From positions 35,058 through 99,057 of the forward strand of contig NZZG01000186.1 of the NCBI GenBank assembly GCA_002698575.1: DNA of 64,000 nucleotides, given 5' to 3'. Shown here in pieces: positions 1 through 64,000 of this stretch. The translations under genes were made by a program, and so were the position numbers. The DNA is from Pimelobacter sp. Lineage in GTDB: Bacteria; Actinomycetota; Actinomycetes; Propionibacteriales; Nocardioidaceae. How positions within the stretch are numbered: position 1 is the stretch's first letter; the number at the start of each line of letters is the position of its first letter. The notes beneath the pieces are model-generated. The model was not told where the DNA came from and ran no database searches. It saw only the letters and a program-made list of their open reading frames with translations.

Positions 1-1283
1 GGGCGGTGGTTGGAGATCGTGGTGCGCCACCGGATCGCGGTGCCGTGCTCGAGGACGAGGTCGAGGAAGGCATCGACCGGGTGGACGCCGCCGCGCTCCT
101 GGCCGACGGCGCCGAACGACTTGCCGATGATCGAGGCGTCGGGGCACTCGACGATCTCGGCGTCGAAGAAGTCGCGGTGCCACACGCGCGGTCCCCACTT
201 CGCCTCGTAGTCCCTGCGGAACTGTCGGCGGTAGTCCTCGTCGCGCAACAGCTCGTCGCGGGCCACGGCGTCGGCGAGGTGCAGGGCCGCGGCGCCGGAG
301 CCGAACTCCTCGAAGATCACCAGGTCGATGCCGTCGGCGTAGACCTCGAACGGGACCGGCAGGTGCTGCCAGCGGAAGTCGCCGCCGAGCTTGTTGATCG
401 TCCGGGCCAGCGGGCCCATCCCGTGGATGACGGCGGGGATCGCCTTGATGTCGGCGGCCGAGAGCAGGGAGGTCTTGAGCTGCGGACGGCCGACGCCGAG
501 CGAGCTGAGAGCCTGCGAGACCAGGCTCTGCGGATGGGTGATGTCGGGACCGGACTGCAGCACCCGCGCGCGCCGGCGCAGGATCGAGTTGAGGCGCCGC
601 AGCTCACGCGCCTTGGCGTACGTCGAGGGCAGGGTGCGTGAGCGGCAGACCTCGCCGTCGAGCTTGTCGAAGAGCAGCTGCTGCGAGGACATCCCGAGGA
701 AGCCGGCGTCGAGTGCCTCGGTCAGCATCGACTCCATCCGGGACTGCTCGGCGGCACTCGGCTTCTGGTCGGGTCGGGTCGCGCGGTCGAGACCCATCGT
801 GGCGGCGCGCATGTCGGAGTGGCCGATGAAGGCCGCGAGGTTGGGTCCCAGGGGCAGCCGTTCGAGGGCGTCGACGTACTGCGCCGCGCTCGACCAGGTC
901 TGGTGCTCGGTCACCGCGTCGATGACGTGCTGGCGCGGGATCGCCTCGACGCGACCGAAGATGTCGCCGGCGTCGACGGCGTCCAGGTGGACCGTCGACA
1001 GCGAGCAGGAGCCGATCATGATCGTGGTGACCCCGTGGCGCACGGACTCGGGCAGCCCGGGGCCGTCGAGCACCTCGATGTCGTAGTGGGTGTGGATGTC
1101 GACCATGCCCGGCACCACCCACTGGCCGCGGGCGTCGACGACCTCGGTGTCCGGGCCGGCCTCGAGCGGTCCGGAGGAGATCTCGACGACCACCCCGTCG
1201 GTGATCCCGAGGTTGCGGATGGACGAGGCGGAGCCGGTCCCGTCGAACCAGCGGCCGCCGTTGATGATGGTGTCGTAGGTCAC
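1..1283 (-). CDS. D-aminoacylase-type amidohydrolase (3' end outside window)
   Basis: Metal-dependent hydrolase of the N-acyl-D-amino-acid deacylase / amidohydrolase superfamily. The N-terminus reads VTYDTIINGGRWFDGTGSAS, and near residue 60 comes VPGMVDIHTHYD, the HxH metal site after the first beta strand. About 427 residues are visible and the C-terminus runs off the left edge; the family is usually longer. The start is GTG at 1283. A promoter on this strand, TTGACG (1318-1313), 17 bp, TGCAAT (1295-1290), ends six bases before that GTG, so the transcript is probably leaderless. The -35 sits inside the palindrome at 1303-1320. Its divergent neighbour is an F420 oxidoreductase operon. Substrate unknown; these annotations often cover non-peptide amides or cyclic compounds in catabolic clusters. 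Confidence 0.85.
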   Translation of the reverse strand, partial: MTYDTIINGGRWFDGTGSASSIRNLGITDGVVVEISSGPLEAGPDTEVVDARGQWVVPGMVDIHTHYDIEVLDGPGLPESVRHGVTTIMIGSCSLSTVHLDAVDAGDIFGRVEAIPRQHVIDAVTEHQTWSSAAQYVDALERLPLGPNLAAFIGHSDMRAATMGLDRATRPDQKPSAAEQSRMESMLTEALDAGFLGMSSQQLLFDKLDGEVCRSRTLPSTYAKARELRRLNSILRRRARVLQSGPDITHPQSLVSQALSSLGVGRPQLKTSLLSAADIKAIPAVIHGMGPLARTINKLGGDFRWQHLPVPFEVYADGIDLVIFEEFGSGAAALHLADAVARDELLRDEDYRRQFRRDYEAKWGPRVWHRDFFDAEIVECPDASIIGKSFGAVGQERGGVHPVDAFLDLVLEHGTAIRWRTTISNHR

Positions 1284-1302
1284 ACGTCCATTGCACAGTC
1301 TG

Positions 1303-1320
1303 TCTTGACGCGCGTCAAGA
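1303..1320. promoter_or_regulatory. 18-bp perfect palindrome, likely operator
   Basis: TCTTGACGCGCGTCAAGA is a perfect palindrome midway between the divergent amidohydrolase and F420-oxidoreductase genes. On the minus strand its TTGACG is a good -35, 17 bp from TGCAAT. A near-identical palindrome lies at 12439-12452 in the other divergent catabolic promoter. The TetR gene at 10370-11005 is the obvious candidate to bind both sites; this is inference. Confidence 0.7.
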
Positions 1321-1373
1321 CGTGCCGGGCGATTCGCTGGACACCTGTCCGATTTCTGCGTGAGGATGCGCAC

Positions 1374-2498
1374 ATGACACCCCCCGGTGCCTCGGACCTC
1401 ACCGACCTCCCCGACCTCCCCGAGCTCGCGTGCTACGGCCTGGCCGGTCACTCGGCCACCCCGCACGACCTCCTCGCCGAGGTCGCCCTGGCCGAACACC
1501 TCGGCCTCGGCTCCGTCTTCCTGTCCGAGCGCTTCAACGTCAAGGACGCCGGGGTGATGGCCGGCGCCGCCGCCGCGGCGTCGAGGAGGATCGGCATCGC
1601 GACCGCGGCCACCAACCACAACACCCGCCACCCGTTGGTCACCGCGACGATGGCGACCACGATGCACCGGCTCTCCGGCGGGCGCTACGCCCTGGGGCTG
1701 GGCCGCGGCTTCGACGTGCTCTTCGACCTGATGGGCATCAGGCGCGTCACCGGTGCCCAGATCGAGGACGCCGTCGGCATCCTGCGCACCCTCTGGTCGG
1801 GCGGATCGGTCGCAGGCCACGAGGGCCCGTCTGGCAGCTACCCCTACCTCAACCAGGACAGCTCGTTCGACGAGCGCATCCCGGTGCTGATGATGGCCAT
1901 CGGCGAGAAGACCCTCCAGCTGGCCGGCCGCGTGGCCGACGGCGTCGTGCTGCACACCTTCATGTCGGAGGCGACCGTACGGCGAGCGGTCGAGGTCGTG
2001 CGCAACGCCGCCGCCGACGCGGGGCGGGACCCGCACGCCGTACGGGTCTGGTCGGTGCTCGCGACGGTGACCGACGACGTGCCCGAGGAGCTGCGGCTGC
2101 GCAAGCTGGTGGGTCGGCTGGCGACGTACCTCCAGGGCTACGGCGAGGTGCTGGTGCGCACCAACGGCTGGGACCTGGCCGACCTCGAGCGCTTCCGCAC
2201 CGACGACCTCGTCGTCGGCTACCCCGGGGCCTTCGACGCGGTCGGGACCGTCGAGGACCTCACCCACCTGCGCGACCACGTGCTGCCGGCCGAATGGCTG
2301 GCGGCCTCGGCCACCGGCACCGCGGCCGACTGTGCCGAGAGGATCACCGACCAGCTCGACGCCGGCGCCGACAGCGTGGTGCTCCACGGAGCCACGCCCA
2401 CCGAGCTGGCGCCGGTCATCGAGGCGTGGCGCGCGATCCGGCCGGACGACCGCGGCCTCGACAACCTGCCCGCCAACCCCGGATGGATGACCGCATGA
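1374..2498 (+). CDS. LLM-class F420-dependent oxidoreductase
   Basis: 374-residue luciferase-like TIM-barrel protein. It has LACYGLAGHS at the start, LGLGSVFLSERFNVKDAG, a TNHNTRHPL segment and RYALGLGRGFD in the middle, matching the actinobacterial F420 subfamily typified by TIGR03857. Such enzymes use reduced or oxidised F420 for hydride transfer on ketones, alcohols or enoyl compounds; the substrate here is unknown. The start is ATG 1374, with GAGGA about eight bases upstream. The stop overlaps the start of the phosphotransferase gene (ATGA), so the two are translationally coupled. It diverges from the amidohydrolase across the shared palindrome at 1303-1320 and probably belongs to the same regulon. 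Confidence 0.87.
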   Translation: MTPPGASDLTDLPDLPELACYGLAGHSATPHDLLAEVALAEHLGLGSVFLSERFNVKDAGVMAGAAAAASRRIGIATAATNHNTRHPLVTATMATTMHRLSGGRYALGLGRGFDVLFDLMGIRRVTGAQIEDAVGILRTLWSGGSVAGHEGPSGSYPYLNQDSSFDERIPVLMMAIGEKTLQLAGRVADGVVLHTFMSEATVRRAVEVVRNAAADAGRDPHAVRVWSVLATVTDDVPEELRLRKLVGRLATYLQGYGEVLVRTNGWDLADLERFRTDDLVVGYPGAFDAVGTVEDLTHLRDHVLPAEWLAASATGTAADCAERITDQLDAGADSVVLHGATPTELAPVIEAWRAIRPDDRGLDNLPANPGWMTA

Positions 2499-3601
2499 GC
2501 CCGACCACCCCGACCAGCCCGGCCACCCCGGCCTCCCCGGCCGCACCCATCGTCACCGAGCCCGAGGAGCTCACCGCCGCGTGGTTGAGCGCTGCCCTGG
2601 GTGCGCCGGTGCGCCGCGTCGAGCGGGAGCAGGTCGGCACCGGCCAGATGGGCACCTGCTACCGCCTGCGGGTGGAGGGCGACCCGGCCCTGCCGGCCAC
2701 GGTGCTGGTCAAGCTGCCGGCCGCCGATCCCGCCTCGCGCGCCCTGGTGATCGGGGCCTACGCGATCGAGCTGCGCTTCTACCGCGAGATCTCCCCGACC
2801 GTGGCGGTCGCGGTGCCGACGGTGCACCACCAGGCGATCGACCTCGAGACCGGGGCCTTCATCCTGGTGATGCAGGACCTCGCCCCGGCGGTCCAGGGCG
2901 ACCAGGTCGCCGGGTGCACGCCGGAGCAGGCCCGTGCCGCCGCGGTCAACCTCGCCGGCCTCCACGGGCCGCGCTGGTGCGACCCCTCGCTGAGCGACAT
3001 CGAGGGACTGGCGATCCAGGGGCCCGAGGACGCGGCCCTGCTCGCGGAGTTCTACGGCCCGGCGCTGGAGATCTTCCTCGACGGCCTCGGTGACCTCCTG
3101 GAGCCCGCCACCGTGGAGACGCTGCGGCAGACGCTCGACCTGGCCGAGCGGTGGACGCTGGCCCGCGGGGAACGCTTCGGCCTGGTGCACGGCGACTACC
3201 GGCTCGACAACCTGATGTTCGCCCCCGGACTCGACGGGCCCGACGGCCCCGACGTGGTCACCGCTCTGGACTGGCAGACGCTCTCGCTCGGCCTGCCTGC
3301 CCGCGACCTGGCCTACCTCGTCGGCACCGGTCTGGTGCCCGAGGACCGCCGGGCCCACGAGGAGGCCATCGTGGCGGCGTATCACGCTGCGCTCGCCTCC
3401 CACGGGGTCGTCGACTACGACCTCGCCACCGCGTGGGAGGACTACCGCTTCGCGATGATGCAGGGCCCGCTCGTGGCGGTCTTCGGCTGCGCCTACGGCG
3501 CGCGGACCGAGCGGGGGGACGCGATGTTCGCCGCGATGGTGAACCGCTCGTGCGCGGCGATCCGCGACCTCGGCACGCTCGGGCTGGTGGCGGCGTCGTG
3601 A
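2495..3601 (+). CDS. Aminoglycoside/ecdysteroid-type phosphotransferase family protein
   Basis: 368-residue kinase-like protein. Brenner's motif appears as HGDYRLDN from residue 232, followed by the metal-binding DWQ at about residue 259 and LPARDLAYLVGTG. An N-terminal Pro/Thr/Ala-rich tail (residues 1-20) precedes the fold. This APH/CHK-like family is frequent in actinobacterial steroid and lipid catabolic clusters, where it may phosphorylate a hydroxylated intermediate; no substrate is proven. ATG 2495 overlaps the stop of the preceding oxidoreductase by four bases, and its own stop overlaps the GTG of the thioesterase gene by three, making a coupled three-gene operon. Confidence 0.85.
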   Translation: MSPTTPTSPATPASPAAPIVTEPEELTAAWLSAALGAPVRRVEREQVGTGQMGTCYRLRVEGDPALPATVLVKLPAADPASRALVIGAYAIELRFYREISPTVAVAVPTVHHQAIDLETGAFILVMQDLAPAVQGDQVAGCTPEQARAAAVNLAGLHGPRWCDPSLSDIEGLAIQGPEDAALLAEFYGPALEIFLDGLGDLLEPATVETLRQTLDLAERWTLARGERFGLVHGDYRLDNLMFAPGLDGPDGPDVVTALDWQTLSLGLPARDLAYLVGTGLVPEDRRAHEEAIVAAYHAALASHGVVDYDLATAWEDYRFAMMQGPLVAVFGCAYGARTERGDAMFAAMVNRSCAAIRDLGTLGLVAAS

Positions 3602-4245
3602 GCGCCGAGACGTACGGCGGGTTCTTCGACCACGCGGACCTCACCGACGCCGAGGTCGACGAGATCCAGACGCGCTTCGAGCCGGTCACCGACGACCTGC
3701 GCCGGCTCGTCGACCTGACGATCCGCTCCGAGGTCGGCGACCCGGAGGTGGCGGCGGCCCGCGAGCACCTCGCCGCCGCGGCCGAGCTGCTGGGCCGCCG
3801 AGCGAAGCAGGGGCCCGCGCGGGTCGTGCGCAACGACACCGGACGGTCCTGGCAGTGGGGCAACGCCGTGGTCGGTCAGCGCAACGCGGTCGCGCCTCCC
3901 CTGGTGGTCGAGCGTCACGACGACGGGTCGACCTCGGCCCGGCTCAGCCTGGGCAACGCCTACGAGGGTCCGCCCGGGATGGTCCACGGCGGCGTGAGCG
4001 CGCTGCTGCTCGACCACCTGATGGGGGTGACGGCCAGCTCGATGAAGAAGCTCACGATGACCGGCACCCTCACCCTGCGCTACCGCCGTCCGCTGCTCCT
4101 CGGACACGTCGCGCTCGCCGGCCGGGTGGTCTCCGACACGGGCCGCAAGGTGACGGTGACCGCGGAGATCAGTGGCGCCGACGGCGCGGCCATCGAGGCC
4201 GAGGGACTCTTCATCGTCCCGAGCTGGGCGCCCTCACCGGACTGA
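3598..4245 (+). CDS. Hotdog-fold thioesterase (PaaI type)
   Basis: 215 residues. The C-terminal half carries the hotdog thioesterase signature: PPGMVHGGVSALLLDHLMG (His near residue 130) followed by the strand pattern TGTLTLRYRRPLLLG. The N-terminal ~90 residues are an acidic helical extension. It probably hydrolyses an acyl-CoA, suiting a degradative operon with an oxidoreductase and a kinase-like protein. The start is GTG 3598, overlapping the TGA of the phosphotransferase gene. Its 3' end overlaps the convergent XRE-cupin gene by 12 bases. Confidence 0.87.
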   Translation: MSAETYGGFFDHADLTDAEVDEIQTRFEPVTDDLRRLVDLTIRSEVGDPEVAAAREHLAAAAELLGRRAKQGPARVVRNDTGRSWQWGNAVVGQRNAVAPPLVVERHDDGSTSARLSLGNAYEGPPGMVHGGVSALLLDHLMGVTASSMKKLTMTGTLTLRYRRPLLLGHVALAGRVVSDTGRKVTVTAEISGADGAAIEAEGLFIVPSWAPSPD

Positions 4246-4812
4246 TCTCGAGCGCACGTGCATCCGTTCGCCCTGCGGGCCGAACAGCGCCAGCACCTCG
4301 ATCGGGTGGTCCTGGCGGTTGGCGATGACGTGCGGGGTGCGGGTGTCGAACTCGGCGACCTCACCCGGACCGAGGTCGATCTCCTGGCGCCCGAGCACGA
4401 GGTGCAGTCGACCCGAGAGCACGTAGAGCCACTCGTAGCCCTCGTGCGTCGCCGGACGGTACGGCGGCGTCGGGTCGTGGGCGGGGATCACCAGCTTGAA
4501 CGCCTGCAGCCCACCGGGTCTCTTGGTGAGCGGGATGAAGGTCCGACCGTGGCGGGTGACCGGCTTGGCCCGCACCCGCGGGTCGCCGGTCTCGGGGGCG
4601 TCGACGAGCTCGTCGAGGGAGAGCCGGTGGACGCGGGCCAGCCGCAGCAACAGCTCGAGGGTGGGCCGCCGCTCGCCCGACTCGAGCCGGGACAGGGTGC
4701 TGACCGAGATGCCGGTCGCCTCGGAGAGTCCCGCGAGGGTCAGGGCGCCGGAGACGCGCAGGGTGCGCAGGCGGGGCCCGACGGCCGCCAGCGTGGTCTC
4801 GACGTCGGTCAT
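4234..4812 (-). CDS. XRE-cupin transcriptional regulator
   Basis: 192 residues: an N-terminal helix-turn-helix of the XRE/Cro type (about residues 10-65, LAGLSEATGISVSTLSRLES) and a C-terminal cupin sensor barrel (about 100-185, including GYEWLYVLSGRLHLVLG). These regulators typically bind a small ligand in the cupin domain. The chosen start is ATG 4812; the frame stays open to 4878, but that extension would cross the inverted repeat at 4832-4846. On this strand TTGCCA lies 16 bp from CACACT, six bases before the ATG, suggesting a leaderless transcript with the repeat over its -35. The divergent methyltransferase at 4914 is the probable target. Confidence 0.88.
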   Translation of the reverse strand: MTDVETTLAAVGPRLRTLRVSGALTLAGLSEATGISVSTLSRLESGERRPTLELLLRLARVHRLSLDELVDAPETGDPRVRAKPVTRHGRTFIPLTKRPGGLQAFKLVIPAHDPTPPYRPATHEGYEWLYVLSGRLHLVLGRQEIDLGPGEVAEFDTRTPHVIANRQDHPIEVLALFGPQGERMHVRSRSVR

Positions 4813-4831
4813 GACCCGAGTGTGGCCGATC

Positions 4832-4846
4832 TTGCCGCAATGGCAA
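4832..4846. promoter_or_regulatory. Inverted repeat, probable XRE-cupin operator
   Basis: TTGCC-GCAAT-GGCAA: five-base arms around five bases, in the 100-bp gap between the XRE-cupin regulator and the methyltransferase. It overlaps the predicted -35 of the regulator, fitting autoregulation. Assignment rests on position and symmetry only. Confidence 0.55.
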
Positions 4847-4887
4847 CAGATCTGGTGCGCGGAGATCGGCACCGCCACGCTGGGGGC

Positions 4888-4914
4888 ATGCAGACGAACG
4901 GTGGCGGCCGCTGA
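4888..4914 (+). CDS. Eight-codon leader ORF in front of the methyltransferase
   Basis: An ATG at 4888 opens a tiny reading frame, MQTNGGGR, whose TGA overlaps the methyltransferase ATG (TGATG at 4912-4916). CACGCT (4876-4881) lies six bases before this ATG, the spacing seen at other probable leaderless starts in the window, so the mRNA may begin with this leader ORF. Translation of the methyltransferase would then depend on termination and re-initiation. It is too short for homology arguments; the evidence is geometry alone. Confidence 0.45.
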   Translation: MQTNGGGR

Positions 4915-5588
4915 TGGCCGCGCAGGGGAAGCAGGGGCACGGCCACGGCCACGCGATGAGCGAGGAGGAGGTCCGCGCGACCTTCGAGGCGCCGAGCTGG
5001 GAGGAGCGCTACTCCGAGGAGGGCAAGGTCTGGAGCGGCAACCCCAACCCTCAGCTCGTCACCGAGGTGACGCCGCTGACGCCCGGGACGGCGCTCGACG
5101 TCGGGTGCGGTGAGGGGGGCGACGTCATCTGGTTGGCCCAGCAGGGGTGGCGGGTGACCGGCGCCGACTTCTCCGCCAACGGGCTGGCGCGCGCCGCTGC
5201 GCACGCCGAGCAGGCCGGCGTCGCCGAGCTGACCGACTGGTGGCAGGTCGACGCCCGCGCCTTCGACGCCGCAGGCGCGACGTACGACCTGGTCACGACG
5301 CACTTCCTGCACCCACCGGACGGCGGCATGGTCGCCGTCGTACGGCGCCTGGTCGACGCGGTCGCGCCGGGCGGGCACCTGCTCGTGGTGGGGCACGCGC
5401 CCTCCCCCCTGGCCGACCGGATGCCGGCGGGCATGAAGAAGGCGATGTTCCTCGCCGAGGACCTCCTGCCGGGACTGCCGGACGACGTCGAGGCGCTCGT
5501 CGTCGAGCAGCGGCCGCGCACGATGGTCCGCGACGGGGAGACCTTCGAGATCGACGACTCAACCTTGCTCGCGCGGCGACGAGGCTGA
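4914..5588 (+). CDS. SAM-dependent methyltransferase, class I
   Basis: 224 residues. Motif I reads ALDVGCGEGGDVIWLA at about residues 60-75, followed by VTGADFSANGL and a motif with DLVTTHFLHPP. A His/Gly-rich N-terminus (HGHGHGHA) precedes MSEEEVRATFEAPSWEERYS, a segment common in TehB-like methyltransferases. The substrate is unknown; small inorganic or thiol acceptors are possible. ATG 4914 overlaps the stop of an 8-codon leader ORF; a second ATG at codon 15 (MSEEE) is an alternative. The divergent XRE-cupin gene is probably its regulator. Confidence 0.85.
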   Translation: MAAQGKQGHGHGHAMSEEEVRATFEAPSWEERYSEEGKVWSGNPNPQLVTEVTPLTPGTALDVGCGEGGDVIWLAQQGWRVTGADFSANGLARAAAHAEQAGVAELTDWWQVDARAFDAAGATYDLVTTHFLHPPDGGMVAVVRRLVDAVAPGGHLLVVGHAPSPLADRMPAGMKKAMFLAEDLLPGLPDDVEALVVEQRPRTMVRDGETFEIDDSTLLARRRG

Positions 5589-5635
5589 ACCTGCGACAGC
5601 TCCGGGCGGGTTGCCGGTGCTGGGAGGATGGCTGC

Positions 5636-7042
5636 GTGCATCGTGCTGCGGGTCCCCTGCTCGCCGTGACCGTCGCGCTGGTGCTGGCCGACTCCGCCGT
5701 GGTGACGCTCGCGCTCCCCGACATCCTGCGGGAGCTCGACACCTCGGTCGGGCAGGTCGCGTGGGTGCTGATCTCCTTCAACCTCGTCCTGGCGCTCGGG
5801 GCCGTGCCGGCGGCCCGACTGCTGGCGCGTGGGCGGGCGGCCGGGGGGAGCGCCGTGGGTATCGCGCTGTTCGCCGGTGCCTCCGCGTGGTGTGCGGTGG
5901 CCGGCTCGATCGACGTCCTCATCGCCGCGCGCTGCCTCCAGGCCGTCGGAGGCGCCCTCGCGGTGGTCGGCTGCCTCGAGCTCCTCGTCAGGTCGTACGG
6001 CGAGCGCCGCGGCGTCGCGGTCTGGGCGACGGCGGGCGTGGTCGGGACGGCGACCGGGCCGTTCGCGGGCGGGCTGATGACCGAGCTCATCTCGTGGCAG
6101 TCGATCTTCGTCGTGCAGGTGCCGTTCGCGCTGCTGGCGGTGCCGGCGGCGCTCGCCGTGCGCGCGGTCGTCCCGGTCGTCGTGGGGGCAGAGCAGGAGC
6201 CGGGACCGGAGTCGGGACCGGCGCCGCGACCGGCTCCGGACGAGGTGGCGCCGGACCGACCCGACGTACGCCCCAACATCACGCTCGCCCTGCTGTCGGC
6301 CGCGTTGACGGCTGCGCTGTTCCTGCTCGTCCTGCTGCTCGTGGAGGGGTGGAGCCGCTCGCCCGGCATCGCCGCGCTCACGGTCTCGGTCGTGCCGATC
6401 GCGGCCATCGCCGCCGGACCGCTGGCCCGTCTCCTCCAGCCGAGCGAACAGGTGGAGGTCGCGGTCGGGTGCTTCCTCATCGCCGGGGGCCTGGTGGGGC
6501 TGGCGATCCCGCCCTCCTCCGACCTGGCCTGGACCATCGCGCCGCAGGGGCTGGTCGGTCTGGGGCTCGGTCTCACCGTCGACCGGCTGACCGCCCGTGC
6601 GGTGCAGCTGCGCCGGCCCCGCGCCGAGCACGCCGGCTGGACGATCGGCGCCCGGCACGTCGGCGTCGTCGTCGGGCTCGCGGTCCTCACCCCCGTCTTC
6701 ACCGCCGACCTGCAGGACGCGCAGGTGCCCGCTCAGGAGGCGATCACCGCCCTCGTGCTCGACGCGCCACTGCAGCCCGAGGACAAGGTCGCCGTCGCGC
6801 AGGCGCTCGGTGGGGCGCTGGCCGGCGAGCAGGGTCAGGTGCCCGACCTGGGACCCGCCTTCGCCAGGGTGGTGGTCGAGCCGGCGGAGCGACCCGCGCT
6901 CGACCGGCTCGAGCGCGACCTCGACGACCAGCTCGAGAGAGCCGCGACGCGTGCCTTCCGCGACTCGTTCCTCGCGGGCGCCGGGTTCGCGCTCCTCGCC
7001 CTGCTCGTCGTGCTCGTCCCGCGACGGCGCAGGACGACATGA
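5636..7042 (+). CDS. MFS transporter, drug-efflux type
   Basis: 468-residue multi-pass membrane protein. It begins VHRAAGPLLAVTVALVLADSAVVTLALPDI and shows DHA2-like features: a DxxVV..ALPDI first helix, WVLISFNL in helix 2 and R-C-L-Q-A-VGGAL in helix 4. A Pro/Ala/Glu-rich loop of about 30 residues splits the helices near residue 185. Unusually, a ~90-residue polar segment precedes the last transmembrane helix, probably an extracytoplasmic loop. The start is GTG 5636, with GGGAGG about eight bases upstream. It overlaps the next gene by four bases, which suggests the two products work together. Confidence 0.87.
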   Translation: MHRAAGPLLAVTVALVLADSAVVTLALPDILRELDTSVGQVAWVLISFNLVLALGAVPAARLLARGRAAGGSAVGIALFAGASAWCAVAGSIDVLIAARCLQAVGGALAVVGCLELLVRSYGERRGVAVWATAGVVGTATGPFAGGLMTELISWQSIFVVQVPFALLAVPAALAVRAVVPVVVGAEQEPGPESGPAPRPAPDEVAPDRPDVRPNITLALLSAALTAALFLLVLLLVEGWSRSPGIAALTVSVVPIAAIAAGPLARLLQPSEQVEVAVGCFLIAGGLVGLAIPPSSDLAWTIAPQGLVGLGLGLTVDRLTARAVQLRRPRAEHAGWTIGARHVGVVVGLAVLTPVFTADLQDAQVPAQEAITALVLDAPLQPEDKVAVAQALGGALAGEQGQVPDLGPAFARVVVEPAERPALDRLERDLDDQLERAATRAFRDSFLAGAGFALLALLVVLVPRRRRTT

Positions 7043-7650
7043 CCGGGCTCGTGCGCGTGGTGGCGCTGCCCGTGGTCTCGCTGGTGCTGGTGGTCGGCGT
7101 GCTCGCCGTCCAGCTCCTCAACGGCGGGGGCACCTACGAGCCGTTGCGACCTCCCGACGCCTGCGCCGAGCGTCCGGTCACCTCGCGGGCCGACGGCATC
7201 GACGGCCTGGCCGAGCGGCTCGTGCTGCTCGCCGTCGCGGACGCCGCCTGCACCCTGGGGGTCAGCCGCGAGGCGCTCACCCTCGAGCTCGCGCAGCGTG
7301 CCGAGGTGTCGGACTCCGAGGTGGCTGCGCTGCGCGACGGCCTGCTGGCCGCCGTCCGGCAGATGACCGACGACGGCAGCCTGCCGCCCGCCTCGGCCCT
7401 GGTCGACGAGGCGCTCGACCAGGCCGAGCTCAACGGCGTGCTGGAGTTCGCCATCCGCGCCCTGCCGGACTCGCTGATCGACTCGGCGCTGACGACCGAC
7501 GACGTGCTGATCCGCACGATCGAGCAGCTCGACGTGCGCAGCCTGCTGGCCGACCTCGACAGTCCGGCCGAGCTCGACCGCCAGGTCGAGGCCGCGATCA
7601 CCGAGGCGGTCAAGGACGCGCTGCTCGACCGGCTGCGCAACCTGCTGTAG
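7039..7650 (+). CDS. Membrane-anchored secreted protein, unknown function
   Basis: 203 residues with one N-terminal membrane segment (VVALPVVSLVLVVGVLAVQLL) and an extracytoplasmic, mostly helical, acidic domain containing two Cys (DACAERP and AACTLGV). I do not recognise the family. Its ATG overlaps the MFS stop (ATGA), so it is coupled to the transporter and may be an accessory or anchoring subunit for the transporter's long outer loop. The operon ends here, followed by an inverted repeat. Confidence 0.7.
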   Translation: MTGLVRVVALPVVSLVLVVGVLAVQLLNGGGTYEPLRPPDACAERPVTSRADGIDGLAERLVLLAVADAACTLGVSREALTLELAQRAEVSDSEVAALRDGLLAAVRQMTDDGSLPPASALVDEALDQAELNGVLEFAIRALPDSLIDSALTTDDVLIRTIEQLDVRSLLADLDSPAELDRQVEAAITEAVKDALLDRLRNLL

Positions 7651-7663
7651 CCCCGGGGGCACA

Positions 7664-7723
7664 CCAGCGCGTGGATCGACCCCACACCGCACCGCCCCCT
7701 GGTGGCCTGGACCCACGCGCTGG
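7664..7723. terminator. Inverted repeat between convergent genes, possible bidirectional terminator
   Basis: CCAGCGCGTGG (7664-7674) is exactly complementary to CCACGCGCTGG (7713-7723), with a 38-base loop. It fills the gap between the secreted protein gene and the convergent GMC oxidase. There is no T-tract, which is usual in actinobacteria. Confidence 0.5.
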
Positions 7724-7758
7724 CCGGCAGGACGGGCGCGGAGCCCGGACCGATCGAC

Positions 7759-9453
7759 TCAGCTCGGCAGTCCCAGCCACACCAGCGCCGCAGGAGCCTC
7801 GCTCGGCACGGCCGGGTCGTGCGGCGCCACGGGCGCCACGGGCTCGTAGGGGGCTCCGACGGCCGGTCGCGGGTCGACCTCGCCCTTGTTGGGCCACAGC
7901 GCGCAGGCCCGCTCGGACATTGCGGTGATGGTCAGCGACGGGTTGACGCCGAGGTTGGCGCCGATGGTCGAGCCGTCGATCACGTGCAGACCCTCGTACC
8001 CGTGGACCCGGTGGTAGGGGTCGACCACGCCGGTCGCGGCCGAGTCGCCGATCACGGCCCCGCCGACGTAGTGCGCGGTCGCCGGTGTGCCGACGAGGTC
8101 GCTGGCCAGCGAGGTGGCGTCTCCGCGCACCTTCGCGGCGAAGCGGCGTACGACGTCGTGGGCCAGCGGGATCCACGACGGGTTGGGCTCGCCCGCACCG
8201 ACACGGGTGCGCAACCGACCGCGGTGCAGGTAGGAGGTCAGCGAGTTGTCGAGGGACTGCATCACCAGCAGCGACACGGTGCGCGACGAGGAGTCCTTGA
8301 GGCGCCGGGTGCGCAGGAACGGCCCCGGGCGGCGGAGGAGCTCGACGAGGAACCGCAGCACCCGCCGGGGCCCGCCGTCGACGAGCGGGACGTTCAGCAC
8401 AGCGCCCTTCTCCTGCAGCTCGTTGCTGCGGCACAGCTCCACGTGGGTGTGCGGCTCGGGGTGGAACGACGAGGTGATCGCCACCCCCTGCGCGAAGCCC
8501 TGCGGCTCGCGGGCCAGCACGTTGACGATCGCCTCGGAGTTGGAGCGGGACAGCTCTCCCAGCCGCGGCGACAGGTCGGGCAGGGAGCCGCCGTCGCGCA
8601 AGGCGTGCAGCAACGCCTGGGTGCCGCGGGCCGCGGCCGAGAAGACGACCTGGTCGGCGGTGTAGGTCCGCTCCGCCGCGCGTGCGCGGCGACCGCGCAG
8701 CCCCGGTCGCCGGGTCGTGACCATGTAGCCGGCGGCAACCCCACCCGCCCCCGGGCCCGTGCGACGAGGCCGTACGTCGGTCACCTCGCTCAGGGCGTGC
8801 ACGACGGCGCCGGCCCGCTCGGCGAGGTGGAGGTAGTTCTTCGGCAGCGTGTTCTTGGCGTTGTGAGGGCACCCCGACGTGCATCGCGCACAGTGCACGC
8901 AGGCGTTGCGCTCCGGGCCGACGCCGCCGAAGAAGGGGTCCGGCACGGTGCGGCCGGGCGCGGCCTCGTCGAAGAGCACGCCCACCTCGGTCGGCTGGAA
9001 CGTCTCGGCGGCACCCAGGTCCTCGGCCACGGAGCGCAGCACCTCGTCGGCAGGCCACAGCCGCGGGTTGGTGGTCACCCCGAGCATCCGCCGCGCCTGC
9101 TCGTAGTACGGCGCCAGCTCGGCGCGCCAGTCGGTGAGGTGGCCCCACGACGGGTCGGTGAAGAACGCCTCGTGCGGCTCGTAGAGGGTGTTGGCGTAGA
9201 TCAGCGAGCCGCCGCCGACACCGACCGCGCTGAAGAGCGAGATCTCACCCATCATCGAGAGCCGCATCGGGCCGAACATGCCCAGCCTCGGCAGCCACAG
9301 CATGTCGCGGGAGCCCTGCCGGGCGAAGTCCTCGTCGGTCCAGCGACGCCCGGCCTCCAGCACCCCGACCCGGTAGCCCTTCTCGCTCAACCGCAGGGCG
9401 CAGACGCTCCCGCCGAAGCCCGAGCCGATGACCAGGACGTCGTAGTGCGTCAT
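7759..9453 (-). CDS. GMC oxidoreductase, ChoD-like sterol/alcohol oxidase
   Basis: 564 residues. The N-terminal FAD-binding fingerprint reads DVLVIGSGFGGSVCALRLSE, followed by GVGGGSLIYANTLY. A Cys-rich patch (CVHCARCTSGCPHNAKNTL, near residue 155) and the C-terminal GGAVIGD and IGANLGVNPSLTITA motifs complete the GMC fold. This arrangement closely resembles mycobacterial ChoD, annotated as a cholesterol oxidase; the real substrate may be another alcohol. The start ATG 9453 is set by the FAD motif. The frame is open far upstream, but that part lies under the hydrolase gene. It is last in the monooxygenase-tetR-hydrolase-oxidase operon, 11 bp after the hydrolase. Confidence 0.88.
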   Translation of the reverse strand: MTHYDVLVIGSGFGGSVCALRLSEKGYRVGVLEAGRRWTDEDFARQGSRDMLWLPRLGMFGPMRLSMMGEISLFSAVGVGGGSLIYANTLYEPHEAFFTDPSWGHLTDWRAELAPYYEQARRMLGVTTNPRLWPADEVLRSVAEDLGAAETFQPTEVGVLFDEAAPGRTVPDPFFGGVGPERNACVHCARCTSGCPHNAKNTLPKNYLHLAERAGAVVHALSEVTDVRPRRTGPGAGGVAAGYMVTTRRPGLRGRRARAAERTYTADQVVFSAAARGTQALLHALRDGGSLPDLSPRLGELSRSNSEAIVNVLAREPQGFAQGVAITSSFHPEPHTHVELCRSNELQEKGAVLNVPLVDGGPRRVLRFLVELLRRPGPFLRTRRLKDSSSRTVSLLVMQSLDNSLTSYLHRGRLRTRVGAGEPNPSWIPLAHDVVRRFAAKVRGDATSLASDLVGTPATAHYVGGAVIGDSAATGVVDPYHRVHGYEGLHVIDGSTIGANLGVNPSLTITAMSERACALWPNKGEVDPRPAVGAPYEPVAPVAPHDPAVPSEAPAALVWLGLPS

Positions 9454-9464
9454 CGCCGGGACGG

Positions 9465-10373
9465 TCAGGCCACGGGCTGGGCGGCGGGCGTGAACGTGCG
9501 GGTCAGGAAGTCGACCTGGTGCCTCACCGCGGCGGCGTGGAAGGGCTTGCCCTCCCACACGTCGAAGTGGTCGCCGGGGTAGTGGCGCACCAGCGCCCGC
9601 GCGTTGAACGCCGCCTTCGCCGCGGCCTGCGGCGGTGCGCTCCGGTCGAAGTCGGCGATCTGCACCAACGTCGGGCAGGTCACCTGCTTGGCGAGCTTGC
9701 CGGGACGGTGGTTGCCGAGCTCCAGGCCGACGGTGGCGTCGAGCTCGTTGACCCAGGTTGGCCCGGCGATCGCCGTGTAGTCCTCCAGGGATCCCTCGAG
9801 CGTCAGGCAGCCCAGCTCGCCGGGCCGGGCGACGACGGGCATCATCCGTGCCCTGCCGAGCCTGGAGCGCAGCCCCTCCACGCTGCTGCGCAGGATCTCG
9901 GTCGGCTTGTGGCTGGCCAGGGCGTGCCGACCCGCGGCGACACCGTCGACGAGCGGGGTCAGCGAGATCATCGCGGCGACGTCGTCGCGGCCCGCCGCGG
10001 CCGCGAAGACGTGCCCGCCCGAGAGCGAGACGCCCCACAGGACCAGGCGATCGGGGTCGACGCCGGGCAGCTGTCGTGCGGTCTGCATCGCCGCGCGGTA
10101 GTCGTCGACCTGGCCGGCGACCGAGACCGTCTGGCGCGGCGCACCGCCCGAGGCCCCGAAGCCGCGGTAGTCGAAGGCGAGCACGTCGCAGCCCGCGGCG
10201 GCGAGCGGGGCGGCGAAGGCCGCGAGGCCGGAGTCCTTGGTGCCGCCGACCCCGTGGGCCATCACGACGACCGGTCGCCCGGCGGGGGAGGAGAGCGCCG
10301 CACCGCTGCCGACGAAGTGCCAGGCATCGATCGTGTCGCCGCCACTGGTGAAGGTGAGGGTGTCGGGGTTCAT
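9465..10373 (-). CDS. Alpha/beta hydrolase
   Basis: 302 residues with an alpha/beta-hydrolase core. VVVMAHGVGGTKDSGL forms the oxyanion loop, DVLAFDYRGFGASGG follows, and the nucleophile elbow is LVLWGVSLSGG (probable Ser116, a GxSxS variant of GxSxG). The C-terminal GDHFDVWEG supplies the catalytic His. It resembles dienelactone-hydrolase or acyl-peptidase-like enzymes. In this operon it could cleave an ester or lactone made by the adjacent flavin monooxygenase; that is inference. Its ATG at 10373 overlaps the stop of the TetR gene (ATGA). Confidence 0.85.
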   Translation of the reverse strand: MNPDTLTFTSGGDTIDAWHFVGSGAALSSPAGRPVVVMAHGVGGTKDSGLAAFAAPLAAAGCDVLAFDYRGFGASGGAPRQTVSVAGQVDDYRAAMQTARQLPGVDPDRLVLWGVSLSGGHVFAAAAGRDDVAAMISLTPLVDGVAAGRHALASHKPTEILRSSVEGLRSRLGRARMMPVVARPGELGCLTLEGSLEDYTAIAGPTWVNELDATVGLELGNHRPGKLAKQVTCPTLVQIADFDRSAPPQAAAKAAFNARALVRHYPGDHFDVWEGKPFHAAAVRHQVDFLTRTFTPAAQPVA

Positions 10374-11005
10374 GGGTGGAGCCTTCCGGTGGAGTCGGTG
10401 CCGTAGATGGAGCGCAACCAGATCGAGACCACGGTCTCGACCAGGGTCTCGCGCGGGACGTCGCCGCCGAGCGCGAGACGCTCGAGCATCCGGTCGTTGA
10501 GCTCGAGCAGGACCGAGGCGAGCGCCTCGGCGTCGGCGCCCTCGGGGGCCCGTCCGGCCTCGCGCTCACCGATGATGATGGCGGCGACCGGCTCGACGAA
10601 CGAGGCCCGGTCCGACTCCCACATCTGCCGGACGGCGGGGCTGGTCGAGCGGGCGTCGAGCATGGCGCGGTAGAGATGCTGGTGCTTCTCCCACGCGCCG
10701 AAGAGGGTGCGGATGACGGCCTCGATGTTGTCGGCCGGGGTCCCGTCGGCGGCGAGGTGGGCAGCCGCGGCGAGCGAGGCGTCGTACATCTCCTCCGACA
10801 GGGCGGCCACCGCGGCGGCCTTGGACTCGAAGTAGAAGTAGAACGCCGAGCGGGTCACTCCGGCCCGACGCGAGATGTCGGCGATGTTGATCGAGTCGAG
10901 CGCGCCGTCGCCCTCGAGCAGGTGGTGGTCCAGGGCTGCGAGGAGGGCGGCTCGGCGCTCGTCGCCCTTGGCGGCGTGCTGCCTGAGGGTGGGGGTGTCG
11001 TTCAT
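10370..11005 (-). CDS. TetR-family regulator, EthR-like
   Basis: 211 residues. The N-terminal helix-turn-helix is INIADISRRAGVTRSAFYFYFESKAAAVAAL (about residues 38-68), and the ligand domain ends in VVSIWLRSIYGT. The FYFYF-x-SK recognition segment and the WxxSIYG ending recall mycobacterial EthR. It overlaps both neighbours by four bases, the monooxygenase upstream and the hydrolase downstream, so it is made from the operon it probably controls. The palindromes at 12439-12452 and 1303-1320 are candidate operators; in the EthR family the ligand is typically a lipophilic substrate or product. Confidence 0.88.
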   Translation of the reverse strand: MNDTPTLRQHAAKGDERRAALLAALDHHLLEGDGALDSINIADISRRAGVTRSAFYFYFESKAAAVAALSEEMYDASLAAAAHLAADGTPADNIEAVIRTLFGAWEKHQHLYRAMLDARSTSPAVRQMWESDRASFVEPVAAIIIGEREAGRAPEGADAEALASVLLELNDRMLERLALGGDVPRETLVETVVSIWLRSIYGTDSTGRLHP

Positions 11006-12414
11006 CCAGCGACACTCTCGCGTCGACTGCGCCCGGCGAGCAGCGGCGCGCCGTGCTGCTGCGCGCGCTTGCGACCGGTCGGGATCTCCTTGGTGCGCAT
11101 GTCGTGCTCGTAGATGAAGTAGTCGACCTGCTGGGTGTGACGCGGCCGGTCGAGCATGTGGCCGGTGTACTTCTGCTGGTCCTCGAGGATCACCCGCTCC
11201 ATCGTGGCCTCGTCGGGCAGGCGGTAGTTGCCGGTGGCGTAGGCCCCCACGAGTCGGGCCTGCGCCTCGACGAAGGGGAAGAGCGTCGGCGTGGACTGGG
11301 CGAAGCCGACGAGGGCGAGGTCGTCGATGCCGGGCTTGAACATCCGCTTGTAGAGCGGGATCGCGTTGTCCGGGGCGCTGAGGAAGTCCTCGTCGAAGAA
11401 GGGGAAGGTGATGTTGTAGCCGGTCGCGTAGACGATCACGTCGAACTCGCTGCTGGTGCCGTCCTCGAAGTGCACCGTGCGTCCGTCGAGGCGCGAGACG
11501 TTGCCCTTCGGTGTGACGTCGCCCGAACCGAGGCGCAGCGGGAGCTCGACCGACTGGGTCGGGTGGGCCTCGAAGAACTTGTGGTTGGGCGCGGGCAGGC
11601 CGTAGAGCTCGGGGTTGGACCCGGCCATGAACTGCATCTTCTGCACGAACTTCCGCTGCCACGACAACGGCAGGTACGGCGTGGTGACGTAGTACTTGTC
11701 GGCCGGCAGGCCACCGGTGTACTTCGGCACGATCCAGGCACTGGAACGCGTCGAGATCGTGACCTCGTTCTGCAGGGAGCGGCTGGAGAGCTCGACGGTG
11801 ATGTCGGCGGCAGAGTTGCCCAGCCCGACGACCAGGATCTTCTTGTGCGTGAAGTCCAGTGGGTCGTGGGGGTCGACGTAGTGGTGGGCGTGGATGGACT
11901 CACCGGTGAACTCGCCAGGGAAGTCCGCCATCCGAGGGTCCCAGTGGTGGCCGTTGCCGACGACGAGGAAGTCGAAGTGCCGTCGTGCACCGGTCTCGTC
12001 GAGCAGCTCCCAGCCGCCTCCCGGCAGCCGCTCGGCGTGCATCACCCTGTTCTGGAACTCGATGTGCTCGCGGATGCCGAAGGCGTCGCAGTAGGAGTCC
12101 AGGTAGGCCTTGATCTGGGTGTGGTGCGGGAAGTCGGGATACTCCTGCGGCATCGGGAAGTCCTTGAAGGACAGCCGGTGCTTGGAGGTGTCGATGTGCA
12201 GCGAGCGGTAGGCGCTGCTGTGCCCGTTCGGGTTGCCGAACGCCCAGTTGCCGCCGACCCGGTCGGAGGCCTCGAAGACCGTGACCGGGACTCCGTAGTC
12301 GAGCAGCATCTTGGCCGAGGTCAGGCCACTGATCCCGGCGCCGATCACGGCCGTGGTGGGCAGCGAGTCGTGGTCGGGGCTGGTGGCGGCGGGGCGGGCT
12401 GTGGTCTGGGTCAC
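11002..12414 (-). CDS. Flavin-containing monooxygenase (class B)
   Basis: 470 residues from GTG 12414. It has an FAD-binding GAGISGLTSAK near residue 25, EASDRVGGNW, the FMO fingerprint FTGESIHAHHYVD (FxGxxxHxxxY), an NADPH-binding GLGNSAAD and YATGYNITFPF. The Tyr ending of the fingerprint places it with FMOs rather than type I Baeyer-Villiger enzymes (which end W-P/D), although some FMOs also perform that reaction. The frame extends to a GTG at 12465, but that would cover the operator. The promoter TTGACG (12452-12447), 18 bp, TATCGT (12428-12423) ends eight bases before GTG 12414, so the mRNA is probably leaderless. First gene of the four-gene operon. Confidence 0.88.
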   Translation of the reverse strand: MTQTTARPAATSPDHDSLPTTAVIGAGISGLTSAKMLLDYGVPVTVFEASDRVGGNWAFGNPNGHSSAYRSLHIDTSKHRLSFKDFPMPQEYPDFPHHTQIKAYLDSYCDAFGIREHIEFQNRVMHAERLPGGGWELLDETGARRHFDFLVVGNGHHWDPRMADFPGEFTGESIHAHHYVDPHDPLDFTHKKILVVGLGNSAADITVELSSRSLQNEVTISTRSSAWIVPKYTGGLPADKYYVTTPYLPLSWQRKFVQKMQFMAGSNPELYGLPAPNHKFFEAHPTQSVELPLRLGSGDVTPKGNVSRLDGRTVHFEDGTSSEFDVIVYATGYNITFPFFDEDFLSAPDNAIPLYKRMFKPGIDDLALVGFAQSTPTLFPFVEAQARLVGAYATGNYRLPDEATMERVILEDQQKYTGHMLDRPRHTQQVDYFIYEHDMRTKEIPTGRKRAQQHGAPLLAGRSRRESVAG

Positions 12415-12438
12415 GTCGACGGACGATACGCGGCAGAT

Positions 12439-12452
12439 TTGACACGCGTCAA
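12439..12452. promoter_or_regulatory. Palindromic operator overlapping the monooxygenase -35
   Basis: TTGACACGCGTCAA is palindromic except for one base pair and shares the TTGAC-RCGY-GTCAA pattern with the perfect palindrome at 1303-1320. It covers the -35 of the minus-strand monooxygenase promoter. The TetR product of that operon is the likely binder. Confidence 0.7.
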
Positions 12453-12480
12453 GAACCCGACCCACTCCCTTGCTGGATCG

Positions 12481-12494
12481 TAGAACAGGTTCTA
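12481..12494. promoter_or_regulatory. KstR-type operator
   Basis: TAGAACAGGTTCTA matches the KstR consensus TnnAACnnGTTnnA exactly. KstR is the TetR-type repressor of sterol catabolism in mycobacteria and rhodococci. The site overlaps the start of the TAGTTT -10 (12493-12498) of the FadD19-like gene, so a bound repressor would block that promoter. No KstR gene is visible in the window. Confidence 0.72.
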
Positions 12495-12504
12495 GTTTGT
12501 GACC

Positions 12505-14223
12505 ATGGTCACGACGTCGTCATCCCTGCCGTCCGCCGCGGGGGGCTTCAACCTCTCGACCGTCTTCGACACCGTGGCCGGAGCCGTGCCCGACCGGGAG
12601 GTCATGGTCTGGCGCGACCTGCGCCTGACGTACGGCGTGATGAACGCGCGCATCGACGCACTGGCCCACCACCTGGTCGAACAGGGCCTGGGCTGCCGGA
12701 CCGAGCGTGCCGGCGGAGCGCTCGCCGGGCACGAGTCGGGTCAGGACCACGTCGGCCTCTACCTGCGCAACGGCAACGAGTACCTCGAGGCGATGGTCGC
12801 CTCCTACCGGGCCCGCAGCGCGGCGGTGAACGTCAACTACCGCTACGTCGAGGAGGAGCTCGCCTACCTCCTCACCGACGCTGCGACGACCGCGCTGGTC
12901 TACCACGCCGAGTTCGCGCCCCAGGTCGCCGCGATCCGGGACCGGCTGCCGCACCTGAGGGTCCTGGTCCAGGTCGCCGACGAGAGCGGCAACGACCTGC
13001 TTCCCGGTGCGGTCGACTACGAGTCGGTGCTGGCCACCCCGCCGCCCGCGTCCGGGATGCCCACGCCCTCGGGCGACGACCTCTTCATCATCTACACCGG
13101 CGGCACGACAGGGATGCCCAAGGGTGTCCTGTGGCGCCACGACGACATCTACGTCTCCTCGATGGGGGGCACGGTCTTCGGCGGCGAGGAGCCGTTCGCC
13201 TCTTACGACGCGATCGCCGAGCACGCCGCCTCGGGCGCGGGTCGGATGACGATGCTGCTCGTGGCGCCCTTCATGCACGGCGCGGCGCAGTGGTCGACCT
13301 TCCACATGATCACCGGCGGTGGGACGATCGTGATCCCGGACGACGTGCGTCGCTTCGACGCCGCCGGCGCGCTCGCCGTGGCGATCCGGGAGAAGGCCGT
13401 CAGCTTCCCCGTGGTCGGTGACGCCGTCGCGCTGCCCCTGGTCGAGGAGATCGAGCGCGCGGCGGCCGCGGGCACGCCGTACGACCTGAGCGGGCTGGCG
13501 GCGATCAACAACGGCAGCGCACCGCTCACCCCCAGCGTGCGCGCGCGGATCCTCGAGGCGCTGCCCCACATCCTGCTGATGGACGCGGCCGGCTCGTCGG
13601 AGACCGGGCTGCAGATGAGCTCGATGTCGCTCAAGGGTGCCGAGGTGGAGGCGGCGGTGTTCACCCCGCAGAGCGACACCACGGTCGTCGACGAGGCGAT
13701 GAGCCGCACCTTCGAGCCGGGCGAGCGAGGAGGCTGGCTGGCGCGGCGCGACCGGGTGCCGTTGGGCTACCTCGGCGACGCCGACAAGACCGCGGGGACG
13801 TTCCCGACGATCGACGGCGTGCGCTGGTCGGTCCCCGGCGACCGGGCCGACCTGCTCGAGGACGGACGGATCGCGCTGCTGGGCCGCGACAGCGTCACCA
13901 TCAACTCCGGCGGCGAGAAGATCTTCGTCGAGGAGGTCGAGCGTGCGCTGGCCGAGCACGACGCCGTCCGTGACGTGGTCGTGGTGGGCCGGCCCTCGAC
14001 GCGGTGGGGGAGCGAGGCCGTGGCGGTGGTGCAGCTGCACGACGGCGTCGAGGCCTCGGACGAGGAGCTGCTCGCCGAGTGCGGCAAGCACGTCGCGCGC
14101 TACAAGGTGCCCAAGCAGGTCGTGCGGGTGGCCAGGGTGGAGCGTTCGCCGTCCGGCAAGGCCGACTACCGCTGGGCCAAGGCACGTGCCGTCGATCCGG
14201 CGGCGGTGGCCGTCCCCGGATGA
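12505..14223 (+). CDS. Acyl-CoA synthetase, FadD19-like
   Basis: 572-residue adenylate-forming enzyme. The P-loop is IIYTGGTTGMPKGVLWRH, followed by the MHGAAQWS segment, GSSETG (adenine-binding), GDRADLLEDG and INSGGEKIFVEEVE hinge region, and C-terminal RSPSGKADYRWAK with the catalytic Lys. These match mycobacterial FadD19, a sterol side-chain CoA ligase, more closely than generic FadD. A short insertion (CRTERAGGALAGHESGQD) lies near residue 70. ATG 12505 is preferred over GTG 12499, because TAGTTT (12493-12498) ends six bases before it, giving a leaderless mRNA. A KstR-type box overlaps this promoter. It diverges from the monooxygenase operon. Confidence 0.88.
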   Translation: MVTTSSSLPSAAGGFNLSTVFDTVAGAVPDREVMVWRDLRLTYGVMNARIDALAHHLVEQGLGCRTERAGGALAGHESGQDHVGLYLRNGNEYLEAMVASYRARSAAVNVNYRYVEEELAYLLTDAATTALVYHAEFAPQVAAIRDRLPHLRVLVQVADESGNDLLPGAVDYESVLATPPPASGMPTPSGDDLFIIYTGGTTGMPKGVLWRHDDIYVSSMGGTVFGGEEPFASYDAIAEHAASGAGRMTMLLVAPFMHGAAQWSTFHMITGGGTIVIPDDVRRFDAAGALAVAIREKAVSFPVVGDAVALPLVEEIERAAAAGTPYDLSGLAAINNGSAPLTPSVRARILEALPHILLMDAAGSSETGLQMSSMSLKGAEVEAAVFTPQSDTTVVDEAMSRTFEPGERGGWLARRDRVPLGYLGDADKTAGTFPTIDGVRWSVPGDRADLLEDGRIALLGRDSVTINSGGEKIFVEEVERALAEHDAVRDVVVVGRPSTRWGSEAVAVVQLHDGVEASDEELLAECGKHVARYKVPKQVVRVARVERSPSGKADYRWAKARAVDPAAVAVPG

Positions 14224-14234
14224 GGACAGCTCGC

Positions 14235-14267
14235 CTCGGGGCCGGCTCGGGGCCGCCTCGGGGCCGT
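14235..14267 (+). repeat. Three tandem 11-bp repeats
   Basis: CTCGGGGCCGG, CTCGGGGCCGC and CTCGGGGCCGT follow one another just after the fadD19-like stop. The rest of the 143-bp gap to the convergent hypothetical gene shows no gene or clear hairpin. Confidence 0.6.
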
Positions 14268-14366
14268 CTGCGTGCCACCCAACCTCGTGCGCGCGCCGCC
14301 ATGTCGGCGAGGCGAGCACCTGACCTGCTCTCCAGCGGTTCGGCCGGGCTCTGAGCCAGGAGCGGA

Positions 14367-15194
14367 TCAGCGCCCGCGGACCTTGAAGGACACCCAGTCG
14401 CTGGCCTTGGCGTCGAGGTCGTCGACCGCGGGCAGCGCTCGCACCCGACCGCGCTCGCCACGCCACGGCTTCGATCGCAGCGACCAGTGCGAGACGCCGT
14501 TGGCGTCCTGCCTCAAGCACCGGTCGTGTGCCTGCACCACCCAGCGACCCTTGCGGCGCACCTGCGCCTCGCCGCGCAGGCACCCCGCCGGGTCCGGGCG
14601 TCGCATCGCGACGATGCGGAGGCGCTCTCGGGCTTGGTAGACGAAGGTCCTGCCCCGCACGCGCTCGAAACCCTGCGGCGCCACGACGACGTCGGGACGC
14701 GCGATGACCCTGACCCTGCTGCGCGGTTGCCAGGGCTCGTCGATCAGCACGGCTTCGTACGTCGTGTCCTCGGCCGGCGTCGTGGTGAAGGTGGCCGTGC
14801 CGCCCGCGCTCGGATGGGCCGCGTCGAGCCTCACCCGGCCGCCGTCGGGTCGCAGCCGCCAGAGGACCACTCGTCCCGGATCGAGCTCACCGCTGACGCG
14901 GGCGTCCAGCACCACGTCCTGCCCGCGCGTCGGCGATCCACGCGCCGTCAGCTTCACCCTGGGCGACCCCTCGGGCTGCGGTGGGACCTCGTCGGCACGG
15001 TAGGCGACGTAGCGGATTCCAGTGGGCCGGTCCAGGCGACAGCGGTGGCCGTCCCCGGGTGCGGAGAGGTGGGAGGAGGCCGGCTGGAGGCTGGGTGGCG
15101 TTCGAGGCAACCTTGTGCGGGCCTGCCGCGTCTCCCTCGTGACACCGCTCCACTCGGGAGGGGTGGGAATGGAGAGACGTGACGCACCCCGCAC
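14367..15194 (-). CDS. Hypothetical protein, possibly 5'-degraded secreted protein
   Basis: Up to 275 residues; the start is unclear. From about residue 65 the sequence looks like an extracytoplasmic beta-rich domain (GIRYVAYRADEVPPQ, then GTATFTTTPAEDTTYEAVLI, an Ig-like strand pattern, and paired Cys in CLRGEAQVRRKGRWVVQAHDRC-like spacing). Nothing before it resembles a signal peptide, although the domain looks secreted. The region that should encode the N-terminus (about 15040-15130) partly resembles the DNA just after the fadD19-like gene. Possibly truncated at its 5' end, or starting at an internal codon. I do not recognise the family. Confidence 0.5.
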   Translation of the reverse strand: MRGASRLSIPTPPEWSGVTRETRQARTRLPRTPPSLQPASSHLSAPGDGHRCRLDRPTGIRYVAYRADEVPPQPEGSPRVKLTARGSPTRGQDVVLDARVSGELDPGRVVLWRLRPDGGRVRLDAAHPSAGGTATFTTTPAEDTTYEAVLIDEPWQPRSRVRVIARPDVVVAPQGFERVRGRTFVYQARERLRIVAMRRPDPAGCLRGEAQVRRKGRWVVQAHDRCLRQDANGVSHWSLRSKPWRGERGRVRALPAVDDLDAKASDWVSFKVRGR

Positions 15195-15670
15195 CGCCCA
15201 GCAGCCCCGCCTACCGTCGCCTGGTCACCGTGGTGACGCTGACGGCCATGCTCGCCCTGGCCCTGGTGCTGCTCGACCGCCCGACCGTGGCCTCGGGCGC
15301 GGGTCCCGAGCGGTCCTCACCGCCCGCGGCGACCTTCGCGACGTTCAAGGGCGTCTGGACCGGCCACACCCGCTCGATCAAGATCCGCAAGGGCCACGTC
15401 GCTCGGGAGCGCATCTCGATCGGTTGCTGCGAGCAGGTCGCCGACCTGACCTTCGACGTACGTCGTGCCCGCGGCACCAAGCGTCACGCGACGCTGCGTG
15501 CCGAGGTCACCAAGGTGCGGTCGTACGACGCCGGTTCGCTCGGCTCACCGCGACCCGAGGTGGGTGACGTCGTGCTGTTCAGCCTCGACCGGGGGATCCT
15601 CAGCGAGCCGGCGAGCGGGACGTTCTACTGCAACCAGCGGCGTGGCATGGCGGGGGACTGTGGCGCGTGA
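15179..15670 (+). CDS. Secreted hypothetical protein
   Basis: 163 residues from GTG 15179. A hydrophobic segment (LVTVVTLTAMLALALVLL, about residues 15-32) acts as signal peptide or anchor, followed by a basic, beta-rich domain with a CC pair (IGCCEQVADLTF) and a C-terminal Cys pair (FYCNQ, DCGA). It resembles the small secreted beta-barrel or lipocalin-like proteins common in Nocardioides, but no family is recognised. It overlaps the longest possible reading of the divergent gene by 16 bases. Confidence 0.65.
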   Translation: MTHPAPPSSPAYRRLVTVVTLTAMLALALVLLDRPTVASGAGPERSSPPAATFATFKGVWTGHTRSIKIRKGHVARERISIGCCEQVADLTFDVRRARGTKRHATLRAEVTKVRSYDAGSLGSPRPEVGDVVLFSLDRGILSEPASGTFYCNQRRGMAGDCGA

Positions 15671-15716
15671 CGCGGTGCGGAATCGTTCCGCGGCGACGGG
15701 TGACTACGATCGCGTC

Positions 15717-16532
15717 GTGGCGCCGCGGATCGTGTTGCACTTCCACCCTGGCTGGGGGTTCGGAGAGAGCACGGTGCTCGACGCGATGGCAGCGTCCGGC
15801 AGGTACCGCAGCCAGTGGGAGACCGGCACTTCCAACGGTGGTCTGACGGCTTATCCTGGCGGCAACCGCTGGCGGTGGGAGAGTCGGATCTTTGACGGCC
15901 GGTACGACGGAGCAGACGCCTCGGACCGGCCGGTGTACGGCGCGTGGAACCGCCGCAACGACCACTACGGCGCATCGCCGCGATTCGGGTCGGCGTACCT
16001 GAGGTTGGGGCCGGAGGTCATCGAACGCGCCACCTTCTGCTGGCCGGACAGCGTCTACGACCCTTGGGTGATCGGCGGCCCGGCCAGGCTCGACGAACTG
16101 TGCCGCCTGGCTGATGCCGGCCTCCTCGATCCGAGCCTGCTGCCCGACTCCGCCGCCGACCTGCCGCTGGACGACCCGCTCAACGACTACATCGAGGCGC
16201 ACGTCCACGGAGCGCTGATCATCTCGCGGGACGTCGAGGCGTTGGTCCTCGATCCCTCCGATCGCCAGGCGCATGCCGAGGTCCTCGACCGGCTCGGCTG
16301 CCCTATCGAGGAGCACCTCGGATATCGACTCACGGCAGATGCCATCGAGCCCGGATACCGCAGCCACGTACCTGTCGAGCTGGCGCGCACGCTCGGGGGT
16401 GAGATCGATCCGGCCAGGCTGGCCGAAGCCTCCAGGTCGGGTGACCACGATCCCCAGGCGGTCAAGTGGTTGTGGCACTGTCTGGCCCGGTTCGGTCGGA
16501 GGGAGTCGGATCACCGGGTCGGCGGGCCGTGA
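15717..16532 (+). CDS. DUF3626 domain protein
   Basis: 271 residues. The start IVLHFHPGWGFGESTVLDAM, then SQWETGTSNGGLTAYPGGNRWRWESRIFDGRYDGA and FGSAYLRL, is the characteristic DUF3626 pattern (HFHP, SNGGLT, GG-R). The function is unknown; the conserved polar motifs suggest an enzyme. GTG 15717 is chosen because HFHP lies close to the N-terminus in this version; some relatives have a longer N-terminal region. Codon usage looks less extreme in G/C than its neighbours, and it sits beside a toxin-antitoxin pair, so lateral acquisition is plausible. Confidence 0.8.
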   Translation: MAPRIVLHFHPGWGFGESTVLDAMAASGRYRSQWETGTSNGGLTAYPGGNRWRWESRIFDGRYDGADASDRPVYGAWNRRNDHYGASPRFGSAYLRLGPEVIERATFCWPDSVYDPWVIGGPARLDELCRLADAGLLDPSLLPDSAADLPLDDPLNDYIEAHVHGALIISRDVEALVLDPSDRQAHAEVLDRLGCPIEEHLGYRLTADAIEPGYRSHVPVELARTLGGEIDPARLAEASRSGDHDPQAVKWLWHCLARFGRRESDHRVGGP

Positions 16533-16653
16533 ACCTTGCGGACACGGGCAGCGCCGTCCCCGAACACGAACGACGTGCGGCCCGTACCGGCACGCTTCGC
16601 GCGACCATCGGCTCATGGCACGCTCCCGTGCCGATCGGCTTGTGGGTCGAGCG

Positions 16654-16992
16654 CTACAGATCCAGGAGCAGGACGATCGTTTCGCGGACTTCCCCGAGCA
16701 CGACTGGGCCAACGTTGCCGGTGCGCTCCTGCACGCGCGTCATGGCGACAGATCGCAGGTGCTGGCACTGTGCGGACGAGGACGCTGCGAGACGATTCTC
16801 CTCGTCCGGGTCGATGATGACTTCGGTGGCGCTCCGCCGAACGGTCCGAGCTAGTGGCACGACTTGAATGACGTTCGGCTTCCCACTGAGAACCCGCCCC
16901 GCTGTGACGACGATGGCCGGCCGACGGAGTCCGGCCTCGCTTCCAACTGGCATCCCGAGATCGAGCTCGACGACGTCACCCGGCTTCAGCAT
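16654..16992 (-). CDS. MazF/PemK-family toxin
   Basis: 112 residues from ATG 16992. KPGDVVELDLGMPVGSEAGLRRPAIVVT contains the MazF core (G-D-V, PVGSE, RRPAIVV). QCQHLRSV with a following Arg matches the later active-site segment of MazF/PemK endoribonucleases, and the protein ends GEVRETIVLLLDL. It is predicted to cleave mRNA at short motifs. The ATG lies inside the 3' end of the antitoxin gene (17-base overlap), the usual antitoxin-first arrangement. The frame continues upstream to 17088, but that stretch is antitoxin coding sequence. Confidence 0.88.
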   Translation of the reverse strand: MLKPGDVVELDLGMPVGSEAGLRRPAIVVTAGRVLSGKPNVIQVVPLARTVRRSATEVIIDPDEENRLAASSSAQCQHLRSVAMTRVQERTGNVGPVVLGEVRETIVLLLDL

Positions 16993-17173
16993 CCAGCCAA
17001 GCCGTCTCTTCGTCGTCGAGATCCGCCGCAAGGTCGCGCGCCATGGCATCCTGGCGAAGCGCCCGGATAGCACGGTTGACGGTCTCATCGATCGTCTCGT
17101 GGCGTTCGGCTGCCAATCTAGTCACTCGAAGGTGGGTGTCTCTGCTGACGCGGATCGTCGTCGTCTCGGGCAC
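16976..17173 (-). CDS. Ribbon-helix-helix antitoxin, MazE-like
   Basis: 65 residues from GTG 17173. The N-terminus TTTIRVSRDTHLRVTRLAAERHETIDETVNRAI is a ribbon-helix-helix DNA-binding fold (strand, then two helices), and the acidic C-terminus DLDDEETAWLDAEAG would neutralise the toxin. It overlaps the MazF-like gene by 17 bases. An inverted repeat upstream at 17190-17209 is a likely autoregulatory site. Confidence 0.87.
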   Translation of the reverse strand: MPETTTIRVSRDTHLRVTRLAAERHETIDETVNRAIRALRQDAMARDLAADLDDEETAWLDAEAG

Positions 17174-17189
17174 GTTTCCAGACTACTCT

Positions 17190-17209
17190 TGTAGACAGAT
17201 TCATCTACA
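17190..17209. promoter_or_regulatory. Operator-like inverted repeat of the toxin-antitoxin pair
   Basis: TGTAGA and TCTACA, six-base arms eight bases apart, lie 17 bases upstream of the antitoxin GTG. Placement fits autorepression by the ribbon-helix-helix protein. Confidence 0.55.
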
Positions 17210-17238
17210 GCCGCACCTAACGTGCGTGCCCCGCGTCG

Positions 17239-18144
17239 CTACCGGCCCGCGAGGGGCGACGCAGTCAAGAACGACACCATCTCCTCGACGAGCAGGTCGC
17301 GCTCGGGCACGGGGAACAGGGCCCAGTCGTGGGGGAGGTCGTGACCCAGGCGGAGCTCGTGGTCGGTGCCGGGAGCTGCCGCGGCCAGGTCGGCGAGGCG
17401 TTCGCACTGCGGCTGGAACATCTCGGCGGTGCCGACCCACGACTGGATCGTGCCGAGGTCGTGCAGGCCGCCGTTGATGGGGGAGAGCCAGGGGTCGGAC
17501 GGGTGCCGGTCGCCCCGGTAGAGCTCGATGCAGCCGTGCAGCCCGCGCAGGGAGAGCAGCACGTCGGCGGGTGCCGCCGCGACGGTCGCCCGATCGCTCA
17601 TCACCGCATCGACCCACGGCGACAGGAGCACCGTGCGCGACGGACGGGTGAGCCCGCCGTCCCGGATCTCCTGGAGTGCGACGAGGGACAGGGCGCCCCC
17701 CGCCGAGTCGCCGGCGAGGTCGACCGGAGCCCCCTGGGCGAGATCGACCACGTGCTGCCAGGCGGCCATCACCATCGGGACGGTCTGATCCACGGTGTGC
17801 TCGGGGGCCAGGGGGTAGTCCACGAGGTGCACGGTCCAGCCGCGAGCGATGAAGAGACCGAGGAAGGGCCAGTGCTGGTCCTCGAGCGTGTAGGCACCGC
17901 CGTGCAGGTAGAAGAGGTGGCGGCCCGCTCCGGGACCGGCCGACGCCTCCCTGGATCGGGGGGACGCGGTCACGACGAGCCCGTCGGCGACCGGCGCCTC
18001 GGTGACGTCGTACAGCAGGGACAGCCCACGGGGCGCCGCCTTCCCCCGGGGGCGGCGGAGCGGCCGGGTCATCGCGTTGCGCTTGAGGACGTCCGGGAGG
18101 AGGCCGAGGCCTGCCGAGATGGTGGTGACGGCGGTGCTGGGCAT
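17239..18144 (-). CDS. Alpha/beta hydrolase fold-3 esterase (HSL family)
   Basis: 301 residues. The hormone-sensitive-lipase motif FYLHGGAYTLE (about residue 80) forms the oxyanion hole and DLAGDSAGGALSLVAL (GDSAGG) carries the nucleophile Ser. DHELRLGHDLPHDW near the C-terminus supplies the catalytic His. It probably hydrolyses short acyl or acetyl esters. ATG 18144 diverges from clpB across the HspR-box region but shows no sign of sharing its control. Confidence 0.87.
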   Translation of the reverse strand: MPSTAVTTISAGLGLLPDVLKRNAMTRPLRRPRGKAAPRGLSLLYDVTEAPVADGLVVTASPRSREASAGPGAGRHLFYLHGGAYTLEDQHWPFLGLFIARGWTVHLVDYPLAPEHTVDQTVPMVMAAWQHVVDLAQGAPVDLAGDSAGGALSLVALQEIRDGGLTRPSRTVLLSPWVDAVMSDRATVAAAPADVLLSLRGLHGCIELYRGDRHPSDPWLSPINGGLHDLGTIQSWVGTAEMFQPQCERLADLAAAAPGTDHELRLGHDLPHDWALFPVPERDLLVEEMVSFLTASPLAGR

Positions 18145-18193
18145 GGGAGGAGGCTACGCCGGGGCGTCGAGGTCCGCTCGTCGGAGATCTGGC

Positions 18194-18220
18194 AAAGTTG
18201 AGTGGAACAGACTCAACTTT
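18194..18220. promoter_or_regulatory. HAIR element (HspR-binding site) upstream of clpB
   Basis: AAAGTTGAGT and ACTCAACTTT are perfect 10-base arms around seven bases. The core matches the HspR consensus CTTGAGT-N7-ACTCAAG with one change at each end. HspR represses dnaK and clpB operons in actinobacteria, so clpB here should be a heat-shock gene. No HspR gene lies in the window. Confidence 0.88.
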
Positions 18221-18271
18221 CCGTACGTTGCAACCAGTGGAAGCATCGGCACGCACGAGAGCGAGACCCCC

Positions 18272-20866
18272 ATGAGCACCTTCGGCGCAGAGAAGTTCAC
18301 CACCCGCAGTCGCGAGGCCATCGAGGCCGCCCAGGTGGCCGCCACCACCGGCGGCCATAGCGCGGTCGAGCCGATCCACGTCCTGACCGCGCTCCTGCGC
18401 GACGGCGAGGGCACGGCGGGGAGCCTGGTCACCAAGGCCGGGGTGGACGCCGCCCTCCTCAAGGCCCAGGCGGAGGCGGCCCAGTCGCGGCTGCCCAGTG
18501 CCAGCGGAGCCACGGTCAAGCAGCCCGCGGCCTCGCCCGCGCTGACCCGCGTGCTGGCCGCCGCGCTCGACCTCGCCGGCAGCATGAAGGACGACTACGT
18601 CGCCACCGAGCACCTGCTCATCGCCCTCGCCGGCACCGAGTCGAGCGCCCAGCAGGTGCTGACCGAGGCCGGCCTGAGCGAGGTCGGACTGCGCGAGGGC
18701 CTCACCGCGGTCCGCGGCAACCGGCGCGTGACCAGCCAGGACGCCGAGGCGACGTACGAGTCGCTGGAGAAGTACTCCGTCGACCTCACCCGATCCGCCC
18801 AGGACGGCAAGCTCGACCCCGTCATCGGGCGCGACGCCGAGATCCGGCGCGTGATCCAGGTGCTCAGCCGGCGGACGAAGAACAACCCCGTCCTCATCGG
18901 CGAGCCCGGCGTCGGCAAGACCGCGGTCGTCGAGGGCCTCGCCCAGCGAGTCGTCGACGGTGACGTGCCCGACAGCCTCAAGGGTCGCCGGGTGCTGAGC
19001 CTCGACCTGGCCGCGATGGTGGCCGGCGCGAAGTACCGCGGGGAGTTCGAGGAGCGGCTCAAGGCCGTGCTCGAGGAGATCAAGGAGGCCGGTGGGCAGA
19101 TCATCACCTTCATCGACGAGCTGCACACGGTCGTCGGTGCGGGCGCCGGGGGCGACTCCGCGATGGATGCCGGCAACATGCTCAAGCCGATGCTGGCGCG
19201 CGGCGAGCTGCACATGATCGGCGCCACCACGCTCGACGAGTACCGCGAGCGCGTCGAGAAGGACCCGGCCCTGGAACGCCGTTTCCAGCAGGTCTTCGTC
19301 GGCGAGCCCAGCGTCGAGGACACGATCCAGATCCTGCGCGGCATCCAGGAGAAGTACGAGGCCCACCACGGGGTCCGGATCACCGACGCCGCCCTGGTCG
19401 CGGCCGCCACGCTCTCCGACCGCTACATCCCCGGACGTCAGCTGCCCGACAAGGCCATCGACCTCGTCGACGAGGCAGCCAGCCGGCTGCGGATGGAGAT
19501 CGAGTCGTCACCGGAGGAGATCGACGAGCTGCGCCGCCGGGTCGACCGGCTCAAGATGGAGGAGTTCGCTCTCGCCAAGGAGTCCGACGACGCCTCGGTG
19601 GAGCGGCTCGCCGTGCTCCGCGCCGACCTCGCCGACCGCGAGGAGGAGCTGCGCGGGCTCGAGGCGCGCTGGGAGCAGGAGAAGGCCTCGCTCGAGGGCG
19701 AGGGCGACCTGCGTCGCCAGCTCGACGCCCTGCGCATCGAGTCCGAGCGGCTCCAACGCGACGGTGACTTCGAGGCGGCCAGCGAGATCCTGTACGGCCG
19801 GATCCCCACGTTGGAGGCCCAGATCGAGGCGGTCGCCGCGCACGAGAAGGCCGCCGACCCCGGTGTCGAGCCGCTGGTGGGCGAGGAGGTCGGTGCCGCC
19901 CAGATCGCCGACGTGGTCGAGGCCTGGACCGGTATCCCGACCGGTCGGATGCTGGAGGGCGAGACCGCCAAGCTGCTGCGGATGGAGGAGGTCGTGGGGG
20001 AGCGCCTGATCGGTCAGCACTCCGCCGTCGTGGCGGTGAGCGACGCCGTACGACGTTCGCGCGCCGGCATCGCGGACCCCAACCGGCCCACCGGCTCGTT
20101 CCTCTTCCTCGGCCCCACCGGCGTCGGCAAGACCGAGCTCGCCAAGTCACTGGCCGACTTCCTCTTCGACGACGACCGGGCGATCATCCGCATCGACATG
20201 AGCGAGTACTCCGAGAAGCACTCGGTCTCGCGACTCGTCGGTGCCCCTCCCGGCTACGTGGGCTACGACGAGGGCGGTCAGCTGACCGAGGCCGTGCGCC
20301 GCCGGCCCTACTCCGTCGTGCTGCTCGACGAGGTCGAGAAGGCCCACCCGGAGGTCTTCGACATCCTGCTGCAGGTGCTCGACGACGGCCGGCTCACCGA
20401 CGGCCAGGGTCGCACGGTCGACTTCCGCAACACGCTGCTCATCCTCACGAGCAACCTCGGCTCGCACTACCTGGTCGACCCGACGCTGGACGAGGAGAAG
20501 AAGCGTGAGTCGGTGCTGGCCGTCGTACGACAGAGCTTCAAGCCGGAGTTCCTCAACCGGCTCGACGAGATCGTGCAGTTCGACGCGCTCAGCAAGGACG
20601 ACCTGACCCACATCGTCGACCTGCAGCTGGCCCTGCTCGAGCAGCGCCTGGCCGTGCGACGCATCACGATCGGCGTCACCGAGGCCGCCAAGCGGTGGCT
20701 CGCCGAGACCGGCTACGACCCGGCTTACGGCGCCCGCCCGCTGCGCCGGCTGATCCAGTCGGCCATCGGCGACCCCCTCGCCAAGCTGCTCATCGGCGGC
20801 GAGGTCGTCGACGGCTCACAGGTGGGGGTCGACGTGGGTGCGGACGGCCTGGTGCTGCACCGCTGA
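18272..20866 (+). CDS. clpB: ATP-dependent disaggregase ClpB
   Basis: 864 residues, full length. It has an N-terminal Clp-N repeat domain ([15 protein letters not shown]), a first AAA+ module with Walker [10 protein letters not shown] near residue 210, and a middle coiled-coil domain (about 400-520, rich in Glu/Leu/Arg). The second AAA+ module has GPTGVGKTE near residue 613, [12 protein letters not shown] in module 1 and [14 protein letters not shown] in module 2. It works with DnaK to resolubilise aggregated proteins in the cytoplasm. ATG 18272 follows the HspR-box promoter region, and a strong hairpin lies just downstream of the stop. Confidence 0.97.
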
Positions 20867-20904
20867 GCGTCCCCGCTGAGTGGCCCCATCTCCGGGGACG
20901 AGCA

Positions 20905-20944
20905 CCGGGTACCGGGTCCGCGTCATTTCGTGCCCGGTACCCGG
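20905..20944 (+). terminator. Hairpin downstream of clpB
   Basis: CCGGGTACCGGG (20905-20916) pairs perfectly with CCCGGTACCCGG (20933-20944) around a 16-base loop, 38 bases after the clpB stop. Each arm is itself close to palindromic. Likely intrinsic terminator without a T-run. Confidence 0.72.
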
Positions 20945-20963
20945 CCTCTGTTGCAATGGGGGC

Positions 20964-21980
20964 ATGCCGCACGCCGCTCGCGACGTCGACCCCTCCGCTG
21001 ACACCCAGGACCAGTCGACCGCCGGAGCAGTCCGTGAGCTGCCCCCGCGTCGACGTGGGCAGCTGCCCGTGGACCTCGGCCGCGGCTTCCTGATCGGGAC
21101 CGCCGAGCTGGTCCCGGGTGTCTCCGGTGGCACGGTCGCCCTCGTCACCGGGGTCTACGAGCAGCTCATCGACTCCCTCCACCACGTCAGCCAGGCCGGA
21201 CGACGACTGGTCCTCGGTCCCGATCGGCTGACGTCGGCACGGGCGGCGCTGGGCCAGGCGGACTGGCGCCTGGTGGTGCCGGTCCTGGTGGGGATGGCCG
21301 CTGCCCTGCTCGCCGTCGCCGGCGTCATGGAGTCCTTCGTCACCGGCTCGCCCGAGCTGGCGCGTGGCCTGTTCCTCGGCTTGGTGGTGGCCTCGGTCGC
21401 CGTGCCCGTGCGCATGCTGCCCGCGGGCGGCCGGGCCGTGTGGCTCGATCTCGCGCTGGTGCTCGCGGTCGCGGCGATCGCCTTCTGGGTCGTGGGGCTG
21501 GCCGGGGACGGAGGCTCGGGCGAGGTGCCCCTCGTCCTGGTCTTCCTGGCCGCGGCCGTCGCGATCTGCGCGCTCGTCGTCCCGGGGGTCTCGGGCTCGT
21601 TCCTCCTCCTCATCGTGGGCCTGTACACCGTGACCCTCGACGCCGTGGATGCCCGGGACATCGGCTACCTGGCGGTCTTCGCGGCGGGCGCGCTGGTCGG
21701 GCTGGCGTCCTTCGTGCCGGTCCTGCGCCACCTGCTCGAGCACCGACGACGCACCACACTGCTGGTGATGGTCGGCCTGCTGCTCGGGTCCCTGCGCGCG
21801 CTCTGGCCGTGGCAGTCGGTGCCCGCCGGTGCGGTCGCGGAGGCACACGGACCGGGAGCGTTGCTCGCGCCGTACGACCCCGTGCTCGGGCCGGTGCTCC
21901 TGGCCGTGCTCGGCGTCGTCGTGGTGCTCGGCCTGATCGTCGTGGAGTCCCGGGCGAGCCGCGGCGCAACATCCTCCTGA
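20964..21980 (+). CDS. DUF368 membrane protein, PopT-type undecaprenyl-phosphate flippase
   Basis: 338 residues with about eight or nine membrane segments. The two DUF368 half-motifs are clear: GTAELVPGVSGGTVALVTGVY near residue 45 and ALVVPGVSGSFLLLIVGLY near residue 205, an internal inverted-repeat fold. DUF368 proteins have been shown to recycle undecaprenyl phosphate across the membrane for cell-wall synthesis (PopT). TGCAAT (20952-20957) ends six bases before ATG 20964, suggesting a leaderless mRNA. A DedA protein, the other known carrier-lipid recycling family, is encoded at 25784-26542. Confidence 0.88.
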   Translation: MPHAARDVDPSADTQDQSTAGAVRELPPRRRGQLPVDLGRGFLIGTAELVPGVSGGTVALVTGVYEQLIDSLHHVSQAGRRLVLGPDRLTSARAALGQADWRLVVPVLVGMAAALLAVAGVMESFVTGSPELARGLFLGLVVASVAVPVRMLPAGGRAVWLDLALVLAVAAIAFWVVGLAGDGGSGEVPLVLVFLAAAVAICALVVPGVSGSFLLLIVGLYTVTLDAVDARDIGYLAVFAAGALVGLASFVPVLRHLLEHRRRTTLLVMVGLLLGSLRALWPWQSVPAGAVAEAHGPGALLAPYDPVLGPVLLAVLGVVVVLGLIVVESRASRGATSS

Positions 21981-22036
21981 CCCCGTCGAGCTCGGTTGCC
22001 GAGCACAACGGTTGGGGCCTCTGGGAGACTCGGCCC

Positions 22037-23143
22037 ATGCCAGCCAAGCCACTCCCACGCCCTCGACAGGTGACGTTCAGCGGCTGGTCGATCATGGTCG
22101 GGTCCGTCGTCACCATCCTCTTCGCCTACCAGCGGGTGGCCGCCCTGGGCACGATCGAGTCCCAGGAGTCGGTCACCGAGTTCATCTCGACCCCGCCCGG
22201 CGAGGGGCTGGGACTCAGCGTCGACGACGTGCAGCTGGCGATCCGGGTCATGTGCCTGGTGGCCGGTGGCTGCGCAGCAGCGACGGCGATCCTCGGATGG
22301 CAGGTCCTGCAGGCCTCACGCAGCGCGCGCGTGGTGCTGAGCGTGCTCGCCCCGATCCTGTTCGTCGCCGGTCTCACCTCGGGCGGCCTGATGTCGGCGC
22401 TCGTCGCCGCGGCCGTGGCGATGCTGTGGGTGCAACCCGCACGGGACTGGTTCGACGGCAAGGAGCCGGTGCGTGACCGGGCAGCCGTCGCGGCCACGAC
22501 GAGCTCGTCCGCCCCGTCGGGCGCATCGCCGTCCGCGCCCTCCTCGTCGACGCAGACCTCGGGCCCGGGAGTGCCGCCACCGCCGTCCGGGTCGTCGTGG
22601 AACCTCCCTCACCCCGATGCGTCCCGTGCCACGATGACGGGCATGAGCGAGCAGCCCTACCACCCGTACGGCGCACCGACAGGTCCTCCCACCGGCAGCG
22701 GGAAGCGTCCCGGCGGCGTGACGGCGGCGGGCATCATCACCATGGTCGCCAGCGGCATCACCCTGGCCGGGCTGGCCGTCTCGATGATCTTCATCGGCAC
22801 CTCGCGCCAGGACTTCATCGACGAGGTGGACAAGGAGCTGTCTTCCAACTCCGCCTACCAGGACATCTCGCCGGAGACGATCGCCAACGTGGCGATCGGG
22901 TTCCTGGGCGTGCTGGCGGTGTGGTGCGTCATCGCGATCGTGCTCGCCGTCCTCACGATCCGGGGCAGCAACGGCGCGCGGATCACGCTGGTCGTCTCCG
23001 CCTCGATGGCGGCGTTGATCAGCCTGCTCGGAGCGCTCGTCGTCGTGCCGCTCGTGCTCACGGTCGCCGCGATCGCGACCGTGATCCTGCTGTTCGCCGG
23101 TGGTGCCGGGCCGTGGTTCGCAGCCCAGAAGCACCGATCCTGA
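22037..23143 (+). CDS. Tandem four-helix membrane protein (possible fusion of two genes)
   Basis: 368 residues in one uninterrupted frame. The first half (1-150) has four hydrophobic segments. A Ser/Pro linker (about 150-198) follows, then a second unit begins MSEQPYHPYGAPTGPP at residue 203 with another four segments. The second unit looks like a complete small membrane protein with the usual proline-rich N-terminus, and CACGAT lies seven bases before its ATG at 22643, like the leaderless promoters seen here. It may therefore be a fused gene, or two genes whose separating stop has been lost. Function unknown. Confidence 0.65.
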   Translation: MPAKPLPRPRQVTFSGWSIMVGSVVTILFAYQRVAALGTIESQESVTEFISTPPGEGLGLSVDDVQLAIRVMCLVAGGCAAATAILGWQVLQASRSARVVLSVLAPILFVAGLTSGGLMSALVAAAVAMLWVQPARDWFDGKEPVRDRAAVAATTSSSAPSGASPSAPSSSTQTSGPGVPPPPSGSSWNLPHPDASRATMTGMSEQPYHPYGAPTGPPTGSGKRPGGVTAAGIITMVASGITLAGLAVSMIFIGTSRQDFIDEVDKELSSNSAYQDISPETIANVAIGFLGVLAVWCVIAIVLAVLTIRGSNGARITLVVSASMAALISLLGALVVVPLVLTVAAIATVILLFAGGAGPWFAAQKHRS

Positions 23144-23163
23144 CGACCACCACGACGGTCGTC
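23142..23163. terminator. Short hairpin between convergent genes
   Basis: GACGACC (23142-23148) and GGTCGTC (23157-23163) pair across eight bases. The left arm overlaps the stop of the membrane protein gene, and the hairpin sits just before the convergent aminotransferase stop. Confidence 0.5.
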
Positions 23164-23168
23164 GCGCC

Positions 23169-24362
23169 TCAGGCGTGCAGGTCGGCCGCAGCCAGGCGTG
23201 CCGTCGCCTCGCTGATCACGTCGCGCTGCTTGCAGAACGCCCACCGCACGAGGTGGCGGCCGGCACCGGCCGGGTCGTCGTAGAACCCCTGCACGGGGAT
23301 CGCCACGACCCCGGCGCGCTCCGGCAGCGCCTGGCAGAATGCGACGCTGTCGTGCCAGCCGAGCTCGCGGATGTCGGAGGTGGCGAAGTAGGTGCCCTGC
23401 GGGGTGGAGGTCGGCAGGCCGGCGTCGCGCAGGCCGGCGACGAGAAGGTCGCGCCGCTCCTGCAGGTCGCGGGAGAGCAGGCGGGGGAAGTCGGGGTGCT
23501 CGTTGAGTGCCACGGCGACCGCCGGTTGCAGGGGAGCCCCCGAGGTGTAGGTCATCCACTGCTTGGCAGCGACCATCGCGCCGACCAGCTCGGCTGGTCC
23601 GCTCACCCAGCCGACCTTCCAGCCCGTCAACGAGTAGGACTTCCCGACGCTGGACAAGGTGAGCGTGCGCTCGGCCATGCCGGGCAGCGTGGCGAGCGGG
23701 ACGTGCTCAGGGTGGTCGGGGTCGTCGAAGACCAGGTGCTCGTAGACCTCGTCGGTGATCACGACCAGGTCGTGCTCGATCGCCAGCTCGGCGACGACGT
23801 CCAGCTCGGCGCGGCTGAGCACCGTCCCGGTCGGGTTGTGGGGGCTGTTCAGCAGCACGAACCGGGTCCGGGGCGTGACGGCTGCGCGCAGCTCGTCGAG
23901 GTCGACGCGGAAGTCGGGGGAGCGCAGCGTGACCGGACGACGTACGGCGCCGCACATCTGCAGCATCGCCGGGTAGGAGTCGTAGTAGGGCTCGAGCACG
24001 ACGACCTCGTCGCCCGGGTCGACGAGGCCGAGCAACGAGGCGGCGATCGCCTCGGTGCACCCCGTGGTGACGGCGACCTGGGTGTCGGGATCGAGCTCGA
24101 TTCCGTAGTGGCGGCGCTGGTGGTCGACGATCGCACGGCGCAGCGCCGGGATGCCGATGCCGGGCGCGTACTGGTTGGCACCACCCTGGACGGCCGCCAC
24201 CGCAGCGGCGAGCACCTCGGCGGGTCCCTCCTCGTCGGGGAAGCCCTGGCCGAGGTTGAGGGAGCCGGTGCGCACGGCCAGGGCGGACATCTCGGCGAAG
24301 ATCGTCGGGGGGATGCCGTCCAGCCGGTGGGCTGGTCGGTGGGCGAGCGAGCGGCGGGACAT
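23169..24362 (-). CDS. PLP-dependent aminotransferase, class I/II (DapC-like)
   Basis: 397 residues with the fold-type I aminotransferase pattern: NLGQGFPDEEGP, GANQYAPGIGIPALR, VTTGCTEAIAA, LNSPHNPTGTVLSRAEL, VITDEVYEHL and the PLP Lys in SSVGKSYSLTGWKVGW, ending with LVRWAFCK. The Q-Y-A-P-G and C-T-E-A signatures match the group of kynurenine, methionine and N-succinyldiaminopimelate aminotransferases; actinobacterial members are often called DapC. The exact substrate cannot be fixed from sequence. Start ATG 24362; the divergent pyrE promoter is immediately adjacent, so the two genes share almost no intergenic DNA. Confidence 0.88.
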   Translation of the reverse strand: MSRRSLAHRPAHRLDGIPPTIFAEMSALAVRTGSLNLGQGFPDEEGPAEVLAAAVAAVQGGANQYAPGIGIPALRRAIVDHQRRHYGIELDPDTQVAVTTGCTEAIAASLLGLVDPGDEVVVLEPYYDSYPAMLQMCGAVRRPVTLRSPDFRVDLDELRAAVTPRTRFVLLNSPHNPTGTVLSRAELDVVAELAIEHDLVVITDEVYEHLVFDDPDHPEHVPLATLPGMAERTLTLSSVGKSYSLTGWKVGWVSGPAELVGAMVAAKQWMTYTSGAPLQPAVAVALNEHPDFPRLLSRDLQERRDLLVAGLRDAGLPTSTPQGTYFATSDIRELGWHDSVAFCQALPERAGVVAIPVQGFYDDPAGAGRHLVRWAFCKQRDVISEATARLAAADLHA

Positions 24363-24381
24363 GACGACTACCCTGCCAGTC

Positions 24382-24921
24382 GTGACCACCACCGACGACT
24401 CCCTCGCCGCCGACATCGACGCCTGCTGCCGCCTGACGGGTGAGTTCACCCTCCGCTCCGGCCAGGTCAGCCACGAGTACTTCGACAAGTACCTCTTCGA
24501 GGCCGATCCGCTCCTGCTCGGACGTGTGGCACGCGAGATGATCCAGCTCGTGCCGCAGGACACCGAGCTCCTCGGCGGGCTGGAGATGGGCGGCATCCCG
24601 ATCGCGACCGTGGTCAGCTCGATCCTGGGCACCCCGGCCCTGTTCGTGCGCAAGGAGGCGAAGACCTACGGCACCTGCAAGCTCGCCGAGGGCGGGGCGT
24701 ACGACGGCAAGCGGGTCACCCTGGTCGAGGACGTCATCACCACCGGGGGAGCCGTCCGCGACGCGGCCAGGGCGCTGCGTGAGGGCGGGGCCGTCGTGGA
24801 CGTCGTCTGCTGTGCGATCGACCGCAGCCCTGCGGGTGAGAACCCGCTCGCCGACGTCGGCCTCGAGGTCCGCGCCGTGCTCACGAAGGCCGACCTGGAC
24901 GCCGTGCGCCACGGGGGATGA
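24382..24921 (+). CDS. pyrE: Orotate phosphoribosyltransferase
   Basis: 179 residues. It converts orotate and PRPP to OMP in pyrimidine synthesis. The PRPP-binding loop VTLVEDVITTGGA (about residues 111-123) is perfect, preceded by the dimerisation segment FVRKEAKTYGTCKLAEGG, and YFDKYLF near residue 33 binds orotate. GTG 24382 is chosen because TACCCT (24369-24374) ends seven bases upstream, giving a leaderless start; the in-frame ATG at 24361 would lie upstream of that promoter and inside the divergent gene's start. It stands alone here, away from other pyr genes. Confidence 0.93.
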   Translation: MTTTDDSLAADIDACCRLTGEFTLRSGQVSHEYFDKYLFEADPLLLGRVAREMIQLVPQDTELLGGLEMGGIPIATVVSSILGTPALFVRKEAKTYGTCKLAEGGAYDGKRVTLVEDVITTGGAVRDAARALREGGAVVDVVCCAIDRSPAGENPLADVGLEVRAVLTKADLDAVRHGG

Positions 24922-25082
24922 CGGGGGATGACGCGGGACGAGGCGGGCTGATCGCCGTTGCGGCGCCTCGTGGCCCTCGCCGCCGGCGAGCAGCCGTGGC
25001 ACGATGGCGTGGTCGCCGGATCGGGTGCAGCGGGACATGGGGTCCTCGCCGACGGGCGGCTGATCTGCGAAGGTGATCGCTC

Positions 25083-25712
25083 GTGCGGACTGCTCCCACC
25101 CTCACTCCTGCCACCCGGGTGTTGGGACTCCTGGTCGGGCTCCTGGTCCCCCTCACGGCCGTGCTCGTGCCCGTCCAGCAGGCCGCCGCCGACGCCGTCC
25201 CGGTGGCCGCGCAGGCGACGAGCGCGAAGAAGAAGGGATGCACCAACTCCGGCAGGAAGTTCCGTCCGACCTCCCTCGGGGTGCCACGGGTGTCCAAGCA
25301 GCGCACGGTCCTGGCACTCGGTCGCGACGCCCAGAACGTGCCCCAGGCGCCGCCGCTGACCGACACCGGCAAGCGACAGTTCGCGTGGGACGCGAAGGAC
25401 GCGATCAAGGCCGGCGCCCGCCACGGGGTGGTGAAGACGAACGCGCACACCTATCCGGACGGCTCGGCGATCGGCAACGACCTGATCAACGGGTTGTACG
25501 TCGGCGGTCGCATCGTGGCGCGCGGTGCCAAGGGTCAGGTGCGCTGCTACGAGGTCGTCGACCGGGTCCAGATCCCGGCGGAGAAGCGGTTCAAGCGCTA
25601 CTACCGCACCGACGGTCCCGGTCGGCTGGCGATCGCGGTGTGCTCCGGCGTCCGGCGCGGAGCCGGCGACTGGAGCCACCGGACCATCTGGTTCGCGAAG
25701 GTGATCCGCTGA
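25083..25712 (+). CDS. Class F-like sortase, stand-alone
   Basis: 209 residues. A signal/anchor helix (residues 10-37, VLGLLVGLLVPLTAVLVP) precedes a sortase-like barrel. The catalytic triad can be placed: His122 in TNAHTYPDGSAIG, Cys187 in LAIAVCSG and Arg200 in DWSHRTIWFAKV. This is the class E/F sortase layout, though divergent (AVCSG instead of TxTCxG). The start is GTG 25083, with AAGG about ten bases upstream. No pilin or LPxTG-type substrate lies nearby, so it probably acts on proteins encoded elsewhere. A hairpin follows the stop. Confidence 0.75.
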   Translation: MRTAPTLTPATRVLGLLVGLLVPLTAVLVPVQQAAADAVPVAAQATSAKKKGCTNSGRKFRPTSLGVPRVSKQRTVLALGRDAQNVPQAPPLTDTGKRQFAWDAKDAIKAGARHGVVKTNAHTYPDGSAIGNDLINGLYVGGRIVARGAKGQVRCYEVVDRVQIPAEKRFKRYYRTDGPGRLAIAVCSGVRRGAGDWSHRTIWFAKVIR

Positions 25713-25743
25713 GGGGTTGGCAGGTCACAGGGTCTCGAGGCTC

Positions 25744-25760
25744 AGGCCGCGAGGCGGCCT
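25744..25760. terminator. Compact hairpin between convergent genes
   Basis: AGGCCGC-GAG-GCGGCCT, seven-base arms around three bases, between the sortase stop (25712) and the convergent DedA stop (25784). CTCGAGGC and GCCTCGAG arms flank it further out. Confidence 0.6.
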
Positions 25761-25783
25761 TCGCACCTCGACCACCGTCTGGC

Positions 25784-26542
25784 TCAGGCCTCGAGCTGAC
25801 CGGAGACCTTGCCGACCTCGGGGGCGGCGGCGAGGTCCTCGGCGTGACCGTGACGGCGGTGCCGCCACCACTCCCACGCGAGCGGGATGACGGTGAAGAG
25901 CAGGATCGCGATGGTGACGTAGTCGATGTTCTCGCCGAGCCACGGAACCGCCTCGCCGAGGAAGTAGCCGAGCAGGGTGATGCTGGTGATCCAGAGCACC
26001 GCGCCGATGAGGCTCCACAGGAAGAAGCGACGTCGTTCCATCAGGGTCACGCCGGCCACCACGGTGATGTAGGTGCGCACGAAGGGGACGAACCGGCCGA
26101 TGACCAACGCCTTGTTGCCGTGCTTCTCGAAGAAGACCCCGGTCTGGTCGAAGTACTTCTTCTTCAGGATGCGACCGTCGCGCTGGTAGAGCGGTGGTCC
26201 CAGCTTGCGCCCGATCTCGTACCCCACGACGTTGCCGAGGAAGGCCGCGACCACCAGCGCGATCATCGCGAGCACGAGCTCGACGGGCTTGTTCTCGAGC
26301 CCGAACGTCGTGTAGCCGGTCTTGGTCCCACCGGCGATGAAGAGCCCCAGTGCGAACAGGAGCGTGTCGCCGGGGAGGAAGGGGAAGAAGAGCCCGCACT
26401 CCACGAAGACGATCGCGAGGGCCAAGTAGATGAACGCGCCGCCGAACTCCATCTGCAGGTAGGCGGGGTCGAGCCACTTGATGCCGAACAGCATGGGCTG
26501 GATGGTGTTCGGCAGGTCGGAGAACGCGGCCAGCAAGGTCAC
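25784..26542 (-). CDS. DedA-family membrane protein
   Basis: 252 residues. It contains the DedA/VTT core: FVECGLFFPFLPGDTLLFALGLFIAG, then GNVVGYEIGRKLGPPLYQR and the second reentrant motif VIGRFVPFVRTYITVVAGVTLM (the R-F-x-P-x-x-R signature), with four or five membrane segments and a His/Arg-rich C-terminal tail. DedA proteins recycle undecaprenyl phosphate or other lipids across the membrane and influence pH and antibiotic tolerance. The start is GTG 26542. It diverges from the trmH-like gene. Confidence 0.9.
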   Translation of the reverse strand: MTLLAAFSDLPNTIQPMLFGIKWLDPAYLQMEFGGAFIYLALAIVFVECGLFFPFLPGDTLLFALGLFIAGGTKTGYTTFGLENKPVELVLAMIALVVAAFLGNVVGYEIGRKLGPPLYQRDGRILKKKYFDQTGVFFEKHGNKALVIGRFVPFVRTYITVVAGVTLMERRRFFLWSLIGAVLWITSITLLGYFLGEAVPWLGENIDYVTIAILLFTVIPLAWEWWRHRRHGHAEDLAAAPEVGKVSGQLEA

Positions 26543-26653
26543 GTCCTAACGGTACCTGCCGCGATGCCGTCCTCGTGGCGGAGTCCGACCCTGGGTTCAC
26601 CCTGACTTCCGGCGGCCGCCCGCCCAGCGGCGGGGGCCGCTACGGTCGGCGTC

Positions 26654-27400
26654 GTGGGTCAGGGAGCAGCGGAGGAGTCCGACGGGGAGGAGGCGCGGCG
26701 CGCGCCGTACGACCCGATGCCGCACGGACAGCCCGAGGTCGGGCTCGGTCCGTGGGAAGGGGCCTGGCCCGAGGGCGTCGGTGAGCCCGGCAGCGTGTAC
26801 GACGCCGAGCTGCTCGCCGAGGGGGATCGACGCAACGTCGTCGACAGGTACCGGTACTGGAAGCTCGAGGCGATCCGCGCCGACCTCGACACCCGCCGTC
26901 ACGACTTCCACGTCGCGATCGAGAACTGGCAGCACGACTTCAACATCGGCACGATCGTCCGCTCGGCCAACGCGTTCCTGGCCGCCGAGGTCCACATCGT
27001 CGGCAACCGGCGGTGGAACAGGCGCGGCGCGATGGTCACCGACCGCTACCAGCACGTGCGCCACCACGAGACGGCCGACGACCTGGCGGCCTACCTGGCC
27101 TCGTACGACGGGGGGCCGGTCCCGCTGCTCGGGATCGACAACCTCCCCGGGTCGGCCCACCTCGAGACGATGGCGCTGCCCCGTCGGGTGTGCCTGCTCT
27201 TCGGCCAGGAGGGCCCCGGGCTCTCCGAGGCCGCTCGTACGGCGTGTGCCGGGACGTTCTCGATCGCGCAGTTCGGCTCGACGCGCTCGATCAACGCCTC
27301 GGCCGCCGCCGCGATCGCGATGCACGCGTGGGTGCGCGCCCACGCCGACCTGTCGGGCAACGGTGCCCGCCCCGCCTGGCGGGGCGGGACACCCGGCTGA
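26654..27400 (+). CDS. TrmH/SpoU-family RNA 2'-O-methyltransferase
   Basis: 248 residues. After a ~75-residue acidic N-terminus, the SPOUT domain shows motif 1 NWQHDFNIGTIVRSANAF, motif 2 VCLLFGQEGPGLSEAA and motif 3 FGSTRSINASAAAAIAMH, forming the trefoil-knot SAM site. The target may be a tRNA or rRNA ribose; the exact nucleotide cannot be told. TACGGT (26641-26646) ends seven bases before GTG 26654, so the mRNA is probably leaderless. The convergent gene downstream ends two bases after this stop. Confidence 0.9.
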   Translation: MGQGAAEESDGEEARRAPYDPMPHGQPEVGLGPWEGAWPEGVGEPGSVYDAELLAEGDRRNVVDRYRYWKLEAIRADLDTRRHDFHVAIENWQHDFNIGTIVRSANAFLAAEVHIVGNRRWNRRGAMVTDRYQHVRHHETADDLAAYLASYDGGPVPLLGIDNLPGSAHLETMALPRRVCLLFGQEGPGLSEAARTACAGTFSIAQFGSTRSINASAAAAIAMHAWVRAHADLSGNGARPAWRGGTPG

Positions 27401-27402
27401 GC

Positions 27403-28224
27403 TCAGCGCTTGTTCGCCGCCGCGCAGATGACGAACTTGAAGCCGTTGGCGAAGGACTCGGGGCTGGGCGGGATGGCCAGCCACTGCGGTCCGGCGATCG
27501 TGGTGCACCTGCGGTTGGCGATCCGCTGGAGCCGTGCCGAGGAGGGGTACTTCTTGCCCTTCAGCTTGAACGTGCCCGCGGCGCGGAACTCGTGACGCTG
27601 GGAGCACGACAGGGCCCGGTAGCCGGAGCGCTTGCCCGTGAAGCAGCGGGCCTCGACCGTGCTGGGAGAGCCCTTGCCGAGCTGCGGCTGGCGGGCATCC
27701 GGGAGCGACACGGCGCGCTTGTTGCCGACGATGATCAGGTCGCAGCGCAGGAAACGGGCGCCGTCCTCGATCTGGGCCTCGGTGGGGGCGAACCAGATGT
27801 AGGAGTAGATCGCCAGCAGCCTCTTGGCGGTGCTGCCGCCCACGGTCCGGTTCCATGCGGGGGTGCACTTCTGGTCGACGAGCTCGCTGAGAGCCTCGAG
27901 GTCGCTCATCTTCGTGCCCTTCGGCACGTCGATGACGCTGAACGTGCGGCTGGTGTGGTTGCGCTCGCAGCTGACCGGCTTCGTCCCGTCGGCGAGCGCT
28001 GCCTGCGCCGTGAGGTCGAGGCGGTGGCACTCGCCGACCTCCGGTTCGGCGACGGCGCGCTGCAGCGCCGAGCCGGCGAGGACCGAGCTGGTGAGCGTCG
28101 AGCTCGCCGGTGCAGCGCCCGCCGGCGCGGGCACCAGCAGCAGGCTCGCCAGCAGGCCGAGGAGGCCGAGGAGAGCGAGGAGGGGGGTGGCGACCAGAGC
28201 AGGTCGACGGAGGAGGGTGGGCAC
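27403..28224 (-). CDS. Secreted protein with septum-formation-like domains
   Basis: 273 residues. A long signal peptide (residues 1-38, leucine-rich, ending GAAPAS) precedes two copies of a Cys-containing domain. Each has a pattern of the type GEC..L then PVSCERNHTSRTFSV and, in the second, EARCFTGKRSGYRALSCSQRHEFRAAGTF, the C-x-H-x-E/F-x-x-G arrangement of the septum-formation (DUF4190-associated) family. It is exported and probably disulphide-bonded. It faces the Tat-phosphoesterase gene divergently; a functional link is not demonstrated. Confidence 0.7.
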   Translation of the reverse strand: MPTLLRRPALVATPLLALLGLLGLLASLLLVPAPAGAAPASSTLTSSVLAGSALQRAVAEPEVGECHRLDLTAQAALADGTKPVSCERNHTSRTFSVIDVPKGTKMSDLEALSELVDQKCTPAWNRTVGGSTAKRLLAIYSYIWFAPTEAQIEDGARFLRCDLIIVGNKRAVSLPDARQPQLGKGSPSTVEARCFTGKRSGYRALSCSQRHEFRAAGTFKLKGKKYPSSARLQRIANRRCTTIAGPQWLAIPPSPESFANGFKFVICAAANKR

Positions 28225-28360
28225 GACGGGGTCCTTTCCCGAGATCGGTCGCGCAGAACCTAGCTCCCGGACCGGCTCGGGGGAGCCGAATGGCCAATTC
28301 GTGATGAAGGTTCTTGCCGACGTCGGACGCCGTTGGTCGGCGCGGCCTACGCTGCCGGGC

Positions 28361-29914
28361 GTGTGCGAGTCGAACCTCTCCCGGCGACAGCTGCTGCGCT
28401 ACGCCGCCCTGGTCGGTGCCACCTTCCCGGCGCTCGAGGCGATCGGGCCCGACTGGTCGTTGGCCGACGCGGTGGCAGCAGGGGGCAACGCCGTGCCGAT
28501 GAACCTCGAGCTGGTGACCGTCACGGACACGACCGCGATCATCACGTGGTTCACCGGAGACCCGCTGCGCCTCGACGAGTTCGGCCGCCCGAGACCGGTG
28601 GCGGCGCCGGGCCGGGTGCTGATCGGGACCGACCCCGACCCGCGCACGTGGAAGGTGGTCGGTCGCCACGACCGGACGGCCTACCACTACGTCGAGGTGA
28701 CCGGCCTGAGGCCGGGACGCACCTACTACTGGCGTGCCGAGAGCAAGGGCCGGGTCGCGGTCGCGACCGGGGTGATCCCGGGCTCGGTGCTGCGTGGTCC
28801 GGCCCCACCGCTGTTCACCACGATGCTCCGCCCCGGTGGCAAGGAGGTCGGGCGGGTCGCCTGGCTCAACGACCTGCACTTCGGCGAGCAGGTGGCCGGC
28901 CTGGCGTACAGCAACCCGAGCCTGCCCGGTGGTGGCATCCCACCCGGTTTCCCGGTCGACCCCGAGCACCCCTACTGGCGGTTCATGGGCCGCGGTGCCG
29001 TCCACGACGCCAGGATGCGCGGCTGCAACCTGCTCCTCGCCAACGGCGACCTGTCCAACGAGTCCGAGCCCGCGGCGCTGCGCGAGTGCAAGCGCACCCT
29101 GGACGCCTTCGGGACGCTCGGCGGCACCGACCTGGTGCGCCCCGGCGACGACCCGCGCTACTTCGTGACGCGCGGCAACCACGATCGCCAACGCCCGACG
29201 GTCGCCGCGGGGCTGGTCGACCGGTTCGACAAGCGTTTCCACCGCGGCTTCGAGAAGGGCACCCAGCACTTCTCGGTCGCCGTCGGCACCGGCCGGGCGC
29301 GCTACCGCTTCGTGGGACTCGACTCCAACGACGGTGAGACGACCGGCGTCCTGCGTCGCTCCGAGCTGGACTACCTCGAGGCCGAGCTGGAGAAGGGGGA
29401 GGCCACGATCCCGCTGTTCCACCACCCGGCCAGTGCCACGGCATCGGCCACCGGGCTGCCCCCGTTCGCCGGCGGGCTCGACAACGACGATGCGCGCGCC
29501 TTCCGCCGCCTGCTCGCCAAGTACCCCAATGCCGCGGGCGTGTACGCCGGTCACACGCACCGCAACGACCTGTCGCGCAACACCGAGACCGGCCGGTTGC
29601 CGTACTTCGAGGGCGGCGCCGTCAAGGAGTACCCCGGCGGCTACACCGTGGTCCGGCTCTTCGAGAAGGGCTACATGGTCAACTTCTACAAGACCCGCCG
29701 CCGCGACGCCCGGGCCTGGTCGGAGCGCTCGCGCGGCGAGTACTTCGGGCTGGCGCCGTCGTACCTGCTCGGCGGCCTGCAGGACCGCAACTGGTCCTAC
29801 CGGGTGGATGCGCGGCGTCGTACGAGGCTGGCCCACGGCCGGGAGTCGCTCCACCCGGGGTTCGCGGCCGATGCGTCGGAGTCGCTGGAGAGCGTCGGGG
29901 CACTGGTGGACTGA
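28361..29914 (+). CDS. Tat-exported calcineurin-like metallophosphoesterase
   Basis: 517 residues. The twin-arginine signal is at the N-terminus (SNLSRRQLLRYAALVGATF). Next comes a fibronectin-like / purple-acid-phosphatase N-domain (VTVTDTTAIITWFTGD ... GLRPGRTYYWRAES). The catalytic domain has dimetal motifs in order: LNDLHFG, NGDLSN, RGNHDR, LFHHPAS and AGHTHRN. It probably hydrolyses phosphomonoesters or diesters outside the cell. TACGCT (28348-28353) ends seven bases before GTG 28361, supporting that start; the frame is open upstream to an ATG near 28303 that would bury the Tat motif. Confidence 0.9.
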   Translation: MCESNLSRRQLLRYAALVGATFPALEAIGPDWSLADAVAAGGNAVPMNLELVTVTDTTAIITWFTGDPLRLDEFGRPRPVAAPGRVLIGTDPDPRTWKVVGRHDRTAYHYVEVTGLRPGRTYYWRAESKGRVAVATGVIPGSVLRGPAPPLFTTMLRPGGKEVGRVAWLNDLHFGEQVAGLAYSNPSLPGGGIPPGFPVDPEHPYWRFMGRGAVHDARMRGCNLLLANGDLSNESEPAALRECKRTLDAFGTLGGTDLVRPGDDPRYFVTRGNHDRQRPTVAAGLVDRFDKRFHRGFEKGTQHFSVAVGTGRARYRFVGLDSNDGETTGVLRRSELDYLEAELEKGEATIPLFHHPASATASATGLPPFAGGLDNDDARAFRRLLAKYPNAAGVYAGHTHRNDLSRNTETGRLPYFEGGAVKEYPGGYTVVRLFEKGYMVNFYKTRRRDARAWSERSRGEYFGLAPSYLLGGLQDRNWSYRVDARRRTRLAHGRESLHPGFAADASESLESVGALVD

Positions 29915-29965
29915 GCCGAGCCGGGCCGAGCCGGGCCGGGCCGGGCTGAGCCGGGCCGAGCCGGA
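29915..29965 (+). repeat. GC-rich tandem repeat between convergent genes
   Basis: Imperfect repeats of GCCGAGCCGG / GCCGGGCCGG run for about 50 bases directly after the phosphoesterase stop. Repeat copy number may vary between strains. It fills the gap to the convergent secreted-protein gene. Confidence 0.6.
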
Positions 29966-29978
29966 CGCGGGACCGGGC

Positions 29979-32900
29979 TCAACGCTTGGCAGTCGCGGTC
30001 TTCCCGGTGCGCCCTCGGGCGTCGACCCCGGTGACGGTGACGACGACCTTCTCCTTCCTCGACACCTTCGGGACGACCACCTTGCTCCGAGCCGGGAGCA
30101 GGAGCAGACGACGACCGTCGGCGACGGCGACCCGCACCAGGTAGGACCTCGCGCCCTTGCCCTTCCAGGTCGCGGTCAGCTTGTCCTTCTTGCTGACCCC
30201 GAGCGTGAGCCTCTTGGGCTTGACCGGCAGGACGTAGCCGGGTGCCTGGAAGGCGGCGACGGTGCTGCTCGCGACGGGGAGCCCGTCGGCGTTCAGCACG
30301 ATCGCCTGGACCGTACGGCGACCCGCCCTGCCCTGCGCGACCGTGAACGGCAGCCGGCCCGTCGCCCTCGTGGTGGTGCCGAGCACGTGGCTCACGCCGC
30401 GGCCGGTCTCGACGAAGCGCACCGAGCGCCCGGCCTCGTCCAGGTCGCTCACCGAGTAGGCCAGGGTCCTGCTGCGACCCGAACCGCTGAGCGTCCCCGA
30501 CACCCGTGTCTCGGGCAGCGTCTCGGCGACGGTGAACGCGGGGGTCACCTGCTGCTGGTCGGGACCGAGGCGGGTCGTGCGCAGCGCCAGCCTCGGGGAG
30601 TCGGCCGACGTGGTGATGCGGAACTGCTTCGGGGTGCTGCTGTCCTGCACGATCACCACCCGCACCGAGTCGGTGGTCGGGCTCGGCACGAGCACCACCC
30701 GGTCGCCGCTCTGCGGCTCCAGGGGCTCGGCGGCGTCGCTCTGCACGATCACGGCGCCGCCCTGGTCCCGCACGACCACGTGCGGGACGCCCGTCGTACC
30801 CGGGACGTTGACCGTGTACGTCGTGACGTCGTCCGAGGTGCCGGGCACGTAGAGCGTCCCGTCGGGGCCGACCGTGACGCCGGTGGGCGATGGTCCGCCG
30901 GAGCCGGGGGTCGTGAAGAGACCGGTGGCGCAGCTGGTGCCGACGTCGGGGCCGGACGCCCACCGGTAGCCGAACATCAGCCCCACCTCGAAGAGGCCGA
31001 AGTCCAGCTCGCCGCAGACCGCCACGCCGATGTCGGAGAGCACCCCCTGGGCCTCGAGCAGGCAGATCACGACGCACAGCTCGACGGCGATGTTCGCGTG
31101 GAACGTCCCGGCCTCCAGGTCGACGTCACCCTTGACGCCGCCATGGATCCCGAGTCGGGGTGCGCCCAGGTCGAGGGCGGCGCCGAAGTCGAACTCGCCG
31201 CTCGTGCGGAAGTGCGACGTCGCCGAGCCCAGCTTGATGCCCAGGACCCTCAGGTCGCCCCCGAGCGTCATCTCTGCGCCACCCGTGTGGGGCAGGGCGA
31301 AGCGGAAGCCGCCGCCGGTGCCCGGAGGGCTGCCGATCGCCTCGACGCGGATCGGTCCGGCAGGGGTGGGGATCCCGACGTCGGCGCCGCCACCGATGGC
31401 GAAGCCGTTGGTGCCGTCGTAGCCGAAGCCGAGGCCGGTGACCCACAGGCCGGGATAGATGGTGAACGGGAACGGGGGACCGTCGCGGGCCTCGAGGTGG
31501 AGGCGGACCAGCTGGCCGGCCTTGAAGCCGATGTCGATGCCGACGTACGTGCCGGCCGGGGGCAGCTTGAGGCGTGCGGTGCCGGAGAACGCCGAGACAC
31601 CGGCGTCGTAGGTGACCGAGAGGTCCTGGACCCCGAAGGGTCCGATGGTGAGGTTCTTGGCCTCGATCCTGATGCCGGTCAGGATCAGGCCCTTGGCCTG
31701 GGTCGTGGTCAGGACCGACTGCCCGGACACGGCGTCGAAGGGCTTGGGCATCCCGAGGTTGACGGTCACCTCGGCCTTGCCGGAGGCGAACTTCACGCCG
31801 GCCTCGCCGAGCACCGGGAAGTCGAAGAGCTTGATCTTCGCCTTCTCCAGTCCCTGGAAGGTCGTGGTCCCGTCGACGTCCCAGGTGCCGGCGTCCTTGG
31901 CGAGGATGACCGGGCCGGCCTTCTGCACCACGCCGGCCCCGGCCGAGATGGTGTGCGTCTTGGTGTCGATCGTGACCTTGGTCGACTTGCTGCCGGTCAC
32001 GAAGTCGATCCCGTTGACGTTGACGTCGCTCTTGGTGGTGTAGCCGTGCGGCCCGTCCTCGTCGAAGCAGCCGCTGCGCACGGCGGCGACGACGCCGGCC
32101 CTGATCGTGACCTTGCGGGTGCACGCGGACGTGTTGTTGCCGGGGGTGAACCCGCCGACGTGCTTCGGCGGCTCGACCGGCGGATCGGTGTCCGGGACCA
32201 CGCCGCCGGCCGGGATCGCGGCGACGAGCACCCGTCCCTCGAAGTTCTCGTCCCAGACGACGAACCCGCCCCCGTCGCCGGCGGTGTTGACCTTCAGGTG
32301 GAAGCCGCGAGCGCCCTGCACCACGGTGCCCGGCGCGGTGAAGGAGGTGCCGTTGAGGGCGTAGGAGGAGCGGATCGCGGCGGCGTCCCCCTCGTCGGTC
32401 CACACGGCGGTGAGCCCGCCCTCGTCGTCGGCGGTGAGGGTGCCGAACAACGACCTGGAGATGTCGCTGGCGACGAACGGGTCGCCCAGCGGGCTCTCGT
32501 CCTGGTCGTCCGGCGAGATGCGCCGTACCTGGTAGGCATCCCTGAGTGCGCTGTCGTCGTACTCGACGTGCGTCATCACGAAGGTCCCGGCGGCACCGGT
32601 GACCAGCGTCGGCTCGTCCTCCCCGGGGATGGTCAGCGGGTCCGACCAGTTGCCGATGTCGTTGTAGTCCGTCCCGGCCCCGGCGTCGTAGCGTCTGATG
32701 GTGGTGTCGGTCAGGTCCGTGTAGGCGGCGATCGGGGTCGCCGCGTCGATCAGGCCCACGCCGCCGGCGTAGTACTGCGACAGGTCCGGGTCGCCGACGC
32801 CCGCCGTGGCGTTGGTGATGCCGCCGTCCGTCTCGGCCACCTGCACCCGGGCCCCCACGATGGCGCTGGGCGCGTCCTCGATCATGGTGATCGCGTTGTC

Positions 32901-33425
32901 GCCCGGTCCGGCGATCGAGTAGCCGGTGCCGGCGGTGCCGATCCGACGGGCCGGCAGGAAGGAGTCACCACCGTCGAGGGACTCGACGAGGTAGGTGCCC
33001 TCCGCGCCACCGCAGCAGAAGCTGCCGACGACCTGCACCCGGCCGTCGCCGGGGAGCACCACGTCGGCCGGACCGAACGACGTCAGCCCACCCGGCACGA
33101 GGAAGGTCTCGGAGCGCTCGCACGCGCTCGCTCCGCGGGGCAGTCGGCAGTAGTGGAGGGAGTCCACGTCGTCGGCGTCGCGCTCGACCCACGTGATGTG
33201 GCCGGTGCCGTCGGCCTCGACCCCCACGCTGGGACTCGAGGCGTTGTCCGTCGCCGACAGGACGATCGCCTGGCTCGCCTGGCTCGCCCGGGTGGGTGCG
33301 GCCGTCGTCGTCGCGGCGGTGGCCGAGGGCACCGTTGCCGGGAGCCCCGCCGTGCCGAGCAGCCCGAGCGCCAGGAGGAGGGCACCACCGGCCCGAGCGC
33401 CGCGCTTCACCTGAGATCCGTTCAC
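29979..33425 (-). CDS. Large secreted beta-rich protein, unknown function
   Basis: 1148 residues. A signal peptide (residues 5-40, GGALLLALGLLGTAGLPATVPSATAA) is followed by a propeller-like region with repeated Asp-box-like strands (SPSVGVEADGTGHITWVERD; DDEGGLTAVWTDEGD; GDGGGFVVWDENFEG). The central section (about 430-900) is rich in Gly and beta strands (FSGTARLKLPPAGTYVGIDIGFKAG). A fibronectin-like domain closes the protein (KDKLTATWKGKGARSYLVRVAV ... VVTVTGVDARGRTGK). Two Cys-rich spots suggest disulphides. GTG 33425 follows AGGGGTG by four bases. Possibly a surface or matrix protein. Confidence 0.7.
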   Translation of the reverse strand: MNGSQVKRGARAGGALLLALGLLGTAGLPATVPSATAATTTAAPTRASQASQAIVLSATDNASSPSVGVEADGTGHITWVERDADDVDSLHYCRLPRGASACERSETFLVPGGLTSFGPADVVLPGDGRVQVVGSFCCGGAEGTYLVESLDGGDSFLPARRIGTAGTGYSIAGPGDNAITMIEDAPSAIVGARVQVAETDGGITNATAGVGDPDLSQYYAGGVGLIDAATPIAAYTDLTDTTIRRYDAGAGTDYNDIGNWSDPLTIPGEDEPTLVTGAAGTFVMTHVEYDDSALRDAYQVRRISPDDQDESPLGDPFVASDISRSLFGTLTADDEGGLTAVWTDEGDAAAIRSSYALNGTSFTAPGTVVQGARGFHLKVNTAGDGGGFVVWDENFEGRVLVAAIPAGGVVPDTDPPVEPPKHVGGFTPGNNTSACTRKVTIRAGVVAAVRSGCFDEDGPHGYTTKSDVNVNGIDFVTGSKSTKVTIDTKTHTISAGAGVVQKAGPVILAKDAGTWDVDGTTTFQGLEKAKIKLFDFPVLGEAGVKFASGKAEVTVNLGMPKPFDAVSGQSVLTTTQAKGLILTGIRIEAKNLTIGPFGVQDLSVTYDAGVSAFSGTARLKLPPAGTYVGIDIGFKAGQLVRLHLEARDGPPFPFTIYPGLWVTGLGFGYDGTNGFAIGGGADVGIPTPAGPIRVEAIGSPPGTGGGFRFALPHTGGAEMTLGGDLRVLGIKLGSATSHFRTSGEFDFGAALDLGAPRLGIHGGVKGDVDLEAGTFHANIAVELCVVICLLEAQGVLSDIGVAVCGELDFGLFEVGLMFGYRWASGPDVGTSCATGLFTTPGSGGPSPTGVTVGPDGTLYVPGTSDDVTTYTVNVPGTTGVPHVVVRDQGGAVIVQSDAAEPLEPQSGDRVVLVPSPTTDSVRVVIVQDSSTPKQFRITTSADSPRLALRTTRLGPDQQQVTPAFTVAETLPETRVSGTLSGSGRSRTLAYSVSDLDEAGRSVRFVETGRGVSHVLGTTTRATGRLPFTVAQGRAGRRTVQAIVLNADGLPVASSTVAAFQAPGYVLPVKPKRLTLGVSKKDKLTATWKGKGARSYLVRVAVADGRRLLLLPARSKVVVPKVSRKEKVVVTVTGVDARGRTGKTATAKR

Positions 33426-33479
33426 CGAGCACCCCTGTCGTCGCCGGCGTGCTGGAGGCACGCCTGCGACAAGGTAGTG

Positions 33480-33528
33480 CTGCGGCCCGCGCCGCCGATA
33501 TGCGTGATTCGGCTAACGCGGGCCGCAG
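33480..33528. terminator. Hairpin downstream of the M14 carboxypeptidase gene
   Basis: CTGCGGCCCGCG (33480-33491) pairs perfectly with CGCGGGCCGCAG (33517-33528); the loop contains a further GCCGA/TCGGC stem. It separates the peptidase gene from the next minus-strand gene. Confidence 0.7.
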
Positions 33529-33569
33529 GTCGAGCGGGTGGTGACCGGTCGGGTCAGGTCACAGGCAGG

Positions 33570-35717
33570 TCAGCGGCAGGCCTTGCGCAGGTTGAGCTTC
33601 TTGACCTGACCGCGGTCGATGAGGACCTTCTTCTTCGCCTTCACCTTGCCGTTCTGCTCGCAGGTCAGGGTGTAGCGCTCCACGCCGCCCTTGGTCGTCC
33701 TGGTGACCGACTCGAAGGCCTCGGTCGTGAGGGTGAAGGTCGGAGCCGCACTGGCGTAGTTGACGACCCGCAGCACGTAGGTGCCCTGCGAGGCGTCGAC
33801 GAGCGTCACCTTCTCCTTCTCGCCCGGCGCGTTGCCGGAGGAGCCGACCTCGACGAGCTTGTCGCCGACCTGGCGGTAGACCTCGAGGTCGAGGTCGTCG
33901 GGGGTCGCCCAGTCGAGGTCGATGTCGAGCAGGTCGGCCTTCTTGGGGAGCACGAACTCCACGTCGGTCGAGCCCAGCGGCGGGGCCACCGGCTCCTCGT
34001 CGACCTGGCTCTTGAACGGCGTCTTCTTCGGCACCGAGTAGGTCTTGGGCGCCACCACGGGGCGCGTCGAGGGGTTGACCAGCCAGGAGAAGCGACCCGA
34101 CTTCGGCACCGTGATGGAGGTGTCGACGAAGTCCTCGAAGGAGGACTCCCAGGTCGGGCTGTCGAAGGTCTTGGCCAGGCGCAGGGTCGCGCCCCGGGGC
34201 GCCTTGCCCTTCAGGGTGCCGCTGAAGCGCGGGTCCGAGGCGTGCTCGAGGGCGACCAGGTAGGCCTCGCGGTTGCCCTTGCCGGCGTACTTGCCGGCAC
34301 CGACGTACTCGTCGACGACCTCCTCGTAGGGCGGGTGGAACTCGTTGGGCCCGATCTCGAAGGTGTAGCCGTAGCCGCCGGTGGCGTTGTAGCTGTAGTC
34401 CTCGGTCGTGCCGGTGGTGTCGTAGAGCTGCCAGCCGTGGATGTTGGCGTAGCCGTTGGCGGCCGTCATCTTCGCGCCGAGCTTCTTCAGGCCCTTCTCG
34501 TCGGGCGAGTCGCCGACCGGCAGCCCGTCGGAGCCGATGGTCGTCGGGTTGACGCCGTTGGGCCGCAGCACGAGGTTGGAGAAGGTGTGGTTGGAGATGA
34601 GCATCGTGACGTTGCGGGTGCGGACCAGGTCACGGATGTTCTGGGTCTCCGGCTCCGAGAAGGCCTCGGCGCCGCGGTAGGTCGGCTCGGCGATCAGGTC
34701 GCTGGCGCCCGGACCGCCCCAGAAGCCGCCGTAGTTGCGGTTCAGGTCGACGCCGTGGCCGAAGCCACCGGGCGTGGCCAGCAACGCCTTGCACGTGGCG
34801 TCGGGCGTGTCCTGGCCGTCGACGATGCGGCAGTTCTTGCGCATGTAGGCACGCCCCGGCGTGGCCAGCACCGAGCCGGTGCCGCCGAGCGGGTCGTAGT
34901 CGTTGAGGTCACGCAGGTCGACGTACTCACCGTCGGTGCGCGAGAGGTTGAAGCCGTCCTCGTTGACCACCGGCACGACGATCACCCGCGCCTTCTTGAG
35001 GAGCTTGGTGATCCGCTTGTCCTTGCCGTAGCTGGTGGCGAGGTCGATCGCCAGCTCCATGGCCAGCTCGCCCGAGGGCCACTCGCGGGCGTGGTGCACG
35101 CCCATCAGCAAGAAGGTGGGCTGGCCGGTGTTGGGCTTGCGCACGCCCTTGCCGATCTCGACGCCGTAGACGTCACGCCCGTCGAGCGTGGGCCGCGGGA
35201 GCTTGAAGCGCTTGACGACCTTCTTGTGCTTCTTGGCCAGCAGCCGCATGTCGCGGTTGTAGTCCTTGGCGAACCGGTAGCCGGTGCGTCCCGAGGGGAG
35301 CGGGGACCTCGCGACCCGCGCAGCGTAGGCCGCGTCGAGGGCCTTGACCTCCAGGTCGCGGGCGATCAGGTCGGGGATCCGCACGTCGTAGGTGAACTTG
35401 TTCTCCACCAGCGTGCGCAGCTCGGCGGCGGAGTGGATGACCACCTCGACGTAGTCGTGGCCGGCGTGCTCGGTCATGTCGAGGCCGAGGTCGAGGAGGC
35501 GTTGCTTCTCGGTGGGACCGACGACGTCGACGGTGAGGAGCCGCGGGGCGAAGAAGTCGCTCACCCCCGCGTCGAGCGGTGCAGGTGGCTCCGCCGCACC
35601 CGACGGTGCGACCTGGGTCAGGCCGCCGGCCAGTGACAGGGCACAGGCCGCCGCGAGGAGGGCGGGGCGCCTGAGATGGGGGCGCCTGGAGGTGGGGCGC
35701 CGGAGGGCATCGGGCAT
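33570..35717 (-). CDS. Secreted M14 zinc carboxypeptidase
   Basis: 715 residues. A signal peptide (residues 15-42) is followed by a prodomain-like region (VVGPTEKQRLLDLGLDMTEH) and the M14 catalytic domain. Zinc ligands are His and Glu of GVHHAREWPSGE and His of ISNHTFSN; the substrate-binding HGVDLNRNYGGFWGG and the catalytic Glu in YTFEIGPNEFHP are intact. A C-terminal beta domain follows (pre-peptidase-like, with a DIDLDWATPDDLDLEVYR strand) ending in a Lys-rich tail. It probably trims C-terminal residues from extracellular proteins. The start is ATG 35717; it forms a run of secreted-protein genes with its downstream neighbour. Confidence 0.92.
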   Translation of the reverse strand: MPDALRRPTSRRPHLRRPALLAAACALSLAGGLTQVAPSGAAEPPAPLDAGVSDFFAPRLLTVDVVGPTEKQRLLDLGLDMTEHAGHDYVEVVIHSAAELRTLVENKFTYDVRIPDLIARDLEVKALDAAYAARVARSPLPSGRTGYRFAKDYNRDMRLLAKKHKKVVKRFKLPRPTLDGRDVYGVEIGKGVRKPNTGQPTFLLMGVHHAREWPSGELAMELAIDLATSYGKDKRITKLLKKARVIVVPVVNEDGFNLSRTDGEYVDLRDLNDYDPLGGTGSVLATPGRAYMRKNCRIVDGQDTPDATCKALLATPGGFGHGVDLNRNYGGFWGGPGASDLIAEPTYRGAEAFSEPETQNIRDLVRTRNVTMLISNHTFSNLVLRPNGVNPTTIGSDGLPVGDSPDEKGLKKLGAKMTAANGYANIHGWQLYDTTGTTEDYSYNATGGYGYTFEIGPNEFHPPYEEVVDEYVGAGKYAGKGNREAYLVALEHASDPRFSGTLKGKAPRGATLRLAKTFDSPTWESSFEDFVDTSITVPKSGRFSWLVNPSTRPVVAPKTYSVPKKTPFKSQVDEEPVAPPLGSTDVEFVLPKKADLLDIDLDWATPDDLDLEVYRQVGDKLVEVGSSGNAPGEKEKVTLVDASQGTYVLRVVNYASAAPTFTLTTEAFESVTRTTKGGVERYTLTCEQNGKVKAKKKVLIDRGQVKKLNLRKACR

Positions 35718-35775
35718 GGTCGGTCTCCTGGTGGGATTGGCCGAGAATGTCTCTGCCTCAACGACCCGCCGGCGC

Positions 35776-36519
35776 TCAGGTCACGCCCGGGTCGGCCGCG
35801 GGCGGGTCCTCAGGTGCGCGCGCGGGTGTGTCCCGCCGGGCCGCGGTGCGGGCGCGCTCACGGCGTACGACGACCACCCCGCAGGCGAGCCCCAGCACCG
35901 AGACCGCCGCGCCCACGGCCAGCGCCACCAGGGCCAGCGACCCGTCGGCGGTGACGGCCGCGTCGCCCAGGGCCGTGTAGGCGAACGCTCGCGGCGCGGA
36001 TCCGACGACCGTGCCCAGCGCGATCGCGGGGACGCCGATCCCGATGGCGCCGAAGAGGTAGGAGAACGGCGAGTCGGGGATCCCCGGGATCCACCGCTGG
36101 AGCACGACCACCAGGAACCCGCGACGCCGGGCGAGCGAGATCAGCGCCGTGGCTCGCTCGCCCGCCACGGCCTCGACGGGTCGCTGGCCCAGCCGGCGGC
36201 TGAGCAGGGTCGAGAGCACCGCCGACAGGGTCGCACTGCACGTGGTGACGACGAAGCCGGTCCCGGTGCCGAACAGTGCTCCGCTGACCCCGGCGAGCAG
36301 CGGCCCGGGCACGAAGATCATCCCGAGGAGGGCACCTGCCCCCACGTAGGCCACCGGCGCCACCGGCCCGAGCGGCTCGATGGTCGCGGCGATGCCGTCG
36401 CGCGAGAGCGGCAGGACCAGCAGGGTGACGAGCGCGACAGACGTCAGGGCGGCGGAGAGACCCCCGAGACGCAGCCAGGCACGTCGGACGACGTCGGGCT
36501 CGTGCGCGGGGGCTGCCAC
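35776..36519 (-). CDS. TVP38/TMEM64 (VTT-domain) membrane protein
   Basis: 247 residues, five or six hydrophobic segments. The VTT domain shows FVPGPLLAGVSGALFGTGTGF (first reentrant segment) and QRWIPGIPDSPFSYLFGAIGIG (second, the R/W-x-P-G-x-P type). Such proteins are thought to scramble or transport lipids. GTG 36519 is chosen, with GGTGG just upstream; an in-frame ATG exists further up, but the added stretch is Arg/Pro-rich and unlike the family. A second VTT protein lies at 52539-53222 in a transporter operon. Context here is unhelpful: a peptidase gene downstream and a small DUF2945-like gene upstream. Confidence 0.83.
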   Translation of the reverse strand: MAAPAHEPDVVRRAWLRLGGLSAALTSVALVTLLVLPLSRDGIAATIEPLGPVAPVAYVGAGALLGMIFVPGPLLAGVSGALFGTGTGFVVTTCSATLSAVLSTLLSRRLGQRPVEAVAGERATALISLARRRGFLVVVLQRWIPGIPDSPFSYLFGAIGIGVPAIALGTVVGSAPRAFAYTALGDAAVTADGSLALVALAVGAAVSVLGLACGVVVVRRERARTAARRDTPARAPEDPPAADPGVT

Positions 36520-36550
36520 GCCACCAGCCTGCCAGTCCGGCAGCGGGCGC

Positions 36551-36754
36551 TCACTTCTTGGTGAGGCTGGACTCCTTGTGCGCGGCCGTCGCACCGGTCT
36601 TCTCCGACTCCACGATCCAGTAGGGCTCGTCGCTGCTGGCGTCGAACTTCTGCTTGTCGTGCTGGAAGGGCTTGGTCTTCCTCTCCACGGTCGTGCCGCT
36701 CGTCGTGCCCTGCGAGGTGTTCCACGTGACGCTGTCGCCCTTGGTCAGACCCAT
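36551..36754 (-). CDS. DUF2945 / Tudor-like small protein
   Basis: 67 residues: MGLTKGDSVTWNTSQGTTSGTTVERKT ... EPYWIVESEKTGATAAHKESSLTKK. The G-D-x-V-x-W start, the x-Y-x-V-E-S-x-K-T-G segment and a Lys-rich end match the DUF2945 (hypervirulence-associated Tudor) family of stress-linked small cytoplasmic proteins. It stands alone, between the VTT gene and an SRPBCC gene. Confidence 0.8.
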   Translation of the reverse strand: MGLTKGDSVTWNTSQGTTSGTTVERKTKPFQHDKQKFDASSDEPYWIVESEKTGATAAHKESSLTKK

Positions 36755-36812
36755 GCCTCGACGCTAGGTCCCACCCGGGTCCGGTGACCTCACCCGCTGG
36801 TGGATTCCGGGC

Positions 36813-36822
36813 GGGGGGGGGG
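36813..36822 (+). repeat. Run of ten G
   Basis: A homopolymeric G tract in the gap between the DUF2945-like and DUF2867 genes, just beyond the latter's stop. It is in no coding frame. Such tracts slip during replication and sequencing, so length is uncertain. Confidence 0.6.
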
Positions 36823-36847
36823 CGTCGTTGGGTCCGGGTCGCCGGGA

Positions 36848-37360
36848 TCAGGCCTCGACGACCGAGGCCGCCGGCCAGGGGTTGTCGCGGCGACGGATGA
36901 TCGTGAGCAGGTGCAGCATCGCCAGCTCCGCGACGGCGCCGCGGGCCGGCAGGTCGGCGATCAGGTACGCCGCCCCCAGGATGCCGCGCGGCGCGATCGC
37001 GATGGTCAACGAGATCACGGTGGTGTCGTCCAGCGGGGCGACGCTCGCCTCGAGGGTGACGCGACCCGGCGCCCTGACCTCGGCCTCCAGCAGCAGTCGA
37101 CGATTGCGATGGTCGGCCTCCACGACGTACCAGAAGCCGACGCGGTCTCCGGCGGCCAGTCGGGGTCGACCCGGCGGTCGGTGGCGACGCCCGGCCCCGC
37201 CCACCAGCCGGTCGAGGGCCCCCCGGACCACGAACGGTGCGGCGTCGACGTACCACTGGGGTCCGGAGGCCCCGGAGGCGACGAGGTCCCACGCCGCGGC
37301 CGGGGACGAGGCCACGACGGCGGACCGGCTGCTGGTGGTCAGAGTGCTGCTGCGGTCCAT
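36848..37360 (-). CDS. DUF2867 / SRPBCC-fold protein
   Basis: 170 residues. AADRVGFWYVVE-type strand (GDRVGFWYVVEADHRNRRLLLEAE) followed by RAPGRVTLEASV and IAPRGILGAAYL matches the DUF2867 START-like fold, a hydrophobic-ligand-binding barrel. Many relatives form the C-terminal half of NAD-dependent epimerase-like proteins; here it is free-standing. Start ATG 37360, divergent from fba. Confidence 0.8.
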   Translation of the reverse strand: MDRSSTLTTSSRSAVVASSPAAAWDLVASGASGPQWYVDAAPFVVRGALDRLVGGAGRRHRPPGRPRLAAGDRVGFWYVVEADHRNRRLLLEAEVRAPGRVTLEASVAPLDDTTVISLTIAIAPRGILGAAYLIADLPARGAVAELAMLHLLTIIRRRDNPWPAASVVEA

Positions 37361-37441
37361 GTCCTGAGGCTACGTCGCGCTCCCGGTGGCGGGCACTAAG
37401 GTGTGCCCCCGAGACCGTCGACGCTTTCGAGGAGCCCGCAG

Positions 37442-38470
37442 ATGCCCATCGCCACCCCCGAGAAGTACGCCGAGATGCTGGACGCGGCGAAGGCCGGGTC
37501 CTTCGCGTTCCCGGCCATCAACGTGTCGTCGTCCCAGACGTTGAACGCGGCGCTCAAGGGCTTCGCCGATGCCGGCTCCGACGGCATCATCCAGGTCTCG
37601 ACCGGCGGCGCAGAGTACCTCTCCGGACCCTCGGTGAAGAACATGGTGTCCGGCTCGCTGGCCTTCGCGGCGTACGCCGCCGAGGTCGCCAAGCACTACG
37701 ACGTGCAGATCGCGCTGCACACCGACCACTGCCCCAAGGACAAGCTCGACGGCTTCGTGCGTCCGCTGCTCGAGCTCTCCGCCGAGCGGGTCGCCCGTGG
37801 TGAGGCTCCGCTGTTCCAGTCGCACATGTGGGACGGCTCGGCCGTGCCGCTCGACGAGAACCTCGAGATCGCCCAGGAGCTGCTGGCCAAGGCCAAGGCC
37901 GCGCACATCATCCTCGAGGTCGAGATCGGTGTCGTCGGTGGCGAGGAGGACGGGGTCGAGGGCGGCGGCGGCGAGCAGCTCTACTCCACGCCCGAGGACG
38001 CGCTCGCGACCGTGGAGGCACTCGGGATCGGCGAGAACGGTCGCTACATGGCCGCGCTGACCTTCGGCAACGTGCACGGCGTCTACAAGCCCGGCAACGT
38101 CAAGCTGCGCCCCGAGATCCTCAAGACCGCGCAGGAGGCCGTCGTCGAGCGGCTCGGTCTCGCGGCGGGCTCCAAGCCCTTCGACCTCGTCTTCCACGGC
38201 GGCTCCGGGTCCTCGCCCGAGGAGATCGGCGCGGCCGTCGACTACGGCGTCATCAAGATGAACGTCGACACCGACACCCAGTACGCCTTCACCCGCCCGG
38301 TCGCCGGTCACATGCTCGCCAACTACGACGGCGTGCTGAAGGTCGACGGCGAGGTCGGCAACAAGAAGACCTACGACCCGCGTGCCTGGGGCAAGGCGGC
38401 CGAGGCCGGCATGGCCGCCCGCATCGTCGAGGCCTGCGAGAACCTGCGTTCGGCCGGCAGGAAGATCTGA
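37442..38470 (+). CDS. fba: Class II fructose-bisphosphate aldolase
   Basis: 342 residues. It cleaves fructose 1,6-bisphosphate to DHAP and glyceraldehyde 3-phosphate in glycolysis and runs in reverse in gluconeogenesis. Zinc ligands and active-site segments are visible: ALHTDHCPKDKLDGF (first His/Asp), HIILEVEIGVVGGEEDGVEG, NVHGVYKPGNVKL and DLVFHGGSGSS, ending with VIKMNVDTDTQYAFTRP. ATG 37442 has GAGGAG seven bases upstream. The three-box palindromic element at 38485-38556 lies 15 bases past the stop, then a DUF3151 gene. Confidence 0.97.
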   Translation: MPIATPEKYAEMLDAAKAGSFAFPAINVSSSQTLNAALKGFADAGSDGIIQVSTGGAEYLSGPSVKNMVSGSLAFAAYAAEVAKHYDVQIALHTDHCPKDKLDGFVRPLLELSAERVARGEAPLFQSHMWDGSAVPLDENLEIAQELLAKAKAAHIILEVEIGVVGGEEDGVEGGGGEQLYSTPEDALATVEALGIGENGRYMAALTFGNVHGVYKPGNVKLRPEILKTAQEAVVERLGLAAGSKPFDLVFHGGSGSSPEEIGAAVDYGVIKMNVDTDTQYAFTRPVAGHMLANYDGVLKVDGEVGNKKTYDPRAWGKAAEAGMAARIVEACENLRSAGRKI

Positions 38471-38484
38471 CCGTCCCCGCCGCT

Positions 38485-38556
38485 CGGGAGTTTCTCCGCT
38501 CAAGCGGAGAAACTCCCGGTTCGGGCAAGAAGTTTCGTGCCACAACCGGGAGTTTC
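38485..38556. repeat. Three-box palindromic intergenic element, copy 1
   Basis: Box 1 CGGGAGTTTCTCCGCT (38485-38500) pairs perfectly with the first part of box 2 (38503-38518). Box 2 continues as GAAACTCCCGGTT (38509-38521) and pairs perfectly with box 3 AACCGGGAGTTTC (38544-38556). The two hairpins share box 2, so only one can form. The reverse complement of 53224-53296 aligns with this element over its whole length with few differences. Located between fba and the DUF3151 gene; may terminate or attenuate. Confidence 0.72.
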
Positions 38557-38618
38557 GTACACCCGCTCGACCGGTGGGGTGGAGGAGAGCCTCGCGAGCG
38601 GCCGGGCACAATGACGCC

Positions 38619-39035
38619 ATGAGCAACTTCGGCGACCTGATGGCCGGCCCCCCGCCCACCCACCTTCCCCACGACCCAGCCTCGGACGCGCTGGCCTCCG
38701 GCACGAGTCCCGTGGACGCCGTACGTGAGTTCCCGGCGTCCCCGATCGCCTGGGCCGCGCTGGCCTCCGAGGCCGCCGCCGCCCAGAGCGACCCCGTGAT
38801 CGTCTACGCCTACTCCCGCGTCGGCTACCACCGCTCGCTCGACATGCTGCGCCGCAACGGGTGGAAGGGCCACGGCCCGGTCCCGTGGGAGCACGAGGGC
38901 AACCGCGGCTTCCTGGTGTGCCTCTCGCTCCTGGCCAAGGCCGCCCGCACCATCGGCGAGGACGACGAGTGGCAGCGGTGCTCGGAGTTCCTGCGTGACT
39001 CCAGCGCGACGGCGTACGACCAGCTGATGGGCTAA
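38619..39035 (+). CDS. DUF3151 family protein
   Basis: 138 residues, cytoplasmic, helical. AWAALASEAAAAQSDPVIVYAYSRVGYHRSLDMLRRNGWKG and GFLVCLSLLAKAARTIGEDDEW are typical of DUF3151. The family is actinobacterial and, as I recall, lies near fba and purA in Mycobacterium tuberculosis, as here. Function unknown; a role linked to central metabolism is an inference from conserved context. CACAAT ends six bases before ATG 38619, suggesting its own leaderless promoter. Confidence 0.87.
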   Translation: MSNFGDLMAGPPPTHLPHDPASDALASGTSPVDAVREFPASPIAWAALASEAAAAQSDPVIVYAYSRVGYHRSLDMLRRNGWKGHGPVPWEHEGNRGFLVCLSLLAKAARTIGEDDEWQRCSEFLRDSSATAYDQLMG

Positions 39036-39046
39036 GGCGCCGGGCG

Positions 39047-39120
39047 CATGTTACTGACCGCTGTGACTACTACCTGACTGTTGTAAGCGCTGGGCAGTAG
39101 CTACAGCGGTCAGTAACATG
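39047..39120. repeat. Long inverted repeat between DUF3151 and AbiEi-like genes
   Basis: CATGTTACTGACCGCTGT (39047-39064) is exactly complementary to ACAGCGGTCAGTAACATG (39103-39120). Beyond these 18 bases the arms continue with few mismatches (CTACT / AGTAG), leaving a loop of about 16 bases. It is noticeably more A/T-rich than its surroundings and starts 11 bases after the DUF3151 stop. Confidence 0.7.
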
Positions 39121-39210
39121 GGGCGGCTCGTCCGGGGTGCCGCACCGGCTTGTCCACAGGCAGGTGCGCGGGCTGTTTGCCGGGTCTCCGTTCGCGGCAC
39201 GGTGCCACTC

Positions 39211-40266
39211 ATGTACGCACGTCTCGCCCAGGTCTTGGCCTCGCAGGGAGGTCTCGTGACCCGGACTCAAGCGCTGGACCGAGGGCTGCCTCCCTCACGC
39301 ATCAAGCAGTTGCTGGACACCGGGGCGCTGGTCTGGATGGTGCGCGGTGTGTACGCCGACGGCGAGCTGCACGCTGGCCTCGACGAGTTCCGGGGGCTGC
39401 CGCTCCTACGCGTCCGCGCGACCCTGCTCGCCAAGCATCACAGCTGGGTGTTGAGCCATGACTCGGCGGCTCTGGAGCTCGGGATGCCGCTGATCGACCC
39501 GCGGGCGAGTCTGGTGCACCTGACCCGACCGGGCTTCGGCGCGGCCTGGACGAGGGCGGGAGTCGCCCATCACTACGGCCGGTTCGCCGCGGGTGAGCTG
39601 CAGACCTCCGAGACGGGCTATCGCCACCTGTCCATCGCACGTACGGCGGTCGACATCGCTCGCGAGCACGGGGAGCTCGCCGGACTCGTCGCCTGCGACT
39701 GGTCGCTGCGCCACGGGGTCGAGCGGCGGGCACTGATCGAGGCCTACCTGCCGATGAGCCATTGGCCAGGTGTCATCGACGTACGGGCGGCGGTCGAGCG
39801 CGCCGACCCCCGGGCCGAGTCGGTGGCGGAGACCCTGGGCCGCGACCTCGTCGATGAGCTAGGGGTGGGCGGGGTCGACGTACAGTTCCCGCTGCTCCTC
39901 GAGGGCAGACCGGTCTGGGGTGACCTCAGGGTCGGCAACCACGTCTTCGAGGTCCAGGGCAAGGTCAAGTACACGCCATCCGGCTCGGGCGGCGTCGCCG
40001 AGCGACCGATCACCGAGGTCGTGTGGGAGGAGAAGAAGCGCTCCCGCCTGATCCGGGCCGAGGGCCTGGGCCTGTCGGAGATCATCTACCAGGACTTCTG
40101 GGGCGATCGACGGGCGGCCGCGCTGAGGCGACTTCGCGCCGAGTACGACGTGAGCTGCGACCGCTTCGGTGCCGACCTCCATCCACGTCTCGCCCCCCCA
40201 ACTACCCCCGCACCTCGGCGCGCAGGTGGGGGAAGAGGATGGTCTCGCGGATGCCGGCGCCGGTGA
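39211..40266 (+). CDS. AbiEi-like antitoxin-domain protein
   Basis: 351 residues. The N-terminus MYARLAQVLASQGGLVTRTQALDRGLPPSRIKQLLDTG is the winged-helix domain of AbiEi-type antitoxins, followed by VWMVRGVYA and a long helical/beta region; FEVQGKVKYTPSG and a vsr/DUF559-like K...E arrangement suggest a nuclease-like C-terminal fold. No AbiEii toxin lies next to it, so this is an orphan, as is common in Nocardioides. The last ~25 residues, Pro/Arg/Gly-rich, run 65 bases into the opposite strand of the lysyl-tRNA synthetase gene and are probably not conserved. Confidence 0.75.
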   Translation: MYARLAQVLASQGGLVTRTQALDRGLPPSRIKQLLDTGALVWMVRGVYADGELHAGLDEFRGLPLLRVRATLLAKHHSWVLSHDSAALELGMPLIDPRASLVHLTRPGFGAAWTRAGVAHHYGRFAAGELQTSETGYRHLSIARTAVDIAREHGELAGLVACDWSLRHGVERRALIEAYLPMSHWPGVIDVRAAVERADPRAESVAETLGRDLVDELGVGGVDVQFPLLLEGRPVWGDLRVGNHVFEVQGKVKYTPSGSGGVAERPITEVVWEEKKRSRLIRAEGLGLSEIIYQDFWGDRRAAALRRLRAEYDVSCDRFGADLHPRLAPPTTPAPRRAGGGRGWSRGCRRR

Positions 40267-41713
40267 AGAGCATGATCATCCGGTCGATGCCGAGTCCCAG
40301 GCCGCCCATCGGCGGCGCGCCGTACTCCAGCGCCCGCAGGAAGTCCTCGTCCAGCTGCATCGCCTCGGGGTCGCCGCCGGCCGCGAGCAACGACTGCTCC
40401 TCGAGCACGTTCCGTTGCACGACGGGGTCGACGAGCTCGCTGAACGCCGTGCCGCGCTCGACGCCGCCGATGATCAGGTCCCAGGCCTCGATCAGGCCGG
40501 GCTTGGAGCGGTGGGGGCGGGCCAGCGGCTGGGCCGACGGGGGGTAGTCGCACAGGAACGTCGGCTGCAGCAAGGTCGGCTCGACGAGCTCGGAGAGCAG
40601 CTCCAGCACGAGCTTCTCGGCACCCCAGGCGGGGTCGAACTCGACCTCGTGGCGCTCCAACAGCTCGCGCAGCCGCTCCGCGGGCGTCTCCGGGGTGACC
40701 GTCTCTCCGACGGCGGCCGAGACGCCGTCGTACACGGGCAACCAGGTCCACTCGGCGTCGAGGTCGACCAAGCCGGCAGGGGTCTCGACCTGGCGCGAGC
40801 CCACCGCGTCGGCGGCGGCGAGGAACATCTCGCGCATCAGCTCGGCCATCGAGTGCTGGTCGCCGTAGGCCTGGTAGACCTCGAGCATCGTGAACTCGGG
40901 GGAGTGGGTGGAGTCGACCCCCTCGTTGCGGAAGATCCGGCCCATCTCGAAGACCTGGTCGACACCGCCGACGACCGCCTTCTTGAGGTTGAGCTCGAGC
41001 GCGATGCGCAGGGTCATCTCCTGGCTGAACGCGTTCATGTGCGTGCGGAACGGCCGCGCAGCAGCCCCGCCGTGGATGAGCTGCAGCACGGGGGTCTCGA
41101 TCTCGAGGTAGCCGGCCTGCTCCAGGGTGGTGCGTACGGCGCGCGTGATGGCCGAGCGGGTGCGCACCATGTCGCGCGCCTCCTGGCGCACGATCAGGTC
41201 GGCGTAGCGCTGGCGGACCCGAGCCTCCTCGGACAGCTCCTTGTGCAGAACCGGCAGGGGGCGCAGTGCCTTGGAGGCCATCTGCCACCGCGTCGCCATC
41301 ACCGACAGCTCGCCGCGGCGCGAGGAGATGACGCGACCCTCGACGAAGACGTGGTCCCCGAGGTCGACCGAGCGCTTCCACTCCTCCAGCGCCTCCTCGC
41401 CGACCTCGGCCAGGCTGAGCATCACCTGGAGGCGGGTGCCGATGCCCTCCTGGAGGGTGGCGAAGCAGAGCTTGCCGGTGTTGCGGACGAACATCACGCG
41501 TCCGGCGATCCCGACGACGTCCTGGGTCTCCTCGCCGGTCTCGAGGTGCCCCCACTGCTCGCGCACGGCGGCCAGGGAGTGCGTGCGGGCGACCACCACC
41601 GGGTAGGGCTCGTGGCCCTCCTCGAGCAGCCGGGCCCGCTTCTCGCGGCGGACCGCCTCCTGGGACAGGTCGTCCTCGGGGGCATCGGGTGCGGCAGCGT
41701 CGGGCGTGGTCAT
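40202..41713 (-). CDS. Lysyl-tRNA synthetase-like protein, class II, divergent paralogue
   Basis: 503 residues. It has an N-terminal OB fold (GIAGRVMFVRNTGKLCFATLQEG) and a class II catalytic domain with motif 2 VFEMGRIFRNEG, the FTMLEVYQAY segment and motif 3 MGGLGLGIDRMIMLF. Some lysine-site residues are changed. The usual N-[AG]-[FY]-[ST]-E-L-N-D reads TAFSELVD (residues 422-429), RIAPELY reads RIALELN, and THHNAL reads THMNAF. ATP-binding residues look intact. It could be a second lysine--tRNA ligase with altered specificity rather than the housekeeping enzyme. Start ATG 41713; an upstream in-frame GTG would add 44 unconserved residues. Confidence 0.82.
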   Translation of the reverse strand: MTTPDAAAPDAPEDDLSQEAVRREKRARLLEEGHEPYPVVVARTHSLAAVREQWGHLETGEETQDVVGIAGRVMFVRNTGKLCFATLQEGIGTRLQVMLSLAEVGEEALEEWKRSVDLGDHVFVEGRVISSRRGELSVMATRWQMASKALRPLPVLHKELSEEARVRQRYADLIVRQEARDMVRTRSAITRAVRTTLEQAGYLEIETPVLQLIHGGAAARPFRTHMNAFSQEMTLRIALELNLKKAVVGGVDQVFEMGRIFRNEGVDSTHSPEFTMLEVYQAYGDQHSMAELMREMFLAAADAVGSRQVETPAGLVDLDAEWTWLPVYDGVSAAVGETVTPETPAERLRELLERHEVEFDPAWGAEKLVLELLSELVEPTLLQPTFLCDYPPSAQPLARPHRSKPGLIEAWDLIIGGVERGTAFSELVDPVVQRNVLEEQSLLAAGGDPEAMQLDEDFLRALEYGAPPMGGLGLGIDRMIMLFTGAGIRETILFPHLRAEVRG

Positions 41714-41793
41714 GCGTCGCAGGCTATCCACGCGGGGGTCGTCGGGGCACATCGGATTCGGCTCGACGCGAGCCCGGGAGGCCGCGGTGCGGC

Positions 41794-44182
<2,389 letters not shown>

Positions 44183-44209
44183 GCGTCGCGTCCGGGTGGC
44201 TGCGGGCGC

Positions 44210-44276
44210 AGGAATCCCCGGTCCACCGGGGATTCCTGACGTTCCTGGGCGTTGCAACGGCCAGGAACGTCAGGAA
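44210..44276 (+). promoter_or_regulatory. Two overlapping perfect inverted repeats between purA and purD
   Basis: Hairpin 1: AGGAATCCCCGGT (44210-44222) with ACCGGGGATTCCT (44225-44237). Hairpin 2: TTCCTGACGTTCCTGG (44233-44248) with CCAGGAACGTCAGGAA (44261-44276), whose loop contains the palindrome CGTTGCAACG. They share 44233-44237, so full pairing of both is impossible. The region ends 14 bases before TAGGCT, the probable purD -10. It may terminate purA transcription, attenuate read-through into purD, or bind a regulator. Confidence 0.65.
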
Positions 44277-44303
44277 AACCCCCGGAAGTTAGGCTCACCC
44301 CCC

Positions 44304-45557
44304 GTGAAGACCCTCGTCATCGGCACCGGCGGCCGCGAGCACGCCCTGGCCCGCGCCCTGTCCCTGGACCCTGCGGTCAGCGAGGTGCACGCGGCTCCCG
44401 GAAACCCCGGCATCGCCGCCGTCGCGACCCTGCACCACGTCGACCCCCTCGACGGCTCGGCCGTGGCCGACCTCGCTGAGCGGCTGGGCGTGGGACTGGT
44501 CGTGGTCGGTCCCGAGGCGCCGCTGGTGGCCGGCGTCGCCGACGTCGTCGCGGCCCGCGGGATCCCGGTCTTCGGACCGAGCGGCGAGGCTGCGCAGCTG
44601 GAGGGGTCGAAGACGTTCGCCAAGGACGTGATGGCGGCGGCCGGTGTGCCGACCGCGCGCGCCCACACCTGCACGACGCCCGAGGAGGCGGCGGCTGCGC
44701 TCGACGAGTTCGGGCCGACGTACGTCGTCAAGGACGACGGGCTCGCCGCCGGCAAGGGGGTCGTGGTCACCGACGACCGCGCCGAGGCACTGGCTCACGC
44801 GGCGGCGTGCGAGCGAGTGGTGATCGAGGAGTTCCTCGACGGCCCCGAGGTCTCGCTCTTCGCGATCACCGACGGGACGACCGTCCACCCCCTGCAGCCG
44901 GCGCAGGACTTCAAGCGGATCTTCGACGGCGACGCCGGTCCCAACACCGGTGGCATGGGGGCCTACACGCCGCTCCCGTGGGCGCCGGCGGACCTGGTCG
45001 ACGAGGTGCTGCGCGACGTGCTCCAGCCGACCGTGGACGAGATGGCGCGCCGCGGCACCCCGTTCGCCGGACTCCTGTACGCCGGCCTCGCGCTGACCTC
45101 GCGCGGCACCCGCGTCATCGAGTTCAACGCCCGCTTCGGCGACCCCGAGACCCAGCCGCTGATGGCGCTGCTCGACTCACCGCTCTCGCCCCTGCTGCTC
45201 GGTGCGGCGACGGGCCGGCTGGCCGACGTCGAGCCGCCCCGATGGAAGTCCGGGGCAGCGGTCGCGGTCGTGGTGGCCAGCGCCGGCTACCCCGAGTCCT
45301 CCTCGAAGGGCGACGTGATCTCCGGGGTCGAGGCCGCCGAGGCGCTGCCCGGCGTCCACGTCATCCACGCCGGCACGGCGCTCGGCGGTCCGGCCGGTGA
45401 CGACCTCGTCACCGCCGGCGGCCGCGTCCTGGCCGTGATCGCGACCGGCGAGGACATCGCCGGTGCGCGCGCCTCGGCGTACGACGGCGTGAACGCGATC
45501 GCCTTCGAGGGGGCTCAGCACCGCTCCGACATCGCCCTCCACTCGTCCACCGTGTAG
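44304..45557 (+). CDS. purD: Phosphoribosylamine--glycine ligase
   Basis: 417 residues. ATP-grasp enzyme of purine synthesis that makes GAR. Motifs: VIGTGGREHALARALS at the N-terminus, VVGPEAPLVAGVAD, YVVKDDGLAAGKGVVV, GPNTGGMGAYTP and VIEFNARFGDPETQ. TAGGCT (44290-44295) ends eight bases before GTG 44304, so the mRNA is probably leaderless. Next is a hairpin (45586-45632), then purB. Confidence 0.97.
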   Translation: MKTLVIGTGGREHALARALSLDPAVSEVHAAPGNPGIAAVATLHHVDPLDGSAVADLAERLGVGLVVVGPEAPLVAGVADVVAARGIPVFGPSGEAAQLEGSKTFAKDVMAAAGVPTARAHTCTTPEEAAAALDEFGPTYVVKDDGLAAGKGVVVTDDRAEALAHAAACERVVIEEFLDGPEVSLFAITDGTTVHPLQPAQDFKRIFDGDAGPNTGGMGAYTPLPWAPADLVDEVLRDVLQPTVDEMARRGTPFAGLLYAGLALTSRGTRVIEFNARFGDPETQPLMALLDSPLSPLLLGAATGRLADVEPPRWKSGAAVAVVVASAGYPESSSKGDVISGVEAAEALPGVHVIHAGTALGGPAGDDLVTAGGRVLAVIATGEDIAGARASAYDGVNAIAFEGAQHRSDIALHSSTV

Positions 45558-45585
45558 GTCGCTCCGCCGGGCACAGCGACCCCAG

Positions 45586-45632
45586 GTGACGAAGTGGCCC
45601 CCGCGGACCACCATCCGGGGCCATTTCGTCAC
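45586..45632 (+). terminator. Hairpin between purD and purB
   Basis: GTGACGAAGTGGCCCC (45586-45601) pairs with GGGGCCATTTCGTCAC (45617-45632), 16-base arms with one G-T pair, 29 bases past the purD stop. It ends 17 bases before the likely purB -10. Confidence 0.68.
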
Positions 45633-45660
45633 TCACCGACATCCGCGGGACAATCGCGGC

Positions 45661-47088
45661 GTGACCGCTCCCAACGTCCCCAACGTGCTCGCCAGCCGCT
45701 ACGCCGGAGCCGACCTCGCCGAGATCTGGTCGCCCGAGCACAAGATCGTGCTCGAGCGGCATCTCTGGATCGCCGTGCTCAAGGCCCAGCGAGACCTCGG
45801 GATCGACGTGCCCGACGGCGTGGTGGAGGCCTACGAGTCCGTCGTCGACCAGGTCGACCTCGCCTCGATCGTCGCGCGCGAGCGGGTCACCCGGCACGAC
45901 GTGAAGGCGCGGATCGAGGAGTTCTCCGACCTCGCCGGCCACGAGCACATCCACAAGGGGATGACGAGTCGCGACCTCACCGAGAACGTCGAGCAGCTGC
46001 AGCTCAAGCAGTCCCTGGAGCTGCTGCGGGACCGAGCGGTGGCGACCCTGACCCGGCTGGCCCGGCTCGCCGCCGAGCACGAGACCACCGTGATGGCCGG
46101 GCGTTCCCACAACGTCGCCGCCCAGGCCACGACGCTGGGCAAACGGTTCGCCACGGCCGCCGACGAGCTGATGATCGGCGTCGAGCGGATCGAGCAGCTC
46201 CTGGCGCGCTACCCGCTGCGGGGGATCAAGGGCCCGATGGGCACCGCCCAGGACATGCTCGACCTCCTGGACGGCGACGAGTCCCGGCTCGCCGACCTCG
46301 AGCAGCGGGTCGCAGCCCACCTGGGGTTCGAGCGGGTGCTGACCAGCGTCGGCCAGGTCTATCCCCGCAGCCTCGACTTCGACGTGCTCTCGGCCGTGGT
46401 GCAGCTGGTGGCGGCTCCCTCCAACCTGGCCACCACGATCCGGCTGATGGCCGGCAACGAGATCGTCACCGAGGGCTTCAAGGCGGGCCAGGTCGGCTCC
46501 TCGGCGATGCCGCACAAGATGAACACCCGCTCCTGCGAGCGGGTCAACGGCCTCGCGGTCGTCACCCGCGGCTACCTCTCGATGGTCGGCGAGCTCGCCG
46601 GCGACCAGTGGAACGAGGGCGACGTCTCCTGCTCGGTCGTACGGCGGGTCGCGCTGCCGGACGCGTTCTTCGCCGCCGACGGGCTGTTCCAGACGTTCCT
46701 GACGGTGCTCGACGAGTTCGGCGCGTTCCCGGCCGTGATCCAGCGCGAGCTCGACCGCTACCTGCCCTACCTGGCGACCACGAAGGTCCTGATGAGCGCG
46801 GTGCGCAACGGCGTCGGCCGGGAGTCCGCCCACGAGGCGATCAAGGAGGCCGCCGTCGGCACCGCGCTGGCGATGCGCCAGGGCCAGGCCGAGAACGACG
46901 TCTTCGCCAAGCTGGCCGCCGACGCCCGCCTCGGGCTCACGCAGGACCAGCTGGCGGCCCTGGTCGCCGAGCCGATCGCGTTCACCGGCGCCGCGGTCGC
47001 GCAGACCCAGGCGGTGTGCCGCGCCGTGGCCGAGCTGGCCGAGCGCCACCCCGCGGCGGCGTCGTACACGCCGGGCGCGATCCTCTGA
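45661..47088 (+). CDS. purB: Adenylosuccinate lyase
   Basis: 475 residues. It removes fumarate from SAICAR and adenylosuccinate, serving two purine steps. It has the superfamily loop VGSSAMPHKMNTRSCERVNG (catalytic Ser), the His site in MAGRSHNVAAQATTLGKRF, and HEHIHKGMTSRDLTEN. GTG 45661 lies six bases after GACAAT, a weak -10. One base after its stop begins an ABM-fold membrane protein gene. Confidence 0.96.
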   Translation: MTAPNVPNVLASRYAGADLAEIWSPEHKIVLERHLWIAVLKAQRDLGIDVPDGVVEAYESVVDQVDLASIVARERVTRHDVKARIEEFSDLAGHEHIHKGMTSRDLTENVEQLQLKQSLELLRDRAVATLTRLARLAAEHETTVMAGRSHNVAAQATTLGKRFATAADELMIGVERIEQLLARYPLRGIKGPMGTAQDMLDLLDGDESRLADLEQRVAAHLGFERVLTSVGQVYPRSLDFDVLSAVVQLVAAPSNLATTIRLMAGNEIVTEGFKAGQVGSSAMPHKMNTRSCERVNGLAVVTRGYLSMVGELAGDQWNEGDVSCSVVRRVALPDAFFAADGLFQTFLTVLDEFGAFPAVIQRELDRYLPYLATTKVLMSAVRNGVGRESAHEAIKEAAVGTALAMRQGQAENDVFAKLAADARLGLTQDQLAALVAEPIAFTGAAVAQTQAVCRAVAELAERHPAAASYTPGAIL

Positions 47089-47089
47089 C

Positions 47090-47695
47090 ATGAGCGACCC
47101 CGTCACCGTCGCGATCACCCGCCAGCTCGAGCCCGGACACGAGGCCGAGATGATGAGCTGGCTCAACGCCGGCATCCACCTGGCCGAGCGTTTCCCCGGC
47201 TTCCTCGGAGCCGGGTGGGTGCGTCCCGAGGCGGGCTCGACGGAGTGGCACATGCTCTACCGCTTCGCCGACCACGACTCACTGCAGCAGTGGGAGCACT
47301 CCTCGCAACGCGCCTGGTGGCGGGCCTCGGCCTCGGGGCTCGGCGTGGTCGAGGCGCGGGTCGAGAAGCGGACCGGGATCGAGGGCTGGTTCGACGTCCC
47401 GCAGTCCACCCTGGTCGTCGAGGGCGCCGCCCCGGCGCCCGCCCCGCCGCCGCGCTGGAAGCAGGCCTGCACGATCTTCCTGGTGTTCTTCCCGCTCAGC
47501 GTGGCCGCCAACTGGCTGGGCGGTCAGCTGGTCGGCGACCTGTTCCTGCCGCTGCGGGTGCTGCTCACCGTGCTCGTGATGACGCCGGTGATGACCTACG
47601 TGGCCCTGCCCTGGATCACGCGCACGATGCAGTGGTGGCTGCAGGGCCAGCCCGCGCCGTGGCGTCGTGACCCGGAGGCGGCCTCCGCCTCGTAG
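47090..47695 (+). CDS. ABM-domain protein with C-terminal membrane helices
   Basis: 201 residues. The first ~100 form an antibiotic-biosynthesis-monooxygenase (dimeric ferredoxin-like) fold: VTVAITRQLEPGHEAEMMSWLNAGIHLAERFPGF, GWVRPEAGSTEWHMLYRF, LQQWEHSSQRAWW. A Pro/Ala linker (APAPAPPPRWK) leads to two membrane segments (ACTIFLVFFPLSVAANWLGG; LRVLLTVLVMTPVMTYVALPWI). The role is unknown. It starts one base after purB, so it is co-transcribed with it. Confidence 0.83.
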   Translation: MSDPVTVAITRQLEPGHEAEMMSWLNAGIHLAERFPGFLGAGWVRPEAGSTEWHMLYRFADHDSLQQWEHSSQRAWWRASASGLGVVEARVEKRTGIEGWFDVPQSTLVVEGAAPAPAPPPRWKQACTIFLVFFPLSVAANWLGGQLVGDLFLPLRVLLTVLVMTPVMTYVALPWITRTMQWWLQGQPAPWRRDPEAASAS

Positions 47696-47782
47696 GCTGC
47701 GACTCCCGGCGGTCGCGGGAAGGTCCGGGGGCTTCCACCGGGTTTCCTCGGTGACCGCACGACTCGCCCACCCGGAGGTCCC

Positions 47783-48445
47783 ATGCTCGACGCGCCCGTA
47801 CGCCGTGCGCTGGGGCCGTCCCTCGACGCCGGCGCCGCGACGCTGCAGCGCCTCGGCCTCAGCGCCACGGGCCTGACGGTCGCCGGGTGGCTGGTCGGCG
47901 TCGGCGCGTGCGTCGCCGCCGCCACGGGCCACTGGCACCTGGCGCTGGTCGGGTGGCTGCTCAACCGCGTCCTGGACGGGCTCGACGGCCCGTTGGCCCG
48001 CCGTACCGGCGCCACCGACCTCGGTGGCTTCCTCGACATCGTCGCCGACTTCAGCATCTACGGCGGCTTCGTCGTGGCCGCCGCCATCGCCGAGCCGGAC
48101 GCGCGCGTGGCGTGCCTGGTGCTGCTGGGCACCTACTACCTGTCGGGCACCGCCTTCCTGGCGCTCTCCTCGGTGCTGGAGAAGCGCGACGAGGCCGAGC
48201 GCGCCGACTACTCCGACGGGCGCTCGCTCCTGTTCGTGGGGGGTCTGGCCGAGGGCACCGAGACCGTGCTCGCCTACGTGCTGATCTGCCTGCTGCCCGA
48301 GCACCTCGCACTGATCGCCTGGGTCTTCGCGGCCGCGGTCGCGATCACCGCCGTCCAGCGGATCGCGCTGGGCATCCACCTCCTGCGCACGCAGCCGTCC
48401 CACGGGTCGGGCCCGATCCCCACCCCCACCGAGGAGCACCGATGA
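47783..48445 (+). CDS. CDP-alcohol phosphatidyltransferase (YnjF-like)
   Basis: 220 residues, about six membrane segments. The family motif is complete: RVLDGLDGPLARRTGATDLGGFLDIVADF fits D-x2-D-G-x2-A-R-x7-8-G-x3-D-x3-D. It transfers a phosphatidyl or similar group from a CDP-alcohol to an unknown alcohol. ATG 47783 has GGAGG six bases upstream. Its stop overlaps the start of the binding-protein gene (ATGA). E. coli ynjF, of the same family, also sits with ynjBCD, so the association is conserved across phyla. Confidence 0.88.
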   Translation: MLDAPVRRALGPSLDAGAATLQRLGLSATGLTVAGWLVGVGACVAAATGHWHLALVGWLLNRVLDGLDGPLARRTGATDLGGFLDIVADFSIYGGFVVAAAIAEPDARVACLVLLGTYYLSGTAFLALSSVLEKRDEAERADYSDGRSLLFVGGLAEGTETVLAYVLICLLPEHLALIAWVFAAAVAITAVQRIALGIHLLRTQPSHGSGPIPTPTEEHR

Positions 48446-49695
48446 CCCGCCCCCTCCGCAGGCACCGCGCCGTCCTGACCGGTCTGGCGGGCGTCCTCGT
48501 CCTCGCCGGGTGCGGGGGCGGCGAGGACGCCACCGTCGCAGAGACCGCCCCGTCGTCGGACTGGGAGGCGGTGCTCGCCGAGGCCGACGGGCAGAGCGTC
48601 AACTGGTACATGTACGGCGGCGACGACACGCTGAACGCCTTCGTCGACGACGTGGTGACCCCTCGCCTGGCCGACCTCGGGGTGAGCCTCAACCAGGTGC
48701 GCATCGACGACACCGCCGAGGCCGTCAACAAGGTCCTCGGGGAGAAGCAGGCCGGGCGCACCGAGGGCGGCTCGGTCGACGCCATCTGGATCAACGGCGA
48801 GAACTTCGCCACCGGGGTCCAGGCCGACCTGTGGCGGTGCGGCTGGTCGCAGGACCTCCCCAACGCCCGGTACGTCGACCTCGACGCCCCCGAGGTCGCC
48901 ACCGACTTCGGCACGCCGGTCGACGGCTGCGAGGCCGCCTGGCAGCAGGCCAACTCGGCCCTGGTCTACGACTCCGCGGTGCTGGACGAGGACGACGTGG
49001 CGAGCGTGGACTCGCTCTTCGCCTGGGCCGAGGCCGACCCGGGCCGCCTCGCCTACCCCGCCCCGCCCGACTTCTTCGGGTCGATGGCCGTGCGCACGGT
49101 CCTCTACGACACGATCGGCGGCCCGGACAGCCTGCTCGACGGTGAGCCCGACCCGTCCTCGGCTGCGTTCACCGACGCCACGGCGGCGACGTTCGAGCGG
49201 CTCAACGAGATCGAGCCCAGCCTGTGGCGCGGGGGAGAGACCTACCCGCAGAGCCAGGACGACATCGAGAAGCTCTACTCCGACGGCGAGATCAGCGCGT
49301 TCTTCACCTACGGTCCCGGCGCCGTCGGCACCCAGGTCGCCGACGGCCTGTACCCCGACTCCACCCGGGAGGCGGTGCTCAGCGTCGGCAACATCTCCAA
49401 CGTCAGCTTCGTGACGATCCCCGCCAACGCCGCTCACCAGGCCGGCGCCCTCGTGCTCGCCAACGTCCTGCAGGAGCCGGAGGTGCAGCTCGCGCTGTTC
49501 GAGGCCAACGGCGTCTACCCGGCGATCGACGTGGCCAGCACCCCGACCGACGTGCAGGATGCCTTCGCCGCGGTCGAGACCAGCCCCTCGGTGCTGCCCC
49601 TGGACGAGCTGCTCGCCGACGCCCGCCCGGAGCTCGCCAGCGCCTACCTGGCCGCCATCGAGGACGGCTGGGTCGCCGAGGTCCAGCAGAAGTAG
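48442..49695 (+). CDS. ABC transporter substrate-binding lipoprotein, YnjB-like
   Basis: 417 residues. A lipoprotein signal peptide ends at LVLAGC (Cys at about residue 24). The mature protein has the YnjB hallmarks: GGSVDAIWINGENF, PGRLAYPAPPDFFGSMAVR, DGEISAFFTYGPGAVGTQVADG and ANAAHQAGALVLANVL. The E. coli counterpart has no established ligand. The gene overlaps the CDP-alcohol transferase by four bases and lies three bases before the permease gene, so all are made from one message. Confidence 0.9.
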   Translation: MTRPLRRHRAVLTGLAGVLVLAGCGGGEDATVAETAPSSDWEAVLAEADGQSVNWYMYGGDDTLNAFVDDVVTPRLADLGVSLNQVRIDDTAEAVNKVLGEKQAGRTEGGSVDAIWINGENFATGVQADLWRCGWSQDLPNARYVDLDAPEVATDFGTPVDGCEAAWQQANSALVYDSAVLDEDDVASVDSLFAWAEADPGRLAYPAPPDFFGSMAVRTVLYDTIGGPDSLLDGEPDPSSAAFTDATAATFERLNEIEPSLWRGGETYPQSQDDIEKLYSDGEISAFFTYGPGAVGTQVADGLYPDSTREAVLSVGNISNVSFVTIPANAAHQAGALVLANVLQEPEVQLALFEANGVYPAIDVASTPTDVQDAFAAVETSPSVLPLDELLADARPELASAYLAAIEDGWVAEVQQK

Positions 49696-49698
49696 CCG

Positions 49699-50616
49699 AT
49701 GAGCCAGTCCGTGGTCCCGACCGGACCCACGACGCGGCAGCACGCCGTACGTCGTGGGGTGCCGGAGCGCCTGCGGCCCCTCCTCCTGCTGAGCCCGGCC
49801 CTCGTGGTGGTCGGGGTCTTCTTCGTGGGCGGCGTGGCCCAGGCGGTGCTGCAGAGCCTGGGCCGCCAGCCGTTCCTGGGCGAGACGGACTGGTCGGTCG
49901 AGGCCTACCGCGCCACGTTCGCCGACCCGGCCTTCCGCGCCTCGCTCACGCTCACCCTGCGTGTCGTGGTCCTGTCCACCGGCCTGGCGACCGTGCTCGG
50001 CGTCGCCGTCGCCCTGCTCGTACGGCGCCACGCGCGCGGACCGCTGACGACCCTGCTCCAGAGCACCCTGGCCGTGCCACACCTGGTGGGGGCGCTCTGC
50101 ATCGGCCTGCTCCTCTCGCCCTCGGGGTTCGTGTCCCGGCTGGGCGCCGGCGCCGGGCTGGTCGACGGGCCGCAGGACTTCTGGGTGCTGACCAACGACG
50201 CGTTCGGCTGGGGGATCATCGCGGAGTACACGTGGAAGGAGGCGCCCTTCGTCGCGGTCGTCGCCCTCGCGGCCATGACGCCGCACGTGCGCGACCTCGA
50301 GGCGGCCGCCCGCGTCCTGGGTGCCGGTCGCTGGCGTCGTCTCACCACGGTGACGCTCCCGCTGATCGCGCCACCGGTCGCGGCCGCGTCGGTGCTGGTC
50401 GCCTCCTTCGCCGCGGCGTCCTACGAGGTGCCGCGCCTGCTCGGGCAGAGCTTCCCCGCGACCCTGCCCGTCGTGGCGCTGCAGCGCTACCAGGACACCG
50501 ACCTGCTCGTGCGCCCCCAGGCGATGGCGGTCGCGACGATCATCGCGGTGCTGAGCCTGACGCTCGTGGCCGCCTACCTGACGCTCGTCTCGCGACTGTC
50601 GCGGAGGTCGCTGTGA
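49699..50616 (+). CDS. ABC transporter permease 1 (YnjC N-half-like)
   Basis: 305 residues, about six membrane helices. The ATPase-contact EAA loop reads LEAAARVLGAGRWRRLTTVTLPLI, placing it in the binding-protein-dependent (spermidine/thiamine/iron type) permease family. E. coli YnjC is a single double-length permease; here the two halves are separate genes. It overlaps the next permease by four bases. Confidence 0.9.
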   Translation: MSQSVVPTGPTTRQHAVRRGVPERLRPLLLLSPALVVVGVFFVGGVAQAVLQSLGRQPFLGETDWSVEAYRATFADPAFRASLTLTLRVVVLSTGLATVLGVAVALLVRRHARGPLTTLLQSTLAVPHLVGALCIGLLLSPSGFVSRLGAGAGLVDGPQDFWVLTNDAFGWGIIAEYTWKEAPFVAVVALAAMTPHVRDLEAAARVLGAGRWRRLTTVTLPLIAPPVAAASVLVASFAAASYEVPRLLGQSFPATLPVVALQRYQDTDLLVRPQAMAVATIIAVLSLTLVAAYLTLVSRLSRRSL

Positions 50617-51452
50617 GGGGCCGGACGTCGCTGCCCGGGCTCTCGGGGCTCGGGTCCCCACGGGGCCTTCGTGCCACGACCACCGTGGTCGTGGTCGCCG
50701 CCGTGCTGCTGCCGCTCGTCCCGCTGCTGGTGTGGAGCGTGGCCGGCACGTGGCGCTACCCCGACGTGGTCCCGGGCCGGTTCACCCGCCGCGGCCTCGA
50801 CCTGGTGCTCGACGGCGAGGTGGTCGCCGCGACCGCGACGTCGTTGCTGATCGCGGTGACGGTGGCGGTGCTGGCCTGCGCGATCGGGCTCTCGGCCGGG
50901 CGCGCGATCGGGCTCTACCGCTTCCGGGGACGACGACTCGTGCAGTTCCTGCTGCTGGCCCCGGTCATCGTCCCGGGGCTCGCCGTGACGCTCGGGATCC
51001 AGGTCTTCTTCGTGCGCTACGGCCTCGCGGACACGGTGCTCGGCGTCGTGCTCGTCCAGCTGATGCCGACCGTGCCCTACGCCGCCACGCTGCTGGGAGC
51101 GGCGTACGCCAACCTCGACGTCGACTACGAGCGGCAGGCCCGCACGTTGGGGTCGGGGCCGTGGCGGACCTTCCTCACCGTGACCGTGCCGCTGCTGCGT
51201 CCGGCGCTGGTGACGACCGCCCTGCTGACCTTCCTGATCTCCTGGAGCGAGTACGTCCTGACCCTGCTCATCGGTGGAGGACAGGTGACCACGCTGCCGC
51301 TGCTGCTCTTCGCCGCGATCGGGTCCTCGGACCGTACGGCGGCCGCCGCTCTCGGTCTCCTGGTGGTCCTGCCACCCGTCGTCATCGTGCTCCTCGTCGC
51401 CCGGCGGCTGCGCGGTCGCGACGACGCGTGGATGGGGCTGGCCCGTGGCTGA
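50613..51452 (+). CDS. ABC transporter permease 2 (YnjC C-half-like)
   Basis: 279 residues, about six membrane helices, with EAA loop YERQARTLGSGPWRTFLTVTVPLLRP. It forms a heterodimer with the preceding permease. GTG 50613 overlaps the upstream stop, and its own stop lies inside the ATPase gene (eight-base overlap). Confidence 0.9.
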   Translation: MRGRTSLPGLSGLGSPRGLRATTTVVVVAAVLLPLVPLLVWSVAGTWRYPDVVPGRFTRRGLDLVLDGEVVAATATSLLIAVTVAVLACAIGLSAGRAIGLYRFRGRRLVQFLLLAPVIVPGLAVTLGIQVFFVRYGLADTVLGVVLVQLMPTVPYAATLLGAAYANLDVDYERQARTLGSGPWRTFLTVTVPLLRPALVTTALLTFLISWSEYVLTLLIGGGQVTTLPLLLFAAIGSSDRTAAAALGLLVVLPPVVIVLLVARRLRGRDDAWMGLARG

Positions 51453-52542
51453 TCCCACCCTCGCGGCGCGTCTCGACGTCGACGGCCTGGGCGCGCGCTT
51501 CGGCGACGTCACCGCCGTTGCCGACCTCGACCTGAGCCTCGAGCCGGGCTCCTTCACCGCCCTGCTGGGGCCCTCGGGCTGCGGCAAGTCGACGACGCTC
51601 GCCATGGTGGCCGGCCTGCTCACGCCCACGGCGGGCGACGTCCGGCTGGACGGCGCGTCCTTGCTGGGGGTGCCGGCCGAGCGGCGCCCGGTGTCGCTGG
51701 TCTTCCAGAAACCCCTGCTCTTCCCGCACCTCAGCGTCGAGCAGAACGTCGCCTACGGCCTGCTCGCCCGAGGTCGCCCGCGGGTGCGCCGGCGCACCGG
51801 GGCCCTCACGGGGGCGGCCTCGCGCCAGGAGGTCGTCACCCAGGTCGAGGAGATGCTCGAGCGGGTCCGCCTCGGCGGACTGGGACGCCGGCGGGTCGGC
51901 GAGCTCTCGGGCGGTCAGGAGCAGCGGGTCGCCCTGGCCCGCGCGCTCGTCCTCCGGCCACGTCTCCTGCTCCTCGACGAGCCCTTCTCCCAGCTCGACG
52001 CCGACCTGCGTGCCGAGATGCGCACCCTGGTCCGAGAGCTCCACGACGAGGCGGACCTGACCACCCTGTTCGTCACCCACGACCAGGACGAGGCGGTCGA
52101 GCTCGCCGACACGATCGTGCTGATGCTGGACGGTCGGTTGGCCGGGGCCGGTGCGCCGGAGGCGTTCTACACCTCGCCGCCCTCCGTGGCCGCGGCCCGG
52201 TTCTTCGGCGCCACCAACGAGGTGGCCGGGACCGTCGTCCACGGGCACTTCCGTGGCCCGGGTCCCCTCGAGCCCGCGCTGAGGCTGCCGACGACGGCGC
52301 CGGAGGGGCCCGCCGTGCTCGTCGTGCGTCCGGAGGCCGTGGGGCTCGGCGGCGACGTCCCGGCGCTCGTCACCGCGACCCGTTTCGCCGGCTCGGACGT
52401 GCTGGTCGACACCACGTTGCCGGACGGCCAGTGCCTGCGGGTCCGGGTGCCGCTGGGCACCCGCGTCGCCGTCGGCGACCGGGTGCTGCTGGCGCTCGAC
52501 ACGGAGCGCTGCACCGTATTCGCCCAGGAGGCCCTCCGGTGA
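51445..52542 (+). CDS. ABC transporter ATPase (YnjD-like)
   Basis: 365 residues. Walker A is LLGPSGCGKSTT (near residue 40), the Q-loop VFQKPLLFPHLS, signature LSGGQEQRVALARAL, Walker B LLLLDEPFSQLD and switch FVTHDQDEAVELAD, all intact. An insertion of about 20 Arg/Gly-rich residues lies between the Q-loop and signature (RGRPRVRRRTGALTG). The C-terminal ~110 residues form a TOBE-like domain (VLVVRPEAVGLGG). It starts with GTG 51445. Confidence 0.93.
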   Translation: MADPTLAARLDVDGLGARFGDVTAVADLDLSLEPGSFTALLGPSGCGKSTTLAMVAGLLTPTAGDVRLDGASLLGVPAERRPVSLVFQKPLLFPHLSVEQNVAYGLLARGRPRVRRRTGALTGAASRQEVVTQVEEMLERVRLGGLGRRRVGELSGGQEQRVALARALVLRPRLLLLDEPFSQLDADLRAEMRTLVRELHDEADLTTLFVTHDQDEAVELADTIVLMLDGRLAGAGAPEAFYTSPPSVAAARFFGATNEVAGTVVHGHFRGPGPLEPALRLPTTAPEGPAVLVVRPEAVGLGGDVPALVTATRFAGSDVLVDTTLPDGQCLRVRVPLGTRVAVGDRVLLALDTERCTVFAQEALR

Positions 52543-53222
52543 AGCGCTCGACGTACCTCAAGGCCGGCATCTTCGTCCTGCTCATCGTCACCGCGGTCGT
52601 GGTGCAGGTCTCGATCGGGCTGCCGAGTCGCGCGGAGCTGCAGTCGGTGCTCGACGGGTTGGGGGCGATCGCCGTCCCCGTCTTCATCCTCGCCTACATC
52701 GGCGCGTCGCTGCTGCCGATCGGCCCCAGCGCCGTGCTGACCATCGTGGGCGGTGCCCTGCTGGGCTTCGCGGTCGCGTTCGCCTCCGTGCTGGTCGCGG
52801 CCGTGATCGGCTCGACGATCGGGTTCCTGATCAGCCGCAGCCTCGGCCGCGAGGCGGTCCAAGGGCTGAGCAACGAGCGCGTGCGCGACCTGGACGCCCG
52901 GGTCAGCGCGCACGGCTTCGGTGCGGTGCTGCTGGCGCGGATGGTGCCGCTGATCCCGTTCACCACGTCGAACTACGCCTTCGGGCTCACCTCGATCCCG
53001 CTGACGCCCTACGTGCTGGGCACGGCGCTGGGGATCGTCCCCGGCACGGCGGTCTACGTCGCGGTCGGGGCGTACGGCGCGGAGCCGACCTCCCCGCCGT
53101 TCCTGATCGCGATCGGGGCACTGGTGCTGCTCACCGTGGTCGGGCTGATGCGCTCGCGACGGGAGGGACGTGCGGCCCGTGGCGGGGGCTCGCACGCCGA
53201 CGCGGACGGCGGGCCCAGGTGA
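52539..53222 (+). CDS. TVP38/TMEM64 (VTT-domain) membrane protein, YdjX/YdjZ-like
   Basis: 227 residues, five or six hydrophobic segments. The reentrant motifs are ASLLPIGPSAVLTIVGGALLG and LARMVPLIPFTTSNYAFGLTSIPL (R-x-V-P-x-x-P-F). YdjX and YdjZ of E. coli belong to this family and are encoded beside ynjABCDEF, matching this operon. GTG 52539 overlaps the ATPase stop. Its own stop abuts the repeat element at 53224-53296, opposite the convergent flavoprotein gene. Confidence 0.88.
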   Translation: MKRSTYLKAGIFVLLIVTAVVVQVSIGLPSRAELQSVLDGLGAIAVPVFILAYIGASLLPIGPSAVLTIVGGALLGFAVAFASVLVAAVIGSTIGFLISRSLGREAVQGLSNERVRDLDARVSAHGFGAVLLARMVPLIPFTTSNYAFGLTSIPLTPYVLGTALGIVPGTAVYVAVGAYGAEPTSPPFLIAIGALVLLTVVGLMRSRREGRAARGGGSHADADGGPR

Positions 53223-53223
53223 C

Positions 53224-53296
53224 GAAACTCCCGCTTCTTGTACGAAGTTTCTTAGCAGAAGCGGGAGTTTCTCCGCTGAAGCGGTGAAACTCCCGC
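53224..53296. repeat. Three-box palindromic intergenic element, copy 2
   Basis: Box 1 GAAACTCCCGCTTC (53224-53237) pairs perfectly with box 2 GAAGCGGGAGTTTC (53258-53271). Box 2 also pairs through GCGGGAGTTTC with box 3 GAAACTCCCGC (53286-53296), and an inner CCGCT/AGCGG stem extends it. It is the inverted-orientation homologue of 38485-38556. It lies between two convergent operons, where a bidirectional terminator would be expected. Confidence 0.72.
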
Positions 53297-53303
53297 CCGC
53301 CCG

Positions 53304-54794
53304 TCAGCGCGAGACCCACCACCGCCGGGCGCGGGCGAGTGCCGTGGTGACCTGCTTGGTCGGGGTGGCCGCGAGGTCGGCCCGACCCTGGGCCAGGGAG
53401 GCCTTCCAGATACCGTCGGACCACGTCGGGTAGGCGTGGATCGCTCCGGCCATCGCCCGGCCCTTGAGGCCCTGCTGCCCGGCGAGCAGCGCCTCGGCCA
53501 ACGACTCGCCGGCGCGCGGGCCGACGATGGAGGCGCCGACGACGCGACCCTTCTGGTCGAGGACCAGCTGGGAGTAGCCGTGGGTGCGGCCCTCGGCGAC
53601 GGCACGGTCGACCTCGGAGTGCGGCACCGTGTGCACGCGCAGTCCCGGGCGGGAGTCGGCCGCGATGCCGAAGGAGGCGACCTCGGGCGAGGTGTAGGTG
53701 ACCCGTGGGATGACGTCGGGCCGCACCGTGCGCCTCAGGCCCAGGACGGCGTTGCTCGCCGCCAGGCTGCCGTGGTTGCCGGCCGTGTGGGTGAAGGGGG
53801 CGTACCCGGTCAGGTCTCCGGCCGCCCAGATCCGGGGGTTGGTGGTGCGCAGCCGCTGGTCCACCTCGATGTGGCCGGAGTCGGTGAGCGCGACCCCGGC
53901 CGCGGCGAGCCCGAGGGACGACGTGCGCGGGCTGCGACCGACCGCCACGAGGACCTGGTCGACCTCGACCTCGGAGCCGTCGTCGAGCAGCGCCACGCGG
54001 CGCCCGTCGCGACCGGTGTCGACGGAGGTGAGCCTGACCCCCGTCCGTACGTCGATCCCGTCGTCGCGGAAGGTGCGGGCGAGGATGTCCGCGGCGGGCG
54101 GGGCCTCACCGGGGATCAACCGCTCGGCCGCCTCGACGATGGTCACCGAGGAGCCGAGTCTCGCGAAGGCCTGCCCGAGCTCGCAGCCGATCGGACCGCC
54201 GCCGAGCACGAGGAGCCGGCGGGGGAGCTCGGTCAGGGACCACACGGAGTCGGAGGTGAGGGGCGCGGCGTCGGCGAGGCCGGGCAGGTCGGGCACCACC
54301 GGGGAGGAGCCCGTGGCCACGAGCGCCTGGGTGAAGGTGACGCGCTCGCCGTCGACCGTCGCCGACGTGGGACCCGTGAAGACCACGGTGCCCTGGGCGA
54401 CCGAGGCGCCGGCGGCGCGGATCGCTGCGGGGGAATCGACCGGCTCGATGGTGGTGATCGAGGCGCGCACGTGCTCCATCACGGCCTCGAAGTCCACCGA
54501 CACCGAGTCGACGTGGACGCCCAGGGAGGCCGCGGCCCGGGCATCGCCGGCGGCGTGCGCGGCGGCGAGCAGCGCCTTGCTCGGCACGCAACCGGTCCAC
54601 AGGCAGTCGCCGCCGGTGCGCTCGCGCTCGACGAGGAGGGTGGTGGCACCGAACCCGGCCGCGGTGTGGGCCGCCACGAGGCCGGCCGTGCCGCCGCCGA
54701 CGATCAGGAGGTCCCACGGCCGCGAGTCGGGGGCGGTCAGGGAGTCGGAGGACCACGCGGCTGCGGCGTGCGCCGTCCCGCCGGGCGTGCTCAT
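53304..54794 (-). CDS. FAD-dependent pyridine nucleotide-disulphide oxidoreductase (mercuric-reductase-like)
   Basis: 496 residues. FAD-binding LLIVGGGTAGLVAAHTAA, redox-active disulphide GGDCLWTGCVPSKALL (Cys-x4-Cys), NAD(P)-binding LVLGGGPIGCELGQAFARLG, and the second FAD site PRIWAAGDLTGYAPFTHTA are present. The C-terminal interface has AIHAYPTWSDG, the site of the H-x-Y-P-T partner His. The substrate is unknown. Related flavoproteins are fused to VTT domains in other bacteria, so the convergent TVP38-like gene is a meaningful neighbour. Its ATG overlaps the anti-sigma stop (ATGA), so it is coupled to the sigma operon. Confidence 0.88.
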   Translation of the reverse strand: MSTPGGTAHAAAAWSSDSLTAPDSRPWDLLIVGGGTAGLVAAHTAAGFGATTLLVERERTGGDCLWTGCVPSKALLAAAHAAGDARAAASLGVHVDSVSVDFEAVMEHVRASITTIEPVDSPAAIRAAGASVAQGTVVFTGPTSATVDGERVTFTQALVATGSSPVVPDLPGLADAAPLTSDSVWSLTELPRRLLVLGGGPIGCELGQAFARLGSSVTIVEAAERLIPGEAPPAADILARTFRDDGIDVRTGVRLTSVDTGRDGRRVALLDDGSEVEVDQVLVAVGRSPRTSSLGLAAAGVALTDSGHIEVDQRLRTTNPRIWAAGDLTGYAPFTHTAGNHGSLAASNAVLGLRRTVRPDVIPRVTYTSPEVASFGIAADSRPGLRVHTVPHSEVDRAVAEGRTHGYSQLVLDQKGRVVGASIVGPRAGESLAEALLAGQQGLKGRAMAGAIHAYPTWSDGIWKASLAQGRADLAATPTKQVTTALARARRWWVSR

Positions 54795-55054
54795 GCCGTC
54801 CCCGGACCGCGCAGCTGCGCGGCCATGGCGTCGAGGCGCTCGAGCGAGGCCGGGTCGGTGATCCGGCGCGCGTCGAGGTCGCGCAGGGCCTCACGCAGCC
54901 GGCGTCGCTCGGCCAGGTCGCCGGCACAGCGTCGGCACGTGGCGGCATGGCGCTCGACCCGACGTACGTCGGCGCTGCTCAGCACCGCGGACGGGTCGCC
55001 GTCGAGGTAGCGGTCGAGGCGTCGCGACGCCCACCAGCAGGTCGTCAGGTTCAT
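54791..55054 (-). CDS. Zinc-binding anti-sigma factor
   Basis: 87 residues. The ZAS motif is H-x3-C-x2-C: VERHAATCRRCAGDL (about residues 35-49), with CW near the N-terminus. No membrane segment, so it is a soluble anti-sigma factor like RsrA/RshA that could release its sigma partner on thiol oxidation; the sensing is inferred from the Cys/His cluster. The start overlaps the sigma stop by four bases, and the 3' end overlaps the flavoprotein gene. Confidence 0.87.
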   Translation of the reverse strand: MNLTTCWWASRRLDRYLDGDPSAVLSSADVRRVERHAATCRRCAGDLAERRRLREALRDLDARRITDPASLERLDAMAAQLRGPGTA

Positions 55055-55779
55055 CGCTTCTCCTCCTGGTCGTGACCCGGTCGGTGACCGGCACCCTCGG
55101 TGGTCGCTCCCGGGCGGTCGCGCGCGGCGCGTCGGGACCGTGGACGCCGTGACCGCAACGACTTGCGCAGGCGCGTGCGTCCTCGGCTCAGGCGCGACAT
55201 CACCGTCCCGACCGGTACGTCGAGCAGCTCGGCGGCCTCGGCGTAGGTGAGGCCGTTGACGTCGACCAGGAGCACGACGGTCCGGAAGCGGGGGTCGAGG
55301 GCCTGCAGCGCGACCTCGATGTCGCCGTCGAGCAGGCGCTCGTCGAGGACGTCCTCGGGAGAGACGACGCTGGCCCGCCCGAACGCGGGGCGACGGCGTT
55401 CGAGGGAGGCATCCTCCACGAGGTCGGGTCGGGTCCGGCGCAGGCTGTTCAGGTGCGTGCGACGCAGGATCGTCAGCAGCCACGCACGCGGGTGCCGGCC
55501 GTCGAAGCCGTCGATCGCACGGTAGGCGCGGATCAGGGTGTCCTGGACGACGTCCTCGGCGTCCGCCCACGAGCCGGTCAGGCTGTGGGCGACGCGCAGC
55601 AGCACCTCGATCTCGGGCTCGACCCACTGGGCGAAGCGGACATCGCCGGTCTCCGAGACCGACCGTGCGGCGCCGAGGTCCAGGTCGTCGCGAGCGTCGA
55701 GGGCATCCACGACGGGGTAACCCGGTGGCGCGCCCCGACCCTTCCCCTGGTCGCCCGGGTTCATCTCCTCGACGGACAT
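55051..55779 (-). CDS. ECF RNA polymerase sigma factor
   Basis: 242 residues. Region 2 reads HSLTGSWADAEDVVQDTLIRAYRAIDGFDGRHPRAWLLTILRRTHLNSLRR (about 60-115). Region 4 is LDPRFRTVVLLVDVNGLTYAEAAELLDVPVGTVMSRLSRGRTRLRK (about 155-205). The N-terminal ~50 residues are unrelated to the fold, and the C-terminus is Arg-rich. It is encoded with a zinc anti-sigma factor and a flavoprotein, a typical layout for oxidative or envelope stress control. Ten bases separate it from the HIT-like gene upstream. Confidence 0.92.
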   Translation of the reverse strand: MSVEEMNPGDQGKGRGAPPGYPVVDALDARDDLDLGAARSVSETGDVRFAQWVEPEIEVLLRVAHSLTGSWADAEDVVQDTLIRAYRAIDGFDGRHPRAWLLTILRRTHLNSLRRTRPDLVEDASLERRRPAFGRASVVSPEDVLDERLLDGDIEVALQALDPRFRTVVLLVDVNGLTYAEAAELLDVPVGTVMSRLSRGRTRLRKSLRSRRPRSRRAARDRPGATTEGAGHRPGHDQEEKR

Positions 55780-55789
55780 CGCCGGCGGG

Positions 55790-56410
55790 TCAGACCCGCG
55801 CCTCGCCGCCCCAGTTGGCCAGCTTCTCCGCCACGGTGCTCAGGTCGTCGCGCCACACGGCCTCCGGACCGGGAGGGATGATGTCGTCCCACTCCATCGC
55901 CGGCGAGCCGAGCACGTTGGTCAGTCGTGCGGTGCGGGCCCAGAACGACTGGTGGAAGTGCGAGCCGCCGTCGCCCCACCGGTTGACGTGGACGCGCCCG
56001 ATCTCGGGGAGGTTCTCCATGATCCGCACCAGCCGGTTGGTGATCCGCCCGAGCTGGGAGGCCTGGTCGTCGTCGAGGGTGCCCAGGTCGAGGTGCTCGC
56101 GCGTGCTCAGGCTCAGCACGATCGGCAGTCCGGAGGGGGCGCCGCCGTGGCTCAGCACCCAGGTCTCGTCCTCCCAGACGATCCGGGCGGGGTCGAAGCC
56201 CTCCGTGCAGGCCTGGCACGGGGCGCCGTCGCCCTCCCCGCCACGGGTCGGCTCGTCGGAGGGTGGCGCCAGGGTGCGGGGCACGATCGCGCCGTCGACC
56301 ACCTCCCACGGGAAGATGTCCCACTCGCCCGAGGGGGGCATCGGCAGGTGGCCGTCAGCGCCGACGGCGGCGACGACCCGGGCGTAGACCTCTTCGGCAG
56401 ACTCCGGCAT
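55790..56410 (-). CDS. HIT-like (histidine triad superfamily) protein
   Basis: 206 residues. The C-terminal half has GRVHVNRWGDGGSHFHQSFWAR, the H-x-H pattern of HIT/GalT-like hydrolases or transferases. A Cys pair (PCQAC) in the middle could bind zinc. The N-terminus SAEEVYARVVAAVGADGHLPMPPSGEWDIFPWEV is conserved in actinobacterial relatives. The reaction is unknown. It precedes the sigma factor by ten bases, same strand. ATG 56410; its upstream neighbour purC is divergent. Confidence 0.77.
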   Translation of the reverse strand: MPESAEEVYARVVAAVGADGHLPMPPSGEWDIFPWEVVDGAIVPRTLAPPSDEPTRGGEGDGAPCQACTEGFDPARIVWEDETWVLSHGGAPSGLPIVLSLSTREHLDLGTLDDDQASQLGRITNRLVRIMENLPEIGRVHVNRWGDGGSHFHQSFWARTARLTNVLGSPAMEWDDIIPPGPEAVWRDDLSTVAEKLANWGGEARV

Positions 56411-56523
56411 GGGCTCACTGTGCCACTGGCCGTGTCCGCCGACGATGCGAGGGTCTCCCAGGGTGCGGGCGCGACCGGGGACGGGCACCCCGGGGTGGGT
56501 CCGGGTGTCCCTAGACTCGCCCC

Positions 56524-57456
56524 GTGCTCAACATCCCCGCAGCCCCCGCCCTCGACGGTGCCCGGCACCTGCACTCCGGCAAGGTGCGCGACCTGTACGA
56601 GGTCGTCGAGGGCCCCCAGGCAGGCCACCTGCTGATGGTCGCGAGCGACCGGATCTCGATCTTCGACTTCGTGCTCGACACCACGATCCCCGACAAGGGC
56701 GAGATCCTGACGCGGATGTCGCTGTGGTGGTTCGAGCAGCTGCGCGACCTGGTGCCCAGCCACGTGGTGTCCACCGACGTGCCCGAGGACGTCCGCGGCC
56801 GCGCCGTCATCTGCGAGCGCCTCGACATGTACCCCGTCGAGTGCGTGGCGCGCGGCTACCTGACCGGGTCGGGGCTCCTCGACTACCGCGCCACCGGCGA
56901 GGTGTGCGGCATCGCGCTGCCGCCCGACCTGGTGGACGGAAGCCGTCTCCCGGAGCCGATCTTCACACCGGCCACCAAGGCCGATCTCGGCGACCACGAC
57001 GAGAACGTCTCCTACGCCGCGGTGGAGTCCACCGTCGGTGCCGACCACGCGGCCGCCCTGCGCGAGCTCACGCTGCAGGTCTACGCGCGGGCCGAGCAGG
57101 TCGCCCGCGAGCAGGGGATCATCCTGGCCGACACCAAGCTCGAGTTCGGCCGCAGGCCCGCGGGGGGTGCCGCCGACGCCCCCGACGGCGGGACCGGCGG
57201 GACCGGCGGGATCGTGCTGGGTGACGAGGTGCTCACCCCCGACTCGTCGCGGTTCTGGCCGGCCGAGGACTGGGTGCCCGGCCGTGCACAGGCCTCCTAC
57301 GACAAGCAGATCGTGCGCGACTGGGCGTTGTCGGCGTCGTCCGGGTGGGACCGATCCTCCGGCGAGGCGCCCCCGCCGCTCCCGGAGGAGGTCATCGACC
57401 TCACCCGGGCCCGCTACCTCGAGGCCTACGAGCTGTTGACGGGCGAGAGCTGGTGA
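56524..57456 (+). CDS. purC: SAICAR synthetase
   Basis: 310 residues. It joins aspartate to CAIR in purine synthesis. Motifs: HSGKVRDLYEV, VASDRISIFDFVLDTTIPDKG, VECVARGYLTGSG, GIILADTKLEFG and DSSRFWPAEDW. A Gly/Asp-rich low-complexity insertion (about residues 220-236) is unusual. TAGACT (56512-56517) ends six bases before GTG 56524. The SRPBCC gene overlaps its stop. Confidence 0.96.
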   Translation: MLNIPAAPALDGARHLHSGKVRDLYEVVEGPQAGHLLMVASDRISIFDFVLDTTIPDKGEILTRMSLWWFEQLRDLVPSHVVSTDVPEDVRGRAVICERLDMYPVECVARGYLTGSGLLDYRATGEVCGIALPPDLVDGSRLPEPIFTPATKADLGDHDENVSYAAVESTVGADHAAALRELTLQVYARAEQVAREQGIILADTKLEFGRRPAGGAADAPDGGTGGTGGIVLGDEVLTPDSSRFWPAEDWVPGRAQASYDKQIVRDWALSASSGWDRSSGEAPPPLPEEVIDLTRARYLEAYELLTGESW

Positions 57457-57875
57457 GCCCGCGGGCGGTGCGGTTCCCGGTCTCGTGCGAGGTCGCCTAC
57501 GACTACCTCGTGGCGCCCGACAACCGCGCCTCCTGGCAGTCCAGCCTGCGCAACGTCGAGGACGTGATGGGTCACGACGGGCTCGTCGGTCAGTCGTGGA
57601 CCGACGTGACGGGTGTCGGGATCAGGCCGCGGATGGAGCTCACCGACGCCGATCGGCCCCACCGGTGGTCCGAGTCCGGCACCTGGGGCCGGTTCAAGGC
57701 CACCCTGACCCTCACGTTCGTGGCCGTGGGCGCCGCGACGTGCGACGTCGAGGCCACCCTGGAGGTCCGCGCCTCCGGCCTGCTCAGGCCCCTGGGTCTG
57801 CCGGCCAACCGCCTGGCCCCGCTCGCCGTACGCTCCGACCTGCGCCGGGCTGCGGACATCCTCGGTCGTGGGTGA
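57453..57875 (+). CDS. SRPBCC-family protein
   Basis: 140 residues with a START-like fold: AVRFPVSCEVAYDYLVAPDNRASWQSSLRNVEDV, GQSWTDVTGVGIRPRMELTD and RFKATLTLTFVAVGAATCDVEATLEVRA. It probably binds a hydrophobic ligand. GTG 57453 overlaps the purC stop by four bases, and its stop overlaps the MMPL gene by eight, so it is in the purC operon. Any role in purine synthesis is not supported. Confidence 0.83.
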   Translation: MSPRAVRFPVSCEVAYDYLVAPDNRASWQSSLRNVEDVMGHDGLVGQSWTDVTGVGIRPRMELTDADRPHRWSESGTWGRFKATLTLTFVAVGAATCDVEATLEVRASGLLRPLGLPANRLAPLAVRSDLRRAADILGRG

Positions 57876-59976
57876 GCCGGTGCGCTCCCTGCCGCACCTG
57901 GTCGGGCGCCGCCTGAGCCGGGTGGTCGTCCTGATCGCCGTGATCCTCTCCGGGCTGCTGCTGGGAGCCGGGATCGAGGCGCAGGAGGCCGACAACTCCA
58001 CGGCGAACCTGCCGACCGATGCCGAGTCGGCGGTGGCGGCACGGGTCCAGGAGCGTCTCGGCACGGCGGAGTTCACGCCGGCCATCGTCGTGTTCGACCG
58101 CGGCGGAGACGCCCTGACGGACGAGGACCGCGACGTCGTGCAGAGGAAGCTCTCCGAGCTCCAGGAGCTCGCCGCCCCGGGCCAGCAGGTCTTCCCGGTC
58201 CTCGCCGAGGACGGGCAGGCCGCCTTCGTCGGCGTACCGATCAGCGCCGAGACCCCGGAGGAGGAGCTCGCCGAGCCCGTCGCAGCGCTGCGCGACGCGG
58301 CCGCGGAGGGGCTGCCGGAGGGGCTCCGGGCGCAGGTCACCGGCGGCCCGGCGTTCATCGTCGACCTGTCGCAGGTCTTCGACGGTGCCGACGTGCGGCT
58401 CCTGGCCGTGACCGCCTCCGTGGTGGCGCTGCTCCTGCTGCTCACCTACCGCAGCCCGTGGCTGTGGCTGGTCCCGCTGAGCGTGGTCGGCGTCGCCGAC
58501 CAGGTCGCCGTCCAGGTCGTCGCCGCAGCGACGCAGGTCTTCGGCTTCTCCACCGACGGCGCCTCGGTCGGGATCACCTCGGTGCTGGTCTTCGGGGCGG
58601 GCACCAACTACGCCCTGCTGCTGATCGCCCGCTACCGGGAGGAGCTGCGCCTGGTCGAGGACCGCTACGACGCGATGCGCCGTGCTGTCGACCGAGCCGC
58701 CCCCGCCATCCTGGCGAGCTCCGGCACGGTCGTGCTCGCCCTGCTCTGCCTGGGGTTGGCCGACAACCCCACCAGTCGCAACATCGGCTTCGGGGGAGCG
58801 CTCGGCATCGCGACCGCCGTCGGCTATGCGTTGCTGGTCCTGCCCGCGGCGATGACGTGCTTCGGCAGGGGCCTGTTCTGGCCCTTCGTGCCGCGCGTGG
58901 GCGACGCGGACCCGACACGATCGGGCCTGTGGGCCCGGGTGGGACACGCGGTGACCGCACGACCCGTCGTGGTCGCGGTGGCCGGCACCCTGGTGATCCT
59001 CGTCTGTGCGGGCCCGGCGCTGGGGGTGAAGGTCGGGCTGTCGGAGACCGAGCAGTTCCGCGCGGAGCCGGAGGCGGTCACCGGGCAGCTGGTGCTCGCC
59101 GAGCACTTCCCGGCAGGCTCGTCGCAGCCCACCACCGTGATCGTGGCGACCGAGGACCGCGACCGGGTGGAGAGCGGCGTCGCCCGGGTCCAGGGCGTGC
59201 AGCGCGTGGAGTCCGCCGGCGAGGGTGAGGGCTCGGCCGTCCTGTCGGTCGTGCTCGACGCGGAGCCCGCGTCGGCCGATGCCTTCGCCGTCGTCGAGGA
59301 GATCCGTGCGGTGGCCGCGCAGCAGTCCCCCGGCGCGCTGGTCGGAGGCCCCGATGCCGAGGCGCTGGACGCCTCCGACGCCGCGGCGCGCGACCAGCTG
59401 CTGATCATCCCCCTGATCCTCGTGGTGGTGACGCTGGTGCTGCTCGTGCTGCTCCGCTCGGTCGTGGCCGCCGCGATCCTGGTGCTGACCGTGGTCGCGA
59501 CGTACGGCGCCAGCCTCGGCGCCAGCTGGGTGGCCTTCCGCACCTTCTTCGACTTCCCGGCCCTGGACCTGAGCGTCCCGCTGCTGGGCTTCCTCTTCCT
59601 CGTGGCCCTCGGGGTCGACTACAACATCTTCCTCATCACCCGTGCCAAGGAGGAGGCCGAGGAGCACGAGACCAAGGAGGCGATCGCGACGGCGCTCGCC
59701 GTGACGGGCGGGGTGATCACCAGTGCCGGTGTGCTGCTGGCAGCCGTCTTCACGGTGCTCGGTGTGCTCCCGCTGATCACGCTGACCCAGATCGGGGTCA
59801 TCGTGGGCTTCGGGGTCCTGCTCGACACCCTGCTGGTGCGCAGCGTGCTGGTGCCGGCGCTGGTGACCCTGCTCGGCCGCCGGTTCTGGTGGCCCGGACG
59901 GCTGTCGCGCGATGGCCGTCACGATGGCCGGCAGGATGGCCGGCAGGGGTCCCCGGCCGGCCACGTGGCCGACTGA
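57868..59976 (+). CDS. MMPL/RND-type membrane transporter
   Basis: 702 residues, about twelve membrane helices in two repeats. Each half has a large periplasmic-side loop after its first helix and a five-helix block (VTASVVALLLLLTYRSP ... TSVLVFGAGTNYALLLIARYREEL; IPLILVVVTLVLLVLLRSV ... ALGVDYNIFLITRAKEEAEE). The G-x-D/T-Y-N/A motifs in these blocks are the proton-relay positions of MMPL proteins. It probably exports a lipid or hydrophobic compound. GTG 57868 or the in-frame GTG 57880 could be the start. The C-terminus is His/Arg/Gly-rich. Confidence 0.9.
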   Translation: MGEPVRSLPHLVGRRLSRVVVLIAVILSGLLLGAGIEAQEADNSTANLPTDAESAVAARVQERLGTAEFTPAIVVFDRGGDALTDEDRDVVQRKLSELQELAAPGQQVFPVLAEDGQAAFVGVPISAETPEEELAEPVAALRDAAAEGLPEGLRAQVTGGPAFIVDLSQVFDGADVRLLAVTASVVALLLLLTYRSPWLWLVPLSVVGVADQVAVQVVAAATQVFGFSTDGASVGITSVLVFGAGTNYALLLIARYREELRLVEDRYDAMRRAVDRAAPAILASSGTVVLALLCLGLADNPTSRNIGFGGALGIATAVGYALLVLPAAMTCFGRGLFWPFVPRVGDADPTRSGLWARVGHAVTARPVVVAVAGTLVILVCAGPALGVKVGLSETEQFRAEPEAVTGQLVLAEHFPAGSSQPTTVIVATEDRDRVESGVARVQGVQRVESAGEGEGSAVLSVVLDAEPASADAFAVVEEIRAVAAQQSPGALVGGPDAEALDASDAAARDQLLIIPLILVVVTLVLLVLLRSVVAAAILVLTVVATYGASLGASWVAFRTFFDFPALDLSVPLLGFLFLVALGVDYNIFLITRAKEEAEEHETKEAIATALAVTGGVITSAGVLLAAVFTVLGVLPLITLTQIGVIVGFGVLLDTLLVRSVLVPALVTLLGRRFWWPGRLSRDGRHDGRQDGRQGSPAGHVAD

Positions 59977-60015
59977 TCGTGGCGCCCGTCACCGTCACCT
60001 GATTAGGTTGGGCCC

Positions 60016-61581
60016 GTGACCTCCTACAACCTCGCCAGCCTCCTCGAAGAGACCACCGCCGCTCACCCCGAGCGCGAAGCGATCGTGTTCGGCGACACCC
60101 GTCTGAGCTACGCGCAGGTCAACGGTGCCGCCAACCAGGTGGCCAACCTGCTCGTCGAGCGCGGGATCAAGCCGGGCGACAAGGTGGCCCTGAGCTGCCC
60201 CAACCTCCCGTACTTCACGATCGTCTACTACGGCATCCTCAAGGCCGGCGGGACGGTCGTGCCGCTCAACGTCCTGCTCAAGGGGCGCGAGGTGGCCTAC
60301 CACCTCGGCGACTCCGACGCGAAGGCCTACTTCTGCTTCCAGGGCACGCCCGAGCTCGCGATCGGTGCCGAGGGGTACGCCGGCTTCGGCGAGGCCGAGG
60401 GCTGCGAGCACTTCTTCATGATCACCGCCGACCCGACCGCGTCCTCGCCGATCGACGGCACCGAGACGATGGCCGCCGCGATGGGCGCTCAGGCGCCGAC
60501 GTTCGAGACCGTCGCCACCGACGAGGACGACACGGCCGTCATCCTCTACACCTCCGGCACGACCGGTCAGCCCAAGGGCGCCGAGCTGCGCCACCGCAAC
60601 ATGCGCGACAACGCGCGCTCCGGTGAGGAACTCTTCGGGGCGGGCACGACCGAGAAGCCCGACACCTACATCTGCGTGCTGCCGCTCTTCCACTCCTTCG
60701 GCCAGACGGTCATCCAGAACGGCGCCTTCGCCTTCGGCGGCACCGTCGTGATGCTGCCCCGCTTCGAGGCCGACGCGGCGCTCAAGCTGATGGCCAAGGA
60801 GAAGATCACGTTCTTCGCCGGTGTCCCGACGATGTACTGGGGACTCCTCGGCGCTTTGGACGACTCGGGCGTGGACGTCAAGGAGCTCGCGGGCAACCTG
60901 CGCGTCTCGGTCGCCGGGGGGTCGGCGCTCCCGGTGGAGGTCCACAAGGAGTTCGAGCGCCGCTTCGGCGTCACCATCCTCGAGGGCTACGGGCTCTCCG
61001 AGACCTCACCGGTCGCCAGCTTCAGCAAGTACGGCGAGGACGTGCGCGTGGGCTCGATCGGGACCCCGATCCCCGGGGTGGAGATGAAGCTGCTGGCGCC
61101 GGAGAGCTGGGAGGAGATCGGTCCCGACGACGAGATCGGCGAGATCGCCATCAAGGGCCACAACATCATGAAGGGCTACTACGGTCGCCCCGACGCGACC
61201 GCCGACTCGATCCAGGACGGCTGGTTCCGCTCGGGCGACCTCGGTCGCAAGGACGAGGACGGCTGGTACTACATCGTCGACCGTTCCAAGGACATGATCA
61301 TCCGCGGCGGCTACAACGTCTACCCGCGCGAGATCGAGGAGGTGCTGATGACGCACCCCGACGTCTCGCTCGCCGCGGTCATCGGCGTGCCTCACGAGAG
61401 CCACGGCGAGGAGATCAAGGCCGTGGTGATCCTGGAGAAGGACGCGAGCCTCACCGAGGACGAACTGGTCGCGTGGGGCAAGGAGCAGATGGCCTCCTAC
61501 AAGTACCCGCGCCTGGTGGAGTTCGTCGGCGACCTGCCGATGACGGCCACCGGCAAGATCCTCAAGCGCGAGCTCTCCTGA
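60016..61581 (+). CDS. Long-chain fatty acyl-CoA ligase (FadD-type)
   Basis: 521 residues. AMP-binding loop ILYTSGTTGQPKGAEL, adenine motif EGYGLSETSPV, GWFRSGDLGRKDEDGWYYIVDRSKDMIIRGGYNVYPREIE (hinge) and C-terminal MTATGKILKREL with the catalytic Lys. It activates a fatty acid with ATP and CoA. Its relation to the upstream MMPL gene is uncertain, although lipid-handling pairs of this kind occur. TAGGTT (60004-60009) ends six bases before GTG 60016, so it has its own leaderless promoter. Confidence 0.9.
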   Translation: MTSYNLASLLEETTAAHPEREAIVFGDTRLSYAQVNGAANQVANLLVERGIKPGDKVALSCPNLPYFTIVYYGILKAGGTVVPLNVLLKGREVAYHLGDSDAKAYFCFQGTPELAIGAEGYAGFGEAEGCEHFFMITADPTASSPIDGTETMAAAMGAQAPTFETVATDEDDTAVILYTSGTTGQPKGAELRHRNMRDNARSGEELFGAGTTEKPDTYICVLPLFHSFGQTVIQNGAFAFGGTVVMLPRFEADAALKLMAKEKITFFAGVPTMYWGLLGALDDSGVDVKELAGNLRVSVAGGSALPVEVHKEFERRFGVTILEGYGLSETSPVASFSKYGEDVRVGSIGTPIPGVEMKLLAPESWEEIGPDDEIGEIAIKGHNIMKGYYGRPDATADSIQDGWFRSGDLGRKDEDGWYYIVDRSKDMIIRGGYNVYPREIEEVLMTHPDVSLAAVIGVPHESHGEEIKAVVILEKDASLTEDELVAWGKEQMASYKYPRLVEFVGDLPMTATGKILKRELS

Positions 61582-61592
61582 GGGCGCTGCCG

Positions 61593-61793
61593 GTGTCGGC
61601 ACGCGTACGCCGGGTCCTGCTGCTGGTCCTCGGCTCGCTGATGTTCGCCGTCGGCGCGCTGTGGACCTTCCAGGGCCTGGGCTACATCGACGACACCTCG
61701 ATGAGCGACGTCGAGGTGTTCGCGGTCATCGGACCCCTGGTGGCCGGTCTGGGCGTGGCGTTGGCGATGGTGGCCTTCCGGCGGGCAGATTGA
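61593..61793 (+). CDS. Small two-helix membrane protein
   Basis: 66 residues from GTG 61593: RRVLLLVLGSLMFAVGALWTFQGLGYI, then FAVIGPLVAGLGVALAMVAF, two membrane helices joined by an acidic loop. Similar small proteins are common in actinobacteria; function unknown. It starts 11 bases after the ligase stop and overlaps the next gene by four. Confidence 0.72.
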   Translation: MSARVRRVLLLVLGSLMFAVGALWTFQGLGYIDDTSMSDVEVFAVIGPLVAGLGVALAMVAFRRAD

Positions 61794-62539
61794 CCCCATC
61801 GGACTCACCCGACTACGCCGAGCCGGCGGTGCTCGGGTCCTCGCGCGCCGCGCGGCGCGACACGCGTCCCGACGTACGGCTCTGGGGCGGCCGGGGTCGT
61901 CGGGTCCTGCAGTGGGCCTGCGCCGCAGGCGCACTCCTCCTCCCGGCCGCGCTGGTCGTGGTGCTGCTGAGCGACCGACCCGGCGCCGCGTCGCCCGAGG
62001 CGGCCGTCGAGCAGCTGCTGGGCGGCATCGCCGACCTCGACGGCGCGGCCATCGTCGGCGTGGTGTCTCCCGACGAGGTGGCAGATGTCGGTCGCGCCGA
62101 CGATGCCTACTCCCGGCTCGCGTCGCGGGTCGTGCGGGAGGGCGAGGTCCCGCCGGTCGAGGTGGACCGCGTCCTGGCCGCGGCCGAGGGGCAGCTCGGT
62201 GGCTCCGCCGGACGTGCCTCCCTGGCGGTCCTCGCGGCGGTCGACCTGGAGCTCGGCGGGCTCGACCTCGCCGTCGAGGAGGTCGATGACACCACGGTGC
62301 GGGTCTACCTGCTCGCCGGCACGCTCGCGGTCGACGTCGACGCCGACAGGTTGCCGGGCGAGGCGGTGATCGACGGCCGAGGACCGGGCGGTGGCCGGGC
62401 GTCGTACGACATGGCCCTCGCCGAGGGGTGGCAGCGCGACGGCGAGGAGTTCCAGGCCTACCTGGTCACCGTCGAGGTCGACGGTCGGTGGTTCGTCAGC
62501 CTGGAGGCCAGCGCCGACGACCTCCTGGGCCCGGCGTGA
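61790..62539 (+). CDS. Membrane-anchored protein, unknown function
   Basis: About 249 residues. One membrane segment (WACAAGALLLPAALVVVLLS, about 42-61) is followed by an acidic extracytoplasmic domain (PEAAVEQLLGGIADLDGAAIVGVVSPDEVADV). No family is recognised. The start is uncertain: TTG 61790 overlaps the previous stop and keeps the N-terminal region, and no better codon is visible. It overlaps the next gene at its 3' end. Confidence 0.62.
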   Translation: MTPSDSPDYAEPAVLGSSRAARRDTRPDVRLWGGRGRRVLQWACAAGALLLPAALVVVLLSDRPGAASPEAAVEQLLGGIADLDGAAIVGVVSPDEVADVGRADDAYSRLASRVVREGEVPPVEVDRVLAAAEGQLGGSAGRASLAVLAAVDLELGGLDLAVEEVDDTTVRVYLLAGTLAVDVDADRLPGEAVIDGRGPGGGRASYDMALAEGWQRDGEEFQAYLVTVEVDGRWFVSLEASADDLLGPA

Positions 62540-63021
62540 GCGGCACGAGCCCGACCGACACGGTGCCGCACGGCCCGAGGCCCGGCGCCGACCGCCGCCG
62601 ACGCGAGCTGCTCGGCAGCGCGCTGTGGGCGGCGGCCGCGCTGGCCTGGACGATCGCGATGCTCGTGCCCTGGTTCCGCGCCGGCGCACTCTCGCACCTG
62701 AGCCCGATCGAGGCCGGCGGAGCACTGCGCACCGGCGTCGCCTCGATCCCCTCGGGCGCCGGCTTCGTGGTGCTCCTGCTGCCGCTCGCCTCGTGGGTGC
62801 TGCTCGCGCTGGCGCCCGCTCGTGGACGGCTCGTGCTCGCCTGGCGGCTGCTGCTGTGGCTGGCCTCGACCGGCGTGGGCCTCGGCCTGGTGGTGCTGGG
62901 CTCGTCGGTCTCGGCGGCGACCTACGGCTGGGGAGCCGGACTGGTCGTCCTCGCCTGCCTGCTCGGCGGCGCAGCACTGTGCTGCAGCACGCTGGTGCGC
63001 CGCGAGCAGGCCGAGGCGTAG
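62536..63021 (+). CDS. Multi-pass membrane protein, unknown function
   Basis: 161 residues with four hydrophobic segments (ALWAAAALAWTIAMLVPWF; GAGFVVLLLPLASWVLLAL; LLLWLASTGVGLGLVVLG; GAGLVVLACLLGGAALCC) after a polar N-terminus. GTG 62536 overlaps the preceding stop. The three small genes from 61593 form an operon after the acyl-CoA ligase. Confidence 0.65.
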   Translation: MSGTSPTDTVPHGPRPGADRRRRELLGSALWAAAALAWTIAMLVPWFRAGALSHLSPIEAGGALRTGVASIPSGAGFVVLLLPLASWVLLALAPARGRLVLAWRLLLWLASTGVGLGLVVLGSSVSAATYGWGAGLVVLACLLGGAALCCSTLVRREQAEA

Positions 63022-63030
63022 GCGGCTCGG

Positions 63031-63549
63031 CTACTCGAAGGGGTTCGGCAGCGCACCCGGCAACGTGGCGAGCAGCTCGCGCGCCTGCGCCGCCACCTTG
63101 TGCTCGACGAGCACCTCGTAGCGGGTGGCCACCACCTGGGTCACCGACTGGAAGTCGCGCTGCCCGCGCGTCATCGCGTAGCCGATGAGGCCCCACACGA
63201 TGCCGAACGCGGCGCCGAAGAGCACGGTGGACAGGATCGTGGTGAAGGCGCTCTCCTCGGTGAAGAACGTGAAGAGCAGGCCGATGAAGAGTCCCAGCCA
63301 GGCACCTGACGCGGCACCCCCGAGCGCCACCCGGCTGTGGGTGAGGCGACCGGTGATCCGCTCGATGCGCTTGAGGTCGGTGCCGACGATGAGGCAGTTC
63401 TCGACCGGGAAGTGCTCGTCGGAGAGGAAGTCGACCGCCTTCTGGGCAGCGGCGTAGTCGTCGTAGACGGCCAGCGACTGCGGGAACTCCAGGCGTAGCG
63501 GTGACGTGGCGCCGCGGCGGCCGGCGGCAGAAGGTCCTGACATGCTCAT
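63031..63549 (-). CDS. General-stress-protein-17M-like membrane protein
   Basis: 172 residues. LRLEFPQSLAVYDDYAAAQKAVDFLSDEHFPVENCLIVGTDLKRIERITGRL is the GSP17M/YflT-like domain. Two membrane helices follow (GAWLGLFIGLLFTFF; LSTVLFGAAFGIVWGLIGYAM), then a cytoplasmic tail with QVVATRYEVLVE. Widely conserved in actinobacteria, poorly understood. The start is the upstream of two nearby ATGs, 63549. Divergent from purS. Confidence 0.83.
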   Translation of the reverse strand: MSMSGPSAAGRRGATSPLRLEFPQSLAVYDDYAAAQKAVDFLSDEHFPVENCLIVGTDLKRIERITGRLTHSRVALGGAASGAWLGLFIGLLFTFFTEESAFTTILSTVLFGAAFGIVWGLIGYAMTRGQRDFQSVTQVVATRYEVLVEHKVAAQARELLATLPGALPNPFE

Positions 63550-63625
63550 GGGTCCAGTCTGCCTGTCGCCTGGTCGTGGTGGTGGCGCTGGTCGGCTCCG
63601 CGCGGCACCTGAATATGATCGGGGC

Positions 63626-63889
63626 GTGCCCAAGGTAGTCGTGGACGTCATGCCCAAGCCCGAGATCCTCGATCCGCAGGGGAAGGCGGTGCTCGGTGCC
63701 CTGCCCCGGTTGGGGTTCAGCGGCGTGACCGAGGTGCGTCAGGGCAAGCGCTTCGAGATCGAGGTCGCCGGAGAGGTCACCGACGAGGTGCTCGCGCAGG
63801 TGCGCGAGATGGCCGAGACGTTGCTCTCCAACCCGGTGATCGAGAACTACGCCGTGCGGGTGCTCGACCCCGCCGGGGAGATCGCCTGA
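63626..63889 (+). CDS. purS: Phosphoribosylformylglycinamidine synthase subunit PurS
   Basis: 87 residues: [44 protein letters not shown] and a C-terminal strand [10 protein letters not shown]. The small subunit of the three-part FGAM synthase, it bridges PurQ and PurL. TATGAT (63614-63619) ends six bases before GTG 63626, the best leaderless promoter in the window. Its stop overlaps the purQ ATG (TGATG). Confidence 0.95.
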
Positions 63890-64000
63890 TGCGCGTCGGT
63901 GTCGTCACGTTTCCCGGCTCGCTCGACGACGCCGACGCCCAGCGCGCCGCCCGGATCGCCGGGCACGACGTCGTCCCCCTCTGGCACGGCGACCACGACC
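63889..64000 (+). CDS. purQ: Phosphoribosylformylglycinamidine synthase subunit PurQ (5' part)
   Basis: About 37 residues visible: [37 protein letters not shown], the glutaminase N-terminus (V-V-x-F-P-G-S-L-D-D). It supplies ammonia from glutamine to PurL. The gene continues past the right edge. It overlaps purS by one base and is co-translated. Confidence 0.94.

Follow-up and report, generated by a model that had tools for sequence, protein, structure and literature searches.

A variant of the uncharacterised Escherichia coli ydj-ynj locus in Pimelobacter sp., with a YnjB importer, a CDP-alcohol transferase and a VTT protein facing a disulfide reductase operon

In Escherichia coli K-12, ynjF lies on the strand opposite to that of ydjXYZ-ynjABCDE, and the ynj genes are unexplained genes in the best-studied bacterium. 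YnjA is AhpD-like and YnjE is a rhodanese, YdjX and YdjZ are described in the part of PMC7818093 available as nearest to human TMEM41B, and a table in PMC3688515 reports the operon as FNR-regulated. The literature searched gave no function for this locus; the sections available of PMC9207381, PMC13131330 and PMC9405208 state none, nor do those of PMC3032703, which is unrelated. A plasmid of Falsirhodobacter algicola holds a relative in which transferase, YnjB, permease and ATPase genes form one run and a bifunctional TVP38/TMEM64-FAD oxidoreductase of 715 residues unites VTT and reductase, and a Metabacillus locus has msrA and msrB nearby.

The window, i.e., the whole stretch of 64,000 nucleotides of Pimelobacter sp. 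contig NZZG01000186.1 that was analysed, contains two convergent operons (Table 1). The initial annotation had described six overlapping genes for a transferase, YnjB, two permeases, an ATPase and a VTT protein; their positions, strand and families were borne out by the profiles, with start codons chosen in this analysis. Neighbouring genes overlap at 48442-48445, 50613-50616, 51445-51452 and 52539-52542, four of five junctions; at the fifth, 3 bp separate the genes for YnjB and permease A. Overlooked in that first reading was a second operon (55779-53304), facing the six genes, in which the ECF sigma, anti-sigma and reductase genes overlap. The region between the operons (53220-53305) folds at -36.1 kcal/mol with a z of -5.07, and 0 of 200 shuffles folded as well; its inverted repeat is absent from the list of the terminator scan, and the sigma-70 promoter scan gave no match.

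Table 1. Features of the two convergent operons and of the region between them
Feature	Position	Strand	Profile or other evidence
CDP-alcohol phosphotransferase, YnjF subfamily, EGTET motif	47783..48445	+	Pfam CDP-OH_P_transf 35 bits, cut-off 22
YnjB-family solute-binding protein, LAGC lipobox at Cys24	48442..49695	+	NF008633 405.3 bits, cut-off 203
ABC permease A	49699..50616	+	Pfam BPD_transp_1
ABC permease B	50613..51452	+	Pfam BPD_transp_1
ABC ATPase, TOBE domain C-terminal	51445..52542	+	Pfam ABC_tran, TOBE_2
VTT (TVP38/TMEM64/DedA-type) membrane protein	52539..53222	+	Pfam VTT_dom 87.8 bits, cut-off 33.9
Inverted repeat, terminator-like, between convergent operons	53223..53303	.	Folding of 53220-53305
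FAD disulfide reductase (MerA / dihydrolipoamide dehydrogenase-like), CxxxxC = Cys64, Cys69	53304..54794	-	Pyr_redox_2, Pyr_redox_dim
Zinc-finger anti-sigma factor, HxxxCxxC	54791..55054	-	zf-HC2 23.1 bits, cut-off 22.2
ECF sigma factor	55051..55779	-	Sigma70_r2, Sigma70_r4_2

That E. coli keeps the same families together, as had been proposed, is confirmed: YnjF is 40% identical to the window transferase over 207 aa, YnjB 35% to its counterpart over 344 aa and YdjX 33% to the VTT protein over 149 aa, and both loci group YnjB, permease, ATPase, VTT and CDP-alcohol transferase. The window differs in having two permease genes instead of the fused YnjC, one VTT protein instead of two, an ATPase with a TOBE domain, and the transferase as first gene of the operon. 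The reductase and the ECF sigma/anti-sigma pair set it further apart, and the reductase was not found in the E. coli stretch around ydj-ynj. Since profiles detected no counterpart of YdjY, YnjA or YnjE at positions 40001-62000, we regard the window locus as a variant form of ydj-ynj and not as the same locus. The F. algicola plasmid locus shares the window families, but its permeases are fused and its VTT and reductase are one protein, whereas in the window the latter two are separate and encoded on opposite strands.

The linkage was assessed at 84 YnjB loci flanked by 7 kb of sequence in either direction, with 22 paralogous importer loci, mostly from genomes without YnjB, as control. Within 7 kb of YnjB a CDP-alcohol transferase was present in 51 loci, a VTT protein in 48, a reductase in 50 and all three in 42, while none of the 22 control loci had any of them. 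Members of the Actinomycetota, Bacillota, Chloroflexota and Pseudomonadota show the association, and the order of the genes varies widely (31 different orders among 59 loci). In the window's family, YnjB and the transferase subfamily occur in the identical 27 of 341 genomes. The family of a Salipiger genome has the transferase in 71 of 82 genomes with YnjB versus 16 of 136 without it, the exceptions thus being 11 of 82 and 16 of 136, and in 22 of the 71 genomes with both genes the two are unlinked. Another co-occurrence comparison gave 20/35 versus 0/45, and the transferase was placed away from YnjB in 17 of 21 genomes; as the genomes are related, p-values overstate these differences. For the reductase, co-occurrence is uninformative in the Salipiger family, where 216 of 218 genomes have a member of the reductase family; in two genomes the reductase adjoins the transferase with YnjB elsewhere. 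The association of importer, transferase, VTT protein and reductase is beyond chance, and the earlier claim that it crosses phyla, which unlinked genes in other phyla would have contradicted, is strongly supported. Counting against one shared pathway, none of transferase, VTT protein and reductase lies within 7 kb at 17 of 18 full-flank loci of Alphaproteobacteria and at 12 of 66 full-flank loci outside this class. An ordinary uptake operon whose neighbours are due to chance or pure inheritance would suit the alphaproteobacterial importers, which often stand alone, and the counts do come from related genomes. However, the 31 gene orders, the several phyla, the unlinked co-occurrence and the 0/22 controls largely refute this explanation, and we give it hardly any credence.

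The retention of genes for an importer, a phospholipid enzyme, a VTT protein and a reductase together in several phyla suggests one undescribed pathway. We hypothesize, with evenly balanced confidence, that the convergent operons constitute a single redox-regulated pathway in which a small alcohol is imported and a phospholipid is built from it. YnjB would bind, and the permeases and ATPase, an importer by their families, would take up, a small polar and perhaps amine-bearing alcohol. The transferase, which has the catalytic motif, could then move phosphatidyl from CDP-diacylglycerol to this alcohol or its derivative, and transport of this lipid, or of an intermediate, across the membrane may fall to the VTT protein. 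In F. algicola VTT and the FAD disulfide reductase are fused; the reductase could keep a thiol of the substrate, the lipid or a VTT partner reduced. Demand may follow the redox state, as suggested by the ECF sigma factor and HxxxCxxC anti-sigma factor whose genes accompany that of the reductase in many actinobacteria and by the FNR regulation reported for the E. coli operon. Of the single pathway envisaged in the initial annotation, the cross-phylum association stands firm, and the chain of alcohol import, attachment to lipid and lipid movement is consistent with it. The broader idea of an unrecognised phospholipid class in several phyla including E. coli, with a head group scavenged by YnjBCD, attached by YnjF and tied to redox through the reductase acting with a VTT lipid mover, is tentative and on the doubtful side. 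Because the importer and one transferase subfamily are gained and lost together, even when unlinked, separate orphans become one testable pathway. A narrow hypothesis of redox-linked incorporation of an imported alcohol into lipid is gained, and the VTT family acquires a bacterial pathway context where its substrate could be sought.

All eight residues of the catalytic motif D-x2-D-G-x2-A-R-x(n)-G-x3-D-x3-D are present in the window transferase and occur in 44 of 44 aligned rows, with the exception of Arg73 (43 of 44). Among solved structures and among NCBIfam models, PIP / archaetidylinositol-phosphate synthases come closest to it, the best solved-structure match being a CDP-inositol/inositol-phosphate phosphotransferase at 61 bits. 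The scores nevertheless fall below the cut-offs for these synthases (45.7 versus 180 bits for NF040950, 23.6 versus 170 for NF045883), and the subfamily is distinct from NCBIfam's models of PS, PC and PIP synthases and passes none of them. This argues against a salvage of released head groups or glycerophosphodiesters, recovered by the importer and returned by the transferase to ordinary phospholipids, with no new lipid; moreover, no phosphodiesterase family is prominent among the annotated recurrent neighbour clusters, which are part of all clusters, and we judge such salvage improbable.

In MtPIPS, R155 and R195 bind the phosphate of inositol phosphate, as given in the part of PMC4634129 available. 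With positions counted on the alignment with the solved structure, the counterpart of Arg155 (position 161) is T in 39, G in 4 and A in 1 of the 44 rows and never R, whereas that of R195 (position 193) keeps R in 43 of 44; position 158 is Arg in 5 of 44. Both phosphate-binding arginines are a mark of the PIP / archaetidylinositol-phosphate synthases, and the transferase subfamily has one; inositol phosphate (inositol 1-phosphate) appears, as judged from these residues, an unlikely acceptor. DIPP synthase yields a soluble phosphodiester, and a transferase forming such a product from an imported polyol, with VTT and reductase acting elsewhere, would fit the best solved-structure match. The arginine replaced in 44 of 44 rows, the fact that no cytidylyltransferase was noticed, fused or adjoining, and the VTT and acyltransferase partners, which suggest lipid, make this reading highly improbable.

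On the uptake side, the window YnjB belongs to its subfamily by profile, Cys24 is conserved in 56 of 58 sequences, and the draft genome of the window has a single YnjB-like match. Foldseek placed polyamine-binding proteins (PotF/SpuD) first, whereas they were not among the best 50 matches listed by VIA-align; proteins that bind sugars, glycerophosphocholine or dinucleotides are also among the structural matches, their Z values being equal or almost equal. In a review table (PMC9397018), YnjB is given as homologous to a polyamine binding protein from Streptomyces, which is an annotation and not a test. The VTT protein is a member of the VTT/DedA family and has conserved residues; it gave no NCBIfam match at E 0.001 and stayed under the cut-off of NF052604 for the undecaprenyl-phosphate transporter UptA.

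A choline-kinase-like kinase adjoins the importer in 16 loci, all without a nearby transferase; among 133 loci, 16 have the kinase, 76 the transferase and 0 both, while the transferase is encoded as well in 2 of 4 proteobacterial genomes that have the kinase. This replacement suggests that the kinase may phosphorylate the same hydroxyl. Foldseek on the kinase, which is not encoded in the window, ranked LicA and choline/ethanolamine kinases first, and VIA-align tied choline/ethanolamine kinases with other APH-fold kinases. Together with the loss of the Arg155 equivalent, the kinase replacement sharpens the proposal of import, attachment and movement.

The redox half, i.e., disulfide reductase, ECF sigma and anti-sigma factor, must enter any explanation. 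The reductase CxxxxC is conserved in 70 of 70 loci, an ECF sigma family gene lies directly upstream on the same strand in 24 of these 70, and the HxxxCxxC of the anti-sigma factor adjoining the ECF sigma gene marks it as a putative ZAS-type (zinc-finger) factor, a type from which thiol oxidation frees the sigma factor. The window reductase shares its fold family, CxxxxC and C-terminal His with mercuric reductase and dihydrolipoamide dehydrogenase, but scores below the curated cut-offs of both (346.6 versus 454.45 bits for the MerA model TIGR02053). MerA is marked by a C-terminal cysteine pair, and such additional cysteines are missing here, where Cys64, Cys69 and Cys204 are the only ones. On this score and these cysteines we rejected a main role in handling mercury, arsenic or selenium; the literature search found no arsenosugar-TVP38 connection, and YnjA and YnjE stayed under the cut-offs of the seleno- and tellurite-type NCBIfam models that neighbour them. 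The locus could instead be an envelope thiol or oxidant stress module with reductase and VTT as its core. The target of reduction would be a disulfide, an oxidised lipid or a sulfur/selenium compound, and importer and transferase would supply or repair the lipid. The invariant CxxxxC, the VTT-reductase fusion, the ECF sigma factor with its HxxxCxxC anti-sigma factor, the FNR link, the AhpD-like YnjA and rhodanese YnjE, and msrA and msrB in Metabacillus are all in its favour. We consider it rather unlikely, as the importer is most tightly associated with the transferase, the E. coli stretch has no such reductase and the window reductase has no further MerA-type cysteines.

Other neighbours of YnjB were compared with the 22 control loci for 11 families using uncorrected p-values. 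YdjM-like, nucleoside hydrolase, DUF3179, AhpD, Crp/Fnr and SelL-like neighbours showed no enrichment over the controls (p 0.14 to 0.64), and that of the kinase was weak (11/84 versus 0/22, p 0.067). Radical SAM, methyltransferase and kinase genes were not detected in the window gene set, and a radical SAM search of the window's own draft genome gave no match, which is weak evidence of absence. Enrichment was moderate for ECF sigma (29/84 versus 3/22, p 0.046), anti-sigma (21/84, p 0.004), radical SAM (17/84, p 0.013) and methyltransferase (15/84, p 0.023); the last two and the kinase are treated as optional partners.

The locus consists of six genes on the + strand and an operon facing them, and the whole block sits between purB and purC in a draft genome that is 86% complete and probably comes from a Nocardioides-like actinobacterium; the window spans G000:C55:35058-99057 of it. 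The initial annotation had described six overlapping genes; their number, families and extent held, with overlaps of 4 or 8 bases at four junctions, while the fifth junction is a 3-base gap. It had overlooked the facing operon, whose genes overlap too. The enclosing purine gene cluster has purA, purD and purB before the locus (window 42887-47088) and purC after it (56524-57456), and matches to purA, purD and purB flank the locus in 6 of 26 other fetched loci of the window's family. Just ahead of the six genes (47090-47695) lies a gene for an antibiotic-biosynthesis-monooxygenase-like protein whose C-terminal part is hydrophobic; a few close loci have relatives of it in this neighbourhood.

Features of the locus (window positions)
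Feature	Position	Strand	Remark
CDP-alcohol phosphotransferase, YnjB-family lipoprotein, two permeases, ATPase, VTT (TVP38/TMEM64/DedA-type) protein	47783-53222	+	six genes
Inverted repeat	within 53220-53305		between six-gene run and facing operon; folding z -5.07 for that segment
FAD disulfide reductase	53304-54794		facing operon
Anti-sigma factor	54791-55054		facing operon; HxxxCxxC motif
ECF sigma factor	55051-55779		facing operon

Loci for comparison were taken from YnjB relatives of the window's phylum and family, and from a search of genome contigs with an alignment containing E. coli YnjB, which confirmed 577 relatives; the best 80 of these were used. Removal of five near-duplicates (L066, L073, L085, L112, L179) from 138 loci left 133, counting the window and E. 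coli, and linkage was counted at the 84 with at least 7 kb on each side of ynjB. Within 7 kb the transferase occurs at 51, the VTT gene at 48 and the reductase at 50. The 18 alphaproteobacterial loci contribute one transferase and neither of the other two, and the remaining 66 contribute 50, 48 and 50, respectively, with none of the three at 12. The neighbourhood analysis that the initial annotation had called for finds the partners clustered with YnjB: all three are present at 42 of 84 loci versus any of them at 0 of 22 control loci, each covering about 18 kb around weaker, paralogous binding-protein matches (20 from the window's family plus L118 and L119). At the 59 loci with the complete trio the genes come in 31 orders, some of them set apart only by added or absent pieces.

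Importer and transferase are coupled beyond linkage. In the window's family, YnjB scores above cut-off in 27 of 341 genomes, and the same 27 carry the transferase subfamily (E 1e-20, every match at least 251 bits). The second family sampled, that of Salipiger pallidus (G736), which we take to be the Rhodobacteraceae, is represented by 218 genomes, 82 of them with YnjB and 87 with the transferase (both in 71, YnjB only in 11, transferase only in 16, neither in 120), and the two genes lie within 5 kb of each other in 49 of the 71 and not in 22. The odds ratio, uncorrected for relatedness, is 48, or 15 without the linked genomes. A wider phylum sample comprised all 35 YnjB genomes, the window's own not counted, plus 45 of the 360 that lack YnjB; the transferase reached at least 180 bits in 20 of the former versus none of the latter, whose top score was 119. 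Moreover, 17 of 21 named genomes without a transferase at the fetched ynjB locus hold one elsewhere (at least 179 bits). This co-occurrence should surprise specialists and is directly testable.

The gene set is conserved across phyla, which bears out the association first proposed. The seven genes lie on a single strand in Chengkuizengella (L155, L158), a Chloroflexota genome (L156) and Metabacillus, and in Falsirhodobacter the VTT and reductase domains are fused in one protein adjoining the transferase and YnjBCD. The genomes G830 and G788, both of the Salipiger family, have abutting reductase and transferase genes and YnjB at another site, and at some loci a choline-kinase-like kinase stands in place of the transferase. 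On a Deinococcus plasmid a lysophospholipid-acyltransferase-like gene overlaps ynjB with FAD oxidoreductases near, and profile search found no transferase or VTT gene at that locus. A sigma gene of the window's ECF family is located just upstream of the reductase on the same strand at 24 of 70 reductase-bearing loci, and 21 of the 26 loci fetched from the window's family contain a match (E 1e-20) to the window's own sigma factor.

We hypothesize that YnjBCD imports an alcohol, that a lipid would be the product, with the VTT protein as a putative transporter, and that the reductase may have a part in the pathway, which may be under redox control. The window transferase has a complete catalytic motif, and its closest solved relatives are a CDP-inositol phosphotransferase and phosphatidylinositol-phosphate (PIP) synthases. 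In the PIP synthase MtPIPS, the arginines R155 and R195 reportedly bind inositol phosphate at its phosphate group (PMC4634129). Counted on the alignment, these correspond to T161 (39 T, 4 G and 1 A among 44 sequences) and R193 (R in 43 of 44), and position 158 is R in 5 of 44. With one of the two arginines replaced, inositol 1-phosphate is, judging from the alignment, an unlikely acceptor. The reductase resembles mercuric reductase and dihydrolipoamide dehydrogenase, with CxxxxC at all 70 loci and His453 at 67.

Directly upstream of ynjB, nine loci of a single family of actinobacteria (f18, which includes Rubrobacter records; L088, L090, L093, L094, L096, L097, L099, L100, L101) have a nucleoside-hydrolase-like gene, mostly accompanied by the choline-kinase-like kinase, and this neighbour could narrow the YnjB ligand. 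A radical-SAM-like protein adjoins YnjB in actinobacteria (L072:9784-11199 and 25 other loci), with CxxxCxxC in 26 of 26; the three tested fell under the Pfam gathering score and showed weak NCBIfam likeness to TrsS and tetraether lipid synthase. AhpD-like genes (cf. E. coli ynjA) near the actinobacterial loci L064, L067, L070, L074, L140, L144 and L150 were not significant against control loci. The window has two more VTT-domain genes on the - strand (about 25964-26377 and 35962-36312), in positions unrelated to the locus. Elsewhere in the genome (L226, G000:C82, + strand) a second transferase (7236-7850) adjoins a VTT gene (about 7850-8320), between proA- and nadD-like genes as judged by eye; tblastn gave no match between this pair and that of the window at E 0.01.

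The component families are already known; combined with a reductase and an ECF pair, they make up a variant of the E. coli locus, itself uncharacterised. In K-12 that locus comprises ydjXYZ-ynjABCDE and ynjF, and the 19 kb fetched contain no gene for the reductase. We found no paper describing YnjBCD or YnjF function among the open-access papers searched. An FNR regulon table includes ydjXYZ-ynjABCD and ynjE, the latter named as directly activated (PMC3688515), and a BaeR experiment lists ynjA as up 1.6 fold and ynjB 1.4 fold (PMC2731931). On Klebsiella pneumoniae plasmid NZ_CP098171.1 (L200), the entire block from astB to topoisomerase III is present, with two VTT genes, the importer, a sulfurtransferase and the CDP-alcohol transferase.
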